In this document: in pieces, positions 1 to 64,000 of the stretch
Layout: every line of letters starts with the position of its first letter
How positions within the stretch are numbered: the stretch's first letter is position 1
Source: Heligmosomoides polygyrus polygyrus
Lineage: Eukaryota; Nematoda; Chromadorea; Rhabditida; Heligmosomidae
NCBI GenBank assembly: GCA_947396885.1
Contig: OX377206.1
Span: 16,057,466-16,121,465, forward strand
Direction: 5' to 3'
DNA: 64,000 nucleotides
Notes under the pieces: model-generated
The model's input: only the letters and a program-made list of their open reading frames with translations
Database searches by the model: none
Told to the model about the DNA's origin: nothing
Translations under genes and position numbers: made by a program

Positions 1-1100
1 TCAAGCCAGCGCGTTCGATTAGAGCGCGCTAACCCCAAGACGCTCCACTTACGCGTTGTGGGGTCTTGTACGCCCGCGATGGTACTTCCGGCAGGCGAGT
101 AGTGGGGCAGTGGATAGTGGCATCGCTCCATGTGAAGGAGGTCAGGGATTTGGTTCTTCCGCGTTGAGTGGTTTCTGCACTTCAACTGATTGCGAATGGT
201 TTAGATTTGAGGGGTTTTGACGTTTACATAACTGTCTGGCGTTTTCTGGCCTGGTTCTGCTCTCGAAGAGTAGCTGAGGACTCCCCTTGAGCGACGAAAG
301 CAGTTTCCTAACGAGCAGCTTAGATGGCCCTCACCGCTGTCCACCAATCAACTCCCGACACGAGTGAAGCGCCTTGGCCTTGGTTAGCGCGCTCTAATCG
401 AACGCCGAGTCTGAAGTGCGCACGTCGCGGTCACACACGCCGGATTGGTGGTCGGAATTTAAATGAGATCACCCGTTATCAAGAAGCACCCGTCTTGTTC
501 ATATGGCTCAGGGTATGGGGAGAGCTAGTGAACAACTATGTTTTTGCTGGTAGACTTTCTATACCTTTCTCTTACGGCACCTTTTCAGTTCTTCCTAAGC
601 GGGCTTAATATAGAGGATTGCATACAAAGCAGTTTAAAGTACTGCTTCATTTTCTTCTGCGTTAAGTAGGTAACGAAGCAGCAGCCAATGTATCGGCAAC
701 AGGGCAAGGCAATCCGTAATAGCACCAGAGTTTCAGTTTTGGGCAACAACCACTTGCTTCATTCCTAGACCACTTACCTGGAAGAAATGCTGGCTCGACC
801 ATTTGAAAATGTTGCAACAAAGGTACTCTTTGAGAAGGGTCATTCGGTTTCTTATAAATAGACCCGTAGGACCCGTATCTGGTCACTCCCTCATGGTGCT
901 GCTCGCAATGCTCAAATATGGCTATCGCGGCGCACTTACAAAGAAAGGTTCCCAACTCATGGTGAGCTTTTGCGATGCTATTTTGACAGGATGTAAGGCT
1001 CTGGCAGCGGAGTTCAGAACCACAGTGAATTTTTGCTGAACTCCTCTTTAAGGACCTGAAAAGGAAGTCTGAAAGCGTGCGCGCAACTATCATCACACCC
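1..1100. other. No recognised gene
   Basis: I see no convincing exon, repeat array or RNA gene here. The open frames are short, overlap on both strands and lack splice-site support. A ~50-bp segment at about 938-990 (minus orientation) recurs in diverged form at about 1951-2010 and 25083-25138 (plus), so at least that part is a dispersed repeat. Confidence 0.4.
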
Positions 1101-1116
1101 TAAAACACCGCAAGGT

Positions 1117-1207
1117 GTTTGCCTAGGTGGCGCAGTAGGTGGGATGTTCGCCTCATAGGAGCTCACCGGAGGGCTTTTCAGTTCGAGTCCGAGTGCTGCC
1201 AATTTTT
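1117..1207 (+). pseudogene. tRNA-like sequence (tRNA pseudogene or SINE head)
   Basis: An RNA polymerase III A-box-like sequence TGGCGCAGTAGG (1128-1139) lies about 40 bp before a B-box-like AGTTCGAGTCC (1180-1190), and a T-run terminator follows at 1202-1206. The predicted 5' and 3' ends do not pair as an acceptor stem, so this is probably a degenerate tRNA or the head of a tRNA-derived SINE rather than a working tRNA. The A box resembles that of the SINE family seen elsewhere in the window. Confidence 0.4.
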
Positions 1208-2288
1208 CTGCACGTTTTAGTTTGTTGTTATTACGCGTTCTCACGATCACAGGAGGCAACGTTAGACCATCAATGCTTGCAACAAACCAGGACTGTCTAA
1301 TTGCGCCATCAGATGTGCTAGTTTTTCAACTATTCATATCTGCGCCATATCATTTCTGTGGGAATAAAAAGTCTTTCATATTATTAAAGTCTTATGTTAT
1401 TATTTCCCTTTTAGTCAACAGCTATGGTACAAAGCTGTGAAACAAGTAAAACACAAGCATTGGTCACATCAGCAGCATCTTAGAAAAGCCAGTGAGGAAC
1501 AATCTTGTCTCTGGCAAGGAACGACCCTTCTTCTTCGTTGAGCGCGTAATCTGTGGGTGCGGGGAAGGGTCCTGGTTGAACGTCAACGTGGCCAACTACC
1601 ATTCACGAGTATGACAGACACGGCCGAAACACCGGAGCGCAGAACTGTCGGTTGGTCTGGCTTATTTATAACCTGCAATCACATCCATCTCCTCATCTAA
1701 ACGCACTTATGAAACCAGCTAGCTGATGCGTGTAGAAAAGTCCCATTTCCATTATACTACCTCTAACCTGTAGCGCCTCTTCTTCCTAACAGTCGATTCT
1801 CTACAAATGGCGTCCAGGAGGAGTCCTTTTATGGCCGTATGTGTCTTTTATGGTGTCGTAGGGGTTGACGATAGTTGCCGCCTTCTCAGGCCTTTAAAAG
1901 CGTTCAGCAAAAACCGACTGTGGTTCTGGACTCCGCTCTCAGGACAATACATCCTGTCACAATAGTATCACAAAAGCCCACCATGAGTTGGGGACCTTTC
2001 CTTGTTAGTTCTGACAACGCCGTACAATTCGTGGAATCAAAGGATTCAATGACATGAGTACGAACAGTTTTTGCAGAGTGCAGATGTATTAAAGCAATAA
2101 AATAAGGACGCTGAGTGGCTCGGATCGGATCAATTTTTTCAATGTTTGCCTGTTTTTTTTTAGAATAGTTACTGCTAACAAAGGGGCTCTAGCGATAAAG
2201 AAGTCTAATCAGAACTTCTGCTCAGTAGCACTTTCAGAAGTCACCTCTACAAATTTGAATGTTTGATCTTGACTAGTCTCAGATATTA

Positions 2289-5200
2289 ATGGCAGCGCTA
2301 TACAAACCGTTCCTTACGGATATCGGCTTCTTTATCGCTGCGACAGCCGGCTGGGTGGCACTAGAAGGGAAATCAGAAAACAGTGGTAAATTTCAGCAAA
2401 TCTGAAATCCGTCTTTGTTGCGTTTTTAGATGATCTCAAAGTCCTTTTTATCTTTATTTATCCTCAATGTCTAATTGGTTGAATTGAGGTCGTCGAAGGC
2501 ACACTCAAATTTTCCGGCGGTGTCAGCTTGGCAGTCGATGTTGCTAAGCGCGATCTTGCTGAGGGTGCAGCACTCAGTGGAGCGATGGCCGAGTTCCTGA
2601 TGTCTTATTATATCCCAATGGTCATGCTGCCGCCCGAGTCCAACACGTTAGTTTAAATGCCTCTCTAGTACCACTCACCCACAATGATATACTGCAACTT
2701 TCAGCAACTAATTTCGTTATCGTTTAGCAACGAGCTGTACATAGCAGCCACCAGTGACTTCGAGTACATGTTCAAAACGTATCGCAAAATCGCGGGCGAG
2801 GAAAGCGACAATGAAAGAATACCTCGGCAGGCGAGTGCACCCACAGAAAAACATGTGTTTTCTGTCTTCACCTTTGTTTTTAGGACAAAATGTATCTTAA
2901 TAAAAGGGGATGTCTTCCAAAGCATCTGTCTAAGATATTAACATCAAAAATCACTCTACTGCCAGTTTTTTGGCTAAACAGTTGGTAGGTATCTGCATTT
3001 GTTAAAAATTTGCTTTGATCTGGAACCAATTTTTGCGTTAATTACTCTCCTCATAATATTTCTTCCAGGTCACTTGGTGTTGTGCAAATGTCGCAGCCGG
3101 ATAAGGTAAAAATTGATCATATATTATTGTTTTGAGAATAGAACATGCATACCGTTCTCTATTCTTCTCTCTACCTTCTTACCTTCTTTGATTGAAATCG
3201 GAAAAATCAGACACTCTTGAACGATGTCGGTTTTGGAACGTTTGAGGGTCGGATTTCTGATATTCCTTATTGAGAATTATACTGAGCAAATGCACGCTCT
3301 GAACTGATCGTGAGAGCGGAATGATCTGGAGCCGCCATTTTTATTTATCTCCTCTATCGGTCCAACCTGACAGAAAATCGATGTGCTGTAGATGTCAACC
3401 AGAACGTGTCACAGATCGATATTGACTATCGACACGATCTGCGACACGTTCTGTTTGACATCTACGGCACGTCTTCCGAATTCCGACGCAAGTTGGACGA
3501 CCACTGGTCCTTCTTACAGGTCTTCCTTACTGGTTATCCTTAATGTTCTCTCTTTACTGGTCCCCCTTTACGTCGTCTGCATCCCGTCACAATTGGACGA
3601 CGTCTGCGGCACGTCTTTTGATACCTCATGAACGTTGGGCGACGTCGGCGCCAGGTCTTTTAAATACCGACGTAGGTTGAACGTTTTCAGCACGTCTTCT
3701 GAATCGGGGCGCTTGCATCGGAGTACCGGACCTTTGCCGCAAAATCATCCCATGTTGAACGGAAAATCTCGCCCACGTGAGATGAGTCGAGGCGTTCACC
3801 CATTGTCCACACGCCACCGACGGACGAACTCTTCTATATATAAGTAGCCATAGCGATAGTGATAGCTTCATTTAGTGTCAGACAGGGATGAGCGGATAAT
3901 AAAATTTCGAAACCCGGAGAACGGATAATTTCGCCCGAAAATGGCCGGATAACGAACAAACAACCAAAAAATAAATCTCGTTTTAAATTGATCTAATTTT
4001 AACGGCAGATCAGGAGTTGAAGCACTTTTAATTTATAAGCCATCCCTAGACATTTTCATAGTTCTTTAAGGGGTCGTTTAGTGTACGCGGGGCGCACGAC
4101 GTCATGTCATGTGTAGTGGCATAATCGATCACTCGCGTCGCTCGATCAATTTGGCCACTAAACATGCATCGCGTCGCGCGTCGCGCGCACACTAAACGAG
4201 CCCTAAGCGTAGTGCGGTCGCCTCATTAGCGACGCTGCATAGGAATTTCTGCCCATTAGCAGGAAAATAATCTAACACCGCCTTCCTCCTGTTTTGAGAG
4301 GGTTGCCTCTATTGTTTTACCTATCAGCCGCCTAGTTCTTTTGTCCAATTGAAGCTGCTGAAAAATGGCATGGTACTTGGAAGGACAATTCTCCCGATGT
4401 CTCTTGACTTTTCCATGCTATGAAAAAGGCGGGAGACGTCCAGCCCAATCAAGTCCATATAACAATCTTGATTCTACACCATGGTAAGAATGGTTACTGT
4501 TGTTGCCGCTCGATAGCATCCGAAGACCCAAGGTACTTAAACGTGGAATTATCTGGGATGGATGCAATACCACTATCTTTCTATCGGGTAGTAACCGCGA
4601 GTAATTGTGTAGGACAAACACAAATTTAAGCAATGACATCCAGGGGCCGGATTCATCAACGACTTACAGCGATTTAACAGGGAAAATTACAGCCAAAATC
4701 CCTGATAGCGCGGCTTATCGAGCGATAAGCCGCTTTATCTGCGTTTTGTTTCCCGATGCGAAATCTTTGTTAAAGTTATGTAAGTCGTTGATGAATCTGA
4801 TCCCAGAGGGGTGTTCGATAGTGTACAATAGCATACAATCAGATAACTGCAATCACGGAGCCACAAATGACACGACGCAAACGTCGGCGGTAAAAATTCT
4901 TTCTTGCTTGAGCCATGCCCTACCAATGTTCCAATGGTCGCTAATAGCAGTTTGTATTCCTTCTTGGTGTACAAGTGAGTGGAGGTGAAGAAACAATTCT
5001 ATGTCCAGTAGGCCTCATAGATGTAAGGTTCATGTTTAGCGACTCTGGAACGACGTATGTTGGGTATTTTTGAAACTAAGTGACCATTTCCCAAGTGAGG
5101 AATTGCATGTGAGGAATTAGCCTTCTGGATTTGAATGACTTCTGTTGTTTTTGACGACCACTCTTACGATCGTGAAGGATCATCAGTCCATCCATCACCA

Positions 5201-6176
5201 CGTCCAAACGTTGGAGTCGTCTAAATTGTTGTTCGTTATCCGGCCCAGGGCGCGTGTAGCGCAGTCGAAGGAGGCGCCGTCAGTCGCCTGCACCCATTAC
5301 CAGGTTCCTGGTTCGGATTGTTTGCCCAGGCCAACCAAGCCCTCCATCCCTCCGGGATCGGTGAATTGGAACCAGACTTGTCTGAGAAGGATAAAGCGCT
5401 GACTTGTTCATCGGCTGGCCACCGCAAGTCATTGTATGGCCAAATACGCATTCAACTGGCCTCCACGACATCCCGTAGAAGTAGAATGCGTGGCGCATCC
5501 CAAAAGAGATTGAGTAACGCCGTCCTTTATCCTTTATCCTTATCTTTATCCGGCCCAAAATCGCCGAATAACGAACAACAAAACGGATAGGTCAAAACCT
5601 CCGGAAACCGGATAACGAATAACGGTTTTCGCTCTAACTTTTAACTTTTCAACTTTTCAATAATCTGCGAACTGCGAAAAAGGTATTGTGGTGAGACCAC
5701 TGAGCTGAGAAAGCTTCTACCGAATTACTTTTAAGGGAGTGGTCAACGGACGCTTCATTACAGTTGGCGGCCTGAACGAAAGCGAATGGAATTCGTAAGT
5801 TTCATGTTTTACTAAACAACACTGATGTCCATTTAAGACTAATTTTTTTTCAAGGCGTGCCGCAGAAGCAAATGATCTATATGCTCATGCCGCTGTCCGA
5901 TGCGCAGTTAGCGCTGCTGTCTCGCTCACGAACAGCGACAACCACCTCGGCGCATTCCCGTTAGTTTTGTTTCCCATTACTTAACTGATAATAAAGGTCT
6001 CCACGTTATAATCAAGGGAATGAACTAGGTAATTACGTAGCTCTATCGCAGGACAAAACCAATCATACAGTAGCTTCCATATGTTTGTGAGCCCTTGCCT
6101 TTATTTCTGGATTTTGAATAGAATTGAGTTCGACCTAGACGTTCCACCGACGATGAGGCATACCATGTCGTGCTGA
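2289..6176 (+). CDS. Unrecognised 183-aa protein, seven exons
   Basis: Proposed exons: 2289-2385, 2499-2646, 2728-2778, 3069-3105, 5736-5794, 5855-5959, 6122-6176 (TGA stop at 6174). Every junction has GT donor and AG acceptor and all phases join, giving 552 nt. The start ATG sits six bases after a TCTCAG acceptor (2277-2282), as expected for spliced-leader trans-splicing. The product begins MAALYKPFLTDIGFFIAATA, a possible short hydrophobic N-terminal segment, and is otherwise a soluble-looking mixed sequence with Ala-rich helical stretches (for example LAEGAALSGAMAEFL and YAHAAVRCAVSAAVSL). Residues VVNGRFITVGGLNESEW open the fifth exon. It ends in MSC. I do not recognise the family. Intron 4 (2.6 kb) is full of repeats (minisatellite, two MITEs, a SINE). 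Least certain: the end of exon 3, where the frame runs on and a later donor is possible, and the exon 2 acceptor. Confidence 0.6.
3388..3465. repeat. Near-perfect 31-bp inverted repeat (hairpin)
   Basis: Arms 3388-3418 and 3435-3465 are reverse complements with only a couple of mismatches, separated by 16 bp. The arm core is AGAACGTGTCACAGATCG. It lies in intron 4 of the 183-aa gene, directly beside the 42-bp-type minisatellite, and may be a fold-back end of that repeat. Confidence 0.75.
3466..3720 (-). repeat. Degenerate minisatellite (42-bp family)
   Basis: Several diverged units of the type TTGGACGACGTCTGCGGCAC followed by GTCTTTTGA. They are the reverse complement of the cleaner 42-bp tandem array at 42130-42420. 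Unit boundaries are blurred by indels. Confidence 0.6.
3885..3975. repeat. Clustered CGGATAA(C) motifs, copy 1
   Basis: Three or more CGGATAAT/CGGATAACGAAYAA motifs within 90 bp. The same motif set recurs at 5225-5247 and 5546-5630, where a SINE has split it. It is intronic to the 183-aa gene model. This may be a dispersed repeat, and no function is evident. Confidence 0.4.
4070..4203. mobile_element. PIF/Harbinger-like MITE, 134 bp
   Basis: Terminal inverted repeats GGGGTCGTTTAGTGTACGCG and the reverse complement of the right end, GGGCTCGTTTAGTGTGCGCG (2 mismatches in 20). The flanks are a TAA duplication (4067-4069 and 4204-4206), the target-site type of PIF/Harbinger elements. There is no coding capacity. 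The internal GTCGCTCGATCAATTTGGCC stretch is shared with the elements at 50448 and 33131. Confidence 0.75.
4643..4804. mobile_element. MITE, 162 bp, with central palindrome
   Basis: Terminal inverted repeats of about 25 bp: left GGGGCCGGATTCATCAACGA, right end reverse complement GGGATCAGATTCATCAACGA, both continuing into CTTAC. The centre holds the palindrome GCGGCTTATCGAGCGATAAG plus CCGC. No clear target-site duplication and no coding frame. Superfamily not assigned. Confidence 0.65.
5248..5545 (+). mobile_element. tRNA-derived SINE, full length, with 12-bp TSD
   Basis: The 5' head carries an A-box-like GTAGCGCAGTCG and a B-box-like GGTTCGGATT. The body contains GGCCAACCAAGCCCTCCATC and the tail ends in TTTATCC repeats. 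The flanking duplication TTATCCGGCCCA occurs at 5236-5247 and 5546-5557, which marks target-primed insertion. Closest copy in the window: 45922-46211. The SINE lies in intron 4 of the 183-aa gene. Confidence 0.85.
5558..5630. repeat. Clustered CGGATAAC motifs, copy 2
   Basis: Continuation of the motif cluster interrupted by the SINE: CCGAATAACGAACAAC, ACGGATAGG and CCGGATAACGAATAACGG. Same motif as at 3885-3975. Confidence 0.4.
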
Positions 6177-6345
6177 AAAGGCGCTGATTTTTCTTCTGTT
6201 TTAGCCGGCTTCAGGTGAACTCTTGACATCTTCTCATTGAAGTGTACTTTTTTCAACGTGCATTCCGGGCATCGGAGCAGTTTCACCGGTTCTTACATTA
6301 CAATTCGTAGGCAGTCCCTTTTTGACCATATCCTCACATCCAGTG

Positions 6346-6600
6346 GGCACGTGCGTGGAGTTGGAGGAGGTGCCGGCTGTCGCGTGAATCCGATTCTAGG
6401 TTTAGATTTATCGCCTAGGCCAACAAAGCCGAGTAGGAGAATTGATACAAAATTGATCTGGGAGAGATAAAACACTAATGTGGCCATCGGCTAACCAGCA
6501 CTAGTCATTCGATCAACGCAGCTTGTAAAAGAAGAATTCGCGGCGCATCACACAGAGAGATTGATTAACGCCATCCTTTACTGTTTATCATTCATCATCA
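6346..6600 (+). mobile_element. Diverged SINE copy
   Basis: Recognisable by GGCCAACAAAGCC, the GATAAAACACTAATGTGGCC block, the CGGCGCATCACA block and a decayed TTTATC tail, aligned with the copies at 5248 and 45922. Box A has decayed (GTGGAGTTGGAGG). No target duplication found. It lies just downstream of the 183-aa gene. Confidence 0.6.
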
Positions 6601-6619
6601 CATCCCAGCCAGTCGCAGA

Positions 6620-7590
6620 CGATCTTCCACATTGCTGCAGAAGGCGCTAATATGTCCTGCTCGGACGGGGGTACTGCTAGAAAAGTGAAGCAAGCACAAT
6701 AATGATGACCTGTCCCCGGAAGGAAACTGCATAGAAAGATCCCGCATTGGGTAACTCAGTGTTAAGTGTCTGCAGCATACCACACTTTCAATTTTACTTC
6801 ACTTCAAAAGGATCGAGTAGAGTTCCGCTCCCCATTATAGTAGATATTTTCAAGTTTTATTTTTATTTTCCTTACATTAAACTTTTCCATACGACTCTGT
6901 CACCATATTCGCAATGAGAGGTTCTTCAGTCTGTCATTCGTTTATTCGTTGACTCCAGAGCACTGTGATTCGTTCGGGATTCAAATTTCCTAGGCAATTC
7001 TGCAAAATGGATCCCATGTGTGGACATGTCAAGTATTTTTCGATCAAAGAAGCACCTTTTTTCTGCTGCTTGCTGATTGTGCTATCAGACCCTTTTGCAC
7101 AGTAACATGCGCAATCCTTTGGACAGCCTTCTTCTTCGAAAACAGGATAGTCGCTCTTTGCTGCGATGTACTAGGCCTCTTCTCCGCAACAATCGTATTG
7201 AAACGTTGCATCAGCTATTCCGTGCGATGTCATCATCTCGAGTATCATAAGTCCTCAGCTATGTAAGTCTTCGAAAACAGTGGCTCTGCAATCTTCATGT
7301 TTTTCGAATTCTCCTGTCGCTCCTCAATAACGATCCTTCGTGCGGAAATGTGTGTAGTTGAGCCGCGGGGAAAAGACAAGAGAGCAAACCTTCCGGCAGT
7401 TTCTCGAAGTAGGTGTTGCTCTACGGGAATATGTACCAAGACGTGGACAGGCTTCGACCTTGTGACAGATCGTGACCGAAGCCTCGTTATAGACGCGAAA
7501 ATCTTACCACATAGGGTGGGATCTGCACATTAAAGATCGCCGCGGCGAGCTTGAGTCAAATTCAGCAATGCGGTGCTGCAAGAATTAAGT
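6620..7590. other. No recognised gene
   Basis: One plus-strand frame at 7079-7243 follows a TATCAG acceptor-like site and encodes a Leu/Arg-rich peptide ending in a stop. It cannot be joined in phase to the exons upstream and was not called. The rest shows nothing I can name. Confidence 0.35.
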
Positions 7591-7599
7591 CATAGTCAC

Positions 7600-8640
7600 G
7601 GCTGTCGATAAAATTTGGAAGAAGATTACTGGCGCGATACGCCAAGGGCGGGACACGGCATTACGAAGCCTGGACGTCGACACGTAGACAGGTAGCCATG
7701 GGTGCGGATAGGCGATGTGAAGGAAAAGGTACGACATGAGAAGGTGCTTTATCATGTGTTTCCCCATGGCACCCGATAACTTGCAAAAGTACCGGAAAGG
7801 AAAAAAGCTGCCACTAAAGGCACTCATTACAACGATGTCTACGAGAAGCTCGAACCTCGGTGAGCGGTATCTGTACCGACTTGCTACCAGACGCAATCTA
7901 AAGGCCGAGAATATTGAAACGTGCCTCGGTATCAGAGAGCGGCCATCTCCTTATGGATCAAAAGTAGGCGCTGAAGCGACAGTGTAATTACATAGGGAGG
8001 ATCTCGAGAGCTAGTGTTAGAGCTCATTCTTTCAGCAGCCTATCCGAGCTTCTACCCACGACCGAAGGTCACCGTGGACGAAGCTGAAGTGTTTATGAGG
8101 AAGACAGGCAAAGCGACTGGTTGCGATGATTTGACCGCGAATTTATGGGGGTCGAAGATCTGGTGCGGAGCTGAGTGGTTAGGAATGCTGTTCAACCAGG
8201 TTGTGGCAAAACGTGAGCGCTCGAGGGTCCCGAGAAAAGTACGACAATTGCCAATTGGAAGAAAAAGGGCAATCCTGCGTACGGCAGAAGTTGCCGTCCG
8301 ATATGCTTGCTTTTGCACAGTATGACGGCTTCTGAGAGTAACGGACGAACTCATGAAGTCGTCTGGCTGAGGCACCATGAAAAAGGCATGCAAGCTGCCG
8401 CCTTCGAGCGGAGAAGCATCGCGAGAAGCAGAAGCCGTTGCATCGTTAATTTTTGGAGTGGTCCATTGACCACGTGCCACCGATATGACACGCCATACGG
8501 CAACGTTCCCGGAGCAGTTGTAGAGTGTGAGCGAATGATTTACTCCTCCCCAAAGAGAGTGTTGCGAGCTGAAGGCAGGCAGCCTGCTTTATGCCGATGA
8601 CGTAATGCATGCTTGCAAAGATCGATTGATATCGTTCCTT
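7600..8640 (+). pseudogene. Degenerate RTE retrotransposon (RT region)
   Basis: Fragments in all three plus frames resemble the linker and reverse transcriptase of an RTE-clade element: a YLYRLA-type stretch near 7870, GKATGCDDLTANLW (8109-8150) with EWLGMLFNQVVA (about 8172-8210), and LLYADDV, the RT active-site motif, near 8585-8605. Many stops and frameshifts make it non-functional. It belongs to the same RTE lineage as the fragment at 23326-24167, not to the intact element at 10389. Confidence 0.7.
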
Positions 8641-8715
8641 GATTCGCACAAGGTACAGGTTGATTTTGAATTCAATTGTGTGTATTGTGTGCCTATGTGC
8701 TTTTCAGTGGCTAAT

Positions 8716-8746
8716 TTTTATTTATTTATTTATTTATTTATTTATT
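8716..8746. repeat. (TTTA)n microsatellite
   Basis: About seven TTTA units. Such a tail is also found at the 3' end of the LINE at 28319, so this may mark the end of another insertion. Confidence 0.8.
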
Positions 8747-8749
8747 GTA

Positions 8750-8870
8750 AGGGTTCCGACACGCCTCACGACATGTCTCGTACTCGTGCGCTTTGCGCGA
8801 GCTTGATGAGTCACTAACCTACGGAAAGCTGTTTTTGTAAAAACTAAAAGCCACTAACATTTGGTTTCTG
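8750..8870 (+). repeat. Dispersed repeat, copy 1 of 2
   Basis: TCCGACACGCCTCACGACAT and the following sequence (TGTCTC, CGCTTTGCGCGA, a TCACTAACCTACGGAAAG block) match, in reverse complement, 60765-60870. It sits immediately after the (TTTA)n tract. Confidence 0.6.
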
Positions 8871-9289
8871 CTGCGTATTCTTACTGCATGAAGCCGTTCA
8901 CCACTGCCTTGCCTTCATCATAGGTATTCTTTTTGGACCAGTAACGTCGTCTATTTGTGCTGCTCAGTACTTCTGTCCCTCAGGTTGCTCCGCTACCGTT
9001 TTCATGCTCAACAGCACTCGTCACATGAGGTTGACACGGTTTCCGAATCCAGGCGCTCAGAAACGTGCGCAGTTGCCGTAGTGTCAAGGAAAAAGAGCTC
9101 GCACTCCCCCTCCTGCAGTGTCACTTCCCCTCTTGCAGCAACATCCCACATTTAACACATTGATGGCAATCGCGTTTTGCGGCAGAAAGCTGAGTGGGCG
9201 CGCCGTGAGCCACCAGTGGCTCATAATACTCCTCGCGGACAACTTTTTTGTTTTGCATGCTTTTTTTCCATCAAACTTCGACCAGAAGG

Positions 9290-9605
9290 GCTATTTAGGG
9301 TGCTGATCGAACCTGATATCCGTTTATGAAATTTCGGCCGATTACGATAGGTTACGGTAGATACCGGTGACTAAGGCTGCCGAGGTCATGATTACCGTTT
9401 TCCTCCAAGCGTCACCTAGGGTGGTTATTTGGGGTACTGATCACGATCTGTCATCCATTTTTGGTATTACGGTGGAGTACGGTTGGTTACGGTAGGTATT
9501 GGTAATCGCCGACAGCCTTAGTCACCCGTACCTACTGTAACCTACCCTAGTCCACCGTATTACCAAAAACGGATGTCGGATTCGTGATCTGCACCCCAAA
9601 TAACC
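9290..9605. mobile_element. Fold-back element with ~75-bp arms
   Basis: The segment starting GGTTATTTGGGGTACTGATC at 9423 is repeated in inverted form up to 9605 (arms about 9423-9500 and 9530-9605). A second, more diverged copy of the left arm lies at about 9290-9370. The arms share CGGTRGAGTACGG and GGTTACGGTAGG blocks. A small piece of the same family is at about 45630-45685. No coding capacity. Confidence 0.65.
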
Positions 9606-9929
9606 TTCTTGGGGAAAGTTTTGGTGAAAAATACTGACTTAACTTGATTTGATAGTTGAGTTGGTCTCCTTCCCAGTAAAATTTTTTAATTCGATATATC
9701 TAATGAAAGCAAGGACAAGTTTCTTGCCTACTCCTTCCCCTATCACAGGTAATTAGGGAGCAGAAAAGACATCTATAAAAAACCGACGGCAGCAGTACAA
9801 GAAATAGCGTGAGATGTTGTCCCACGGGGACAGACAAGTATGAGCCACCGGTGGCCCATATTGTCGTGAATGTATTAATGACAAACTATCCCCACCACGG
9901 ATCTCCCTCGATAGAGAGCCTTCGGGTTT

Positions 9930-10388
9930 TCTTGTTAAGAGGGATCTCGGGCCGCTTGTCGCAGGGCCACGTGGCGCGTCCCCGGGTGGTGGATAGGGGA
10001 ATTAAACGCGAACCAAATGCGACCGTGTACTGCCCAGAGACGCAGGTGGGATGCAGGGGATGGACTCCTTGCTCCTGCTGTGTCGGTTCCTTGTGCGTGG
10101 GAGCGGCATGTTCGTGCACAGTGTGCGCGGATGTGTCCGTGACTGTGCGGATTGTAACTGTGTCGGCTCGGCCAAAAGCTTGCACTCGGTAGACTGGGAG
10201 TACATGTAAGGCGATTCGAGGCCGCCTTAAGTCTCGCCCCGTCCCTTCGGGCAGTCTGGCTGGCTGCCCGGAGTACCCCGCCCGCACGACAGAGCCTGAC
10301 TAGCTACCCGTGTTGTATTCCAGTCAAACACAGCAGCACTAAAGGGCCTCATTCCCCTGACCCCGAAAGAGCCCCCATTTCTGCAGCG
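9930..10388 (+). mobile_element. RTE element 5' UTR
   Basis: Upstream of the intact RTE frame. The block from about 9937 (GAGGGATCTCGGGCCGCTTG) to about 10200 is repeated in diverged form at 14424-14655, so this sequence belongs to the element and not to the site. The exact 5' boundary is unknown. It would be expected to carry the internal promoter. Confidence 0.55.
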
Positions 10389-13304
10389 ATGGGAAGGACG
10401 AGTACGGAGAGGCTGCTAAAATCTCAGGGCCTAACCAGGCTGCGCAAACTGAGAAGGACTAGGATGACGATCTGTACTTACAACGCCCGCACGCTTGCGT
10501 CGGAAGCATCCGTCGAGGACCTGATGATGCAAGCCAGGAAGATCAAGTACGACGTCATCGGACTGACCGAGACGAGAAGACACCACTCCCTACACGCCGC
10601 CTACGACTCCGGAGAAGAACTGTTCCTCGGAACATGCGACAGCAGGGGAGTAGGCGGCGTTGGTGTCCTCGTCAACACGCACTTGGCCATGAACATCGAT
10701 TCGTACGAGTCTCTGACAAGCCGAATCGGACGTCTGCGACTGAAGCGATGTGGCTCCGTGCCAGCCTTGACTGTGTTCGTCGCGTATGCCCCAACATCCG
10801 ACTACGACGACGAAGACGTCGAGGCCTTCTACGTGGAGCTGGAGAAGTTCTATAAGGAAGATCACACCTTCTACAAGGTGATCGTCGGCGACTTCAACGC
10901 CAAGATCGGGCCACGAAGGTCGCCGGAAGAACTTCACATCGGAACCCACGGTTTGGAGTGGAACGAGCAAGGTGAAAGGCTGTCTGAGTTTATCATGTCG
11001 ACCAAGACCATCCATGGAAACTCGCAGTTCCAGAAGCCTCCCTCCCTACGATGGACCTGGGAATCCCCCGGTGGCCAGTTCCACAACGAGATCGACCACA
11101 TCATCTTCAATCGCAAGTATTGCCTGACCGATGTCTCCGTTGTCCCCAAGTTCTACACGGGATCGGACCACCGCCTCCTTCGCGCGAGGTTCCGCTTTTC
11201 GCGTCAAGGAGAGAAGGCCGCGAAGTTCAAGAAGAGGAATCCCAGAACGACCATCAACTGGGATCTCCACACCTCTCTTGTCGGCCTTTGGGAAGATGCC
11301 GTCATGGACAACGTCGACGAGGAATACGATCGCTTCGTGCACCATCTCCACGATAGTGCTAAGGGAGCCGAGAGCTTAAAGACCACCAAGAGACGCCTGT
11401 CTCCGGAAACTCTTGAGCTGATACGCCAGCGTGGAGCAGCACGAGCGTCAGGCAACTACCAACTGACGTCCGAGCTTGCAAAGCTATGCAGAGCGGCGAT
11501 AAAGGAAGATCTCAAGGAGAGAAGGGCGGAAGTGTTGGCTGAAGCAGCAGAGGCAGGGCTGAGCATCCGCAATGCCCGCCGGAACTTCGCCAACTTCAAG
11601 ACCAAGATGACCGCTCTCCGACGTCCTGACGGAACCATCACCTCTTCCAGAAGGACCATGGAGAAAGTCATCCACGACTTCTACTCCGATCTCTTCGATA
11701 GCCACGTCCACCTGCCCCCATGCCATCTTCCGCAGGATGGATACGTCGTCCCCTCTGTTCTCTCTTCCGAAATCCGACACGCCATCTCGTCGGTGAAGAA
11801 ACGTACAGCACCCGGTTCTGACAGGATCAGAGCTGAACACCTGAAGAACCTCCCGCCAGCGCTCATCAACACCTTGACGCGGCTCTTCACACGCTACCTG
11901 TCCGAATGCAAGGTTCCATCTCAGTGGAAGACCAGCAAGACCGTTTTGCTGTACAAGAAGGGAGACGTGCACGACATTGGCAACTATCGCCCGATCTGCC
12001 TGTTGTCCGTAGTCTACAAGCTGTTCACTCGAGTCATCCTGAATAGGATCGGCCGAACGCTGGACGAAGGACAGCCATGCGAACAAGCAGGATTTCGGAG
12101 AGGATTCAGCACGATCGACCACATACACACCATTACGAAGCTCATCGAAGTGTCGCGAGAGTATAAGCTGCCGCTGTGCCTTACGTTCATCGACCTGAAG
12201 AAGGCATTCGACTCCGTCGAGACTGAAGCGGTCATGGAAGCCTTGCTCACCCAGGGCGTTCCTACTCAGTACATCAGGGTCCTTCGAGAGCTGTACAGTG
12301 GATTCACGACCAAGATCTCTTCATTCTACAACGACGTCGTCATTGACGTGAAGAGAGGGGTTCGACAAGGGGATACCATATCCCCGAAGCTCTTCAGCGC
12401 CACCCTCGAAAACGTCAAGCGCGAACTAGAATGGGAAGACATGGGAGTGAAGGTCGACGGCCGGCAACTGCACCATCTTCGCTTCGCTGACGACATCGTG
12501 CTCATAACACCGAGCATCAGTCAGGCGGAACGAATGCTGGACGACTTCGATCGTGTATGTGGAAGCGTTGGACTGCAGCTGAATCTTACGAAGACGATGT
12601 TCATGAAGAACGGATGGGTTTCTGATGCCCCATTCTCGCTCAACGGAACGAACATCTCCGAATGCTCCAGCTATGTGTATCTGGGTCGCGAAGTCAACAT
12701 GGCCAACGACCTAGCACCAGAGCTGAGCAGGAGGAAACGAGCGGCTTGGGGAGCTTTCAAGAACGTCGAAGAAGTCGCGAAGAAGACGAAGAAGGTCCGA
12801 CTCCGTGCCCACCTATTCGACTCCACTGTTCTTCCTGCCCTAACATACGCCTCAGAGACCTGGGCTATACGAAAGCAGGATGAACACGCGATCAGCGTCG
12901 CGCAGCGTAGAATCGAGAGGACGATGCTCGGAGTGACACGACTCACGCAAGTGAGAGAAGGCCTTCGGAGTTCCGAGCTTCGCCGACGTTCGAAGATCAG
13001 AGACGCTGTCGCATGGGCCAAGTCGTCGAAAATTAGGTGGGCCGGCCACGTAATGCGATTCGCAGACACCCGCTGGACGAGAGTCGTCACAGATTGGATT
13101 CCGCGGGATGTCAAAAGAACACCAGGACGCCCACCAACGCGTTGGTCGGACTTCTTCGTGAAAGCCCTGAACGACCGATATGACGCTCTTCGTGTCCCTC
13201 GAGCGAGGAGGATCCATTGGACCACTCTGGCACGCGACAGGGACGAATGGAGACGCTGCTGGCGCCCGCTCGAGCAAGTCGATGATCAACGGGACGACAG
13301 GTGA
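10389..13304 (+). CDS. RTE-clade non-LTR retrotransposon polyprotein, intact frame
   Basis: An uninterrupted 971-codon frame. Residues about 25-270 are an APE-type endonuclease: TYNART near residue 30, GLTETRR (Mg-binding Glu), [17 protein letters not shown], and the terminal [11 protein letters not shown]. Residues about 480-790 are a reverse transcriptase: [38 protein letters not shown], and the catalytic [10 protein letters not shown]. The C terminus holds [14 protein letters not shown] and [11 protein letters not shown], the usual RTE tail, ending in QRDDR. The length is close to the roughly 1000 aa usual for RTE ORFs. All core catalytic residues are present, so the protein could be active. 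It would nick genomic DNA and copy its own RNA by target-primed reverse transcription. Two closely similar but broken relatives lie at 57297-59099 and 53040-53745, and a decayed one at about 25970-26640 (-). Confidence 0.95.
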
Positions 13305-13510
13305 TACAGGTGATCCCCGCGTGAGATACGATGAAGCGTATTGTCGCGAGGATAAGATTGGTCACACGACCATCGTTGGTCAACTCACTCAAATAGGGGA
13401 AGATAGTTCTGGTGCAGTTTCTAAACACATTCTGATGTCGCTCCTTGAGAATTGAAGAATTTCTCAACGAGTTTTCATTTCGACCAATCGGGGCAGGTTC
13501 AAGTTAAAGG

Positions 13511-13803
13511 TGTAAAAAGGATGAAGGACGGCGTTATTCAATCTAGTCTGTGATGCGCCACGTATTCTATTCTATTCTACGGGATGTCGTGGAGGTGATT
13601 TGAATGCGTATTTCGCTTACACAATGACTTGCGGCGGCCGAACAGGTCAACATTTCATCGTTGCCATGCAAATCTGGTACCAATTGAAAGACCCCAGAGG
13701 GATGTATGACTTGGTTGACGATGGATGGAAATCCGGACCAGGAACCCGGTATTGAGTGCAAGCGACAAGCGGGACCTTCTCCGACTGCGCTCCATGCGCC
13801 CAT
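13511..13803 (-). mobile_element. SINE copy (minus orientation)
   Basis: Reverse complement of the SINE consensus: head GGAGCGCAGTCGGAGAAGG at the high-coordinate end, then the GGTTCCTGGTCCGGATTTCC block, and a tail of decayed TTCATCC/TTTTACACC units near 13511. It is more diverged than the copy at 45922. Confidence 0.75.
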
Positions 13804-14423
13804 CTGTCAGCTACTTCCTACCAATATTTATTGCTTTAATCCTGAACATTCTGAATGGAATACTATGGCTGCTCAAAGCGCTACTGTATCGCAGTGCGAA
13901 AGTAGGTTAAGCAAAAAAAATAGCAACAGAAAAAATAAAAGTCGAGTCTTTTAAAATTGAAGCACATCGCGAAGCGTTGAGAGATGTGCCTGTGTAATTA
14001 GTTCACTGAGTTCTCTGGGAAAATTGCACGCCGTTGAGTTTCGAAGCTAGTCTTTCCTGCATCTCTTCCTATTTTGAAAATTTTCTCACATTTTGGATGA
14101 TGACTATGAGCTTTCAAAGCATTCTACTGATGAGACTCAACAAAATGTTCATTGAAACGCATTCTCATTGATTTACGCTGAAAGCTCGCATTTGTTTCTA
14201 GACTTCTAGACGAAGTTGAAGCAGCTATTTCAGCTTAATCCGATGCGGAGGTTTGCCCAGTGAGCGAGATACGGTGGATTGTGGGTGGTTCATGTGTTTG
14301 CACGCCGAGCTGTTTTCGAGGAATACGAGCTGGACGGTAGGTTCAGGGCCTATTTCGATATGTAGATAAGAGCCAAGATCACTCACTTTCTAGCTTAACT
14401 CCTCAAATTCTACGGATCTCCCA

Positions 14424-14655
14424 TGTTAGAGGGATCTCGCGTTGCTTGTTGTTGAGACAATCGCGCGTCTCTGGATGGGGGACAGGAGGGGGGGGGGGGG
14501 GGGGGGTACCCAGAGATACGGGTTCCTGCAGGGATGGACTTGCCCAGGATGTACCTTCTGCGTGGGCGTGGCATGTTCATGCACAGAGGAAGTGGATGTT
14601 TCTATGCAGGCGATAACCCTTGAATCTCAGCATGTCTTTGCTTACGTTTCGGCAT
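14424..14655 (+). repeat. Solo RTE 5' UTR fragment with G19 run
   Basis: Matches 9937-10200 in order: GAGGGATCTCGCG, the GATGGGGGACAGG region, GGGATGGACTTGCCC, TGCGTGGGCGTGGCATGTTC and CATGCACAG. A run of 19 G (14488-14506) stands where the intact element has only a short G stretch. No coding part of the element follows. Confidence 0.55.
14488..14506 (+). repeat. Poly-G tract, 19 G
   Basis: Uninterrupted run of G on the plus strand. Long G tracts of this kind are a known feature of nematode genomes and can form G-quadruplexes. Confidence 0.9.
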
Positions 14656-14780
14656 AACCGCCTCCTTCAGAGCCCTACGTAAATGGCCAGAAGGCCAGTG
14701 TTTCCCCTGTTTCTTAACGTTGGTGGGAAAGTTTTCCGCCCTCATACAATTTTTGTTCAAATTTGTTAATTTTTTCGTAA

Positions 14781-14850
14781 GGTATAAAAGGATAAGAGAC
14801 GGCGTTACTCAGTTCTTTTTCGGTGTACATATTCTACTTCCACGGAAGGT
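14781..14850 (-). mobile_element. SINE 3'-end fragment
   Basis: GGATAAGAGACGGCGTTACTC is the reverse complement of the SINE 3' end (GAGTAACGCCGTC-TTATCC), followed by a short piece of the body. It is truncated. Confidence 0.55.
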
Positions 14851-15279
14851 CGAGTTGGTTGAAAATACGGGCCTACTCACGCGAACACGATCAAGCACGA
14901 TGACCTGTTCAGCGACTGCCCACTACAATTTATTCTAGATAGAGTGTGCAATCCAATTGCCTTAAAGAAGAATGAGAATTGCTTTTCGGCAACATTTACT
15001 ATTGCGCTTATTATTTTAAATGAATTAAAAATAGGAACAGAATGAGAAGCAAAGCTAGCAAATGACTGATTCCTTACGATTAGTCGACTCCAATTGTTAC
15101 TTCAGCAGAACTCCTTGTAGTTGTTTTTATTGTAGTCAAATCTAAGACGGTAATGCTTTATTTGACTAACGTCTGCGATCCAACCAGTCCCAGCTGCCTT
15201 TTTAGGCCACAAGGCAAGGCATTCATACATACAATCTAGGACACAATCTACGACGAAACCCCACAAGGAGTTCAACTTA

Positions 15280-15385
15280 GGCCTATATTATACATCGGCG
15301 ACGTCGGTGTCAGTGTTGAACGGGTGCTACGCAGACCGTGCAACACTGTCGCCGACGTCATCGTCGACAGCGTATAACATAGGCC
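15280..15385. mobile_element. Harbinger-like MITE, 106 bp
   Basis: Terminal inverted repeats GGCCTATATTATAC / GGCCTATGTTATAC (reverse complement of the right end), with TTA duplications at 15277-15279 and 15386-15388. The interior is mostly palindromic, with CGGCGACGTCGGTGTC opposite GTCGCCGACGTC. Non-coding. Confidence 0.7.
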
Positions 15386-15737
15386 TTACTATGCCAAAAC
15401 TCACGGGCAGTCGAACATTGTCAATGTTACTTCAGCCATTAACCGAATATGTCTTCTGAACTGAGTTGCTGTTTCATGTCTGAGTAACTTTGCACATTTT
15501 TAAACACCGGATGTACTCGTGTTTGTGGCATAAAAACTGGTTTGCTGCGGAGAAGTTTTTGATATTGCATTTGTGGGATGTGATCACAGGCTTCCGGAGT
15601 GGAACTAAAAAGGGATCAATGGCTTAATAATCTGCGCTCATTGTTTGAAACGGCGAGGCACACGGCGACATCATTCAACTCAATGTGCAAATGCTTACTC
15701 TTGTTGACGAGCATCCTAATTGTAATAGAGTGTTCAG

Positions 15738-15920
15738 AAGCTCACCGACGATGAAATTCGCCTCTTCAAGCTCGGCGCGGAGGAGGAGGCCGCCTTTAGA
15801 GCCCGCATTCGCGGTATGCGCCGCGAAGTCGCGGGCTTTCTGGAGAAACATGCTGGACGCCCCCTGGGATTTGAGGGAGGGCTGGCAACACCTGATGCCG
15901 GGAGGCAGCGTCAGGCTTGA
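15738..15920 (+). pseudogene. Orphan terminal exon of a Ulp1-type protease paralogue
   Basis: A TGTTCAG acceptor at 15731-15737 opens a 60-codon frame ending in TGA at 15918. Aligned without gaps, about 15 of its first 43 residues match the last exon of the protease gene at 50862-51002. Shared features are the D-(D/E)-E start, a central Arg, the M-R-x-E pair and the final AGRPL. The exon start is in the same phase (0) in both. Codon choice is GC-rich and clearly coding in style. I found no catalytic exons nearby, so it is either a remnant of a decayed paralogue or the last exon of a gene whose other exons I cannot see. Confidence 0.55.
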
Positions 15921-16149
15921 AGTTCGAGAGCCGAAGGGGGTCGTACTGCGACCTCGTCTTAGTGGGTGGTCGTAATCTCTCCTGGTTTTAGCAGAAGACT
16001 GTCGACTGCCTCGTTTTTTTCTTGAGTTTAAGTGATGTGTCTAAGTTACCTTTTCCTTGTGACCTTAACACTGCAGGGATTCGATTGCTTGAGCGGGAAG
16101 TTTTGTTCACTGAAGGAGACCGTTTTTGAGCAAAAAAAGTGGATCCTTC

Positions 16150-17165
16150 AACGTTTTGAATGCTACTTGTTCTACGGTTCGATGAGGACCGGTCCAATTT
16201 TTGGCAAACTTTCTGAGCATATATTTTTCTACCTGGTGGAGCGACACTTCCTTCTAAATTTGTACTATGCAAAATTTTGCGTGTTAGTTGCTACTGGTTA
16301 CTTAAGTGATATACCGACAAAAATTTTTTGATGCGCTTTTCGAATTGATGACGGAGTCCCGAACATAGGATGGAATTGTCACGAAAGTAGTTTCTCCCAT
16401 CTAAAATAAAGAACATCAGAAAACGAAATTGTGCCACGAAATTATAACCCTTGGTTATTGTGCAGTAAAACAACTAAGGGATTCCTGCTCCCACCAGATC
16501 GTGTATCTGTATGAGCTGTTGGATAAGCTCCGGTTGATCTTGCACCGACATTAATGGAACGACTTTACAAAAATGATCATAACTGGTCAAGTTTTTCGAA
16601 ATAAAAAACAGACTTTTTTGAAAAATAGAAGAAAATTTATTTTCGCCACATAAAAAACTGTTTTCAAAAAACTGGGCTTCGTACGGAGCGGGGGTTGAAT
16701 TTCTGGTAGATTTTTGTCGAAAATCTAGTAGAAATGAAACTTCCGCATGTTGAAAAGAGAAAAAGCTGCAATGTTCTTATATGAAACAAAGACATTTGAT
16801 TTTTTTAGAGCAAGAACCCTTTGTTTATTATTGTAGCATAATCGGGGCTTAGAATTTTAGGGTACAATTTCGTTTTTTTTTATGTCATTTCCTTCAGATG
16901 GGCGAAAATTGCTTCCGTGACAAGTTCATCCCTCGCTCGCGACTCCGTCATCGATTCGAAAAGCGGTTTAAACAAATTTGTAGAAGGTTACCATTAGCAA
17001 CTAATGCTCGAAATTTTTTAGAGTACAAACTCAGATGCTGATGTCGCTTCTTCAAGTAGAAACATGTGTGTTGTCCGTGACATCCTGGAAGAATCTGCAG
17101 AAATTGAACCGGTCCTGACTGATTGGAAGACTGCTCTCTTTCTTGAACTAAAAAACAATGAGCAT
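16150..17165. repeat. Large imperfect inverted repeat, arms ~330 bp
   Basis: The left arm (about 16150-16480) matches the reverse complement of the right arm (about 16830-17165). Shared blocks include GAGGACCGGTCCAATTT / CAGGACCGGTTCAATTT, GTTAGTTGCTACTGGTTAC / ATTAGTTGCTAATGGTAAC, CGCTTTTCGAATTGATGACG / CGCTTTTCGAATCGATGACG and CGAAATTGTGCC / CGAAATTGTACC. The spacer is about 350 bp and AT-rich. No coding frame. It is probably a decayed fold-back transposon, and its transcript would form a long hairpin. Confidence 0.65.
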
Positions 17166-17370
17166 TCAGACTTCTAAAAATTCAATTTTATGAAATGAAG
17201 CCGCACCTGAAAGAACAACACATTAAGGGATAAAAACACCAAGTATAATAATAAGTTGAGAGTGCGAGACAATTCTCTGTCTAAAGCAAGGAGAGATTAG
17301 AACCCTCGTTTATTTTCGGTAGCTTTGTGTGAAACCTCATGAGAAATAAACCAGTGACGAAGCCGTGGGA

Positions 17371-17385
17371 GGGGGGGGGGGGGGG
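17371..17385 (+). repeat. Poly-G tract, 15 G
   Basis: Uninterrupted plus-strand G run preceded by a purine stretch. Confidence 0.9.
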
Positions 17386-17613
17386 TAAAAATTTTCCACA
17401 AAAATCGAACTCCACGCTTGACTCTGCCCGAAGGCTTTCCATCAATGTTTTGTGTTTGTGTTTGTATTGAAATTATTCTGAACATGTTATTTTGCATTTG
17501 CCTATTTTCGATATCACTTTTAGAATAAATTGTTGTTTCCTGCCTCTAGAGCATTGGGAAAAAGACAACGGTCTACCTACAAATATCTCCAATATCTTAC
17601 CTTCTAATTAGAC

Positions 17614-17686
17614 AATTACTAAAATTCTATTTTAATAGAGGCATGACTTGCGCTCATGCCTCTATTCGAATAGAATTTTAGTAATT
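17614..17686. repeat. 33-bp hairpin with 7-nt loop
   Basis: Arms 17614-17646 and 17654-17686 are reverse complements with two mismatches (TTTTA versus TTCGA in the middle), and the loop is CTTGCGC. The stem carries AATTACTAAAATTCTATT and AATAGAGGCATGA. It has the size and shape of a microRNA-precursor stem or of a tiny fold-back element. There is no evidence of expression. Confidence 0.75.
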
Positions 17687-18359
17687 CAGCTGTTTCGCAT
17701 GTTACCGTACTGATTTCATAAAGAGCGCAGTCGCTGTTACCAACGTCAGGACCATTGGACGCTTTGTCAACGATCTGGACAAGGGGCAGCTCAAGGAGTT
17801 CATTTGCTAACTGCTTTCACTCAAAATTTTTAGCAGCAGTGTCACCTACGCACCTACATACGGCCGTTAGCAAACGGCTAGAATTTGAATGACTTCTTGA
17901 TATCAAGGTTTAGATCCACCATAATTCTCGCCTCGTTCTTCCGGAATTTCTCCAGCGCAGCCTGAAAGTCTCATGACAGCATTGAGACCTGCATGATTAT
18001 GTTGATGACGCCCACAGCACTTTCCCTCAAAACGTATCTCTTACTCACACACCGACAAGTCAAAGACATCGTCTTCGGCTAAGAATACCCATTCGCCTTG
18101 CATTCATCATCAAACCCAGCGTTCACTGTTCGACGTATCTCTGTATTTCTCGCAAACACGTTTTGTTCGTTGAAGTCTATGTTCTGCACAGCTCTGGCGT
18201 TTGGAACGTTTCATTTCTGAAAATGGCCAAATACACAGTTGAGACAACATGTCTACAAACCCCACCTTAAGGATTGAAAAAAGCTGAAAGGGGGAAAAGG
18301 AGGAAAACGGTGGTTGCGGCACTCTTAATGTCTTCTCTCATCGATACCTCAAATTATAA

Positions 18360-19530
18360 ATAATGAATATGTAATTAAATATGTTGTGAACATCTCTCTT
18401 AGCCTTCTTTGCAGTGACCTCATAGTGGTCAGTAAAAGTGATTTTCTTGTCTATAATAAATCCCAGATACTCAAGCCCACTGGGTGAAAAATGAAGCACG
18501 AGAAAGAGGAAATAGAATTCGAGAACTAGAATTTGCGGTGGCTACCTCTTGACTTTGAATTCTGCAGAGTGTATAACTCATCACTTGGTGGTGCTACCAT
18601 TTTAGTAATCATTTTGGATATCATCAGCAGACCATTCCGTTTCCTACGAGTCTCAAGACTGGACATGTTGAAAATTTTGTTGTGATTAGATGTCGAGGGT
18701 ATTGTTCAAATTCCCCTTGCGAGTTTGTGGAGCATCGTGTGGCCGTCTTGCTACAAAACAGAACACCTCAGAATAAACTACTTGGCTAGGCTAAAGCGGT
18801 TGTTAGAGAGAATGTCGATCCGGCACAATGGAGTGAGGTGAACTGAACTTCAAGATGACTTTCGAAAGTGGTCCTCAGCTGGACCCCGAGCCGGAGGAGG
18901 AACGTAGGCTGCCTCGATCCGTCCGTCGCCGTCCGTGCGATCGTCGCTCGTCCTCCCCGTCATGGGCTTGGCCCAGCTTAAATACCCGTGATGACTCACG
19001 GATCTCCTGAGTTCTCCTTGACAGTATCGTGACTGCGATGAGTCACGGCAGGTATAGTGGTGTAATCATAGCTTCTTCTTCTTCTTCTCGTAAGGTATCG
19101 GCACTAACTATACGTATGCACCAAACACGTGTGTAGTTGGATCTAGCTGACTTCAGAATTTCAAGATGAAAAGATTTAGTCTTCGGATCAGACAAATGTG
19201 GTTGCCATTTGTCTAACCACGCAGCAAAACGAAGTAACCTTTCTCTTTGTTATATTTTTGTATAGTTTTATGTCATCAGGAAACATTTTACACTTCATGT
19301 TGAATTTGTCTATGAAAATGTCACGAGCCGAACCTTGTAAGTGAAAGTCAATGACACATTTTCGGATGGATACTCTGTGAACAGTACAGTTCCTCAGTGT
19401 GGGGTGGTGTCAACCATGCTCTACATTTTCTACTCTTCCTATACCATCAAATACGTTTTTGTTATGGTGTATCGAAAGGAACTCTAGGTCACAGAGTATG
19501 TATCCGAAAAGGAATCGCTGTATGTTCACT
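18360..19530 (-). pseudogene. Degenerate non-LTR reverse transcriptase relic
   Basis: On the minus strand, near 19255-19300, a KMFPDDIKLYKNI stretch is a decayed RT active site (Y/F-A-D-D type). Near 18400-18490, GLEYLGFIIDKKITFTDHYE corresponds to the segment just after the RT palm in Jockey/CR1-type elements. Stops and frameshifts are abundant. It resembles the organisation of the LINE at 28319-31757 but is much older. Confidence 0.5.
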
Positions 19531-19539
19531 TGCTAGGAT

Positions 19540-21860
19540 CTGTTGGTGATAGTTTTACGTAAGACGCACCGTTGGCTAGTTATACTGTAGCTGGTCTTGC
19601 CGCATTGGTCCTAGAATCGCTCCACCAGCGCTCCATTGGTTGATGCGCTGAGTAGCTTATCAAGGTGGTCGTCCTTGCTTGAGTCCCTTTTGTTAAGGTC
19701 TACTAAGTCTTCGAGATGTAGAATATTTGTGACATCCTCTGTTACTCAGGTCCAAATAGAAAGTTTATGGAGAAAAAGTAAAATAGAGATCAAAATGGAG
19801 CTGGCACCGATGAAACCCATATTGACGACCGTTGCTTTTTTCCAGATGTCGATTAGCCCAAAAGCATTTTCGATCTTCAAAGATGTTCCACATCCTGAAG
19901 GAATTTTGCGGGTATTCGAATGAAGCTGAAAAGTTCTAATTTCGGTGACACACAGTTTTGATAGTGGCGCCATCTACTTCATCACTATATCCGAGGTTTC
20001 TTGCTTCATATCTGACAGTTCAAAGGTTGACACTTCGGTTTTTTGAAGAAAAGAAAAACTGTGACGCTTTAATAAGTTTATTCTACATCAATTTTCATTT
20101 TTAAAAATCAAAAACCCCTAATACCTTTACATTTCTTTTCTATGTAATTCAAGCCGAATAAAAACGAAAGAAGCTCACTGTTATGTTTATGTTTCTATAT
20201 TTAAAAATAAAAATGTCTGTTGTATCCAATTTTAGCTATCGCTTAAGGCCTAGCGACTGAAGAAATTAGTACTGTGGATTGGTTGAAAAATTAGATTGAG
20301 GTTCGCTTCAAAAATGTACAGTAATAGTTTTTATTTATTTTTACCTGCCTGTCTACAAGCGGCAGGCACATTCATGTCATTCACATTCTCAACGATTAAC
20401 TCGGGATAAAACCGTTACTATCGATCATCCTTGATTGACAGCCGATTTGCAGTGAAACTTCTTCACCCGGTCCAGATTCGTTTGATCCCCACCTCAATGC
20501 GACAAATGTGGGAAAGTCGAACCTATCGATCGATATTGACTTTTGCGCAGTACCTATATCCATCAGCTAGCATAATCGCCTAATACCCACCTTAATCGGT
20601 TACGTCAACTTCGGTGAAACATGCATACCTGTTGACGGAGACGAACCGAATGGTATTACTTACTTGATGAGAGGATTCCACAACTGATTCTCACCACAAG
20701 CAATCACCTTTGAAAGAAAATCGAGTTTAAAATTTTGGGAACTTCCGGAGATCATCAAGTCATACAAAAATTTCGAAATATAATACAATCAATAGAACAT
20801 ACAACAGAAATGACTCATTGTATCGTCTCCGCAGTTATGAGAGGCCATAATCACTACACTGAAAACAAGCCGCATAAAAGGTCTAAAAGATGTACTGAAA
20901 GTAAATCAGCGTGTAAGTATTGGAATGAGAGTAATTCAAACAGAAAACGCAACCTTTGGTAAACAGAAGAGAAGAACATGAAAAAAACAATACAAAAAAT
21001 GGAAAACAGATATGAAATGTTGGGGGCTAAATATAGAGAAATTCCTGAGTGAAGAACGCACTGAAAGGACGGCGAAGCGAAGCACAAGTGGAAGATAATG
21101 GTTCTGATTATTGATTATTGCTACAGCCTTAGGGAATCTGGGCAGGGAAAGAATTGCCCCAACTGGGGTTAGACTCCCTAATCTATGTATTTACGTAGTA
21201 CTGCACAGCTATATTCAGAGCAAAATGCCTTGACAGCACGGCTCGCAGGAGTGTTGAACCCTCCAGGAAATCCATAGATCACTGTGTATGTGCGATTGAC
21301 GAAAACTGTTGCAATTGTCAGAATTCCGTAATGCATAAAAGAGCTAAATTTGTCTGTCTGCATGTCTGTCTATGCGTCCATCCGCCCGCCCATCGGTACA
21401 AGTGATCGGTGCAGAGGCTTTACGTTTGAGCAAAACTGTTGGTAATTGCTTAGGGCAGGTATCACGCAAACATAACGAACAGTAGGCAATATTCGCAGCA
21501 AAAATCAGTACCCATTTTCGTCCCGAACTAGCATCCCAAAGAGGAAATTTACCGGAAATAACCATTTGAATATGTTAAGCGAGTCAAGAGTTTTTGCAGA
21601 AACTAGAGACCATTGATCGATCGAACAATAAGGACTTTAATTATCGATTTTTATTAAAGTGGACGCCAGGCAGGGCTACTTGTCTTTAAGTGGCTCTTCA
21701 CAGTGCGACTCCCGTAGGTGTGTTAGCCGGTAGATACCCTTCACACAAGCAGGAAGCTATGTGGATGTGTAACTCAACATCAACAGATAATATCGATTTT
21801 GTTCAAAACTGTCCACTGAGTGGCAATTCGACTAGAAACCCTCATCAGAAGGTCTCACGT
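19540..21860. other. No recognised gene
   Basis: AT-rich sequence with short frames on both strands and no exon that I can support by splice sites plus homology. I see nothing repetitive here that matches other parts of the window. Confidence 0.4.
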
Positions 21861-21924
21861 GAATATGGTTAAAACGATCACCAACAGCACGTGTTAACGC
21901 AGAGTTTCTGCTCTACGCTAACCC

Positions 21925-23325
21925 ATGCTGTGCGACGATAGTGACGACCACGAGGATGGCAATCCCTTGCCAGTAAGACCAGAGCAACAAGCGAACGCTG
22001 TTCACGACTCTCCAGATGACCTTGTGGCTCCAGACCTCAACATCGGCATCAGAAACGGAGTGCAGCAATTCCTTCGGATTCTCAACGCGCGTGTAAGAAG
22101 GGGGAATCTCACTGGATGGAGCAATGCGTGAGCTGGAGTATTCTGAAAAGGGGTTTCTCGGAGGCGATGACGGTGCCGCTTCCGAGGAAAATGGTAGTGA
22201 AAACAATCTGAACTTTGACGTGCAGGAGTCTTCAAAGCATCAGTACCTCTTCAAACCTGCTGGGCTGGTGCATCGGAAGAGATCGATGTGGGTCTCTATG
22301 TGGCTTCAACTAGAAAAAGTCCACACTGTTCCTATTATCAGCTTGGACTTGATTGTTCTACCTGGTCAAATGGTTCCCATGCAAATCCGGAACTCAGCCT
22401 CTCGTCCAATTGTGCAAAGGGCCATCGATGGAAGAAGCTATGTACCTCGGTTTGCTGCTGATTCTTCAAGGAGAACTTAACGTGAACAGGCCGCGGTACG
22501 GGATCTTATTACAGGTCAACAAATATTTGAGCGATGGGTTGACAACGAAGTTCCATGCAATGGGTCGACAATGACTCCGAGTCATGTATATGGAAAATGA
22601 AACTTCCAGCACTTCAATGGCTAAAGTCGAGGTTCTGCACGACTACGCTCGAACTCCTCTTGTGCAGGCTGTGTGTTCTGTGAAACTGTGAAATTTGCCG
22701 AAGAGAAAAAGCTGTCTATGCTTTCTGAGATGTGCAACATTCCTTCGTTCGTTGCGGAGAGTACAAACTTGGATAGTCAGTGTGATGAGCTAGGATCTTG
22801 GATAAAATGTGATTCTCGAGAGCCAAATTCAGGGAGCCCTGAATCAGAGTCCGATCAGCTTCAGCTAGTGGGCGGCTAGAAATATGGACGAAATACGAAC
22901 ATCTGTTCGAAGATGAAACGAATTTACGTATCGCGTCGCTCTTAAACCTGGTTGATCAGATGACAGACCTCATGTGTCGAGGATGTGGTTTGCTGATATG
23001 CAGTGTTCGTGACATTTGTCATCATGAATAGTAAAGGAACGAACTCTCATTTTGTTAATAGCGCGGGCTATATTCACGATAGCTCTACTGTAGCCTTGGC
23101 GCAAAACTTCATTTCAAGGGACCAACCCTGTGCAAAATTCAGTTGGTTCCCAGGATGCAAATGGCAGACCATTGAATGCCGATTCAGCCAGGACCACCTT
23201 GGATGGGAGTTCACGTCTCGCAGCAAAGTTTTATGGAATAACGAGAAAGGCTGTTGTTCCCGCAAAGCCAATTCTGATCAAGATGAGCAGGCCTATCTCT
23301 GTCTTTCGAAGTCTCGGTCGGTAGG
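21925..23325 (+). pseudogene. crbn: Cereblon (LON + CULT domain) processed pseudogene
   Basis: Cereblon is the substrate receptor of the CRL4 ubiquitin ligase. Order of matches: an acidic N-terminal stretch (CDDSDDHEDG, 21928 on); NFDVQESSKHQYL (about 22208-22247), like the conserved NFD...SH.YL of cereblon; the LON start LIVLPGQMVPMQ (about 22352-22385); AMGRQ then a TGA stop (22572) and RVMYMENE; and the CULT domain with one zinc pair CRGC (22975-22986), HFVNSAGYIHD (about 23051-23083), SWFPGCKW (about 23142-23165), HLGWEFT (about 23197-23217) and FYGITRKAVVP (about 23232-23264). The three pocket tryptophans survive, but the second Cys of the distal zinc pair reads Ser (CRFS). At least four frame breaks and several stops kill it. 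No introns interrupt about 1.1 kb, matching the length of a cereblon cDNA, so it looks like a processed copy. Confidence 0.85.
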
Positions 23326-24167
23326 TAATGGGTCTGCGCTCTTCGCACTACTCTTCGTCGTCGCTATGAATGTCATATCGCGTGATCTTCAGCAGCCTGT
23401 TACTTTATGCTGATGATGTAACACTCGCTAGCGACGACAGGATTGAACTCTAGAGGCAGGTACACGTGTCGTATGATCGCTTGGAGAGATTTGGGCTCAA
23501 GCTCAACATGAAAAAGACCGAGTGCCTGACTACAGACGAAAATGAGTCTCGCTCCATTAAGTGAACCGCATTGAACTATCACGTAGTTCGGTTTTCAAGT
23601 ATTTGGGATCAGCAGCCGCGTCGTTGAAGAGAACTCACGAATGAATGCAGCTTCGTCCAAATGGCGCTCTCTGACAGGAGCGCTCTGCGATAAGAAAATA
23701 CCAGCACGCCTAAAGTCGAACATCTACAAAAGGGTCGTCCGACCTGTAGCTATTTACGGAGCTGAGTGCTGGCCCGTTACTAAGAAATTGAAAGGCGCCT
23801 CAGCGTAATGGAAACGAAGATGCTGCGGAGGACGGCCGGTGTTACGCGTTTGGATCGAGTAGGCAACTACTCCATACGGCAGAGGTTGGGTGTCACCAAA
23901 AGAGCCTCGCGCATCTGAGAAGATGCGCGAGGCTCGTCTGCGATGGTACGGCCACGCGCAAAAGATGACACCGTTCGAAAGGCTGGTCTTAACCTTGATG
24001 TGTCCGGGAGGCGCCCACGAAGGCGACCAAAACAGCGGTGGCTTGATACATTGCATCAGGACTTGAAGCTGGCTAGGCTGCACCCTGATCAGGCATTTGA
24101 TCGGGGAAACATTCCAGGAAAGCGGACCCCGCAGCCAAGCGGGACAAACGCTGAAGAAGAAGAAGGA
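23326..24167 (+). pseudogene. RTE retrotransposon 3' end fused to the cereblon copy
   Basis: Begins at about 23326 with GSALFALLFVVAMN, continues through LYADDVTLASDD (RT active site, about 23405-23440) and LKLNMKKTECLTT (about 23495-23535), the RPVAIYGAECWP block (about 23737-23775), the MREARLRWYGHAQKM block (about 23920-23970) and RPRRRPKQRWLDTL (about 24010-24055), and ends with a short GAA repeat at about 24152-24166. This is the complete C-terminal part and natural 3' end of an RTE element, broken by frameshifts. Same lineage as 7600-8640. Confidence 0.8.
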
Positions 24168-24459
24168 TAAAACGGTCAACACACATTGCAACAAATGAAC
24201 AAATTTCCAACCACTATGGATCCATTTTCTCGATTCTTTACCAAAGTTGACCGCCACAAGATGTTGGAGTCATACGGAAGTGTTGTTACATGTATGTATA
24301 ACTCTTGTAACTTGCCGTCAATATCAATCGTTCCACAATTATCGATCGACATTACTGATTTTTCTCCATGGATAGCCGTTCACAGATGAAAGCACATGAC
24401 TGTGGTCGTACTTCGCGGCAAATGAATATCGAGAAGTTATGAGAAATAGTTGGCTAATA

Positions 24460-24474
24460 GGGGGGGGGGGGGGG
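24460..24474 (+). repeat. Poly-G tract, 15 G
   Basis: Uninterrupted G run on the plus strand between the chimeric insert and a mariner relic. Confidence 0.9.
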
Positions 24475-24639
24475 TGCAAAACTAATGAGACTTTCCATGC
24501 CGTGCCTATATAAGTCATGACTGAAATCGGGTTGCGTACTTCTCGTAATTGTATGTTTGTTTGCTACTTACTGAAGGCCACCTGAGAAGTGATCACTTTC
24601 ATCATTTCCAGAAGCATACCAAAAGCCCAGTCTAACGAG

Positions 24640-25010
24640 TCGACCTGTGTCGAGCAAATCTCGCCCAATTCCCAATCCCGAGCAGTCTGAACTCAGTAGT
24701 CACGCCAGATGAGAGGTACGTCTTCTACCTTAATTCTGCCAAGCAGACAGTATGGGTGAGGCTCAGCTGGGCCACCATCGCATCCCTCAATCACCGTAAT
24801 CGCCGGACATCTCTTCATGCGACTACCACTGCTTCTTGAGCCTATAGGACTTCATGGTCGGAAGGGACACAAGGATCCAAGCAGACCTCGACAACCATAA
24901 CGAGGAGTGGGTCAGCACCAGGCCTAAGCAGTTCTGGAAGGATGGGATCAGGAAGTTGGCTTATCCATGGCAGCAAGGTTATTGAACTTAATGGCGAATA
25001 CAAACCTCAG
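24640..25010 (+). pseudogene. Mariner transposase relic
   Basis: VTPDERYVFYLNSAKQTVWV (about 24705-24765) corresponds to the second catalytic Asp region of mariner transposases (VTGDE.W..Y-type, first D altered). FMVGRDTRIQADLDN and FWKDGIRKLA (about 24850-24965) match the C-terminal region, and WQQ-VI-LNGEY follows after a frameshift. The middle of the gene is deleted. Not functional. Confidence 0.55.
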
Positions 25011-25319
25011 CGCCGGTGAGTTGTAATTGAGTGATAAAGAGAAAAAATTTGTTGAATTTGTCCCATTACTTTTGTCTCACCCCAATAGCATCGCAAAAGC
25101 TCACCACGAGTTTGAGTTGGAAACCTTTCCTTGTAAGAAGCTTCTGAAATGAAATGAAAGTGTATCTTGGCTTTTTACCTGGTATCAGAGTTTTCCAACT
25201 TCAAGTCTAGTCAAGCATAAAAAACTATTGAATCGGTGTTCAGTGTAGTACGTGCAGTTATATAGCACTTCTCACAACACGAACCTTTGAACTGTCCTTA
25301 AACCTAAAGAGTCACTTAA

Positions 25320-25590
25320 GTCCGCCAAAGGTAGTTTCATGATGCGCCAGCTTACTTGAAAAGTTCTTGGAACGAAGAGAGCACATTAGCCTTTCACCCG
25401 GGCACTCGTGCAGGGCAGCAGTCGTGGAAGAACCTGTCGAACTCAACCGAGACTCACTGCATGACGTACTGCCACGTGGCATTGTCGACCTCGCCACGAC
25501 ACGGCGCCACGGTTCATTTGCATCCGTGAGCTTCTCCTGCGCGGTCGCCTCATGCTCACTACCGTTCTCTCAGCGTCTTCTTCGTTCATT
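25320..25590 (-). repeat. Diverged repeat segment, copy 1
   Basis: CCACGTGGCATTGTCGACC, then TTCATTTGCATCCGTGAG and GCGCGGTCGCCTCA, correspond to CCACGTGGCATCGTCACCC, CTCATTCGTTGCCGGTG and GGTGCGGTCGCCTCA at 26920-27000. The better frame is on the minus strand in both copies, so it may derive from a coding repeat. Family unknown. Confidence 0.4.
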
Positions 25591-25969
25591 TCCTCTTCCT
25601 CTTCCCCTCTTCCTCTGCCTCAGTTTCTTCTATCATGTCAACGGAATAGAGGGTGTCCCAAAGAAATGTGCCTACTGTATGAAAGTCATAAACTTGCTGA
25701 CAGTAAGACTATCAAGGCACAAAGAAACCATGAAAGCACAGGAAAGTCGAGACTTTAATTTGAATGATAGGATTCACACAATGCACTCTAAAAAGGTTTC
25801 AATTTTAGGCTCATAGCTTGTCCATGGCCATGATTCCTAGCACAATTCTGTCTGTCCAGCGCCACTGCCCTTCCGTTGATTATTGAGATCCTACTACCTG
25901 CCAAACCTGCCAACCACGTGTCCATCAGTCCCTGTCCTGTGTCAGAGTGGTCCAATGCACACTCCTTGT

Positions 25970-26640
25970 TTGAGGGCCATAAAAAGCGTCAAATCACTTG
26001 TTTAGGAATTTCACGAAGAACAACGGCCAAGCTGTTGGTGTGAGGGGGACGTGGGCGCCGAGGAAGCGAGCCGGTGACGGTTCCTTTCTAATGATTGCCC
26101 CAATTCCATCATGTGGTTGGGCCACCTAGTTTTTGACGAACTGGTACCAGTCTTTGAAAGTAAGCGAAGGAACTCATCAACTTTTCTCAGTTCCCTGAAT
26201 CGCGTCGCTCTGAGCATCGTTCTTTCATGTACTCACTGCGCAAGATTGGTCGCGTGTTCATCCTGCTTTGGATGGCACAGATCTCTGAGGCGTACGCGCA
26301 TAAAAAACAGAGATGTCCAATAGGTGGGCACGGAGCTAGACGTTCATCGCCTTCTTTACGACTTTTTTGACACTCCTGAAAGCCGCTCTATTCCTCCTTC
26401 CATCTCCGGCCCTAGATCGTTGACCGTTTTCTCTTCGCGACCTAGATACATGTAGCTGGAGATGGTCATTCCGTTGGTGTGAGCAGAGCACCAGAAACTC
26501 GCCCGATTCTAATAAATATCGCGATCGTCATACTCAGCTGTCTCCAGTGTTTCCAGAAACATTATCAAAGTTAGCTAGCATTCGCTCAGCTTGGTTAGCG
26601 GCCGACTGCGTAAGGGCAAAGAGGGATATGTCGCCTAGAA
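25970..26640 (-). pseudogene. Decayed RTE fragment (C-terminal region)
   Basis: On the minus strand it parallels about 12500-13100 of the intact RTE. A peptide starting MLRATRFRELRKVDEFLRLL corresponds to the region after [18 protein letters not shown], and a KTRWPNHMM stretch to KIRWAGHVM. Heavily mutated. Confidence 0.6.
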
Positions 26641-26849
26641 GCTTGAAGTTTCACAAAAGGTAGTATCAGCGACAGCGCAACTAGGCGGAATACCCATTCT
26701 TAGATTTATTCGGGTATAACCTTTTCACACGTTTCGCCAATGTGCCGCAAACTTCCAACGTTGGTTGGTTTATCACGCTCCTTCTGAAAGAAGCCACTAG
26801 AATTGCAAACTTGGAGATTGGTCGTTATTGATCTGGTTATCCTTAAGGA

Positions 26850-27090
26850 TGAGGCCTTGGTCACCTGTCTGAACACGTAAAGCGGTGCGGTCGTGGATGA
26901 AGCCGGTCCTCTCAGCCGACCACGTGGCATCGTCACCCACGGCACCATCACGGAAGCTCGGCTCATTCGTTGCCGGTGTTCTCTCCGGTGCGGTCGCCTC
27001 ACCCATCGGAGCACCTTCCCAGATTCCTCCTCTCTCTGCTCTCAGTTCAGCGTCGATCTCCAACGAGTTCCTTCGTCATGTCTTCAACGT
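26850..27090 (-). repeat. Diverged repeat segment, copy 2
   Basis: Partner of 25320-25590, same orientation, with an 88-codon minus-strand frame (EIDAELRAERGGIWEG...). The two copies flank the decayed RTE fragment. Origin not recognised. Confidence 0.4.
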
Positions 27091-27139
27091 AGACCACTCT
27101 TTCCTCTCATCTAGGTCATTCCCATATCTGTAGAAACTA

Positions 27140-28310
27140 CGGTGATAGCCATCTGCAAGATTTATACCATTTTGGCTCGTCAAGGTTCTTTGTCAGATCA
27201 CTCAGCTAAGAACTTTAATAATAATACAAACCTTTTTGCAGGTAATTCGTTTGTCTTCCTATATCGCTCTATTCACTCGTGTTCTCAAAAAAGGAACAAC
27301 TGCATTCAAAAAGGTTGGTCACTTTATCCCATTTTAAGGTAGCACGAAAAGGCTGCCAATTGGAAAAAAGGGATTAGAGGCACAGCTGCTATCTTCATAA
27401 AAGTAAGATTAAAAGTTAGTAGATATGGCTTATAATCCGAACTAAACTTATCTTAACGAAGCATTTGGAACAAGACTGTCATACAACTTCTTACCGAATT
27501 TTATATATTTCTCATCCAGTTACCTAATTTATAAGTGCACCTTATAAACCTATTTACAGAGTTCTTTAGGCAGTTTTACAATTCTTCAGGCAGTTTAAGC
27601 TAAAGCGAAAATCCGATTAAAGAAAGAGTTTAACAAAGCAGAAGAAGCGTAAATTCTGCAATGGAAAAACTTCCTGGAGATGGATTACTGCCTATGATGA
27701 GACAGCGCGAGACGTTAGACTGAATTGCAGCGCAATCTCAGTTCTACAATAACCGACGGTTTTCGTTTCCCTGTCCTTCATCTTGCTATTAAATTTTTAT
27801 GGAAGCTTCTGGAAGTAGAAAATTTCTGCCCATATAAGCGATGCTTTTTAGCCACGCACTACTTACATACATCTTTCCGCATTTCAAATTTCAATTTTTG
27901 GGAATGCAAGCCTCTTCAAAAAATGCCTGCTAACTTGACTGCCTGAATCCCCTGTACAATCTTCTTGAGTCCTTATAAAGAATGGGGTCGGTATGTGCTC
28001 GACTTTCGAGTTCGGCGCGCCATTGGTTTTGCCTACTGTAGCTGCTCTTTTCCCATTGGGCGAGCTGTCTCGCATTCCAAATTGTCGCTCGGACTGAAGG
28101 TTACGGCAGGTTCGAAGTGCTGAACTCGTCCTTCCTTCAATTGCAGAACTTCATTGAAATATAATTTAAGCTGCAGTCCAGATCAACATAGCGGAAGAAG
28201 AGGCGAAGGCAATTTGTATCGCCGGACTCTTTCCCTGTTGTCTTTCGTACAAAGATCGAAGTTTTATCATTGCTCAAGAGTTCAAACAGCGATAACAATT
28301 TCACAAATTT
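27140..28310. other. No recognised gene
   Basis: AT-rich sequence with short frames only. I see no splice-supported exon and no repeat shared with other regions. Confidence 0.4.
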
Positions 28311-28478
28311 CGCAATCCTATTTATTTATTTATTTATTTATTCACAGCATGGTGGTAGCCACGCATATAATAAAGAAACAAAAAAGCAACACAAACATTA
28401 ATAACTCAAACTTGAGGACTAAGTAGGCACCAATAAATGAGAACGGAAACAGTTATAACAATGAACGCTGGACAACAA

Positions 28479-31300
28479 TCAAGCGAGCGAATGCTCAGAT
28501 AATCCTAAGAGATTCTCGTTTTGGGCTAGTAATAAGTTGAACTCCCGCAAGCTTCTATAGGTCAAGAATGTTGATCTGACTGTGGTCCTCGCTACCGGCA
28601 CATATAGCTGAAGCTTACCTCTCCTTGTTCTAGTCAGATGGCCTCGGAAAAATATGCACGGGTTTATGTGCACCTTTTGGGTGAGAATCTTTAAAAGCAT
28701 CTTGAGATCGAATGATTGCCTTCTACATTCAAGAGACTTTAATCCCAACATCCTGTTTCTTTCTCGGCCATTTGGGATTTGCGAGTAGTCCATGCCAAAG
28801 CATCTCATTACTGCTTTGCGAGTGAAATTATTCTGAATTCTTTCGAGCATGTCAATGTCTTTCTTCTTGAGAGGGTTGAACACAGTTGTTCCAAATTCAG
28901 CTATCGGCCGCACATATGATTTATAAGCCCGCAGAAGGAGATCAGGATTATTGCTCTTCAAAACTGAAAATGTTGTAGGTGCGAAAATTTGCCATTTTTA
29001 CCAAAGATTTGTAGTGAGCGTCAAAATTCAGATTTTTGCGTATTAAAAATCCAAGATCACGAACCTCGTCAACTACTCTAAGTGTTGAATTCTGTAGTTT
29101 GTAGGCAGGGAGAGAGACAACATTTCGGCCACCAATTACTAAGCAGCAAGATTTCTCAGGTGCAAGTGGTAGTTTCCACTCATTCGCCCAATTGGAAATG
29201 TAGTCAATCGCTGTTTGAACGCAAATAGAGTCTTGGTCTTCTTTGACAAGTTTATAAATCTTTAAATCATCTGCATACATTTTGCATGTGACTCCAAACC
29301 TGGAAACTGTGTCTGGAAGTTCATATGTATAAATAAGGAAGAGGAGAGGAGAGAGCACTCCGCCTTGTGGAACTCCAGTACACGCATTAAAAACGGAGGA
29401 GAATGCTCCCTCAACTTTAACCTGATATGTCCTTCCAGTAAGGAAGCTGCGCGTCCAATTAATTACCATAGGGTGAATACCGACCATGCTCATTTTGCAT
29501 AATAATTGTGGTATCGGGACTCTATCGAAAGCTTTGGAAAAGTCAAAATATACCACATCAACGCGGTTCTTACTTTCCATTCCTACAGTCCAGTCATTGA
29601 GGGAAGTAAGCATTGAAGTTTCAACAGATCTACCTGGTAAAAATCCAAATTGGTTATCTGAGATTATCTTATTGGCTTCAAGATGCCTTAGAATATGTTT
29701 CTTAACGATTTTTTCCAAACGCTCGGGCTAGAACTGATGTGATACTTATTGGACGATAGTTACGAGGGTCGTTTAAAGGAGCTTTCTTGGAAATAGGAGT
29801 GACGAACGCATGCTTCCACCTTCTGGGCACCTCAGCTGTAATGAAACTAAAATTGAAAATATGCTCTAATGGATAAGCTATGTGGTGCAGAATCCTTTTG
29901 AGAAAACTCAACGGAATGAAGTCTGGGGAGAGAGAACTAGACCTTGGCCACTTTAAAAGAATTTCATAAATGTGCTCCTTATGAAACCACAAGGAAGACT
30001 CCATTTGAGAAGCACTACGAGCGGGAACTGAATTTGTACTCACACCCGCTTGAGCCTGGCTTTGAGACGGTTGCGAGTACGAATTCGTGAACGTTCCAAA
30101 TTGTCTTAGGAACTGTGAAGCTAGTAAATTGGCTTTGTCCTGAGGTGATGAGTGACAGAAGCCGCGTTCGTCAATCAAAGAGTGGATTGCGGAATTGTTT
30201 CCACTACGCGCATTAACGTATCGATAAAATTTGTTTCGATCCGTGGATCCGAGAAGTTTCTTCTCTAAGTAAACCTGATATCTAAAGGTAGCTCTTTCCA
30301 ATTTTCTGCTGTACACAGCATACTTACTCCAGTCACTTACATCGTTGGTTGTGGACGCCTCATTCCATAAGCAGGTGCGATAATGATTCATCCTCTTGAG
30401 GTAGTTGGGAAGTCTTAGATCATTCTTCTTTATTCTGACAAGAGGGACAAACAACTCTATAACGTGATGGAGAACGGCAAGAAAGGTCTCATATTTGTCG
30501 TCAACTGACTCCAGATTATATATGCTACCTATCCAGTCAACGTTAGAGAGGTATTCTGTAATTGCGTCATAGTTCGCACCCATAAAGTCTCGTTTACACA
30601 CGAAAGTTGGGCGATCTGCCTTAAGATAGATTTTAAAGGATACTGTAGTATGATCGCTATTCCCTAAAGGTGGACCAACGCAGACTTCGCCTACAAGATT
30701 TTGACAGTTGCATAAAACTAGATCAAGTACAGTTTGATTTCTAGTAGGAGTGGTTACTAACTGTTTAAGGTCATGCGATTCAAACAAATCGCGAAAAACA
30801 TTTGACGTTCGACATGTGGTGTTCAATAGATTGGGAATATTGAAATCACCAAGAACAAGACTTGGCTCAGAACACGAGGAAAAGTCGCTAATTGCTTTTG
30901 CCAGTTGAACAGAACCAGCTGAGTCGCAACTGGGTGCTCGGTACACTCCAATTACTCGGAACAAATTGGAGCGAAACCCTACATCACATACTAAAATCTC
31001 ATACCTATCCTTAACAGATTCGTGGAAAACCAAATCACATGTTAAGTAATTTTTTACGAGCAGTAGTATCCCTCCGCCTCTCTTGGAGTTCCGGTCACAC
31101 CGCACAGGCATATATTGACTACAGGCTATTCCTAGGAGAGGATTTACTTGGTTTTGTGAGGTCAGCCATGTTTCGGTAAGGAGGACCACGTCGAAGTTGT
31201 TTTCACAAAGGTTGAGAACCAGAAAGTTGCAATTTTTTACTAGAGATCTTATATTCGAAAGTAAGCATCTCAGTTCACATCTGGATTTCCTGCGACATCT
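28479..31300 (-). pseudogene. LINE ORF2 (endonuclease + RT), two frameshifts
   Basis: From about 31290: LLSNIRSLVKN, LLTETWLT (catalytic Glu), GGGILLLVK, VIGVYRAPS, LVLGDFNIPN and GNSDHTTVSF form the APE-type endonuclease. RT motifs follow: NYRPISITSV, NQFGFLPGRS, VVYFDFSKAFDRVP, GVPQGGVLSPLLF and CKMYADDLKIY. The first break is at about 29710, where an extra base in a G/A run shifts the frame within the RT. The second is at about 28955, between TYNIF and KSNNPDLLLRAYKSYVRP. Otherwise the frame is well preserved, so the copy is fairly young but dead. Confidence 0.85.
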
Positions 31301-31674
31301 CAGTAGTTTCCCAATGGGCTACTGGGATGTGAGGACCCAGGTCCATTGCTGGTGCTTTGCTGAGAGGGTGCAATCTGCTGCAGTTGAGGAGATTGTGTAC
31401 CTCCTCCGCTGCTACCAGATGGCTGCCCTCGTTTGCTAAGGAGTTCGCTCCGCCTGCGCTCTCTCTCCTCCCAGGTAAGTGACGGGCGGAGGTAAATGCC
31501 CTTTTGGAAGGGAAAGAAGCGCAGCCTCGGCGCGCGCCTCACAGCATCAGCTTGGAACCTACTGGCCGGAAGCACAACTTTTACTAGCCTTGGCCTATTT
31601 TGCTGCGGTCTTCCCATGCGGTAAACAGCAATGGGTTTACATTTAACTCCGAGAAAATCTAATATTTTAAACAC
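31300..31674 (-). pseudogene. LINE ORF1, C-terminal part
   Basis: A 124-codon frame with KILDFLGVKCKPIAVYRMGR, RLVKVVLPASRFQ, a basic patch and IYLRPSLTWEERERR, the C-terminal pattern of nematode CR1-type ORF1 proteins (RNA binding). It ends in a Ser/Gln/Pro-rich tail. The frame continues a little upstream to about 31720 before a stop. The N-terminal part is missing. Confidence 0.6.
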
Positions 31675-31758
31675 ACAATCGAAGTCATGAGCATTTCTAG
31701 CAAGAGAACTAGAGATTTAACAAACATGCCATGCGCTATAGGCATTGAGCCGTCAGTA

Positions 31759-33026
31759 TTAGGTTTCTGCATATGAAATCACAGATTTTGACTGAAAATA
31801 TTGACAGATCATAATTTTTCTTGGATCAATTTTATTAAATGAAATAAGAACCATTAAGTTGATCTACTTTTCTCAGCGCGACAATTGCTTAGACATTTCG
31901 TCTTTGTAAAATCAGAACTGCGAGAATTAATAAAACATATGAAATCATTTTCGGCGTCATCTTGGTTGCTGAATTCTTTATCCTTCACAAGACGATCTAA
32001 ACGCTTGCAAAATGACAGTAGGTAGGGGACAGACTTGGAAAATATGCTAGGTGTGGCATGCTTCGTATCCCAACTCACTCAGATTTTGGACAATTATTTT
32101 TGAAACGTGAGGAAGCGCGGTGCCACGCAGTAGAACTGGGCCTCTTCGATTGACCAAAGCCGGCTGTTTTTCAATAAACTTATGGTGCACCACTTCAATT
32201 TCGGCACGGTACTTCTCCGCTGTGATAGCATCTTCAGCTCTCAAGAACTTGTAATGGACCATTCCAACCAACGCCTACCATACGGTCACCATGGTCTTCT
32301 TCGGATGGCGACTTCGTTTCGGCACCTCCTTGGGACTTTCATTTTTGTCCATCCATTGTGCACAGCGGCGATGACTGTCACAAGAGATCCGTCTTTCGTC
32401 GCATGTCACGATCCTGTCCAAGAAAGGCTCTCTTAGATTGCGTAGCCTTAACGAAACACAGGTGTCGTGGGGTGTCAGCATCTGCCTGGCGGGTCAGTTC
32501 GTGCGGGATCCATTCATACAATTTCTTTACTTTTCCGATCGCATATAAGTGGCGACCCGTAGTGCTGCCGTCAACGCCGAAATGCTGTGCCAGCCCTTTT
32601 ACAGTTTGACGCGGATCCGCTTCCACCATGGCTTTGAGTTGGTCGCCGTTGAGGACTGATGGCGGCCCACCTCAGTCTCCATCTTCCAGTCGTTCATCTC
32701 CAGATCGAAACCTTTCGAACCAGTGGCGACTCAGCGAAATAGGGCCCAAATGCAGCGTTGATTTTACAAACCGCGGCCGCGGCATTGTGTGCACTTTCCC
32801 ATTCACATAAGTAGAGCACTCGAAAATTTCGCTGATTCATATTGTAAAAACGGCGTCAAAAACCCCGCAAGATGCAATTATGTCAGAAAAGCTATAAACG
32901 GTAAGAAGGGGAAGATTCTGCGCTTTCAGCAAACATATAGAGTGCTGAAATCGAGAACATTCGTTGCCAAGAAAAATCGACCTGAAACTGAGGTAGCAAA
33001 TTACCATTTCATATGCAACTACCTAA
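31759..33026 (-). mobile_element. Mariner transposon, 1268 bp, complete ends
   Basis: Left end TTAGGTTTCTGCATATGAAA and the reverse complement of the right end TTAGGTAGTTGCATATGAAA match except for three bases in the middle. A TA duplication flanks both (31757-31758 and 33027-33028). The length of about 1.27 kb is standard for mariner. Contains a dead transposase gene. Confidence 0.85.
31854..32840 (-). pseudogene. Mariner transposase, frameshifted
   Basis: Starts MNQRNFRVLYLCEWESAQC near 32840 (helix-turn-helix half). Matches continue through MVEADPRQTVKGLAQHFGV, KKLYEWIPHELTRQ (the WVPHEL motif), PFLDRIVTCDERRI (first catalytic Asp region), HPKKTMVTVW, ALVNRRGPVLLRG.A.PHVSK and LGYE, then NQDDAENDFICFINSRS. 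It resembles Hsmar1/SETMAR-type transposases. At least three frame changes and in-frame stops. The aspartate expected in the LLHDNARPH-type motif appears lost (LLRGTALPH). Confidence 0.8.
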
Positions 33027-33130
33027 TATTTGTACAGGATGTGTAGGAAGTAACGAGACTAGCTGCCGTGATGCCATTCAGTTGTGAAGTGAGGTACAAT
33101 GAATCGTGCAAAATCAACAAATATCCTCAA

Positions 33131-33259
33131 GGTCCCGTTTATGCTTCCGACGCCGAGCGACGCGACGGCATGTAAACTGGCCACGTTGATCGATCGCGTC
33201 GCTCAATCAATATGGCCACTATACGTGGCGTCGCGTCGATCGGCGTCGGAGTATGTCTC
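33131..33259. mobile_element. Decayed MITE related to 50448-50573
   Basis: Ends GGTCCCGTTTATGCTTCCGA and GGCGTCGGAGTATGTC are inverted relatives of each other and of the MITE at 50448. The interior shares CGTCGCTCAATCAATATGGCC and GGCCACGTTGATCG. The target duplication is no longer visible. Confidence 0.55.
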
Positions 33260-34560
33260 AAAATTTCATTATCCGCTCACCGATGGTCGACTGGATGAGT
33301 CGTAAGGGCGAGGCTTGCGGCGACTCACCGCTGACGTCAGCCATTTTCCCCTACCTCGGGCCGGTCGAAGCGCCTCGTCGGCAAGCCACCGTGGGAAACA
33401 GCACGCTCGGCCAATCATAGGACAGAGGAGCGATCGCGTGGCCCCGACACTACTGCAGAAAAACATACATTTCACGCCATCAACGAGAAAAAACGACAGT
33501 AACTATCGAACAGCCCAACAACACAGATTACGCCACATTTCAGTTTAACACCCGCGTGTTTTACTCTTAGGCAGTGAGCCTTGTACACGAGCTTTTTCAG
33601 CTTGAGAATTTTCGCTCCTTCCTACCTTGCTCTAAGCAAAACTCTATTCTTGTCAGCCTTCACGAGGGACCAAGGATACAGGGTGATTTCTTTGGAGCCT
33701 AAAAGAATCGAATGAATCTGGAGTTACCCAAAAAATGTCGCCCAACTTTACAAGTCAATGACGCTGTCAAAAATTTGAAAACCTCTCCAGTGGAAAGGAT
33801 CTAAGTGCCGCAAAACGCTGCTGTCCACTGGTCGATCAGCGGAAGCCGTACAGGGCAGACAAGAAGTACGGGATAGCATCTAAACTCAGGGGCAGACATA
33901 ACTCCAACGCCGCGCGAACCCCCCTCGCTGGTGTCGCGCACGGTGCGCGACAAAATTGGACGAGTTGTCGCGGTCCGATGCTTCCGACGGCTAGAAACGC
34001 TTTCTACAAGGGACATGCGGCACGCCTTTGCCTCATGTCAACGTTTCTTGGAGATGGTATACCAATGTGGTTTCAGTGGGACGATCAGAGACAGTTTATA
34101 CAGGAATCCTGGTCATGTAGATGGTTTCTAGCGTCGGGACTTCCCATCTGCAACTTATTCGGTCAATTTTTACTCATGGTCATGGTCATACTACGGAAAA
34201 AGGTCACTATTACCCATTCTCGGATCAATTGTCCTACTGCAGACTGTTGCCTACCACATTCTGTGGAATCTTAAGTTCCTTGCTAGAAATGTGGTCTGGG
34301 AGCTTCAACACTGAGAACATTTCGTGCTCCGCGGCTAACAATGCGTCACCGAGAGCACGTCCGCGTTTCAGCACTGCGACATCGCACGCCGCTAGCGCGC
34401 GACGTCGCGTTGGAGTTAGGTCCTGGAGCCCACATACACTAGGTCGAAATGCGAGCCTGAGGAAGGTCTTGATCTTGCGTGCTAAGGCACCAATACTGTT
34501 CTGCGGCAACGCTACGTCCCTATCCTTAACCGTATCTCTGCAGCGGCGGCGCCGCTGAAG
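33260..34560. other. No recognised gene
   Basis: Mixed sequence with two GC-rich islands (about 33300-33430 and 34330-34560), CCAATCAT at about 33410, and several short frames on both strands. I could not support any exon. Confidence 0.35.
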
Positions 34561-34564
34561 CGGC

Positions 34565-34830
34565 AATAATGACTCACATCCATATTGCCGCCGCCGTTGA
34601 TTTCGCGCCGATTCGGCGCCAGCAGAGGCTGTCTGCGCTCAAGCCTTTTGCTGCAGGGAGCGACCAGGTAGCGGTCAAAAGCTGGGAAGGCGAATAGCAG
34701 CAGTAGACCCCACTGGAAGAGCAGGCAGTGCAGTACCTGGCCGTTCCGTGCCTCTGCTGCTTGCCGTCGGCAAGACTGTGTGAGCGGCGTGACTCATCGT
34801 TTTCGCCGCCAGCCACCCGCCGCTCGCCGA
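34565..34830 (+). repeat. Dispersed ~250-bp repeat, copy 1
   Basis: Shares GGAAGGCGAATAGCAGCAG, TAGACCCCACTGGAAGAG, CTGTCTGCGCTC and CGCCGCCAGCCACC with 46320-46600 (GGAAAGCGAATAGTAGCAG, TAGGTCCCCACTGAAAGG, CTGTCTGCGCTC, CGCCGCCAGTCGGC). Non-coding, family unknown. It lies just upstream of the protease gene. Confidence 0.55.
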
Positions 34831-35107
34831 AAAAGTGTGTGGGGCATCGCCATCCTCGCCTCTACCGATTTTTCTTTGGTTTACTTGAATCTGTTGAAAA
34901 TGGGTAAGGAATTTTGCACTTCGATGTCTAAACTTCGTTGCCTACATCCTCATTTCTATATCTCCCTTGTCATTATTATTAATTACCTTCAGGAAATATT
35001 GCTCAGGAAAACAATGTGCTTGGTTTAAATTAAGTGATGTACTTGGCTTCATGATGAGTTTCTCATTTGTGACAAACTTTTAAAAAAGCTTCAATAATAC
35101 GTGATAC

Positions 35108-35121
35108 TTTTCAGGATTGCC
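35108..35121 (+). promoter_or_regulatory. Probable spliced-leader acceptor and 5' UTR of protease gene
   Basis: TTTTCAG (35108-35114) precedes the start codon at 35122 by only seven bases. In nematodes such an acceptor just 5' of the initiator is typical of a trans-splice site. A cis-spliced upstream exon cannot be excluded. Confidence 0.5.
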
Positions 35122-38100
35122 ATGGCTGGGAAACCGCTTGACAAGAAGGTATGACACCGAATCTACAAGAACTTACTTTATTTTTTTTATTTTTTCATAT
35201 GTATTGTTTCATTGTTGTTTGCTGTGTCATTGTTTGCTTTTCATTGTTTGCTTCAAAACGCTGACGGGATACTATCAAAGCCTTAAGAAGGGCGTTTATT
35301 CCAGAGCGCTCTACGAGTCCTATAGTCGCTGGCAATAAGCTAACTGCTAAGGACTTTAGGCTGAAATCCCTGCAGGGTATTTTGACACTTTTATCCTTGT
35401 CGAGAATCGAAAAGTGCATAGAAGAGATCCCCCGGCTCACTTAGCAGCCTAAAATCCTATTCCGAAAAGCTTGTAAATGTTGAGAATCTGAAGAGGTCAT
35501 ACATAGAAGCGCATAGCAGGATGTGAAGCAAGGGGCACTCCTACATATACATATTCGCAGATCAGGCCGAAGGGAAGAGGTTGCTGAATAGTGGGAGCGT
35601 GACGGTGCAAAAAATATTTCCGCAAAGTTGGTCAGCGTGAAAATTACTAGTATTTATGATGTGGCAGTGACCCAGACGTTTGACCTGATGGCTGAGTCCG
35701 TGTTCGGCAAGTTGGACGCCGATGACCACCCAAGGAGTGGTCTCCCGCTAAGAATTAAGTAGATCGCGAGCAGGCGAGGCGGGAAGCGGACTGCATAAAG
35801 GGCCGGCAGCAGGAGGCCTTGGCATGCTAAGGTCGGGTCCACGACTCCCCAGTTGTGGATATTGTTCTCCTCATCTTTCCCTTAATAAATCTTCTCTACT
35901 TTTCTCTCTCTCACCAAGTGGCTCTCGGAGCAGACGGGTCGCAGGAAGGAGACCCAGCAGATTTGTATACCAGGCAGAGAGGTATACAACAGTGGCGATC
36001 AGGAGTAGGAAGCCACTTGTCGCAAAGGAAGGTGCGACATTGTTTCGAGCTCAAGAAGGAAGAGCTACAGGTGGCCTTGTTGCGAACAACACTGATTGTT
36101 GTTCTGGAAGAGAGAGCGCGTGTAGCCTGTAAGAGGGTAGTTGGAGAGAAACCGAGTGGATAGAAAGGTTCTGTGATTGAAGTTGGAAGAAAAGCCATGG
36201 GTCCTCAGCTGGTGATGACAATGTTTAAAGAGCTCATGGAGGAGCAGAGGAAGATAGCGGAAAAACAGCAAAAGGATATGATTGCCATGGCTTTAAGTAA
36301 AATGGTAGGGACGAGTAGAGTAAAGACGGAACCCGAAGAAGTATCCGTTCCCAGCGTGATGTCGGCATTGAGCAATCGGCTCGAGAGATTCGTATTCGAT
36401 CCAGAGACGGAGATGAGCTTTACCAGGTGGTATTCAAGGTTCAAGGAGGTGCTGGTTGACGATGCAAGGCAACTACCAGAGAGTGCCAGAGTCAGACTGC
36501 TTTGTGAAAAGTTAGACTCAACTACATTTGAGAAGTGCCAGAGGCATGTACTGCCACGAGAGGTGTCTCAGATTGGTTTTGATGAAACAGTGCTTACACT
36601 GAAGCAGCTGTTTGACTTCAAAACATCGGAGTTCACCACGAGGTACCAAGGTTTGAAGTTGGAGAAGAGTGACTCCGAAGGCTACCTCACCTACACGGGT
36701 AGAGTGAACAAATTCTGCGAGAAGGCAAAAATCCATGAGCTGGATTCTGATGGAATTAAATGTTTGCTATGGATTTTCGGTCTGAAATCCCAGAAGGAGG
36801 CTGAAATAAGGCAACGGCTCATTGCAGTGCTAGACTGAGAGTACAATGAAGGGAGGAAAGTGTCAGTCCAGGAGTTGCACAAGGAATGTGAGAAGTTCTT
36901 GAGCCTGAAGAGGAACAGTGACACTATTGCTGGCAACGTGAAAGTTGTAGAGGAAACGCACAAGGTTGAAAAGAAGCCGGTGGTTTGCTGGAATTGTGAA
37001 GGACAGCATTATGCGAGGCAGCGTAAGTTTAAGCCCTGGTTTTGCAAGAAGTGTAAGGAGACTGGACATAAGGAGAGATACTGCGATACCGTCTTCCGAG
37101 GAAATGGTGCTCGCAAGAGTGGCACAGATGCAAGACGTCGCAGTAAAGACAGTAGTAAGAGAACTAAGCAAGGCTCCAAAAGGCACGTTAGAGTGATCAC
37201 AGCGAATGCCGCTGCTGATGTCAATTCGACACGCATGTATGTGGAGGCAGTGGTAAACGGTCACCGAGTGGAGTTCTTACTCGACACTGGCTCGGATATA
37301 ACCCTGCTAAATGAAGATGTCTGGAGGCAGATGGGAGCTCCAAACCTTGAGAGGACAAATGTCGTTGTGAAAAACGCCAGTGGAAATTCCATGAAGATAC
37401 ACATGGAAACTGTGGTGTAAAATCAAGATGAAGGGCCGTAGAGCGGAAGGCTACGCGTATGTAACGCCCTTCAACTCCCTTATGGGACTAGAGTGGATCC
37501 AGAAAAATGAGGAGATGATGTACCATATGAAGATGATGGTAGCGCAAGTGAAAGTGAAGGACTCCGATCTGGGAGAGGAATTGAAGAAGACCTTTCTTAG
37601 TGTTTTTGAATAGGGTCTGGGACTCTGCACAAAGGAGAAAGCTGAACTACAGCTTGTTCAGAATGCTCGTTCAGTTTTTGGAGGTTGCAGACCAGTAGCG
37701 CATGCTGCAGTAGAGTCCGTCGACATAGAACTCGATAGACTTCTGCAAGTGGGTGTGGTAGCCCTGGTGAGTATGCGTAAAGAAGCAGAATGGGAAGTTG
37801 AGAGTTTGCGCAGATTTCTCAACGGGTCTTAACAAAGCACTGCAGTCTTTCGATTATCCTTTGCCAGTGCCAGAGGATATCTTTGCGTCGTTAAATGGAG
37901 GAACGGTGTTCTCGCAGATAGATCTGTCAGATGCCTATTTGCAGATAGAGTTATCTGAAGATGCGAAGAAGATGGTGGTGATCAACACGCACAGAGGATT
38001 GTTTCAGTATAATCGCTTACCGTTCGGGATGAAGACTGCGCCTGGAACCTTCCAGCAGATAATGAATGAGATGGTATCAGGTCTGAGAGGAGTAACGACT

Positions 38101-41100
38101 TATTTGGACGATATCCTTGTGTGTAGTAGAACGGAGCAGGAACACAAGGAAAACTTGTTTGCGTTGTTTGGAAGAATCGCGGATTACGGATTCAAAGTAC
38201 GCCTGGAGAAGTGTGCGTTCTCCAAGCCAGAGATACGATATCTTGGTTTTATCGTAGACAGAAACGGTAGAAGACCAAACCCGGATAAGGTGGAAGCTAT
38301 CAAGAACATGGTGGAACCGACGAATGTCAGCCAACTGAGAGCATTCCTGGGCATGGTACATATTATTCCGCATTCATGCCAACGATAAAGGAATTACGAG
38401 GACCGCTAGATGTTTTGTTGAAGAAGGATGTCAAGTGGGAGTGGACATCGCGGCACCAGAAAGCCTTTTGTGACCTGAAGGCAGCACTGTCTAGTGAACT
38501 GAATCTCGCTCACTACGATCCTAGGCAGAAGATTGTCGTTGCGGCGGATCCATGCGAATATGGCATCAGGGGTGTCATTTCGGTACTCAAATGGTTCTGA
38601 GAAGCCTATTTCACACGTTTCTCGATCACTGACAAGCGCTGAGAAAAACTACTCGCAGATCGAAAAGGAAGCACTTGCGCTTGTGTTCGCTGTCAAGAAG
38701 TTCCACAAGTATGTGTTCGGCAGGAAGTTTCTGCTTTTGGCAGACCACAAGCCGTTGTTAGCCATTTTTGGTGACAAGAAAGGAGTTCCGGTTTACTCAG
38801 CGAATCGACTTATGAGATGGGCGACAACTTTGCTTGGATATGATTTTGACATAGAGTATGTCAACACAGCGAAGTTCGGTCAAGATTGATGCAAAGACAT
38901 CGTTATGAAAAAGAAGACATTGTGATCGCTGCTGTAGAAAGCGATGTGTCTCTGTTGTTGAAGGATTGCATCGGGAAGCTGCCTGTCACTCATGAGCACG
39001 TAGAGACGTGTACGGAAAGGGATCCAATGCTTAAAAAAGTCAAGTCATGTGTGAGAACAGGAAGATGGTCCAAAGGAAATTCCGAGCTGGTTCCGTTTCA
39101 CAACCGAAGGGAGACACTGTCAGTTGTAGGGAAGTGCCTTATGACTGGAGAAAGAGTTGTAATTCCTCGGGAACTACAGGCAAATATCTTGAAAGAACTA
39201 CACATAGGACATCCTGGGATTGTAAGGATGAAGAAGTTGGCAAGAAGCTATGTGTATTGGCCGAGCGTTGATAAGGATTGCGAAGACGTAGTAAAAAAGT
39301 GTTCAAAGTGCCAGGGGAATGCGAAGTCTCCTATCAAAGTGCCTTTAGAAACTTGGCCAACCCCAACTCGGGTATGGGAACGAATACACGTCGACTTCGC
39401 TGGACCGATGCATGGATATTACTACATGGTAATAGTCGATGCTTTCAGTAAGTGGCCAGAGATTGTAGAGATAAGAAATATTTCGGCGATAGAAACCATG
39501 AAGGTTTTGAAGAGCCTGTTTGCGCGATATGGACTACCGCAAACCATTGTGAGTGACAATGTACACAATTCGTGTCAGATCAGTTCAAGAGTATGTGCGA
39601 AGAAGGAGGAACTGCGCACATTAGAACTCCCCCTTATCATCCGCAGTCGAATGGGCAGGCGGAACGCTTTGTTGATACTCGGAAACGAGGTATCAAAAAG
39701 CTTAGAGGGAAGGAGAGACCTACGGAGGAAACGTTGAACGTAGTGCTAGAGGAGTATAGGACGACGCCAAATTCAGCATTGAACGAGAAGACTCCCGCAG
39801 AAGTGTTCTTGGGGAGGAAAATTCGGAAGCGGCTAAGCTTGTTGATACCGCTGAAGCAGGAATCAGAAGATCCTCGCGCAATAGAAAGGCGAGAGGCAAT
39901 GGAAGAAGAGTTCCATAGGAAGCACGGAGCTGTTTCGCGGAAGTTCAAAATTGGTGCCAAGGTATTTGCACAGCAGTGGAAAGCACCACATTTTGTCTGG
40001 ACGAAAGGCGTGGTGAAAGGGCGTGTTGGAGCCGTGAACTATGAAGTTGAGGTAAACGGAAAGGTGATTCGGAAGCATGCGAATCAAATGCGCCCACGCC
40101 TTGATGGAGATGACAGTCTTAAAGACGATTCGGCACTGAAGACACTTTTGGATGTCCTCGAGCTACAAGATGATCAACGTCGCGGTGTACCTCTTTCTCA
40201 ACCCGTCAACAACGATGCAACCAATGCACGGGATCGCCAACGCCACTCTTCTCCTCAAACGCCACCTCCTCTGCGCCGATCAACGAGGATCAGACGACCA
40301 GTCCAACGATATGGATCTCCTACCGCGTAGTTTCAGTTGTTGAGTGTATTTGTCTAAATTCCATTTGTAATTCTGATTTTGGTAGTAGTACAAGTATTTA
40401 CCAGTTTAAATTATTTTCCTACTAGGGGAGGTGTTGTGGCAGTGACCCAGACGTTTGACCTGATGGCTGAGTCCGTGTTCGGCAAGTTGGACGCCGATGA
40501 CCACCCAAGGAGTGGTCTCCCGCTAAGAACTAAGTAGATCGCGAGCAGGCGAGGCGGGAAGCGGACTGCATAAAAGGCCGGCAGCAGGAGGCCTTGGCAT
40601 GCTAAGGTCGGGTCCACGACTCCCCAGTTGTGGATATTGTTCTCCTCGTCTTTCCCTTAAAAAATCTCTACTTTTCTCTCTCTCTCACCAAGTGGCTCTC
40701 GGAGCAGACGGGTCGCAGGAAGGAGACCCAGCAGATTTGTATACCAGGCAGAGAGGTATGCAACAATTTATTTTATACATGTTATTATTTATTATTTATT
40801 GTTCATCTTTTTGTTTAATTGTTTGAAAATTATTAGTATTTCTTTCATTTATATTTTTGTTTATTTATTATTCTAAACTTCCTGGCATATGAAATAATTT
40901 TTTCGGGATTGGCATGTCAGTGCTCTATCTCTGCAAATTTCTAGTTTGGTGAAGGGTGTATTTTATGACTGTGCCAAGTGAGCCAGGATAGGATTCCTGA
41001 AGAATAACGTTCTTCAAACTACATATTCCTGTAGTACATTGTTATCCTTTATTATTACGCATTTTTTAGGTATCCAACGAAGAAGTGATCATTCTCAGCG

Positions 41101-44100
41101 ACGATGACGACGATGCTACCACCGTTAGTTTAATTTCACGTACAGTTCCATTCAAGGCAAAAAGAAGAGAATGCGAGAAGCAGCCTTTGTCGGCTAACTG
41201 TGGTAATCATGAACCCATCTGGGCTTGATGACTTCATGAATACTCCCCAATCCTTAACTCATGCCGGTCTTGTACTATGCATTGACCGGTGCTGGATAAA
41301 ACAATTCCTCCATAACTTGCCCTTGGGAAAGGGTTGATCAAGAATCTATTCCGTGCTCACCAAGATTACCAGAGCAGACATTTTAACTTCTGTACAGCGT
41401 ATTTTACTGCTACTAAACATTCACAGTGGCAGGTTCTTTTCTGATCGCATTTGCCAATGTTGCTTAATCTTCAACAGTGCCTTCATAATTTTAGCAGGAC
41501 GCTTGGCTCTTCTAAGCATTTGATGGGCTCCGCAATAGTTTTTCGAACTTTGAAGTTAATTATCGAAGTAACATATACACAGTGGCATCTTCCCCTGTTG
41601 CAAAATTCTCCTGCTAGGTTGGTCTGAAAGCCCTGAGTTGATCGGCATTTTTTTCAACATTGATTGTTTTTTATTCAGCACGAAGTTTGTTCAACAATAT
41701 ATTTACCACCGTCAGTCGCTACTCCCTAACTAATGGGTAAGGTAGAAATTCTCTTCTCCCAGAACTGAGGAGAATGGAGGTCGAAGAGTTCACCACAGCT
41801 CTTCCCACTTCAAATTTTATAATTTTTTCTCAGATGGGAATGTCTTAGGGGCGAAATAAGTGGTAGAGGGATCAATATCCTACTATACTAGGGATCAATA
41901 TCCTACTATCAGAGGGATCAATATCCTACTATATATTATCGGCTAATGTATCACGTGTCCGTCACGGGGAGGTGGGACTGAAGCCAAGCGATGCCTACGA
42001 CAGTGCACCGTATGCCAGCCGGGCCTTCTTTGAGCTTAACCACGGGCGGTTTCTGGTGAACTATATCCTTGGCGGCGGATCACTCGAGTGTACGATACAT
42101 TCAGCGGGCAGCGCGTCACGATATGAACGGGGATCAAGTGCGAAGCGTAGGAATTCAGAAGACGTGCCCTAGACTTCATTCAACGCGCGTAGAAATTCAT
42201 AAGACGTGCTGAAGACGTCGTACAGCGTGCGTAGGCAGTCAGAGTACGTGATGAAGGCGTCGCCCAACGTGCGTATGGACTCAAAAGACGTGAGGAAGAC
42301 GTTGTCCAAAGTGCAGCTAAGGATTCAGAGGACGTGACGGAGACGTCGCCCAACGTGCACAGGGATTCAGAAGACACGCCGAAGACGTCCAACTTGCGTA
42401 GGGATTCCGAGTAAGAGGGACCAGTCAAAAGGGGTTCAGCAAAGGAGGACCACTAGAAGGGGATGGGGAATAAGGGAGACCAGTATTTTCCCTCAATATC
42501 GCGCAGTGTGTGTCGGGCTTCTGAAGACGGGCCACAGACGTCGCGACAACGTGGTGATACGTGAGTCCGGACTCAGTGTCACATGTAGGTTCTTGACTCT
42601 CACTCCGCACATAGGTAAGGAAGCATTAGCGGGGGTGGGGAGGGGAGGGGGGGGGGGGGGGTGGAGGAGGTGGCGACTATAGGACTCGGTTCGGAGGAGT
42701 AATATTACCGTCGAAAAACAGTGTCGTACGTCGACCTCTCGACCAATACCGATTGTTTTTATTTGTTTTTCCGGATTAAGCAGATCCGATTGGGACTCTC
42801 GCCATCACGTAGAGAACGGGTACTTCTGAGCAAAAATCGCCTACATACGATAGATGTTGGATGGGCTTCATAGGACCAGTGAAGATTCTGCCCTACTATA
42901 TCCCGCTGCACTAATCTATATAGTAAAACCGGTTTTTATTTGATAAAATTAAGAAGGCCTGAAGGGGAATGGAGGAAGATTGGGGTTGTTCTATTCTTGG
43001 GGTTTGGAGGCTAAGCCCCAACCAGACGTTTGGCGGCGGCTAGGTCACTTAACGTCTGGTCAGCGAAATAAAGAGCGTAAAGAATTGCGTCCCAGCACTG
43101 CTCTTCCGACCTTTCACGGGTCTCTTTAGCAATATGTGGCCACGCCTTATCGTGGAGTAGGTGAACAGAAGCTAGTCTTGGTTGTTTTTCTCGTAAGGCG
43201 AGAGCCACTTTCTGAAGCTGCTGGGTTGCTGGTGACGGTTTTTCCTTGCGCTGGCAGCTAGAGGAAGCCACACGGCACGAGGCGTGTTTAGATCGTAGGC
43301 GAGCCAGCTCCCATCTCCAGTGATCAGCTCCTCAGGAATCTCCTTTCAGTGCGAATCTTCTTTCGGAGGAAAGCCTGGCAGATGCATACCTGAGTGAGCC
43401 GCTTGCTATCAGTAAAGACATGAGGAATCCAGCGAGTCAGTACTTTTCTGCACCCGTGGCATGGAGGCGACTGAGATATGGATGTGCACCCTCCCTCGCC
43501 TCCCAGGTTAGCGCTCGTAGACTGCTGGTCCCGAATGTGCGGGCGCTAACCTCTGGATCCTCCTTGACAGCGTCGAGAGTGACGGAGTTTTCAACCGTGG
43601 GGAGAGTTCAGCTAAAGGCTCGCCTTCGAAGTCCGTGTCTCCTTTGAAGAGAGCTAACCACTGCTTGATTGTGCTGTTGGAAGAGCTGTCTTCTCCTGAT
43701 GCGCCGTTAGTGATTCAAGCAACTGCTGTTGCTGCAAGCCGCCTGCAGAGTGATGGCCTGAAGGTGTTCTTGTGGAAGGAAGGCAACGTGTCTACGTATG
43801 CCTGACCTAAAAAAGTTTCGAGAATGATCTACACCTACATCAGACGGTAAATCTCGACCACGGATCAAGAGTGGAAAGTTGTGGAACATTCACAGAATCG
43901 GCGCAAGACTTCCTGACCAATCTATTCGCCGAGAAGGCTATGGTGACTAGTTTCACTATGTAATAGAAATCAACAATGGCAAAATCGCAAGCAATGCATT
44001 GCCGAAGTGATTCAAAAGGTTGTATAGGCACAGCTTGAAAAATCTTCAGAATGACCACTAAGGCACATTTACCTGTTTTCGCTAACTAGCTTCAAAATTT

Positions 44101-47100
44101 TTGCGCTCAGGTGTCAAACCTCAACTTTTGCAGCATTTTATTTATAAGTTAAAAATAAGGAAGCCCTTCAAGAAAATTTCGACATATGACTCAAGGGTGT
44201 TCCAGGAATGTTGCCACTATGCGTGCGATCTTACCTTACATTTCTTGCCATTACAGATATCTTCTCCACGGCTTAGCTGAGATGCCTATAAGCAGTAGGT
44301 AGTTCTGAGTTGAATCTAGGGGGTAGATCTAGAAAGTTGTAGCCACGCAATTTTCGGTCAAAAAGTTCTCGCGCCCCCCAATCGATACCTATTCCTACAA
44401 TGGTGCTGAACCGCTTAAAGGCGCAACTATAACCGTGAGCTAATGCCACGAAGTCCATCTTAGACAAAATTTTAAAAAAATAACATGTTGTCTCATTTTT
44501 ACTTATGGCACCACCTCTGGCGCAAAGCTCTTGAACATTTCGTACTAGCAAACTTTTCCGTAAATTACAATTACACCAGCAACCGAGCAAACATGACAAA
44601 CGTTCAAGACGCGGTCTCGACATCAACCCCTTCGCAAAATCTTAAAGCACTACTGCTTTCCAAAATGAGCTAAAAACCTTTCTGGTGCTAAGAGGTTAAT
44701 ACCTTAATGACCCTTCAAACAATTTTATTTAAAAAATGGCATATCCTGCATATGTAACTAGACCCTAGCCTGTTACTGCACTCAAATCTAAATACAATTG
44801 GTTTTTCCATCCTTATTGTCAGATTGTCTATTTTAAGAAGGAAGAGTGCGGAGTTCGTTTTCCGAATGGTGTCTCCATCACAGATGACGATCTTCGAAGG
44901 GTGCTTGCACCAGGGAGCATGATGACTGGCGCTCTAGCCTCTGTTCTATTTCGCCATTTTTTGCCAGTCTATAAAATGTGCAGGTTTGCAGTTAAATTTT
45001 ATCGGATAACATGCATGCTGTGAAAGAGATATCGGACATGTTTATTGTTAAATTTTTTTGATGATTTCGTATCGCTTCATATTTTTTTCTGTGGACATTT
45101 CAGAACTGGGGGAATCTATTTCTGTCATCCGGACGCATATTCGACTATGAAAGAAGCGTATAGGAAATTTATGGGTAGGAATCCGGTTATTCTACCGAGG
45201 GTACGGTCACTGACTCCATTAACACGGGAACAAGTGGGTGCGATCATCGCATGGTGTTCTTCAGGTCGCTGCGTATCTCAACAGGAAAGGAAAATTTCCT
45301 TTCTACCTCTGGAGGCTACACCATTCCAACATATCTATGATCCCTATTTGCTCCAGCGGCCACTGGTAGGAAAATTATGTTGACATCAGAATATTTCACT
45401 GCGAATTCGCTAATTCTCACCGGTCTAAGTTCCCTTCGCTTCAGGGTACTAGCCATCGTTCAACTGCAGAAAGCACATGAGGTATGGTTTGGAATTAAAT
45501 TCGAATCGCAAAGTCGAAAGAACTGAAAAATAAGAGCGATCTATCCTATTGTACTTTATGATCTCTCACTCTTTATTACAGTAAGACAACTGAGCAGATA
45601 TAGAATTAATGTCGTATCTCAGCTAACCAATCTGACATCGGGTTTTCGTATTACGCTGGAGTACGGCTAGTCACCCGTACCTGCAGTATGTTGCTGCAAA
45701 AGTGTGTGAGGGCCCCAACCGTTTCACGACACACGTGATATTCAGGCGACTGCCGCGTGGGACAGCTCGTATTTTTCCCACGCTCCGAGTAAATATGAAT
45801 AAATAAAATAATAAATAAATAGAGATGAATAAAACAGTAACCAACGAAGTTCCCCATGAACCATCTTGACCACAGATGTAAGTGGACTTAGTGATTAATA
45901 TTGTACTATTAAGTGTTTGATGGGAGCGTGTGGCGCAGTCGGAGGAGGCGCGACTCTCACGTGCACTCGACACCAGATTCCGGTTCGGATTTCCCGCCTA
46001 GGCCAACCAGGCCTTCCATCCCTCCGGGGTCGGTGAATTGGTACCAGACTTGTCTGGGAAGGATAAAGCGCTGACTTGTTCATCGGCTGGCCACCGCAAG
46101 TCATTGTATGGCCAGATACGCATTCATTCGCCTCCACGACTGCCCGTAGAAGCAGAATGCGCTGGCGCATCCCAGAAGGGATTGAGTAACGCCGTCCTTT
46201 ATCCTTTATCCTTAAGTGTTTGATAACTTTCCATGAACTGTTTTTATGATGGTATCCGCCGACGTCGTCGGACAATCTCCTACGCGGCAAAAAGCATCCG
46301 AGGACGTCGACAATGTCGTGAAAGGTTAACCATAGGGCAGGCCCGCAGAGCTTGCAGTCGCAGATGATTTGCGGCCGCATCGCTTTGCCTGTCTGCGCTC
46401 CACAGACCGCGGCAGGGATCGGCCATAGCGCAGACAGAAGGCGGGAAAGCGAATAGTAGCAGTAGGTCCCCACTGAAAGGAGTACAGCACCTCTGCCGCT
46501 TGATTCGAGCAAGACTCGAGTGCACCAGTGTGCATGAACTGCACGCTTTATGAGTTCTGCCGTCCGCCGCCAGTCGGCTGCCCCAAAAGGGTGCGGAGGC
46601 CTTAGGAAAAACGTGTTCGTCGAAACCTCGATTACAATAAGGACATTCATACCAAACCTGCCAAGCAACGAAGACTAAAACTTGCCGTTTCTCTCAAAAT
46701 GCCCCGGTTTCATGAAGGTCGAACCTGGACATTGTTTAGGCTTAACTTCCGACTTTATATATGACAGCCTCATTTAACGTGGAAGTACTCGAACAAAAGG
46801 AGAGCTTTCCGGAACGTAGTGATTGGTTTAAGCGGTATGCAAAAAACCTTCTTGCGCTCAAAGTGGTTGAAACAAAACCATACTAAAGGAATCGATTCCA
46901 TCTAGATTTCGGTTTCAGGTTCTCAAGAGCCGATTGATTATTGTTGATAGTCTGTATCACGAAGAGATCAACAAGTGAGTCAGACGTTAGGAAAGCTCTT
47001 CCTTAATTGTGGCTTATTCTTCAGCGAATGTTGTTCAGATTATTCACATTCCGAATAGCGTGTAGAGCCCATGAAATCGTGAGAACGGCTCTGAAAGCCA

Positions 47101-50100
47101 CCCACCTTCTGACCGACAGCCCGTACGATTTGGATTCGTTTCGGTTAGTTTACCACGCTTTATTTATGTCGATAATGAACTGCTGTATTCATTACACAAT
47201 ACGTAGTGTTGTCTGTAAAGGATGGCCTATAAACACAACAAAAACTGGCCACGTTTCTAAGGGGGGGGGGGGGGCTTGTCAATTGCGCTGAACACTGCTA
47301 CGACTACTATGTAGAACATCACCGGTGCTATGTCCTTAACAACTGTCGTGGCTTCAGCTCCGCATATGAATAGTCGGCCTTCATTTAAAGCAAGCGGATG
47401 TCGTCTTCCGCGTTGGAGCGCTCACATTTTAAAGCGGCTAATTTTCTGAAGATTGTTCGGTGAGCATTCAGTATTGAGCACTCCAATTCCTTCTTAAACA
47501 TTAAGGGAATCGGTCTGAGCTACTGTAGTAATCGCTATTAATTTGCGGATCATCCGCAACGTAGCAGCGAGTTGAAGCAAATTCAACATTCAGCGATGTG
47601 CGCAACCTATTACTGTACATCGTGCAATTTATAGCAAACTGCAAAGACACCTCTACAGTACGACGAGGCAATTCGCTTAAGGGTGCGGCCTCCTCGACTT
47701 CTGGATGTTGCGCTTACTTGTTTGTTATTCGCCAACTTATTTATTGAGCAGAGGAGAAAACATGCCCTACTTTTTTGAACTAAATGCCGCCATTTCTCCC
47801 CTTTGTCGACGGTGCATATAGGCCCGTTTTAATCAATCGAGTGGATACGACCTCTAGCAGAGTGAAATTAGGCTGACGGGAGAAGCTTACCCATGCGTTT
47901 GAAAGAGCATGGCCTATTTTTTCGAACTATTTAGAAGAATGTGGCTTATTTTTTGGAATTACATAGCTACTGCCATGGAGAATAACAAACAAGTAAGCGC
48001 AACGTCCAGATGTTGAGGATGCCGCGCCCTAAAACGATTTGCGTCCTGCGCGACGCGTGGCAAGCAGAAAACGGCGCTTTTCGTCTCACTTTTGTGCCAC
48101 TCTTCACCTTTCGCGTTGCTTTTGCTTGTTGGACGGAACGACATGTCCAGTACTGTATCTACTCAGCACAGCGTCATTTCGATCGCTTGTTTTAACACAT
48201 CACTCTTAACCGCTGACAGCTACTGAATAGAAATAAGCGAAAGCTGGTTTTCGAAAACTTGGAGATGTATGAAAGTTTCATCTTGCGATTTGAGTAAGGC
48301 AGAGAAGAAAAACTGGAAGGACTATGTGAACAGATGAGCGATATAAATTAGCTTATGAAGAACCTGATCGCAAGTAATCAAAAGATCATGAAATCAGAAA
48401 GCGAAAGCAATTTGCTAAGATAATACATCATGGAAAGAACCGCGCCAGTGTCTCGACGAGAACTGTAAAAACATCAATGTTTAAGTGCGCAAGAACTGGC
48501 GTTCGTGTTTGGCGTACTTCGTCGCAGTCGGGGGAGATGTCAGCTGTCGTGTGCAGCCGACTTCAGGTTTCTGGTTTGGACTTCCCGCCCTGGGCAACCA
48601 AGCTTCTCATTTCTGTGGGATCTGTGAATTGTTGCCAGACTTGTTTTTGAACGATAAGGCGCTGACTTCATTGTATAGATAAGCACGCATGCAAATTGCT
48701 CTCCACAGCTGCCCGTAGGAGTAAATAGAACGCATCGTGAAAGGGATTGACTTCCCGTCCTTTATCCTTCATCCTTTAGGGTTCTGCTTTACCTTTTAGC
48801 ACCGCTGTCCACTCGGATTAGCTCATAGGAACAACAACTGTCATAATCCATAACCTCCTGCAGTTCACAGCATCTTTGCAGACTATTCACCGGGCAGTAT
48901 CCGCCGGATTCTTATGTTTTTATACCAGGCGGCAGACCTTCTCTTATGCTCAGTTTTCTAGAACTTGTCATTTTAGACTTGTGCGGATGAAGTGTATGCC
49001 TCGCCAAGATAACGGGTTCGACTGCGGATTCTTCATGACGGCATTTGCAGAACTGTTCGCGAAGAACATGGCATGGAGTGTAAGTTGATATCAGATCATT
49101 TTGAATGTATTGATAGAATACTGTTCAAACAGTAGCGTTTACCAAACCTCCACACTGTCGCTACTTTTACTCCTCCTCGTTGTGGATGTCTTCACAAGAG
49201 GTCTCCAACAACCGACACCCTCGACGTCTTCTTTGCTGTCAAAGTGATGATTGTTCTGGAAAGCCGAACTGACTTGCAGAGTCGCGTTCCTGCTTGGAGT
49301 GGTCGACTTGCAGCGTTTGCGTTATATCTGAGCGTTAGGAAGTCGGACTATGTAGTTCAATAACATCAATAACGACGGGGACTCAATGGCAATGGACGGC
49401 GTCGAACCGCCACGAACTGATTTTCCTCAACTGTCACCAGCGAGGGAGGGTTGCATCATACCGGAAAATCAGCGATAGCTTGAAGTCGAAGGCATGTCCC
49501 ACCGTAGTTCAACCCGTGACATTGCATGTATCAAAATGCTACATCGCGGCCAAGAAGCACAGCATCGAATAACTGTAGCGGAGATGAAGATGCTGCGCTA
49601 GCATGCAAACATAATGCTAATGGACCGCACCTGTAAAGCATTTGCTATTCCTCTGCGACACGTCGCCGGCGCTGTCTTCGACAGTTCTGGGCGGCTGCTA
49701 CGTGGTGCACAGCAACCCGCACAACATTGCCGCGGACAGGGTCGCTGATGCTGTCGCCGACAGCGTCGCAGGGGTGTCATACTACCGTCGCCGACGGCGT
49801 CCGCGACAGATTCTCGCGGTGTCATCCTCCCGTCGCCGACAGCGTCCGCAACAGATTCTCGGTGACCTGTTGGCGCTCGGCGCGAGACGAATAGAGTGCA
49901 CGCGTGCTCTCTAGCTCGTCATGCCAGGGCTGCCGCGCAGTCGGAGACAGATTGTATGTATCTACGTCTTGGCATCGTTCCCGTTGATCTCACGGGGTAC
50001 GAGAGCTGTCTAAGACGGTTCGGTCAGCCGTTGCGATGAAAGCACTACGAAGACTGCCATTGCTCCAGATGTGCCTTGCAGACGTGATAACCATAGAACA

Positions 50101-51002
50101 CAAATATTCAGGATCCGCGCATAAGTTTCATTGCCTTTTGGTATACTTTCTTTATGAGAATTGTATTATGAGCTTTGCCATCCTGCTTTCCGCTTGAAAT
50201 GATTGCACCCTTCGACAGAGTAGATTGCAGTTCTCGTCCAGCAGGCGTAACGGAAACAAACTACGTGTCTGTCATGCTCAATCTTCAACAACCCGACCCG
50301 TCTATAATCTATGTATGAACGTCGGCGAAGCTCGAATTCCGAAGGATCAAGCGAAACTTTAGAAAATCTATCCGCTTGACGACAGAATCAAATGCCAGTG
50401 GGTCCATTGACGTCAACGGCACAACGCTCGCACGATGGAACGCATAAGGCCCCGTTTATACTTCGTCGCGGCGCGACTCGACGCCACGTATAGTGGCCAT
50501 GTTGATTGTGCGTCGCGATCGATCAATTTGGCCACATTGTGTGGCCATCGCCGCGACGAAGTATAAAGGGGCCTAAAGCATGTTGGGTTTGCGGTCGGCA
50601 CCACCGTAGGGTTATTTTGAAGTCATGCAGCTGGATATGGCGAACATCGCCCTTACAATAACGAGCCCCTGGCTCATTCGCATATATACATCGCTGTTCT
50701 CGAGGAAATCGAGCTGAAGAGGAAATGGCGCCACTGGGAAACTACGCGGATCCTGTGCCGACTAAGCCGTAATCGACACTATTTGTTCTCAAGCGAGCAT
50801 TCACAGGACTTCGTTCTTTATTCCGATTTTCTTTGAGCAACTCTCAAGAAACGTTATTTAGATAATGCCCGACGAGGAGCTTAAAAGAGTTGTACTTCCT
50901 CCTAATATGGAAATCGAGCTTCGAAACCATGTGAAAGTCATGCGAGCTGAGATCGCAGCATATGCCGAACGTGTTGCAGGCCGCCCATTAAAACTGGTGT
51001 AG
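35122..51002 (+). CDS. Ulp1/SENP-type SUMO protease (peptidase C48), ten exons
   Basis: Coding exons: 35122-35148, 41070-41123, 44823-44983, 45104-45200, 45265-45365, 45445-45481, 46919-46974, 47039-47143, 48977-49079, 50862-51002. All have GT..AG introns and matching phases, giving 293 residues. Residues 15-24 are VIILSDDDDD, a classic SUMO-interacting motif (hydrophobic core plus acidic run). The catalytic domain shows MIPICSSGHWVLAIV (His146-Trp147, split across introns 5/6), RLIIVDSLYH (Asp169), and PRQDNGFDCGFF (oxyanion Gln223, nucleophile Cys229), in the order and spacing of C48 peptidases, which process or remove SUMO or similar modifiers. The WLND box usual before the His is replaced by PGSMMTGALAS. 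The C-terminal tail (248-293) ends in an AGRPL module also present at 15738-15920. Intron 1 contains a whole LTR retrotransposon. A poly(A) signal follows at 51166. The least certain junction is exon 2 to exon 3. Confidence 0.8.
35657..35991 (+). repeat. 5' LTR (335 bp)
   Basis: Contains a TATA-like CATAAAG (about 35796) and a poly(A) signal AATAAA (35884-35889). The right LTR has lost the AATAAA (AAAAAA) and has CATAAAAGG. Confidence 0.9.
36173..37420 (+). pseudogene. LTR element gag-protease frame, one internal stop
   Basis: A single frame interrupted by one TGA at 36836. The N-terminal two thirds are gag-like (FDPETEMSFTRWYSRFKEVL, capsid-type helices). Then come Cys/His knuckles CWNCEGQHYARQ and CKKCKETGHKERYC, and the aspartic protease start FLLDTGSDITLL (about 37270-37305). 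The frame closes at 37418, and the remainder of the protease continues in another frame. Confidence 0.85.
37428..40330 (+). pseudogene. LTR element pol: RT, RNase H, integrase, multiply broken
   Basis: RT: KQNGKLRVCADFSTG (out of frame near 37785-37830), FSQIDLSDAYLQIEL, NRLPFGMKTAPGTFQQ and the catalytic YLDDILVCSR (about 38100-38130). RNase H: SLTSAEKNYSQIEKEALALV and LLADHKPLLAIFG. Integrase: GHPGIVRM with CSKCQ (zinc part), IHVDFAGP, VIVDAFSKWPE, YHPQSNGQAERF, and a chromodomain-free tail to 40330. Stops or frameshifts occur near 37613, 37785, 38365, 38575, 38888 and 39565, so it cannot make a working polyprotein. Confidence 0.85.
40432..40765 (+). repeat. 3' LTR (334 bp)
   Basis: Near-identical to 35657-35991. 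It differs at the third base (TGT versus TGA), a few single bases, and small indels in the CT-rich segment. Confidence 0.9.
41868..41936 (+). repeat. Three tandem copies of a ~26-bp unit
   Basis: GGGATCAATATCCTACTAT occurs three times, separated by short variable linkers. It lies in intron 2 of the protease gene. Confidence 0.85.
42130..42420 (+). repeat. 42-bp minisatellite, about seven units
   Basis: Units begin GTGCGTAGGGATTCAGAA and continue GACGTGCCGAAGACGTCGCC plus CAAC, most of them 42 bp (14 codons). It is open on the minus strand only because of the multiple-of-three period. Diverged reverse-complement units occur at 3466-3720. Intronic to the protease gene. Confidence 0.85.
42647..42661 (+). 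repeat. Poly-G tract, 15 G, in G-rich context
   Basis: Preceded by GGGGGTGGGGAGGGGA, so about 30 of 31 bases are purine/G. It lies in intron 2 of the protease gene, on the sense strand, and is a strong G-quadruplex candidate. Confidence 0.9.
42990..43400 (-). pseudogene. Mariner transposase relic
   Basis: On the minus strand, LITGDGSWLAYD (catalytic Asp region), RAVWLP, and after a frame change HLLHDKAWPHIAKETRE (the LLHDNARPH-type second catalytic motif). About 400 bp of the middle of the gene is left, without terminal repeats. Intronic to the protease gene. Confidence 0.65.
45788..45830. repeat. (AATA)n-rich microsatellite
   Basis: Irregular ATAAATAAA units, similar to LINE tails elsewhere. 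The sequence at about 45630-45685 before it resembles the fold-back arm of 9423-9605. Confidence 0.6.
45922..46211 (+). mobile_element. tRNA-derived SINE, full length, with 13-bp TSD
   Basis: Flanked by TTAAGTGTTTGAT at 45909-45921 and 46212-46224. The head has A box TGGCGCAGTCGG and B box GGTTCGGATTT at tRNA-like spacing, and the tail is TTTATCC repeats. It is the best-preserved copy in the window and sits in intron 6 of the protease gene. Confidence 0.9.
46320..46600 (+). repeat. Dispersed ~250-bp repeat, copy 2
   Basis: Partner of 34565-34830 (shared blocks listed there). Intronic to the protease gene. Minus-strand open frames across it are incidental. Confidence 0.55.
47261..47274 (+). 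repeat. Poly-G tract, 14 G
   Basis: Sense-strand G run in intron 8 of the protease gene, about 120 bp after exon 8. Confidence 0.9.
48500..48780 (+). mobile_element. Diverged SINE copy
   Basis: CGTCGCAGTCGGGGGAGATG head, GGTTTGGACTTCCCGCC (decayed B box), GGGCAACCAAGC and TTGCCAGACTTG blocks, and a CCTTTATCCTTCATCC tail. No clear target duplication. In intron 8 of the protease gene. Confidence 0.7.
49660..49870. repeat. GC-rich tandem repeat, ~58-bp units
   Basis: GTCGCCGACAGCGTC-type units recur (about 49764, 49791 and 49833), the clearest pair being GTCGCCGACGGCGTCCGCGA and GTCGCCGACAGCGTCCGCAA, each followed by CAGATTCTCG. The CGTCGCCGACAGCGT core also resembles the inside of the MITE at 15280-15385. 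In intron 9 of the protease gene. Confidence 0.6.
50448..50573. mobile_element. PIF/Harbinger-like MITE, 126 bp
   Basis: Inverted ends GGCCCCGTTTATACTTCGTC / GGCCCCTTTATACTTCGTCG (one indel) with TAA duplications at 50445-50447 and 50574-50576. Shares interior sequence GATCGATCAATTTGGCCAC with the MITE at 4070. In intron 9, about 290 bp before the last protease exon. Confidence 0.8.
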
Positions 51003-51165
51003 TGCAGGTATGCTGAGTGTGTTTTACATGCTTCAGAAGGGTGATCATCATGGCGCTTACGGCTCTGTAACAGACTCAATTGCTACAACAAACGAAAATA
51101 CTTGAACGCAGGACAAGAGCTCCTGTCTGTATCAGACGCTTGCGATGCTCCTTGTCATCGCTATC

Positions 51166-51171
51166 AATAAA
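51166..51171 (+). terminator. Poly(A) signal AATAAA of the protease gene
   Basis: First AATAAA after the stop codon, 164 bp downstream. A plausible 3' end signal. Confidence 0.5.
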
Positions 51172-51414
51172 TAGCTTATAAACACTTGAAGGCAAAGGTG
51201 CAATAACACCTCAAACTCCCGTACAATTGATGTTTGCGATAACTTTTTCCATAAATGAGAAGACTTCAAAGAAAGTTTTTCTAAAATTTTCCTTGAACAA
51301 AACATTATTGTAGTCTTTAGTTCAATGCAGAGGAAGCTTATTTCAATTTGGAAGAGTTCGTTCTCATTTCAAAAGTATTAGGCTAACTTAGAGGAGTGTC
51401 CAGTTCGACGTGAA

Positions 51415-51482
51415 AACGGTATAAAGTGCGTGCCGTATCCGAAAAGTGATTGAGCAACGCCGTGCTTTATCGTTTTTCCTTA
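51415..51482 (+). mobile_element. SINE 3'-end fragment
   Basis: AAAAGTGATTGAGCAACGCC followed by GTGCTTTATCGTTTTTCC matches the last ~60 bp of the SINE (GAGTAACGCCGTCCTTTATCC). Truncated. Confidence 0.5.
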
Positions 51483-52155
51483 ATGTCGCCTTTAGCAAAA
51501 AAGAGGAACTTTTACGTGCATGAGATTTGTTCCGTAAAGTAGACGAACCTGTGGGTTTCAAAAACACACTCCAAGGACGAACTTGCACTCGAAAACACAC
51601 TGTCACCAGAGTTGAATGCCGCCATACGCAAGTGCCAGATACAAGCAAAGAGCTCCCCACGATATGGCGTCGGAGTAGCGAATGAATGGCGCATTCTCGC
51701 GGGTTTTATCAATGTTGATCTCTCTTAATTCGCATTTTCAGGCTCTATCCACTTAGACTTTCCGGTTTATTAAACCCTTTTCAAAGGCTTACTAAGGCTT
51801 GCAGCAGATCAGTCACTCTATGGCTGCATTAATTTTTTAATCACTTCTCGCAAGTGAATACTTACTTGAACGGCTGAGGGTGCAGCCAGGTAGCATAAAG
51901 TGCTTGTACTTTGCCTGTTTTTTAGGGTGGTTTTTCTAGTATGGTATTTTATGATCGATTTTTCAAATCCGCTCGGGATCTGCTAACGTATCTATAGAAA
52001 TAGGAACGATGTTCATGTATAGTTTTTCATGCAATGATGATGATGTGCAGTGGAAGCCGTTTGCTTATTCGTTCATATCGTTTTAGATTCTGACAGATTC
52101 TCTGAGATCGCAAGGACGTCGCAGTTATGCTCGTCGAGGCGATGATGCTCCCTAG

Positions 52156-52332
52156 TTGCAATTTCGTCTGCGGTTACTCCAAACTGATTCTGTTCCAATT
52201 TTGGAAACAACGACGCTTCGCGATGAATTTTTCTTTATGCTTCTCGAACTGAACGTTGATAGCAGCAATCAAATGTGCCTTGAGGAGCGGAATCGTTTGG
52301 TACTGGCTGGCGTTCTTACAATAGAATTTTTA
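52156..52332 (+). CDS. Candidate internal exon of an unknown gene
   Basis: 59 codons, phase 0 at both ends, between a CCCTAG acceptor and a TTTTTAGTAAGT donor. The product has alternating charged and hydrophobic residues (LRDEFFFMLLELNVDSSNQM...LEERNRLVLAGVLTIEFL) and looks like real protein. I do not recognise it and cannot find partner exons. It lies 1.15 kb beyond the stop of the protease gene and may be a downstream gene or a decayed one. Confidence 0.35.
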
Positions 52333-52483
52333 GTAAGTTATTTCATTGTGACCTTCTGCCACGAACTATTCCGTCGTCCGTCGCAAGGCGTACTTTTTTC
52401 AAAGCGTTGGAGCAATGTTGTATTCCTACCGGTGAATTTAATTCTATTCTACCTTTGCTCATAATCAGGTGAATCTCTTTAAA

Positions 52484-53040
52484 TTATATTCTTTGTTTGT
52501 CTTTTCTGTAGTGTGCTTGCTGTTTTTTTATACTTCATCTGTTCAAGGTGCCCTGTATTGTTAAAGCATTAGTTTCTGCTTGTGATTTTAGCATAGTACA
52601 TATGTATTTAGGTAAATTTTCAAATTTGCGTTCTTTCTTTGTATTTAATGAGCTGTACTTGTTGTTTTCTTTTATGCTTCGTCTTTTCATACTGCCGCTT
52701 ATTGATAAGGCACATTCCTGTGATTGTATTATTAGCAGAGTACATACACATTTCGATAAGTTCTTATTCTAAATTTGCGCTTTTTCTTGTATTTAATAAG
52801 CTGTTCTTGTTGTTTTCTTTTATGCCTCGTCTTTTCATACTGCCGTGTATTGATAAGGCATTTCTCTGTGGGTGTGCTTCTAGTAAAGTACATGCACATT
52901 TCGATAAGTTTTTTCTAAATTTGCGTTCTTTGTTTGTACTTTGTGAACAATGTTTGTTGTTTTTCTTTAGTGTTTATTCTTTTCATAGTGTCGTGTACTG
53001 TTAAAGATTTGTCTGTGATTGTGTTTCTAGTACAGTGCAT
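52484..53040 (+). repeat. Tandem array, four diverged ~145-bp units
   Basis: Unit starts at about 52484, 52621, 52768 and 52916. Each contains AAATTTGCGTTCTTT, CTTGTTGTTTTCTTTTATGC, TTTTCATACTGCCG, GTATTGATAAGGCA and a GTACATACACATTTCGATAAG block. T-rich on the plus strand. The last unit runs directly into an RTE fragment. Confidence 0.8.
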
Positions 53041-53745
53041 AGGTGGATTGGCGACCAAGATTTCACCAATGCTGGCCTATTTCGATCATGTATGTGGGAA
53101 CGCTGGGCAGCAGCTGAGTCTTGCGAAAATGATGTTCATGAACTTTCTGATGCATTCTCGCTCTGCGGTACGACCATCATCGAATGCTACGTGAATCCTG
53201 GTTCAAATACGCGTATCCACGTCGCGAAATCGACAAAGCCAACGACTTAGCGCCGGTGTTCGGCAGGAGGAAACGAACGGCTTGGGAAGATTTCAACAGC
53301 GTCGAAGAAGTCGTGAAGAAGACGAAGAACGTCCGACTCCACTGTTCTTCCTGCCCTAACATACGCCTCAGAGACTTAGGCCATACGAAAGCGAAATGAA
53401 CACACAATAAGCGTCATGCAGCGTGGAATCGAGAAGACCATACTCGGAGTGACACGAACACGCACGTGAGAGAAGGTCTCCGCTAGTCGGATCTTCATCG
53501 TCGACGTTCGAAGACCAGAGAGGCACGCTGTCGCACGGGTAAAGTCGGGGAATATTAGGTGGGCCGGCCATGATATGCGCACCGGAGATAAGCGCTGGAC
53601 GAGAGCCGTCACCAACTGGAATCCGCGGGATGTCAAGAGAATAAACACCAGAACGACCACCGACGCTTTGGCCGGACTTCTTCGTGAAAGCACTGAATAG
53701 ACGTCACTACGCTCTTCGTGCTTCTCGAAGACGTGCCGAACATGG
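53040..53745 (+). pseudogene. RTE fragment (C-terminal region)
   Basis: Parallels about 12550-13250 of the intact RTE. Matches include AGGAGGAAACGAACGGCTTGG, GAAGAAGTCGTGAAGAAGAC, GAGTGACACGA and AGGTGGGCCGGCCATG. Frameshifts and small deletions throughout. No 3' end. Confidence 0.85.
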
Positions 53746-53849
53746 ATGGGCGGAAATTGCAAAGATTTACGCCGAAAACAGAAAATCGACTTCGTCAGAA
53801 AACAGAAATCAATGAATTCTCTGGGGTATGTGCGTCGGTACCTCGGCAT

Positions 53850-54240
53850 TAAAGCCCTAATTCAGACAGTCGGTCTGAGCCACCTCTCAGCACCGCGCAC
53901 ACCTCTCAAGAATGCCGCGTGCCTCGGGGCGTTGGCCTTTTATGGCCGTTGGCGGGGGGAAGCCACGCCTCCCTGTGGCCAACCGGCGGGCTCGGCCGCG
54001 GTGCATCGGAGACACGGCCAGGCACATGCAAAATAATCAATACAACACCTTGACTACGAGATCTACAACCTAGAAACAATTCAAAAAACTACTAAATACA
54101 GCTAGTAAACACTATATCAGAACAGCTACACATGTGACTACTAAAAACACACTCCCACGATCAATACTTACCCCGGGACGAGTAAGAGTCGTCGATAACC
54201 CATTGGTTAAACTCGAGCGTGAGGAGTGTCGCGTGAAAAA
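53850..54240. other. GC-rich unassigned segment
   Basis: A GC-rich stretch (about 53890-54020, with GGCCGTTGGCGGGGGGAAGC and GGCCAACCGGCGGGCTCGGC) followed by AT-rich sequence. It lies between an RTE fragment and a gag/protease relic. No gene supported. Confidence 0.35.
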
Positions 54241-55450
54241 GAAATGGTCTCCTATATGTAGCTCCTTGCCGTGAAGACGTTGCCAACTCCTTCGGATGTC
54301 CTTTCCTGCGTTGTCGAGTCCTCGGCGCCTTCGCTTACTTGCTCTTCACGCAACATTCTTCTGCCGACCTCACACTGACGCAGCTTTTGCATCTGCTCTG
54401 TTTCACTGACAATGTGTTTATCACCATTCGAACTCCTCACCATATCAGCTTTACTGCATAATGAGTCTGCATTCGGCTCAGCAGCTTTCCTTAAAGGGGC
54501 AAATCTTCAGACTGTTTTTCTCTTGTGCCCATCACAGGACTTTCTCTGAGGCAATAGGTCGTCTTAGGAGTGCCCGTAGCCTTGAGTGGATGGTACACAC
54601 CTCTATCGGTAGCCCATACACATATTTGTGAACTAAGGACCTCCTGACTATGGACGGCACCTAGTCCTCGCTGACCAGCATCGGTGTGAATCTTAAGTGG
54701 CTTCGTACCATTTCTGGCAGCTTCTACATTAGGATGCGTAGGCACTGGATTTTGTGCGATTACGCTTTTCAGCTTCCCAAAACAGCCTTCATCTTAAGAC
54801 CTTGCAACGCTATTAAGCGTCAATTTTTTCTGCAAGCTATTCAGCGTCGCGACAAGACGTCTCAGACTCCAGCGCATTTGCTTCGCCACACTTCAGGTCT
54901 GTACCCCTTGCGAATGTAGCGAATCCAATTGGCTCACTGGAAGCATTTCGCTTTCTGGATCTCCTAAAATGTCGTCTTTTCGATGCCTGCCCACAACCAT
55001 TTTGATCAGTGACCGATGTAGCTGCATCGAAGGACAGTTGCAAAACTCTCAACGCATTGGTGCCAAGCACCACCGTCCCGTCAGTTCCATCCATAACAAA
55101 TACCACAATCCAACGCTTCCGTCCTGGAGGAGCCTCGACGTTTAGTCTTATCGCGCCTTTGAACCGCATACGATTCCTCGAAGCATCACAGATGGATTGC
55201 TGTGCTTGATTTCTTCGACCTCTCGGTCCAAATCAAATCCAGAATCGAGCGCTTCCTCAAGGATTCTCAAAGGCATGATGCTAACCTGAGATCCTGTATC
55301 AAGCAGCGCCTTTTTCCTCATACAAAGCAACTGGATGTCAACCAGTGATTGCTCTCCCACAAGGTTGCTTTCGTTGGGCCGTACGCCTATCGCTCTGCAA
55401 GCCCACCGCGTGAGAGATGTCGTAAAGCTTTCGGGTTCAATCGAACACAA

Positions 55451-55634
55451 CCTCGGTTCTGTTTCGCAACCACTTCATCTTCATTGTCCCGATGCGCGAG
55501 CGTTCTCACACTCTGTCCTCAGATGTCCTACCTTACGACATCTGTAACACCTGAGACTCCTTGCTACTTGTTTAGAACCTGGCGAAGCTATATAACCTCG
55601 GTTCTGTTTTGCAACCACTTCATCTTCATTGTAA
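55451..55634. repeat. 44-bp direct repeat pair
   Basis: CCTCGGTTCTGTTTCGCAAC and following bases (55451-55494) recur almost unchanged at 55591-55634, 140 bp apart, around the Cys/His knuckle of the relic. This suggests a local duplication within the element. Confidence 0.7.
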
Positions 55635-55790
55635 GGGCCTCTACAGAGTCTCGCGGCAGCACCCCGAGAACTCGTCCATATCGCTCCCGCCGCAGTGGGA
55701 CCCACGCTGCCACTGTGGTTGAAGCCGCGGCGCGGGCGAGTTGTCGCAGAGCCGCCGCGCGCAAAGGTCCCAGAGGGCTGCCGCAGTTCA

Positions 55791-55837
55791 CGGCGGGTCT
55801 CACCCGCAGCGCCAGGGGCTGCTGGTGAGACCCGCCG
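55791..55837. repeat. 14-bp GC-rich hairpin
   Basis: CGGCGGGTCTCACC (55791-55804) and GGTGAGACCCGCCG (55824-55837) are perfect reverse complements, with an inner GCAGC...GCTGC extension. It lies in the gag-to-knuckle linker of the minus-strand relic. Confidence 0.7.
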
Positions 55838-57296
55838 GAGGGCGTGAAAGAAGGGTGTCCATTATGGTTCATCTATTCTAAACATTTTTAAAACGAATCT
55901 ACATGCTAGGGATAAAGTGGGTTGGTGCATAATATCTGTCCATAAAGAAGCTTGATAACCAACAATATAATCACCGGTAGGGTCGAGAAATGGAGGCGTA
56001 TGGAATCCTGCACTCAAAACATAACGCAAAAAAACTTTAGCACGATATTAGGTGACCTTATTTGCACTGAAAATCTCAGTGGCCTTCCAGTCGCAAGTTA
56101 CTCGCCTGAGGTTTAGGGAAAACCTTTGCACAGAAATGCAACAACAAGGCAGACCGTTCTTTTTAGTATCCCACCATATGAGCTATAACTGCATCGGACA
56201 GACTTCCCGGACTCAACAAAGCATCGGAGGGAATGCTGTCATCACAAGGGCTACCACATTATCTTCGAGCTGCTTGTCAAGCGAGGAAGTTTTAGTGAGG
56301 GTAGATCGACAAAAGTGAGAGCAAGCGCAAAATTGCACAGAACTGTTGAGTTATAAGAAGTGTTCTATTAGATTTCGGGGCTTAGTTTCAACAACTCCTA
56401 ACTTAACTTAGAAAACGCTTCTTCACAAAAGAAAAAACGTTTTCCTTACGACATCTTTTACATTCCCAGAGGTCGCAACTGCCGCAAAAGTACGCAGTAT
56501 TGCGTACAGTAACTCTCGCAGAGCCGCACCACCCGCCGTTGTCATCGCGGGTCCGCGGCACCCGCAAGACTCTGCTGCCGGCCTAAGACAAGGCTTCGTC
56601 GCCGTAGCACTTGCTCTGAACTGAGTTTGGCATTCCACCTCCTCAAATTTTTGCTGCATGGCTAAAGCCACCTTTCTACCACGCTCAAAGCGTTGCGCCA
56701 GATTTTCAGCATTTCGTATTCACAACCTTTCAATGTAATCTTCAACGTCGTATAGAGCTGCAAATATCCGGCCAATCAGAGAGTTGAAACACGACCTCCG
56801 CTGCTCTTGTTTGAGAGAGCTTCTCCTCCGATGCGCAAGGAACCTCTAACGCGGCAAGGTGCTCAATCTCTTAGCAGAATCGGGCGATATCTCTATCTCT
56901 TTTCAAACGCTTCAACACCACGTAGGCTTTCACTTGACAAGCTGAGTTGTTTATGCCAAACTTCGACCGCACAGCGTCTAAGAAGTCCAGGAAACATCCT
57001 ACCCTCACATGCCTTGGCAGAGCTTCCGCAACTGTCTCAGGAGCACCGCCCAGCTTTAAGATCAGAAGGTGGATAAGCACATCATCCCGCAGTCCAAGGT
57101 TTTGGTACTTCATCCTAAACCTTAACAGGAAGTCGTCAAAGCGTTTCTCTTGCGGGTCCGTGAAAACATCAACGTCAGGAAGAGACATAGCTGCAAAAAT
57201 ATTTCCCAGGGCTGGATTCTCACAATTATCACACCAACTTTGTTGGGAAACCTGCTTCGGAATGTTCAATGAACTCGAAGCCTTGCCTGACGATCT

Positions 57297-59099
57297 CAAG
57301 GTGAAAGGCTGTCTGAGTATATCATTTCGACCAAGACCATCCATGGAAACTCACAGTTCCAGAAACCTCCTTCTCTACGATGGACCTGGGAATCCCCCGG
57401 TGGTCAGTTCCACAACGAGACCGACCACATCATCTTCAATCGCAAGTATTGCCTGACCAACTTTTCCGTTGTCCCTATGTTCTACACGGGATCGGACCAC
57501 CGCCTCCTTCGCGCAAGGTTCCGCTTTTCGCGTCAAGGAGAGAAGGCCGTGAAGTTCAAGAAGAGGAGTCCCAGAACAACCACAAGCTTGGACCGTTACA
57601 CCTCCCTTGCCGGCCTTTGGGATGATACCGTCATGGACAACATCGACGAGGAATACGACCACTTCGTGCACCATCTCCGCGTGCTAAGGGAGCCGAGAGC
57701 TTGAAGACCACCAAGAGACGCCTGTCTCCGGAAACTCTCGAGCTGATACGCGAGCGTGGAGCAGCACGAGCGTCAGGCAACTACCAAGTGACGTCCGAGC
57801 TTGCGAAGCTATGCAGAGCGGCGATAAAGGAGGATATCAAGGAGAGAAGGGCGGAAGTGTTGGCTGAAGCTGCAGAGGCAGTTTTGAGCATCCGCAATGC
57901 CCGCCGGTACTTCGCCAACTTCATGACCAAGATCACCGCTCTCCGACGTCCTGACGGAACCGTCACCTCTTCCAGAAAGACCATGGAGAAGGTCATCCAC
58001 GACTTCTACTCCGATCTCTTCGATAGTCACGTCCACCTGCCCCAACGCCATCTTTCGCAGGATGGATACGTCGTCCCCTCTCTTCTCCCTTCCGAGATCC
58101 GACACGCCATCTCGTCGGTGAAGAAACGTACAGCACCCGGTCCCGACAGGTCAGACCCGAACACCTGAAGAACATCCCGCGCTCATCAACACCCTAGCGC
58201 GGCTCTTCTCGCGCTACCTGTCGGAGTGCAAGGTTCCATCTCAGTGGAAGACCAGCAAGACCGTCTTGCTGTACAAGAAGGGAGATGTGCACGACATTGG
58301 CAACTATCGCCCGATCTGCTTGCTGTCCGTAGTCTACAAGCTGCTCACTCGAGTGATCCTGAATAGCATTAGCAGAACGCTGGACGAAGGACAGCCATGC
58401 GAGAAAGCAGGATTTCGGAGAGGATTCAGCACGATCGAATACATACACACCGTTGCAAAGCACAACGAAGTGTTGCGAGAGTACAAGCTGCCGCTGTGCC
58501 TTACGTTCATCGACCTGAAGAAGGCATTCGACTCCGTCAAAACTGAAGCGGTCATCGATGCCCTACTCACTCAGGGTGTTCCTACTCAGTACGTCAGAGT
58601 CCTTCGAGAGCTGTACAGTGGATTCTCGACCAAGATCTCACCATTCTACAATGACGTCCTCATCGACGTAAAGAGAGGGGTTCGGCAGGGCGATGCCATA
58701 CCCCGAAGCTCTTCTGCGCCACCCTCGAAAACGTCATGCGCGAACTAGAATGGGAAGACATGGGAGTGAAGGTCGACAGCCGGCAACTACACCATCTTCG
58801 CTTCGCTGACGACATCGTGCTCATAACACCGAGCATCAGCCAGGCGGAGCGAATGCTGGCTGACGTCGATCGTGTATGTGAGAACGTTGGACCGCAGCTG
58901 GATGTTCATGAGGAACAGACAAGTTTCTAATGTCCCATTCTAGCTCAACGGAACGAACATCTCCGAATGCATCAGATACGTGTATCTGGGTCGCGAAGTC
59001 AATATGGCCAACGACCTAGCGCCGGAGCTGAGCAGGAGGAAACGAGCGGCTTGGGGAGCTTTCAAGAGCGTCGAAGAAGTCGCGAAGAAGACGAAGAAC
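57297..59099 (+). pseudogene. Second RTE copy, internal fragment
   Basis: Closely parallels about 10971-12797 of the intact RTE: endonuclease C-terminal half ([11 protein letters not shown]), linker, and RT with [21 protein letters not shown] and [10 protein letters not shown]. Single-base frameshifts (for example near 57685, 58150, 58700 and 58905) and small deletions break it. Both ends are abrupt, with neither the 5' UTR nor the 3' end. Its left end abuts the minus-strand gag relic. Confidence 0.9.
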
Positions 59100-60060
59100 G
59101 GTATTCACATTTCTGCGCCGCGGTACATAGGCGATACACGACATGTGAAGTGCCGCGGGAGGTCGCAAAGGCAGCGAGCGGCCCTCCGCCATGTTCGCGC
59201 TCGGGCCGAATCGCAGCGCCAAACTTGTTTCGGCGGCCGAAGAGGTGAAAATGGTTTTCAGTTTGAATACGGAAAATATTACATCTGTGGAAAGCTCGCA
59301 ACGAGCTGAGAAGTGCTGTTCAGTTGATTTTTCGAATAAACTCATCCATAAAGAGGTAAGCGACTGATACAAAATTTTCTGTTGTTTTCGTCAAACTTTG
59401 GCCGCATAGAAATCAACTTTGAACGGCCTAAATCTTTTCGTTCTTCTTAGATTCAAATGTGTTTGTGGTCTACTGTATACAACAAAAACACGGCTTTCGC
59501 ACTCATCCTGTACAGGAGCAACCGAAGTTTTAAGAAAGGAGAAATCTAGCGCCGCATATTGAGATTGGACCAATCCCTTGTTGGAAAAAAAATCTAGTCA
59601 TTTCTGTTCATTTCTCAAAGCCAATTTACATGTTTTATAAAGACCATCGTTCCCACAACGGAATAGTAGAATACTGCCTTCTCTAGCAGTCTACTAGTTG
59701 GGTACTTCTTAACTGAATCTTAGGTTTCCGCGCGTTTGCGCTTAACTGATGGGCCTATGTTATTCAAACTTGGCACTATTTAGTACCACAATGACACTTG
59801 ATGCGTAACAAATACAGATCTGCTAAAACCATAGAAGATTTCTGAGTTTTGATGAACTTCGTCAACGAAAAGCCTTAAGGACATGTCACTGGGGATCTCA
59901 GAGGAGTCGTAAATCAATTAACGGAGCGAACCGAGGAAGCAAAAGCTTCATGACTAGGTCACTGTGCAACCATTTTAAATGACGTTTAAATCGCTGGATA
60001 GAAAATAAGACGGGGCTTCTAATGGTGTTAATTAGATTTAAAAAATAACTTTGAGAAGAG
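59100..60060. other. No recognised gene
   Basis: A GC-rich stretch (59100-59240) following the RTE fragment, then AT-rich sequence. No splice-supported exons. Confidence 0.4.
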
Positions 60061-60072
60061 TTATGGCAATGT

Positions 60073-60108
60073 GACGCTTTCTGACGGATTAATCCGTCGC
60101 AAAGCGTC
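60073..60108. repeat. 36-bp near-perfect palindrome
   Basis: GACGCTTT (60073-60080) pairs with AAAGCGTC (60101-60108), and the centre contains GACGGATTAATCCGTC. A T-run follows (TTTTTT), giving a terminator-like look that has no meaning for Pol II. Confidence 0.75.
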
Positions 60109-60299
60109 TTTTTTGCAAAGAATTTGAGCGGTACTGTACGCCTCTGCGTACCTCACGCGGGCAAGCTTTGCCGTTCAGCTTGGGATATGGCTGCAGCAGA
60201 AGAAGCGCAGCCTCCTCCTGCTTGACACAGAGGCAACTGCACGCGTTTCTGATCGTCCTGATTTCGAATACGTGTCACCGACGTCTGCTGTGAGCATGG

Positions 60300-60550
60300 G
60301 AGGACCGCTAAGGGGCGGTGGAGAAAGAAAGTAAGGGGGGCCTCTAGGGTGGACCAGGAAAGCTACCACGAAGAAAAGGAATAACTTGGAGGAGGGATCA
60401 GGACGGGGAAACCAGCAAGAAGAGACCAGCAAGGGGTAAATAGTGGAAGCAAGAAAGTGGGCCAGGAGTTGGGACCAGGAACGTGGGGGAGGGAAGTGGG
60501 GAGACCAGTAAAGGCCGACCAGCAATTAGATCCAGTAAAAAGAAACGAGT
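60300..60550 (+). repeat. Purine-rich GACCAG(C/T/G)AA degenerate repeat
   Basis: The motif GGACCAGGAA / GACCAGCAAGG / GACCAGTAAAGG occurs eight or so times with irregular spacing. The same motif appears at about 42417-42490 next to the 42-bp minisatellite. Pro-rich minus-strand frames across it are a by-product. Confidence 0.55.
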
Positions 60551-60764
60551 GAGGGGGAGCCTGGCTTTGCAAGACATGCCAACGATATAATGGAAACGCT
60601 AGCTGTTGAGTATGAGAACGATTACGGAGGAACAACCTGAGGAACAGAAGTACTGCGTAGCGCAAACCAACGACATTACTGGCCGGTGAGGAAAGGATGT
60701 CTATGATGAAGGTACCGAAGTGGTGAACGGCTTGATGCCGATAAAGCATGCACAAGCTCCTAGA

Positions 60765-60870
60765 TGCTAGCGAGTTTTATGCTTTGCAAAAACTACTTTC
60801 CATAGGTCAGTGATGCTGCAAAGTCGCGCGAAGCGCGCAATGTGAGACACGCCGTTAGGTGTGTCGGAGC
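60765..60870 (-). repeat. Dispersed repeat, copy 2 of 2
   Basis: Reverse complement of 8750-8870 (TCCGACACACCTAACGGCGT, TGTCTCAC, CGCGCTTCGCGCGA, TCACTGACCTATGGAAAG). Confidence 0.6.
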
Positions 60871-60879
60871 ACTTGTGGT

Positions 60880-62240
60880 CCATAACTCGTTCACAAATGG
60901 TGACAAATTCCTGTTTAGGATCCTAAAATATTCATGACAATTAAGGATAGTATTGTGCTTGTAGCATTACACAGCGTGTGTAATAGTGTGCATGTACATT
61001 GGAGCCTCCTCACCGACTCGATTTCTGGTCTTCTTACGGCCCCCAGCTATACCACTCAGTAAAATAAAAATTTAGTGATAAAAAATTATTTTTGAATTAG
61101 TTTAACTTTTTTAGTAAAAAAAGTGTTGGCCAGGCTGGAAACATATTTAAACTGCCAAAAGAACTCTAGTCAAAGGTAGAATGTTGCTTTGAAGTAGAAA
61201 GAAAGGATGCGGAGCTTCAATTTCGAACGTGTAACAGACTGTCGTATATGTTCACCACTTCCACCTTTAACTGGACTCGTTTCAAATCAAATTGGACACT
61301 CTTCAAAGCAAGCTTGACGCTCGTCAAATCATATAGCACATCGTCAAAATTGAAACGAGCTTCTTCCACATCAACTAGAAATTCTCAAAGAATCTTAGAA
61401 TTCTCTTTTTCCCAAGAAGAAATTTAGCATTACTTTCTTGAAATTGGTAATTCATCATTTCCAATAAGTGAGCGAACTGTTTGGAATTTTATAGAAAACG
61501 TTCTTCAAGAAAAAACTACAACATTTATTATAAGGCACCGAGCATTAAGTCCTTTAAAAGACGAAAAAATTGAAATTTCAAATATTTTGCTCGCTTACTG
61601 GGTCAGCCGATTGAAAAAAAATCAAAAAGGCAATTCTCCGTTTTTCTAAGGCGTTTTCCTTAGTCAAAACAGTATTTCTATAGATTCCCTGAAGAGTGTG
61701 AAGCTCGCTCTCATCTTATTGTTAGGAAGATGTTCAATTTGATACTGGAAGCCTCAACCTTGCTTAGGATATGGTCCAACTCGATATGAAAAGTGTCCAA
61801 TTTTGCGTGAGAATGATAAAAATTGGGTGCATAGAATTACACAAGTTTTTTGACTTTCCCAGTCACTGAAAAGAGCAGTATCCGATGGGTAAGCAGAGCC
61901 AATTCAAGTTGATCACAATCTTCGATACCAGCTTGACGATTCAATATCGGCACCTAAGGCCACCACCTTAATCAGCCTCCTCAGTTTTAGTATGCTCTTC
62001 AGGCTTCCAGAGTCTTAAACGAGCCAATGAATTTTGTCAGAATTTCAATGTAGCTGAACAACGAAGCACAGGAACCCTTTTCACGATGTTCACCTTCACG
62101 GAGCAATTCATCGCACCCGTCATACTCTCACTCTTCCGCAACCCCTTCCACTCCGGCCCACTCAGCGAAGCCTTCTCAACGTTTTTTTTCAAAATCCCGC
62201 TTTCAAATGCTCAAAATCGAAACACATGACAACATACGAT
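60880..62240. other. No recognised gene
   Basis: AT-rich. A cluster of TTGACACTCNTCAAA / TCGTCAAAN-type phrases occurs at about 61270-61340 and again in looser form near 61730-61810, but I cannot define a unit. No exon supported. Confidence 0.35.
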
Positions 62241-62254
62241 ATTCCCCGTCGAGG

Positions 62255-63745
62255 TTGATGACTTGCCTGCGGGTCTACGGAGAAAATGCCCGAATCTCAC
62301 GGCGCGCGTTGCGTGCGGAGAAAATGCCCGAAATAGGGAGAAAATGCTCGCGATCAGGGGAGAAAATGTCCGCGATCAGGGGAGAAAATTCCCGGGAGAA
62401 GAATCTATAGTACACCATCATGTGGTGAATAGCAAAAGCGCCGTAATAAAGAAAACAACCTTGAGCGGTAATCACCACTTAGGAAACTAAGAAAAGTTTG
62501 AAAATGTGAAAAAACCGTAGAAGAGCCTTAACCGGACGTATCCGCAACGTTTCATTCGCATCAAAGCCCTAATAAGAAGTTGATAGCAAAATTTCATGTT
62601 CGAAAAACACTCTATACTTCGAGAAGGTGGCTTGAAAGATTTTTGACGATGCGCTACACGTAGGTTCTGGTCATTTTAATAGCGTTTTTGGTAAAACCTA
62701 GGTTGCAACTAACCATTCAGATGCTTAAATCCTTTATTCAGATGTGTGGAAATATCACAAGAACAGCAACAAAACAATCAAAATAGAAATCCTATACCGA
62801 GAAAAACTTTAATAAAAAAGGGCACAACAAGTATTTACGATACTAACGGTGTATCAGATGAAAATCACTTGAAAAGCAATGAATGTTGAAATGTCTATGT
62901 TCAAATCCTGTTTTAGTAAAGAAGGAAATGATTGGTCAAAAATGAAGACTTCATCAGAAAGACTCAGTAGAACTAAAAACCAATTTGTAAATAAATTCCC
63001 AAACAAGTTCTGCCATTTTTTCATTTTCTACTTCTCATGACTTTGGAGTGCATGTACTTTACTGTCCACTCCATGTGGCGTTCATATGGCTTAAAAACAA
63101 ACTCAACAATTGAAGTGACCTACAGTTCCGCAGCTCAATGCTTCGAAAAGTAATTTTAAGTTACCAGGTCCCGTTGATGTTTCGAAAAGTAATTCTAAGT
63201 TACAAGGTTCCGTTGATGTGCTTGTTCTCTAGTTTTACGTGCTAGAAATTGAGATTTGGGCGAAAAAGGTTCTTTCGCTCCTTGCAGTGTTCTTTTCACA
63301 TAAAACATCGTTGGTACTAATTTAACCGTTTAGCATGCCTGTTAACTGTGTAACGAGAATCCTTCATCGTATTCTCCAAAGCTTCTCTATCACGGTAAGG
63401 CCATCAAGTCTGCTAGGGAATCCAAGTGAAGGTGCCGCAGTTTCAGTTGCCACGCCCACGATTTCTCATGCCTTCTACTCGACGGCATGAGAAAAATACC
63501 GTATCCTGTCCACGTGATTACCATATGTGTTGCTGTAGTGGTTGTTGTAGTGGACCCTATCTAAAACCGTTCAATGGCCACAGACATTTTCTCCCCTGGC
63601 TGTGGACATTTTCTCCCCTGGTCGCGGGCATTTTCTCCCCTGGTTGCGGGCATTATCTCCCCTAATTGCGGACATTTTCTCGCAGCGAAACAGACGCGGC
63701 GCGGTTCGGGCATTTTCTCTCGTAATCTTGCCTGCGCAGGGTTTA
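62255..63745. mobile_element. Fold-back element with arms made of a 22-bp repeat
   Basis: The left arm (about 62275-62400) contains five units of GGGGAGAAAATG followed by CCCG or TCCGCGATCA. The right arm (about 63575-63725) holds the same units inverted (CATTTTCTCCCCTGG). Between the outermost and second unit both arms have a GC-rich spacer with GGCGCG. The interior (62410-63570) is AT-rich and non-coding and includes a 41-bp tandem duplication (GTTTCGAAAAGTAATT and following, 63145-63215). Long arms built of sub-repeats are characteristic of Foldback-type transposons. Confidence 0.7.
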
Positions 63746-64000
63746 TTGGTCTCCATTTCCAACATGAATAAGCGCGTTAACATTTTTACTGGACGGAGTA
63801 GTGGTATGATGAACAAGCAGAAGGGATGGACTCCAACTTCTCAAAGCAATGGATTTAGGACGATCTCGACACTATGCAAATGTGCGGTCGAGGGTTTTCT
63901 TTAAAAAGGCAGCAGCCGTTTCTACGACAGCTACCTATGGAAGAAGAAGAGAGAAGTTGGAATTTGCTGTCTGTAGCGTTTTGCTTGAAGTCAACCTATA

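Follow-up and report, generated by a model that had tools for sequence, protein, structure and literature searches.

A cereblon retropseudogene joined to the 3′ end of an RTE-type element within one target-site duplication in a nematode genome

The window analysed here is a 64,000-nt stretch of a nematode genome (C60:16057466-16121465 in a 656-Mb assembly). Read 5′ to 3′, the locus of interest within it consists of a short direct repeat, a palindrome, a copy of cereblon cDNA, the 3′ end of an RTE element with its GAA tail, and the second copy of the direct repeat. The features are as follows (window positions):

21870-21880, + strand: target-site duplication, 5′ copy TAAAACGATCA; 10/11 identical to 24168-24178 and at the same place in the sister copies L002 and L003.
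21882-21932, no strand: palindrome between the duplication and cereblon, read from the sequence; neither cereblon nor RTE.
21932-23321, + strand: intronless cereblon retropseudogene; parental cDNA that begins at coding sequence (CDS) nt 23, includes the stop codon and ends at approximately +26 of the 3′ untranslated region (UTR).
22960-23260 (limits approximate), + strand: CULT (thalidomide-binding-type) part; three Trp retained, second Cys of the second CxxC changed to Ser.
23317-23330, + strand: inner joint; GTCGG present in the parental UTR and in 6/7 RTE copies printed, the next 8 nt ambiguous.
23330-24167, + strand: 5′-truncated RTE 3′ end; C-terminal part of the reverse transcriptase (RT) protein and 3′ terminus, with the GAA tail at 24153-24167.
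23897-23940, no strand: 20-nt inverted repeat in the RTE part; in the window and L002, not in L003 or the RTE copy L006.
24168-24178, + strand: target-site duplication, 3′ copy TAAAACGGTCA, directly after the GAA tail.

The 472-amino-acid (aa) read-through of the cereblon part, with X at every frame change and at the read-through stop, matched 14 proteins at E ≤ 1e-3, the best being P0001 (1.4e-206) and the other 13 being proteins named from strongylid nematodes. The CULT piece alone matched solved cereblon structures with E = 5.1e-13; it retains the three Trp residues, and its second CxxC reads CRFS. Pfam LON (PF02190), which is found in 12 of the 14 relatives, scored 21.3 bits on the broken read-through, under the curated cut-off of 28.7, and Pfam Yippee scored 15.4 bits, under the cut-off of 26.6, so that the cereblon identity rests on the CULT structure match, the protein matches and the alignment to the parent gene.

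A genome search with P0001, in which all 22 first-look candidates were scored, gave 25 matches that fell into two groups only: C60 pieces in the three copies of the chimera and exon-sized pieces on contig C39 (75813766-75820411). The latter mark the multi-exon parent that had been sought in the same assembly, at C39:75813766-75820414. Its model, with exon ends picked near the edges of the DNA matches at GT/GC-AG so as to fit P0001, comprises 12 exons with an uninterrupted 470-aa frame and introns of 816, 89, 58, 1134, 1505, 695, 59, 56, 58, 709 and 57 nt. The encoded protein is 99.1% identical to P0001 and ~80% identical to Haemonchus contortus cereblon, which makes a strongylid nematode the most likely source of the DNA; it has CxxC motifs CRGC and CRFC and a Trp triad spaced 0/+6/+20; the worm lineage, credited at first with having, or having had, a three-tryptophan cereblon, therefore has one today. 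The presence of cereblon in worms, and hence the drug-target angle, is not new: the CULT-domain paper (PMC4287342) already aligned C. elegans cereblon, and a literature search on worm cereblon gave no title with the word cereblon among the matches listed.

Alignment of the chimera to the parent produced 12 collinear blocks, one per exon, at 84-95% identity for the window copy and 85-94% for both sister copies, and all 11 parental introns are missing in all three copies. The cereblon part is a processed copy of the C39 gene, and a multi-exon gene lying beside an RTE element was rejected because the introns are absent. The broken, intronless homologue of the initial annotation is therefore real, with revised limits: homology to the parent starts at 21932, not at ~21900, and ends at 23321 or possibly 23328. 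The first 22 nt of the CDS are missing and the palindrome occupies their place; no spliced leader was recognised in the copy by eye. The cereblon part has no poly(A) tail; it stops within the 3′ UTR and runs into the RTE. Because it lacks a poly(A) of its own and the GAA tail is that of the RTE, this retrocopy differs from the ordinary poly(A)-tailed kind, which points to a chimera. In the parent, TTTAG stands immediately 5′ of the ATG, which we take to resemble a spliced-leader acceptor motif, and AATAAA lies at +331 past the stop codon. Shortly after this AATAAA, in the sequence downstream of 75820414 on C39 (L045), ATGGCCGACATCAAGCCC fits the start of an RRM protein (MADIKP...) that is fused to cereblon in gene models of other strongylids (P0013, P0014); the parental cereblon and the RRM-protein gene may share an operon.

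The RTE part follows in the same transcriptional orientation, joined directly to cereblon with up to 8 ambiguous nt at the joint. It comprises 838 nt of a ~3133-nt element, is truncated at its 5′ side and ends at 24167 with the family's own terminus, ...GACAAACGCTGAAGAAGAAG, in agreement with the complete 3′ end and GAA tail first described. No RTE-protein-related stretch, as an RTE 5′ portion would be, was found directly upstream of the cereblon part. Identity to many genomic RTE copies is ~78-83%, and 88-89% over ungapped columns against one copy. A full-length copy (~3.13 kb) begins GGTGGCGATGTCC, and one copy, L050, carries Exo_endo_phos (2.9e-06) and RVT_1 (1.2e-17) in one frame. Endonuclease and RT in one reading frame, a short 3′ end and a GAA tail are RTE-type features, and RTE is the clade name that both the initial annotation and we presume for the element. 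The copies L004, L005 and L006 are 100% identical over 1.1-2.0 kb and L007 and L008 99.9% over 2.4 kb, so the family has very young copies. The 40 genome matches scored, the best of 4825 first-look candidates, comprised 3 full chimeras and 37 RTE-only copies, none of which starts upstream of query position 1443 (window 23312); within these best 40 of 4825, and in the genome protein search, no cereblon pieces occurred beyond the three chimeras and the parent. The 20-nt inverted repeat at 23897-23940 is absent from L003 and L006 and arose after insertion as a local mutation.

The inner joint lies 26-74 nt past the cereblon stop codon, inside the 3′ UTR of the last exon and far upstream of the AATAAA. 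After its stop codon the parent reads ...GAGGTTTCGGTCGG followed by GTCGACC; six of the seven RTE copies printed read ...ATCTCTGTCGG followed by AGTACATCAAGGGTCTGCG, L006 having CTATCGG; and the chimera reads ...AAGTCTCGGTCGGTAGGTAATGGGTCTGCGCTC. GTCGG is a microhomology between the parental UTR and those six copies, and the 8 nt that follow it in the chimera are either UTR-like GGTAGGTAATG or decayed RTE. On one reading the switch took place at the shared GTCGG, and the eight bases after it are RTE sequence that has decayed; on the other, cereblon extends, after an internal loss, into a further stretch of the UTR, GGTGGGTAATG, whose end lies 74 nt beyond the stop codon. On both readings the mRNA would have been entered inside its 3′ UTR. 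A joint well before the AATAAA, together with the missing poly(A), indicates that RT entered the mRNA internally.

At the outer ends, TAAAACGATCA (21870) and TAAAACGGTCA (24168) are the sole + strand sites in the window that differ from the post-tail 11-mer by at most one base, with one more site on the - strand. Among 3000 random placements, an equally good match at the expected distance arose in ~0.1% when the interval was 130 nt, in 1.6% when it was 1500 nt and in 3.6% when it was 3000 nt, and 7 of 20000 resampled flanks gave such a match in a 64-start interval. The left duplication is found at the same place in L002 and L003, the L003 duplication being 8/11 by reading. Among RTE copies with both ends in view (which leaves out L006 and the C39 RTE copy, each with one end out of view), the duplications measure 16 (L004), 8 (L005), 18 (L007) and 17 nt (L008), lengths in which ± ~2 nt are common with the tail. 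All four begin where the GAA tail ends or slightly within it, and the 11 nt of the chimera fit this pattern. At the inner joint (23281-23360) the best match to the post-tail 11-mer had 5 mismatches, and the best 9-mer direct repeat between the upstream edge and the joint had 1 mismatch, with 47 of 200 shuffles as good or better. A single 10/11 duplication brackets both halves, as the initial annotation had stated, and separate duplications for the two halves were looked for and not found.

Between the left duplication and cereblon lies the palindrome, ~51 nt with a 23-nt arm, a 6-nt loop (TTTCTG) and a 22-nt arm, and a folding energy of -19.5 kcal/mol in the window, -33.1 in L002 and -30.6 in L003. 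An origin as the RTE 5′ end or the cereblon 5′ UTR was rejected, since the best matches are 10-12 nt with E of ~0.05 or more, the full-length RTE has the different start given above and the parent has TTTAG before its ATG. A dispersed repeat was rejected because the 33-nt core, with up to 3 mismatches allowed, has no genomic occurrence outside the three chimera copies, and an Rfam RNA because a search of 21700-22100 gave no match at E ≤ 5. In L003, paired changes in both arms keep the complementarity, as quasi-palindrome correction would give.

The whole feature with its flanks recurs at C60:15996059 (L002, 92%, + strand) and C60:16161563 (L003, 89%, + strand). The three units align at offsets of ~82-83 kb and are tandem segmental duplications; most of the 400-nt chunks printed are 97-100% identical among units, local exceptions including chunk 3201 (85-86%), chunk 4401 (95% in one unit), 14401-16801 (94-100%) and 44001-50001, where the downstream unit falls to 88%. 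All three copies have the same joint, palindrome and left duplication, along with six frameshifting CDS indels in common, and the feature was disabled before triplication. Over 1342 gap-free coding columns, 52 substitutions relative to the parent are identical in all three copies and 136 are private to one copy. The shared substitutions fall on codon positions as 11/9/32 (P = 8e-5) and the private ones as 44/39/53 (P = 0.31), and the two spectra differ (P = 0.02); the shared spectrum fits a parent under constraint, and the private spectrum fits dead copies. A functional intronless cereblon gene was therefore rejected, given the six shared frameshifts and private changes flat by codon position. 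The simplest history would be one retroposition, decay of the copy while the parent stayed constrained, tandem duplication to three, and separate neutral decay. Three copies of one event replicate nothing, so the sample is one event.

Between copies the cereblon part is ~7-8% and the RTE part 4-6% diverged, with most of the unit far closer. The divergent patch that holds the chimera spans window positions ~16.8-24.8 kb, at ~87-98% identity and mostly <96%; L002 and L003 are 99.2% alike in their 5′ flanks and 93% alike in their cereblon parts. We would guess that gene conversion homogenised the rest of the unit and left the patch divergent.

We consider it probable that a single insertion by the worm's RTE machinery, with a template switch to cereblon mRNA, produced the feature as a two-part chimeric retropseudogene. 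The chimeric retrocopy proposed in the initial annotation is thereby supported, and the structure of the feature suggests that the parts were joined by template switching during target-primed synthesis, not carried in on a pre-made chimeric RNA. In such a course the RTE nuclease would nick the target, and the RT would prime at the GAA tail of the RTE RNA and copy ~840 nt back into the RT domain. It would then leave the RTE RNA for a spliced cereblon mRNA, at a 3′ UTR point 26-74 nt past the stop, and copy this up to CDS nucleotide 23, whereupon the product would be sealed between one ~11-nt target-site duplication. The surrounding ~82 kb, with the already disabled copy, would later be duplicated in tandem to give three copies. 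An RTE part with its native terminus and tail, followed by the duplication as in L004, L005, L007 and L008, counts for one RTE-made insertion; the imperfection of the duplication (10/11, with a 3.6% chance in 3 kb) and the eight ambiguous nt of the joint count against it. Template-switch chimeras characteristically, though not indispensably, have a 5′ part that reaches the 5′ end of the RNA from which it was copied. Here 22 CDS nt are missing and the palindrome stands in their place, which weakens a reading with a single switch, since a single switch explains neither.

A tripartite product would accommodate the palindrome: RT would have switched twice, from RTE RNA to cereblon mRNA and on to a third, hairpin-forming RNA, and fusion to host mRNAs would be a regular side activity of nematode RTEs. 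We regard this as unlikely, while giving it some weight. Also unlikely is a two-step course in which a cereblon allele received a 5′-truncated RTE in its 3′ UTR, RTE machinery retroposed a readthrough transcript, and this donor allele then disappeared. The order and orientation of the parts would be the same, and the RTE 3′ end is what an RTE RT is expected to recognise. At the parent locus, however, the 2-kb RTE 3′ piece has no match across 11.5 kb, the tail would be expected to be followed by the remaining UTR and a poly(A), neither of which is there, and an extra insertion plus a loss are required. Lost donor alleles have been considered for L1-mRNA chimeras (Law and Burns, PMC13174262).

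It is very improbable that a cis- or trans-spliced cereblon-RTE RNA was formed and retroposed later. Nematodes trans-splice widely, and the first candidate breakpoint has a GT after it in the parental UTR (GGTCGG then GTCGAC). The cereblon part, however, extends through the last exon and its stop codon instead of being confined to first exons, the RTE part is 5′-truncated rather than near full length, and by eye the seven RTE copies printed have no polypyrimidine-AG acceptor at the joint (ACATCAAG followed by GGTCTG). Splicing has been proposed for many human mRNA-L1 chimeras, in which 6 of 17 junctions lie exactly at splice donors and 4 are not judgeable (PMC13174262). Least probable of all are two independent events, a cereblon retrocopy followed by an RTE at its 3′ end (or the reverse) with the outer repeat arising by chance: each kind of insertion can occur alone and the repeat is just 11 nt with one mismatch, yet the cereblon part has neither poly(A) nor further UTR, the inner joint has no above-chance duplication, and the duplication is placed outermost, where single RTE insertions have theirs.

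Mammals and a fungus have already yielded chimeras of LINEs with cellular RNAs (Gogvadze et al. 2007, PMC2104539; PMC13174262), so the single-insertion chimera favoured here represents an RTE and nematode case, not a new mechanism. Like MINE and WEIRD-MGL of Magnaporthe grisea and similar mammalian products, as described in that report, it has a 5′-truncated LINE to which a cellular RNA is directly attached in matching orientation, the two lying inside one short direct repeat, 10-20 nt there; unlike them, it involves the mRNA of a single host gene, entered inside the 3′ UTR, an RTE-type LINE with a GAA tail, a nematode host and later DNA triplication (PMC2104539). With the human mRNA-L1 chimeras it shares a sense mRNA 5′ of the LINE and one target-site duplication; in the human set, as given there, 15 of 17 lie at transcript starts, the L1 is close to full length in most, and 6 have their end at a splice donor (Law and Burns 2026, PMC13174262), whereas here nearly the whole 12-exon CDS adjoins a truncated LINE and no splice site was recognised. 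Equid LCORL retrocopies were likewise multiplied by segmental duplication, to 17-35 copies, most LCORL transcripts coming from them, in contrast to three copies here, all with shared frameshifts (PMC10249811). Retrocopies are also described from Caenorhabditis (PMC3532220), where, unlike here, 'chimeric' denotes a retrocopy that recruited adjacent coding sequence; its main text contains none of the terms RTE, retrotransposon and target site. Among the top-ranked titles and abstract starts of open-licence papers, a thin basis for priority, we found no nematode or RTE-made mRNA chimera. What is new within the known class of LINE template switches is the RTE-type element and the nematode host. 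The case is unusually complete, with the parent gene, present-day RTE copies, duplication and joint all in one assembly, and it suggests that host mRNAs can become switch templates for RTE-type elements, as they can for L1 and fungal MGL. The retrocopy itself is dead; the rate of such events becomes countable in large strongylid genomes.

Elsewhere in the window, other RT-encoding fragments lie at 7435-8479, 11715-13151, 58194-58700 and 29263-29664 (- strand). They are 26-42% identical to the RTE protein (one 31-aa piece 58%) and probably belong to other families; the stretch 7600-8640, once thought a possible sharer of the RTE 3′ end, was rejected as a sister of the chimera's RTE. Window positions 18669-20296 (~1.63 kb) are absent from both sister units, where the flanks meet with ~3 nt overlap; this is probably an insertion whose empty site is seen twice. 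Near the equivalent of 18669-20296, the sister unit at 16.16 Mb carries a different extra ~1.4 kb.
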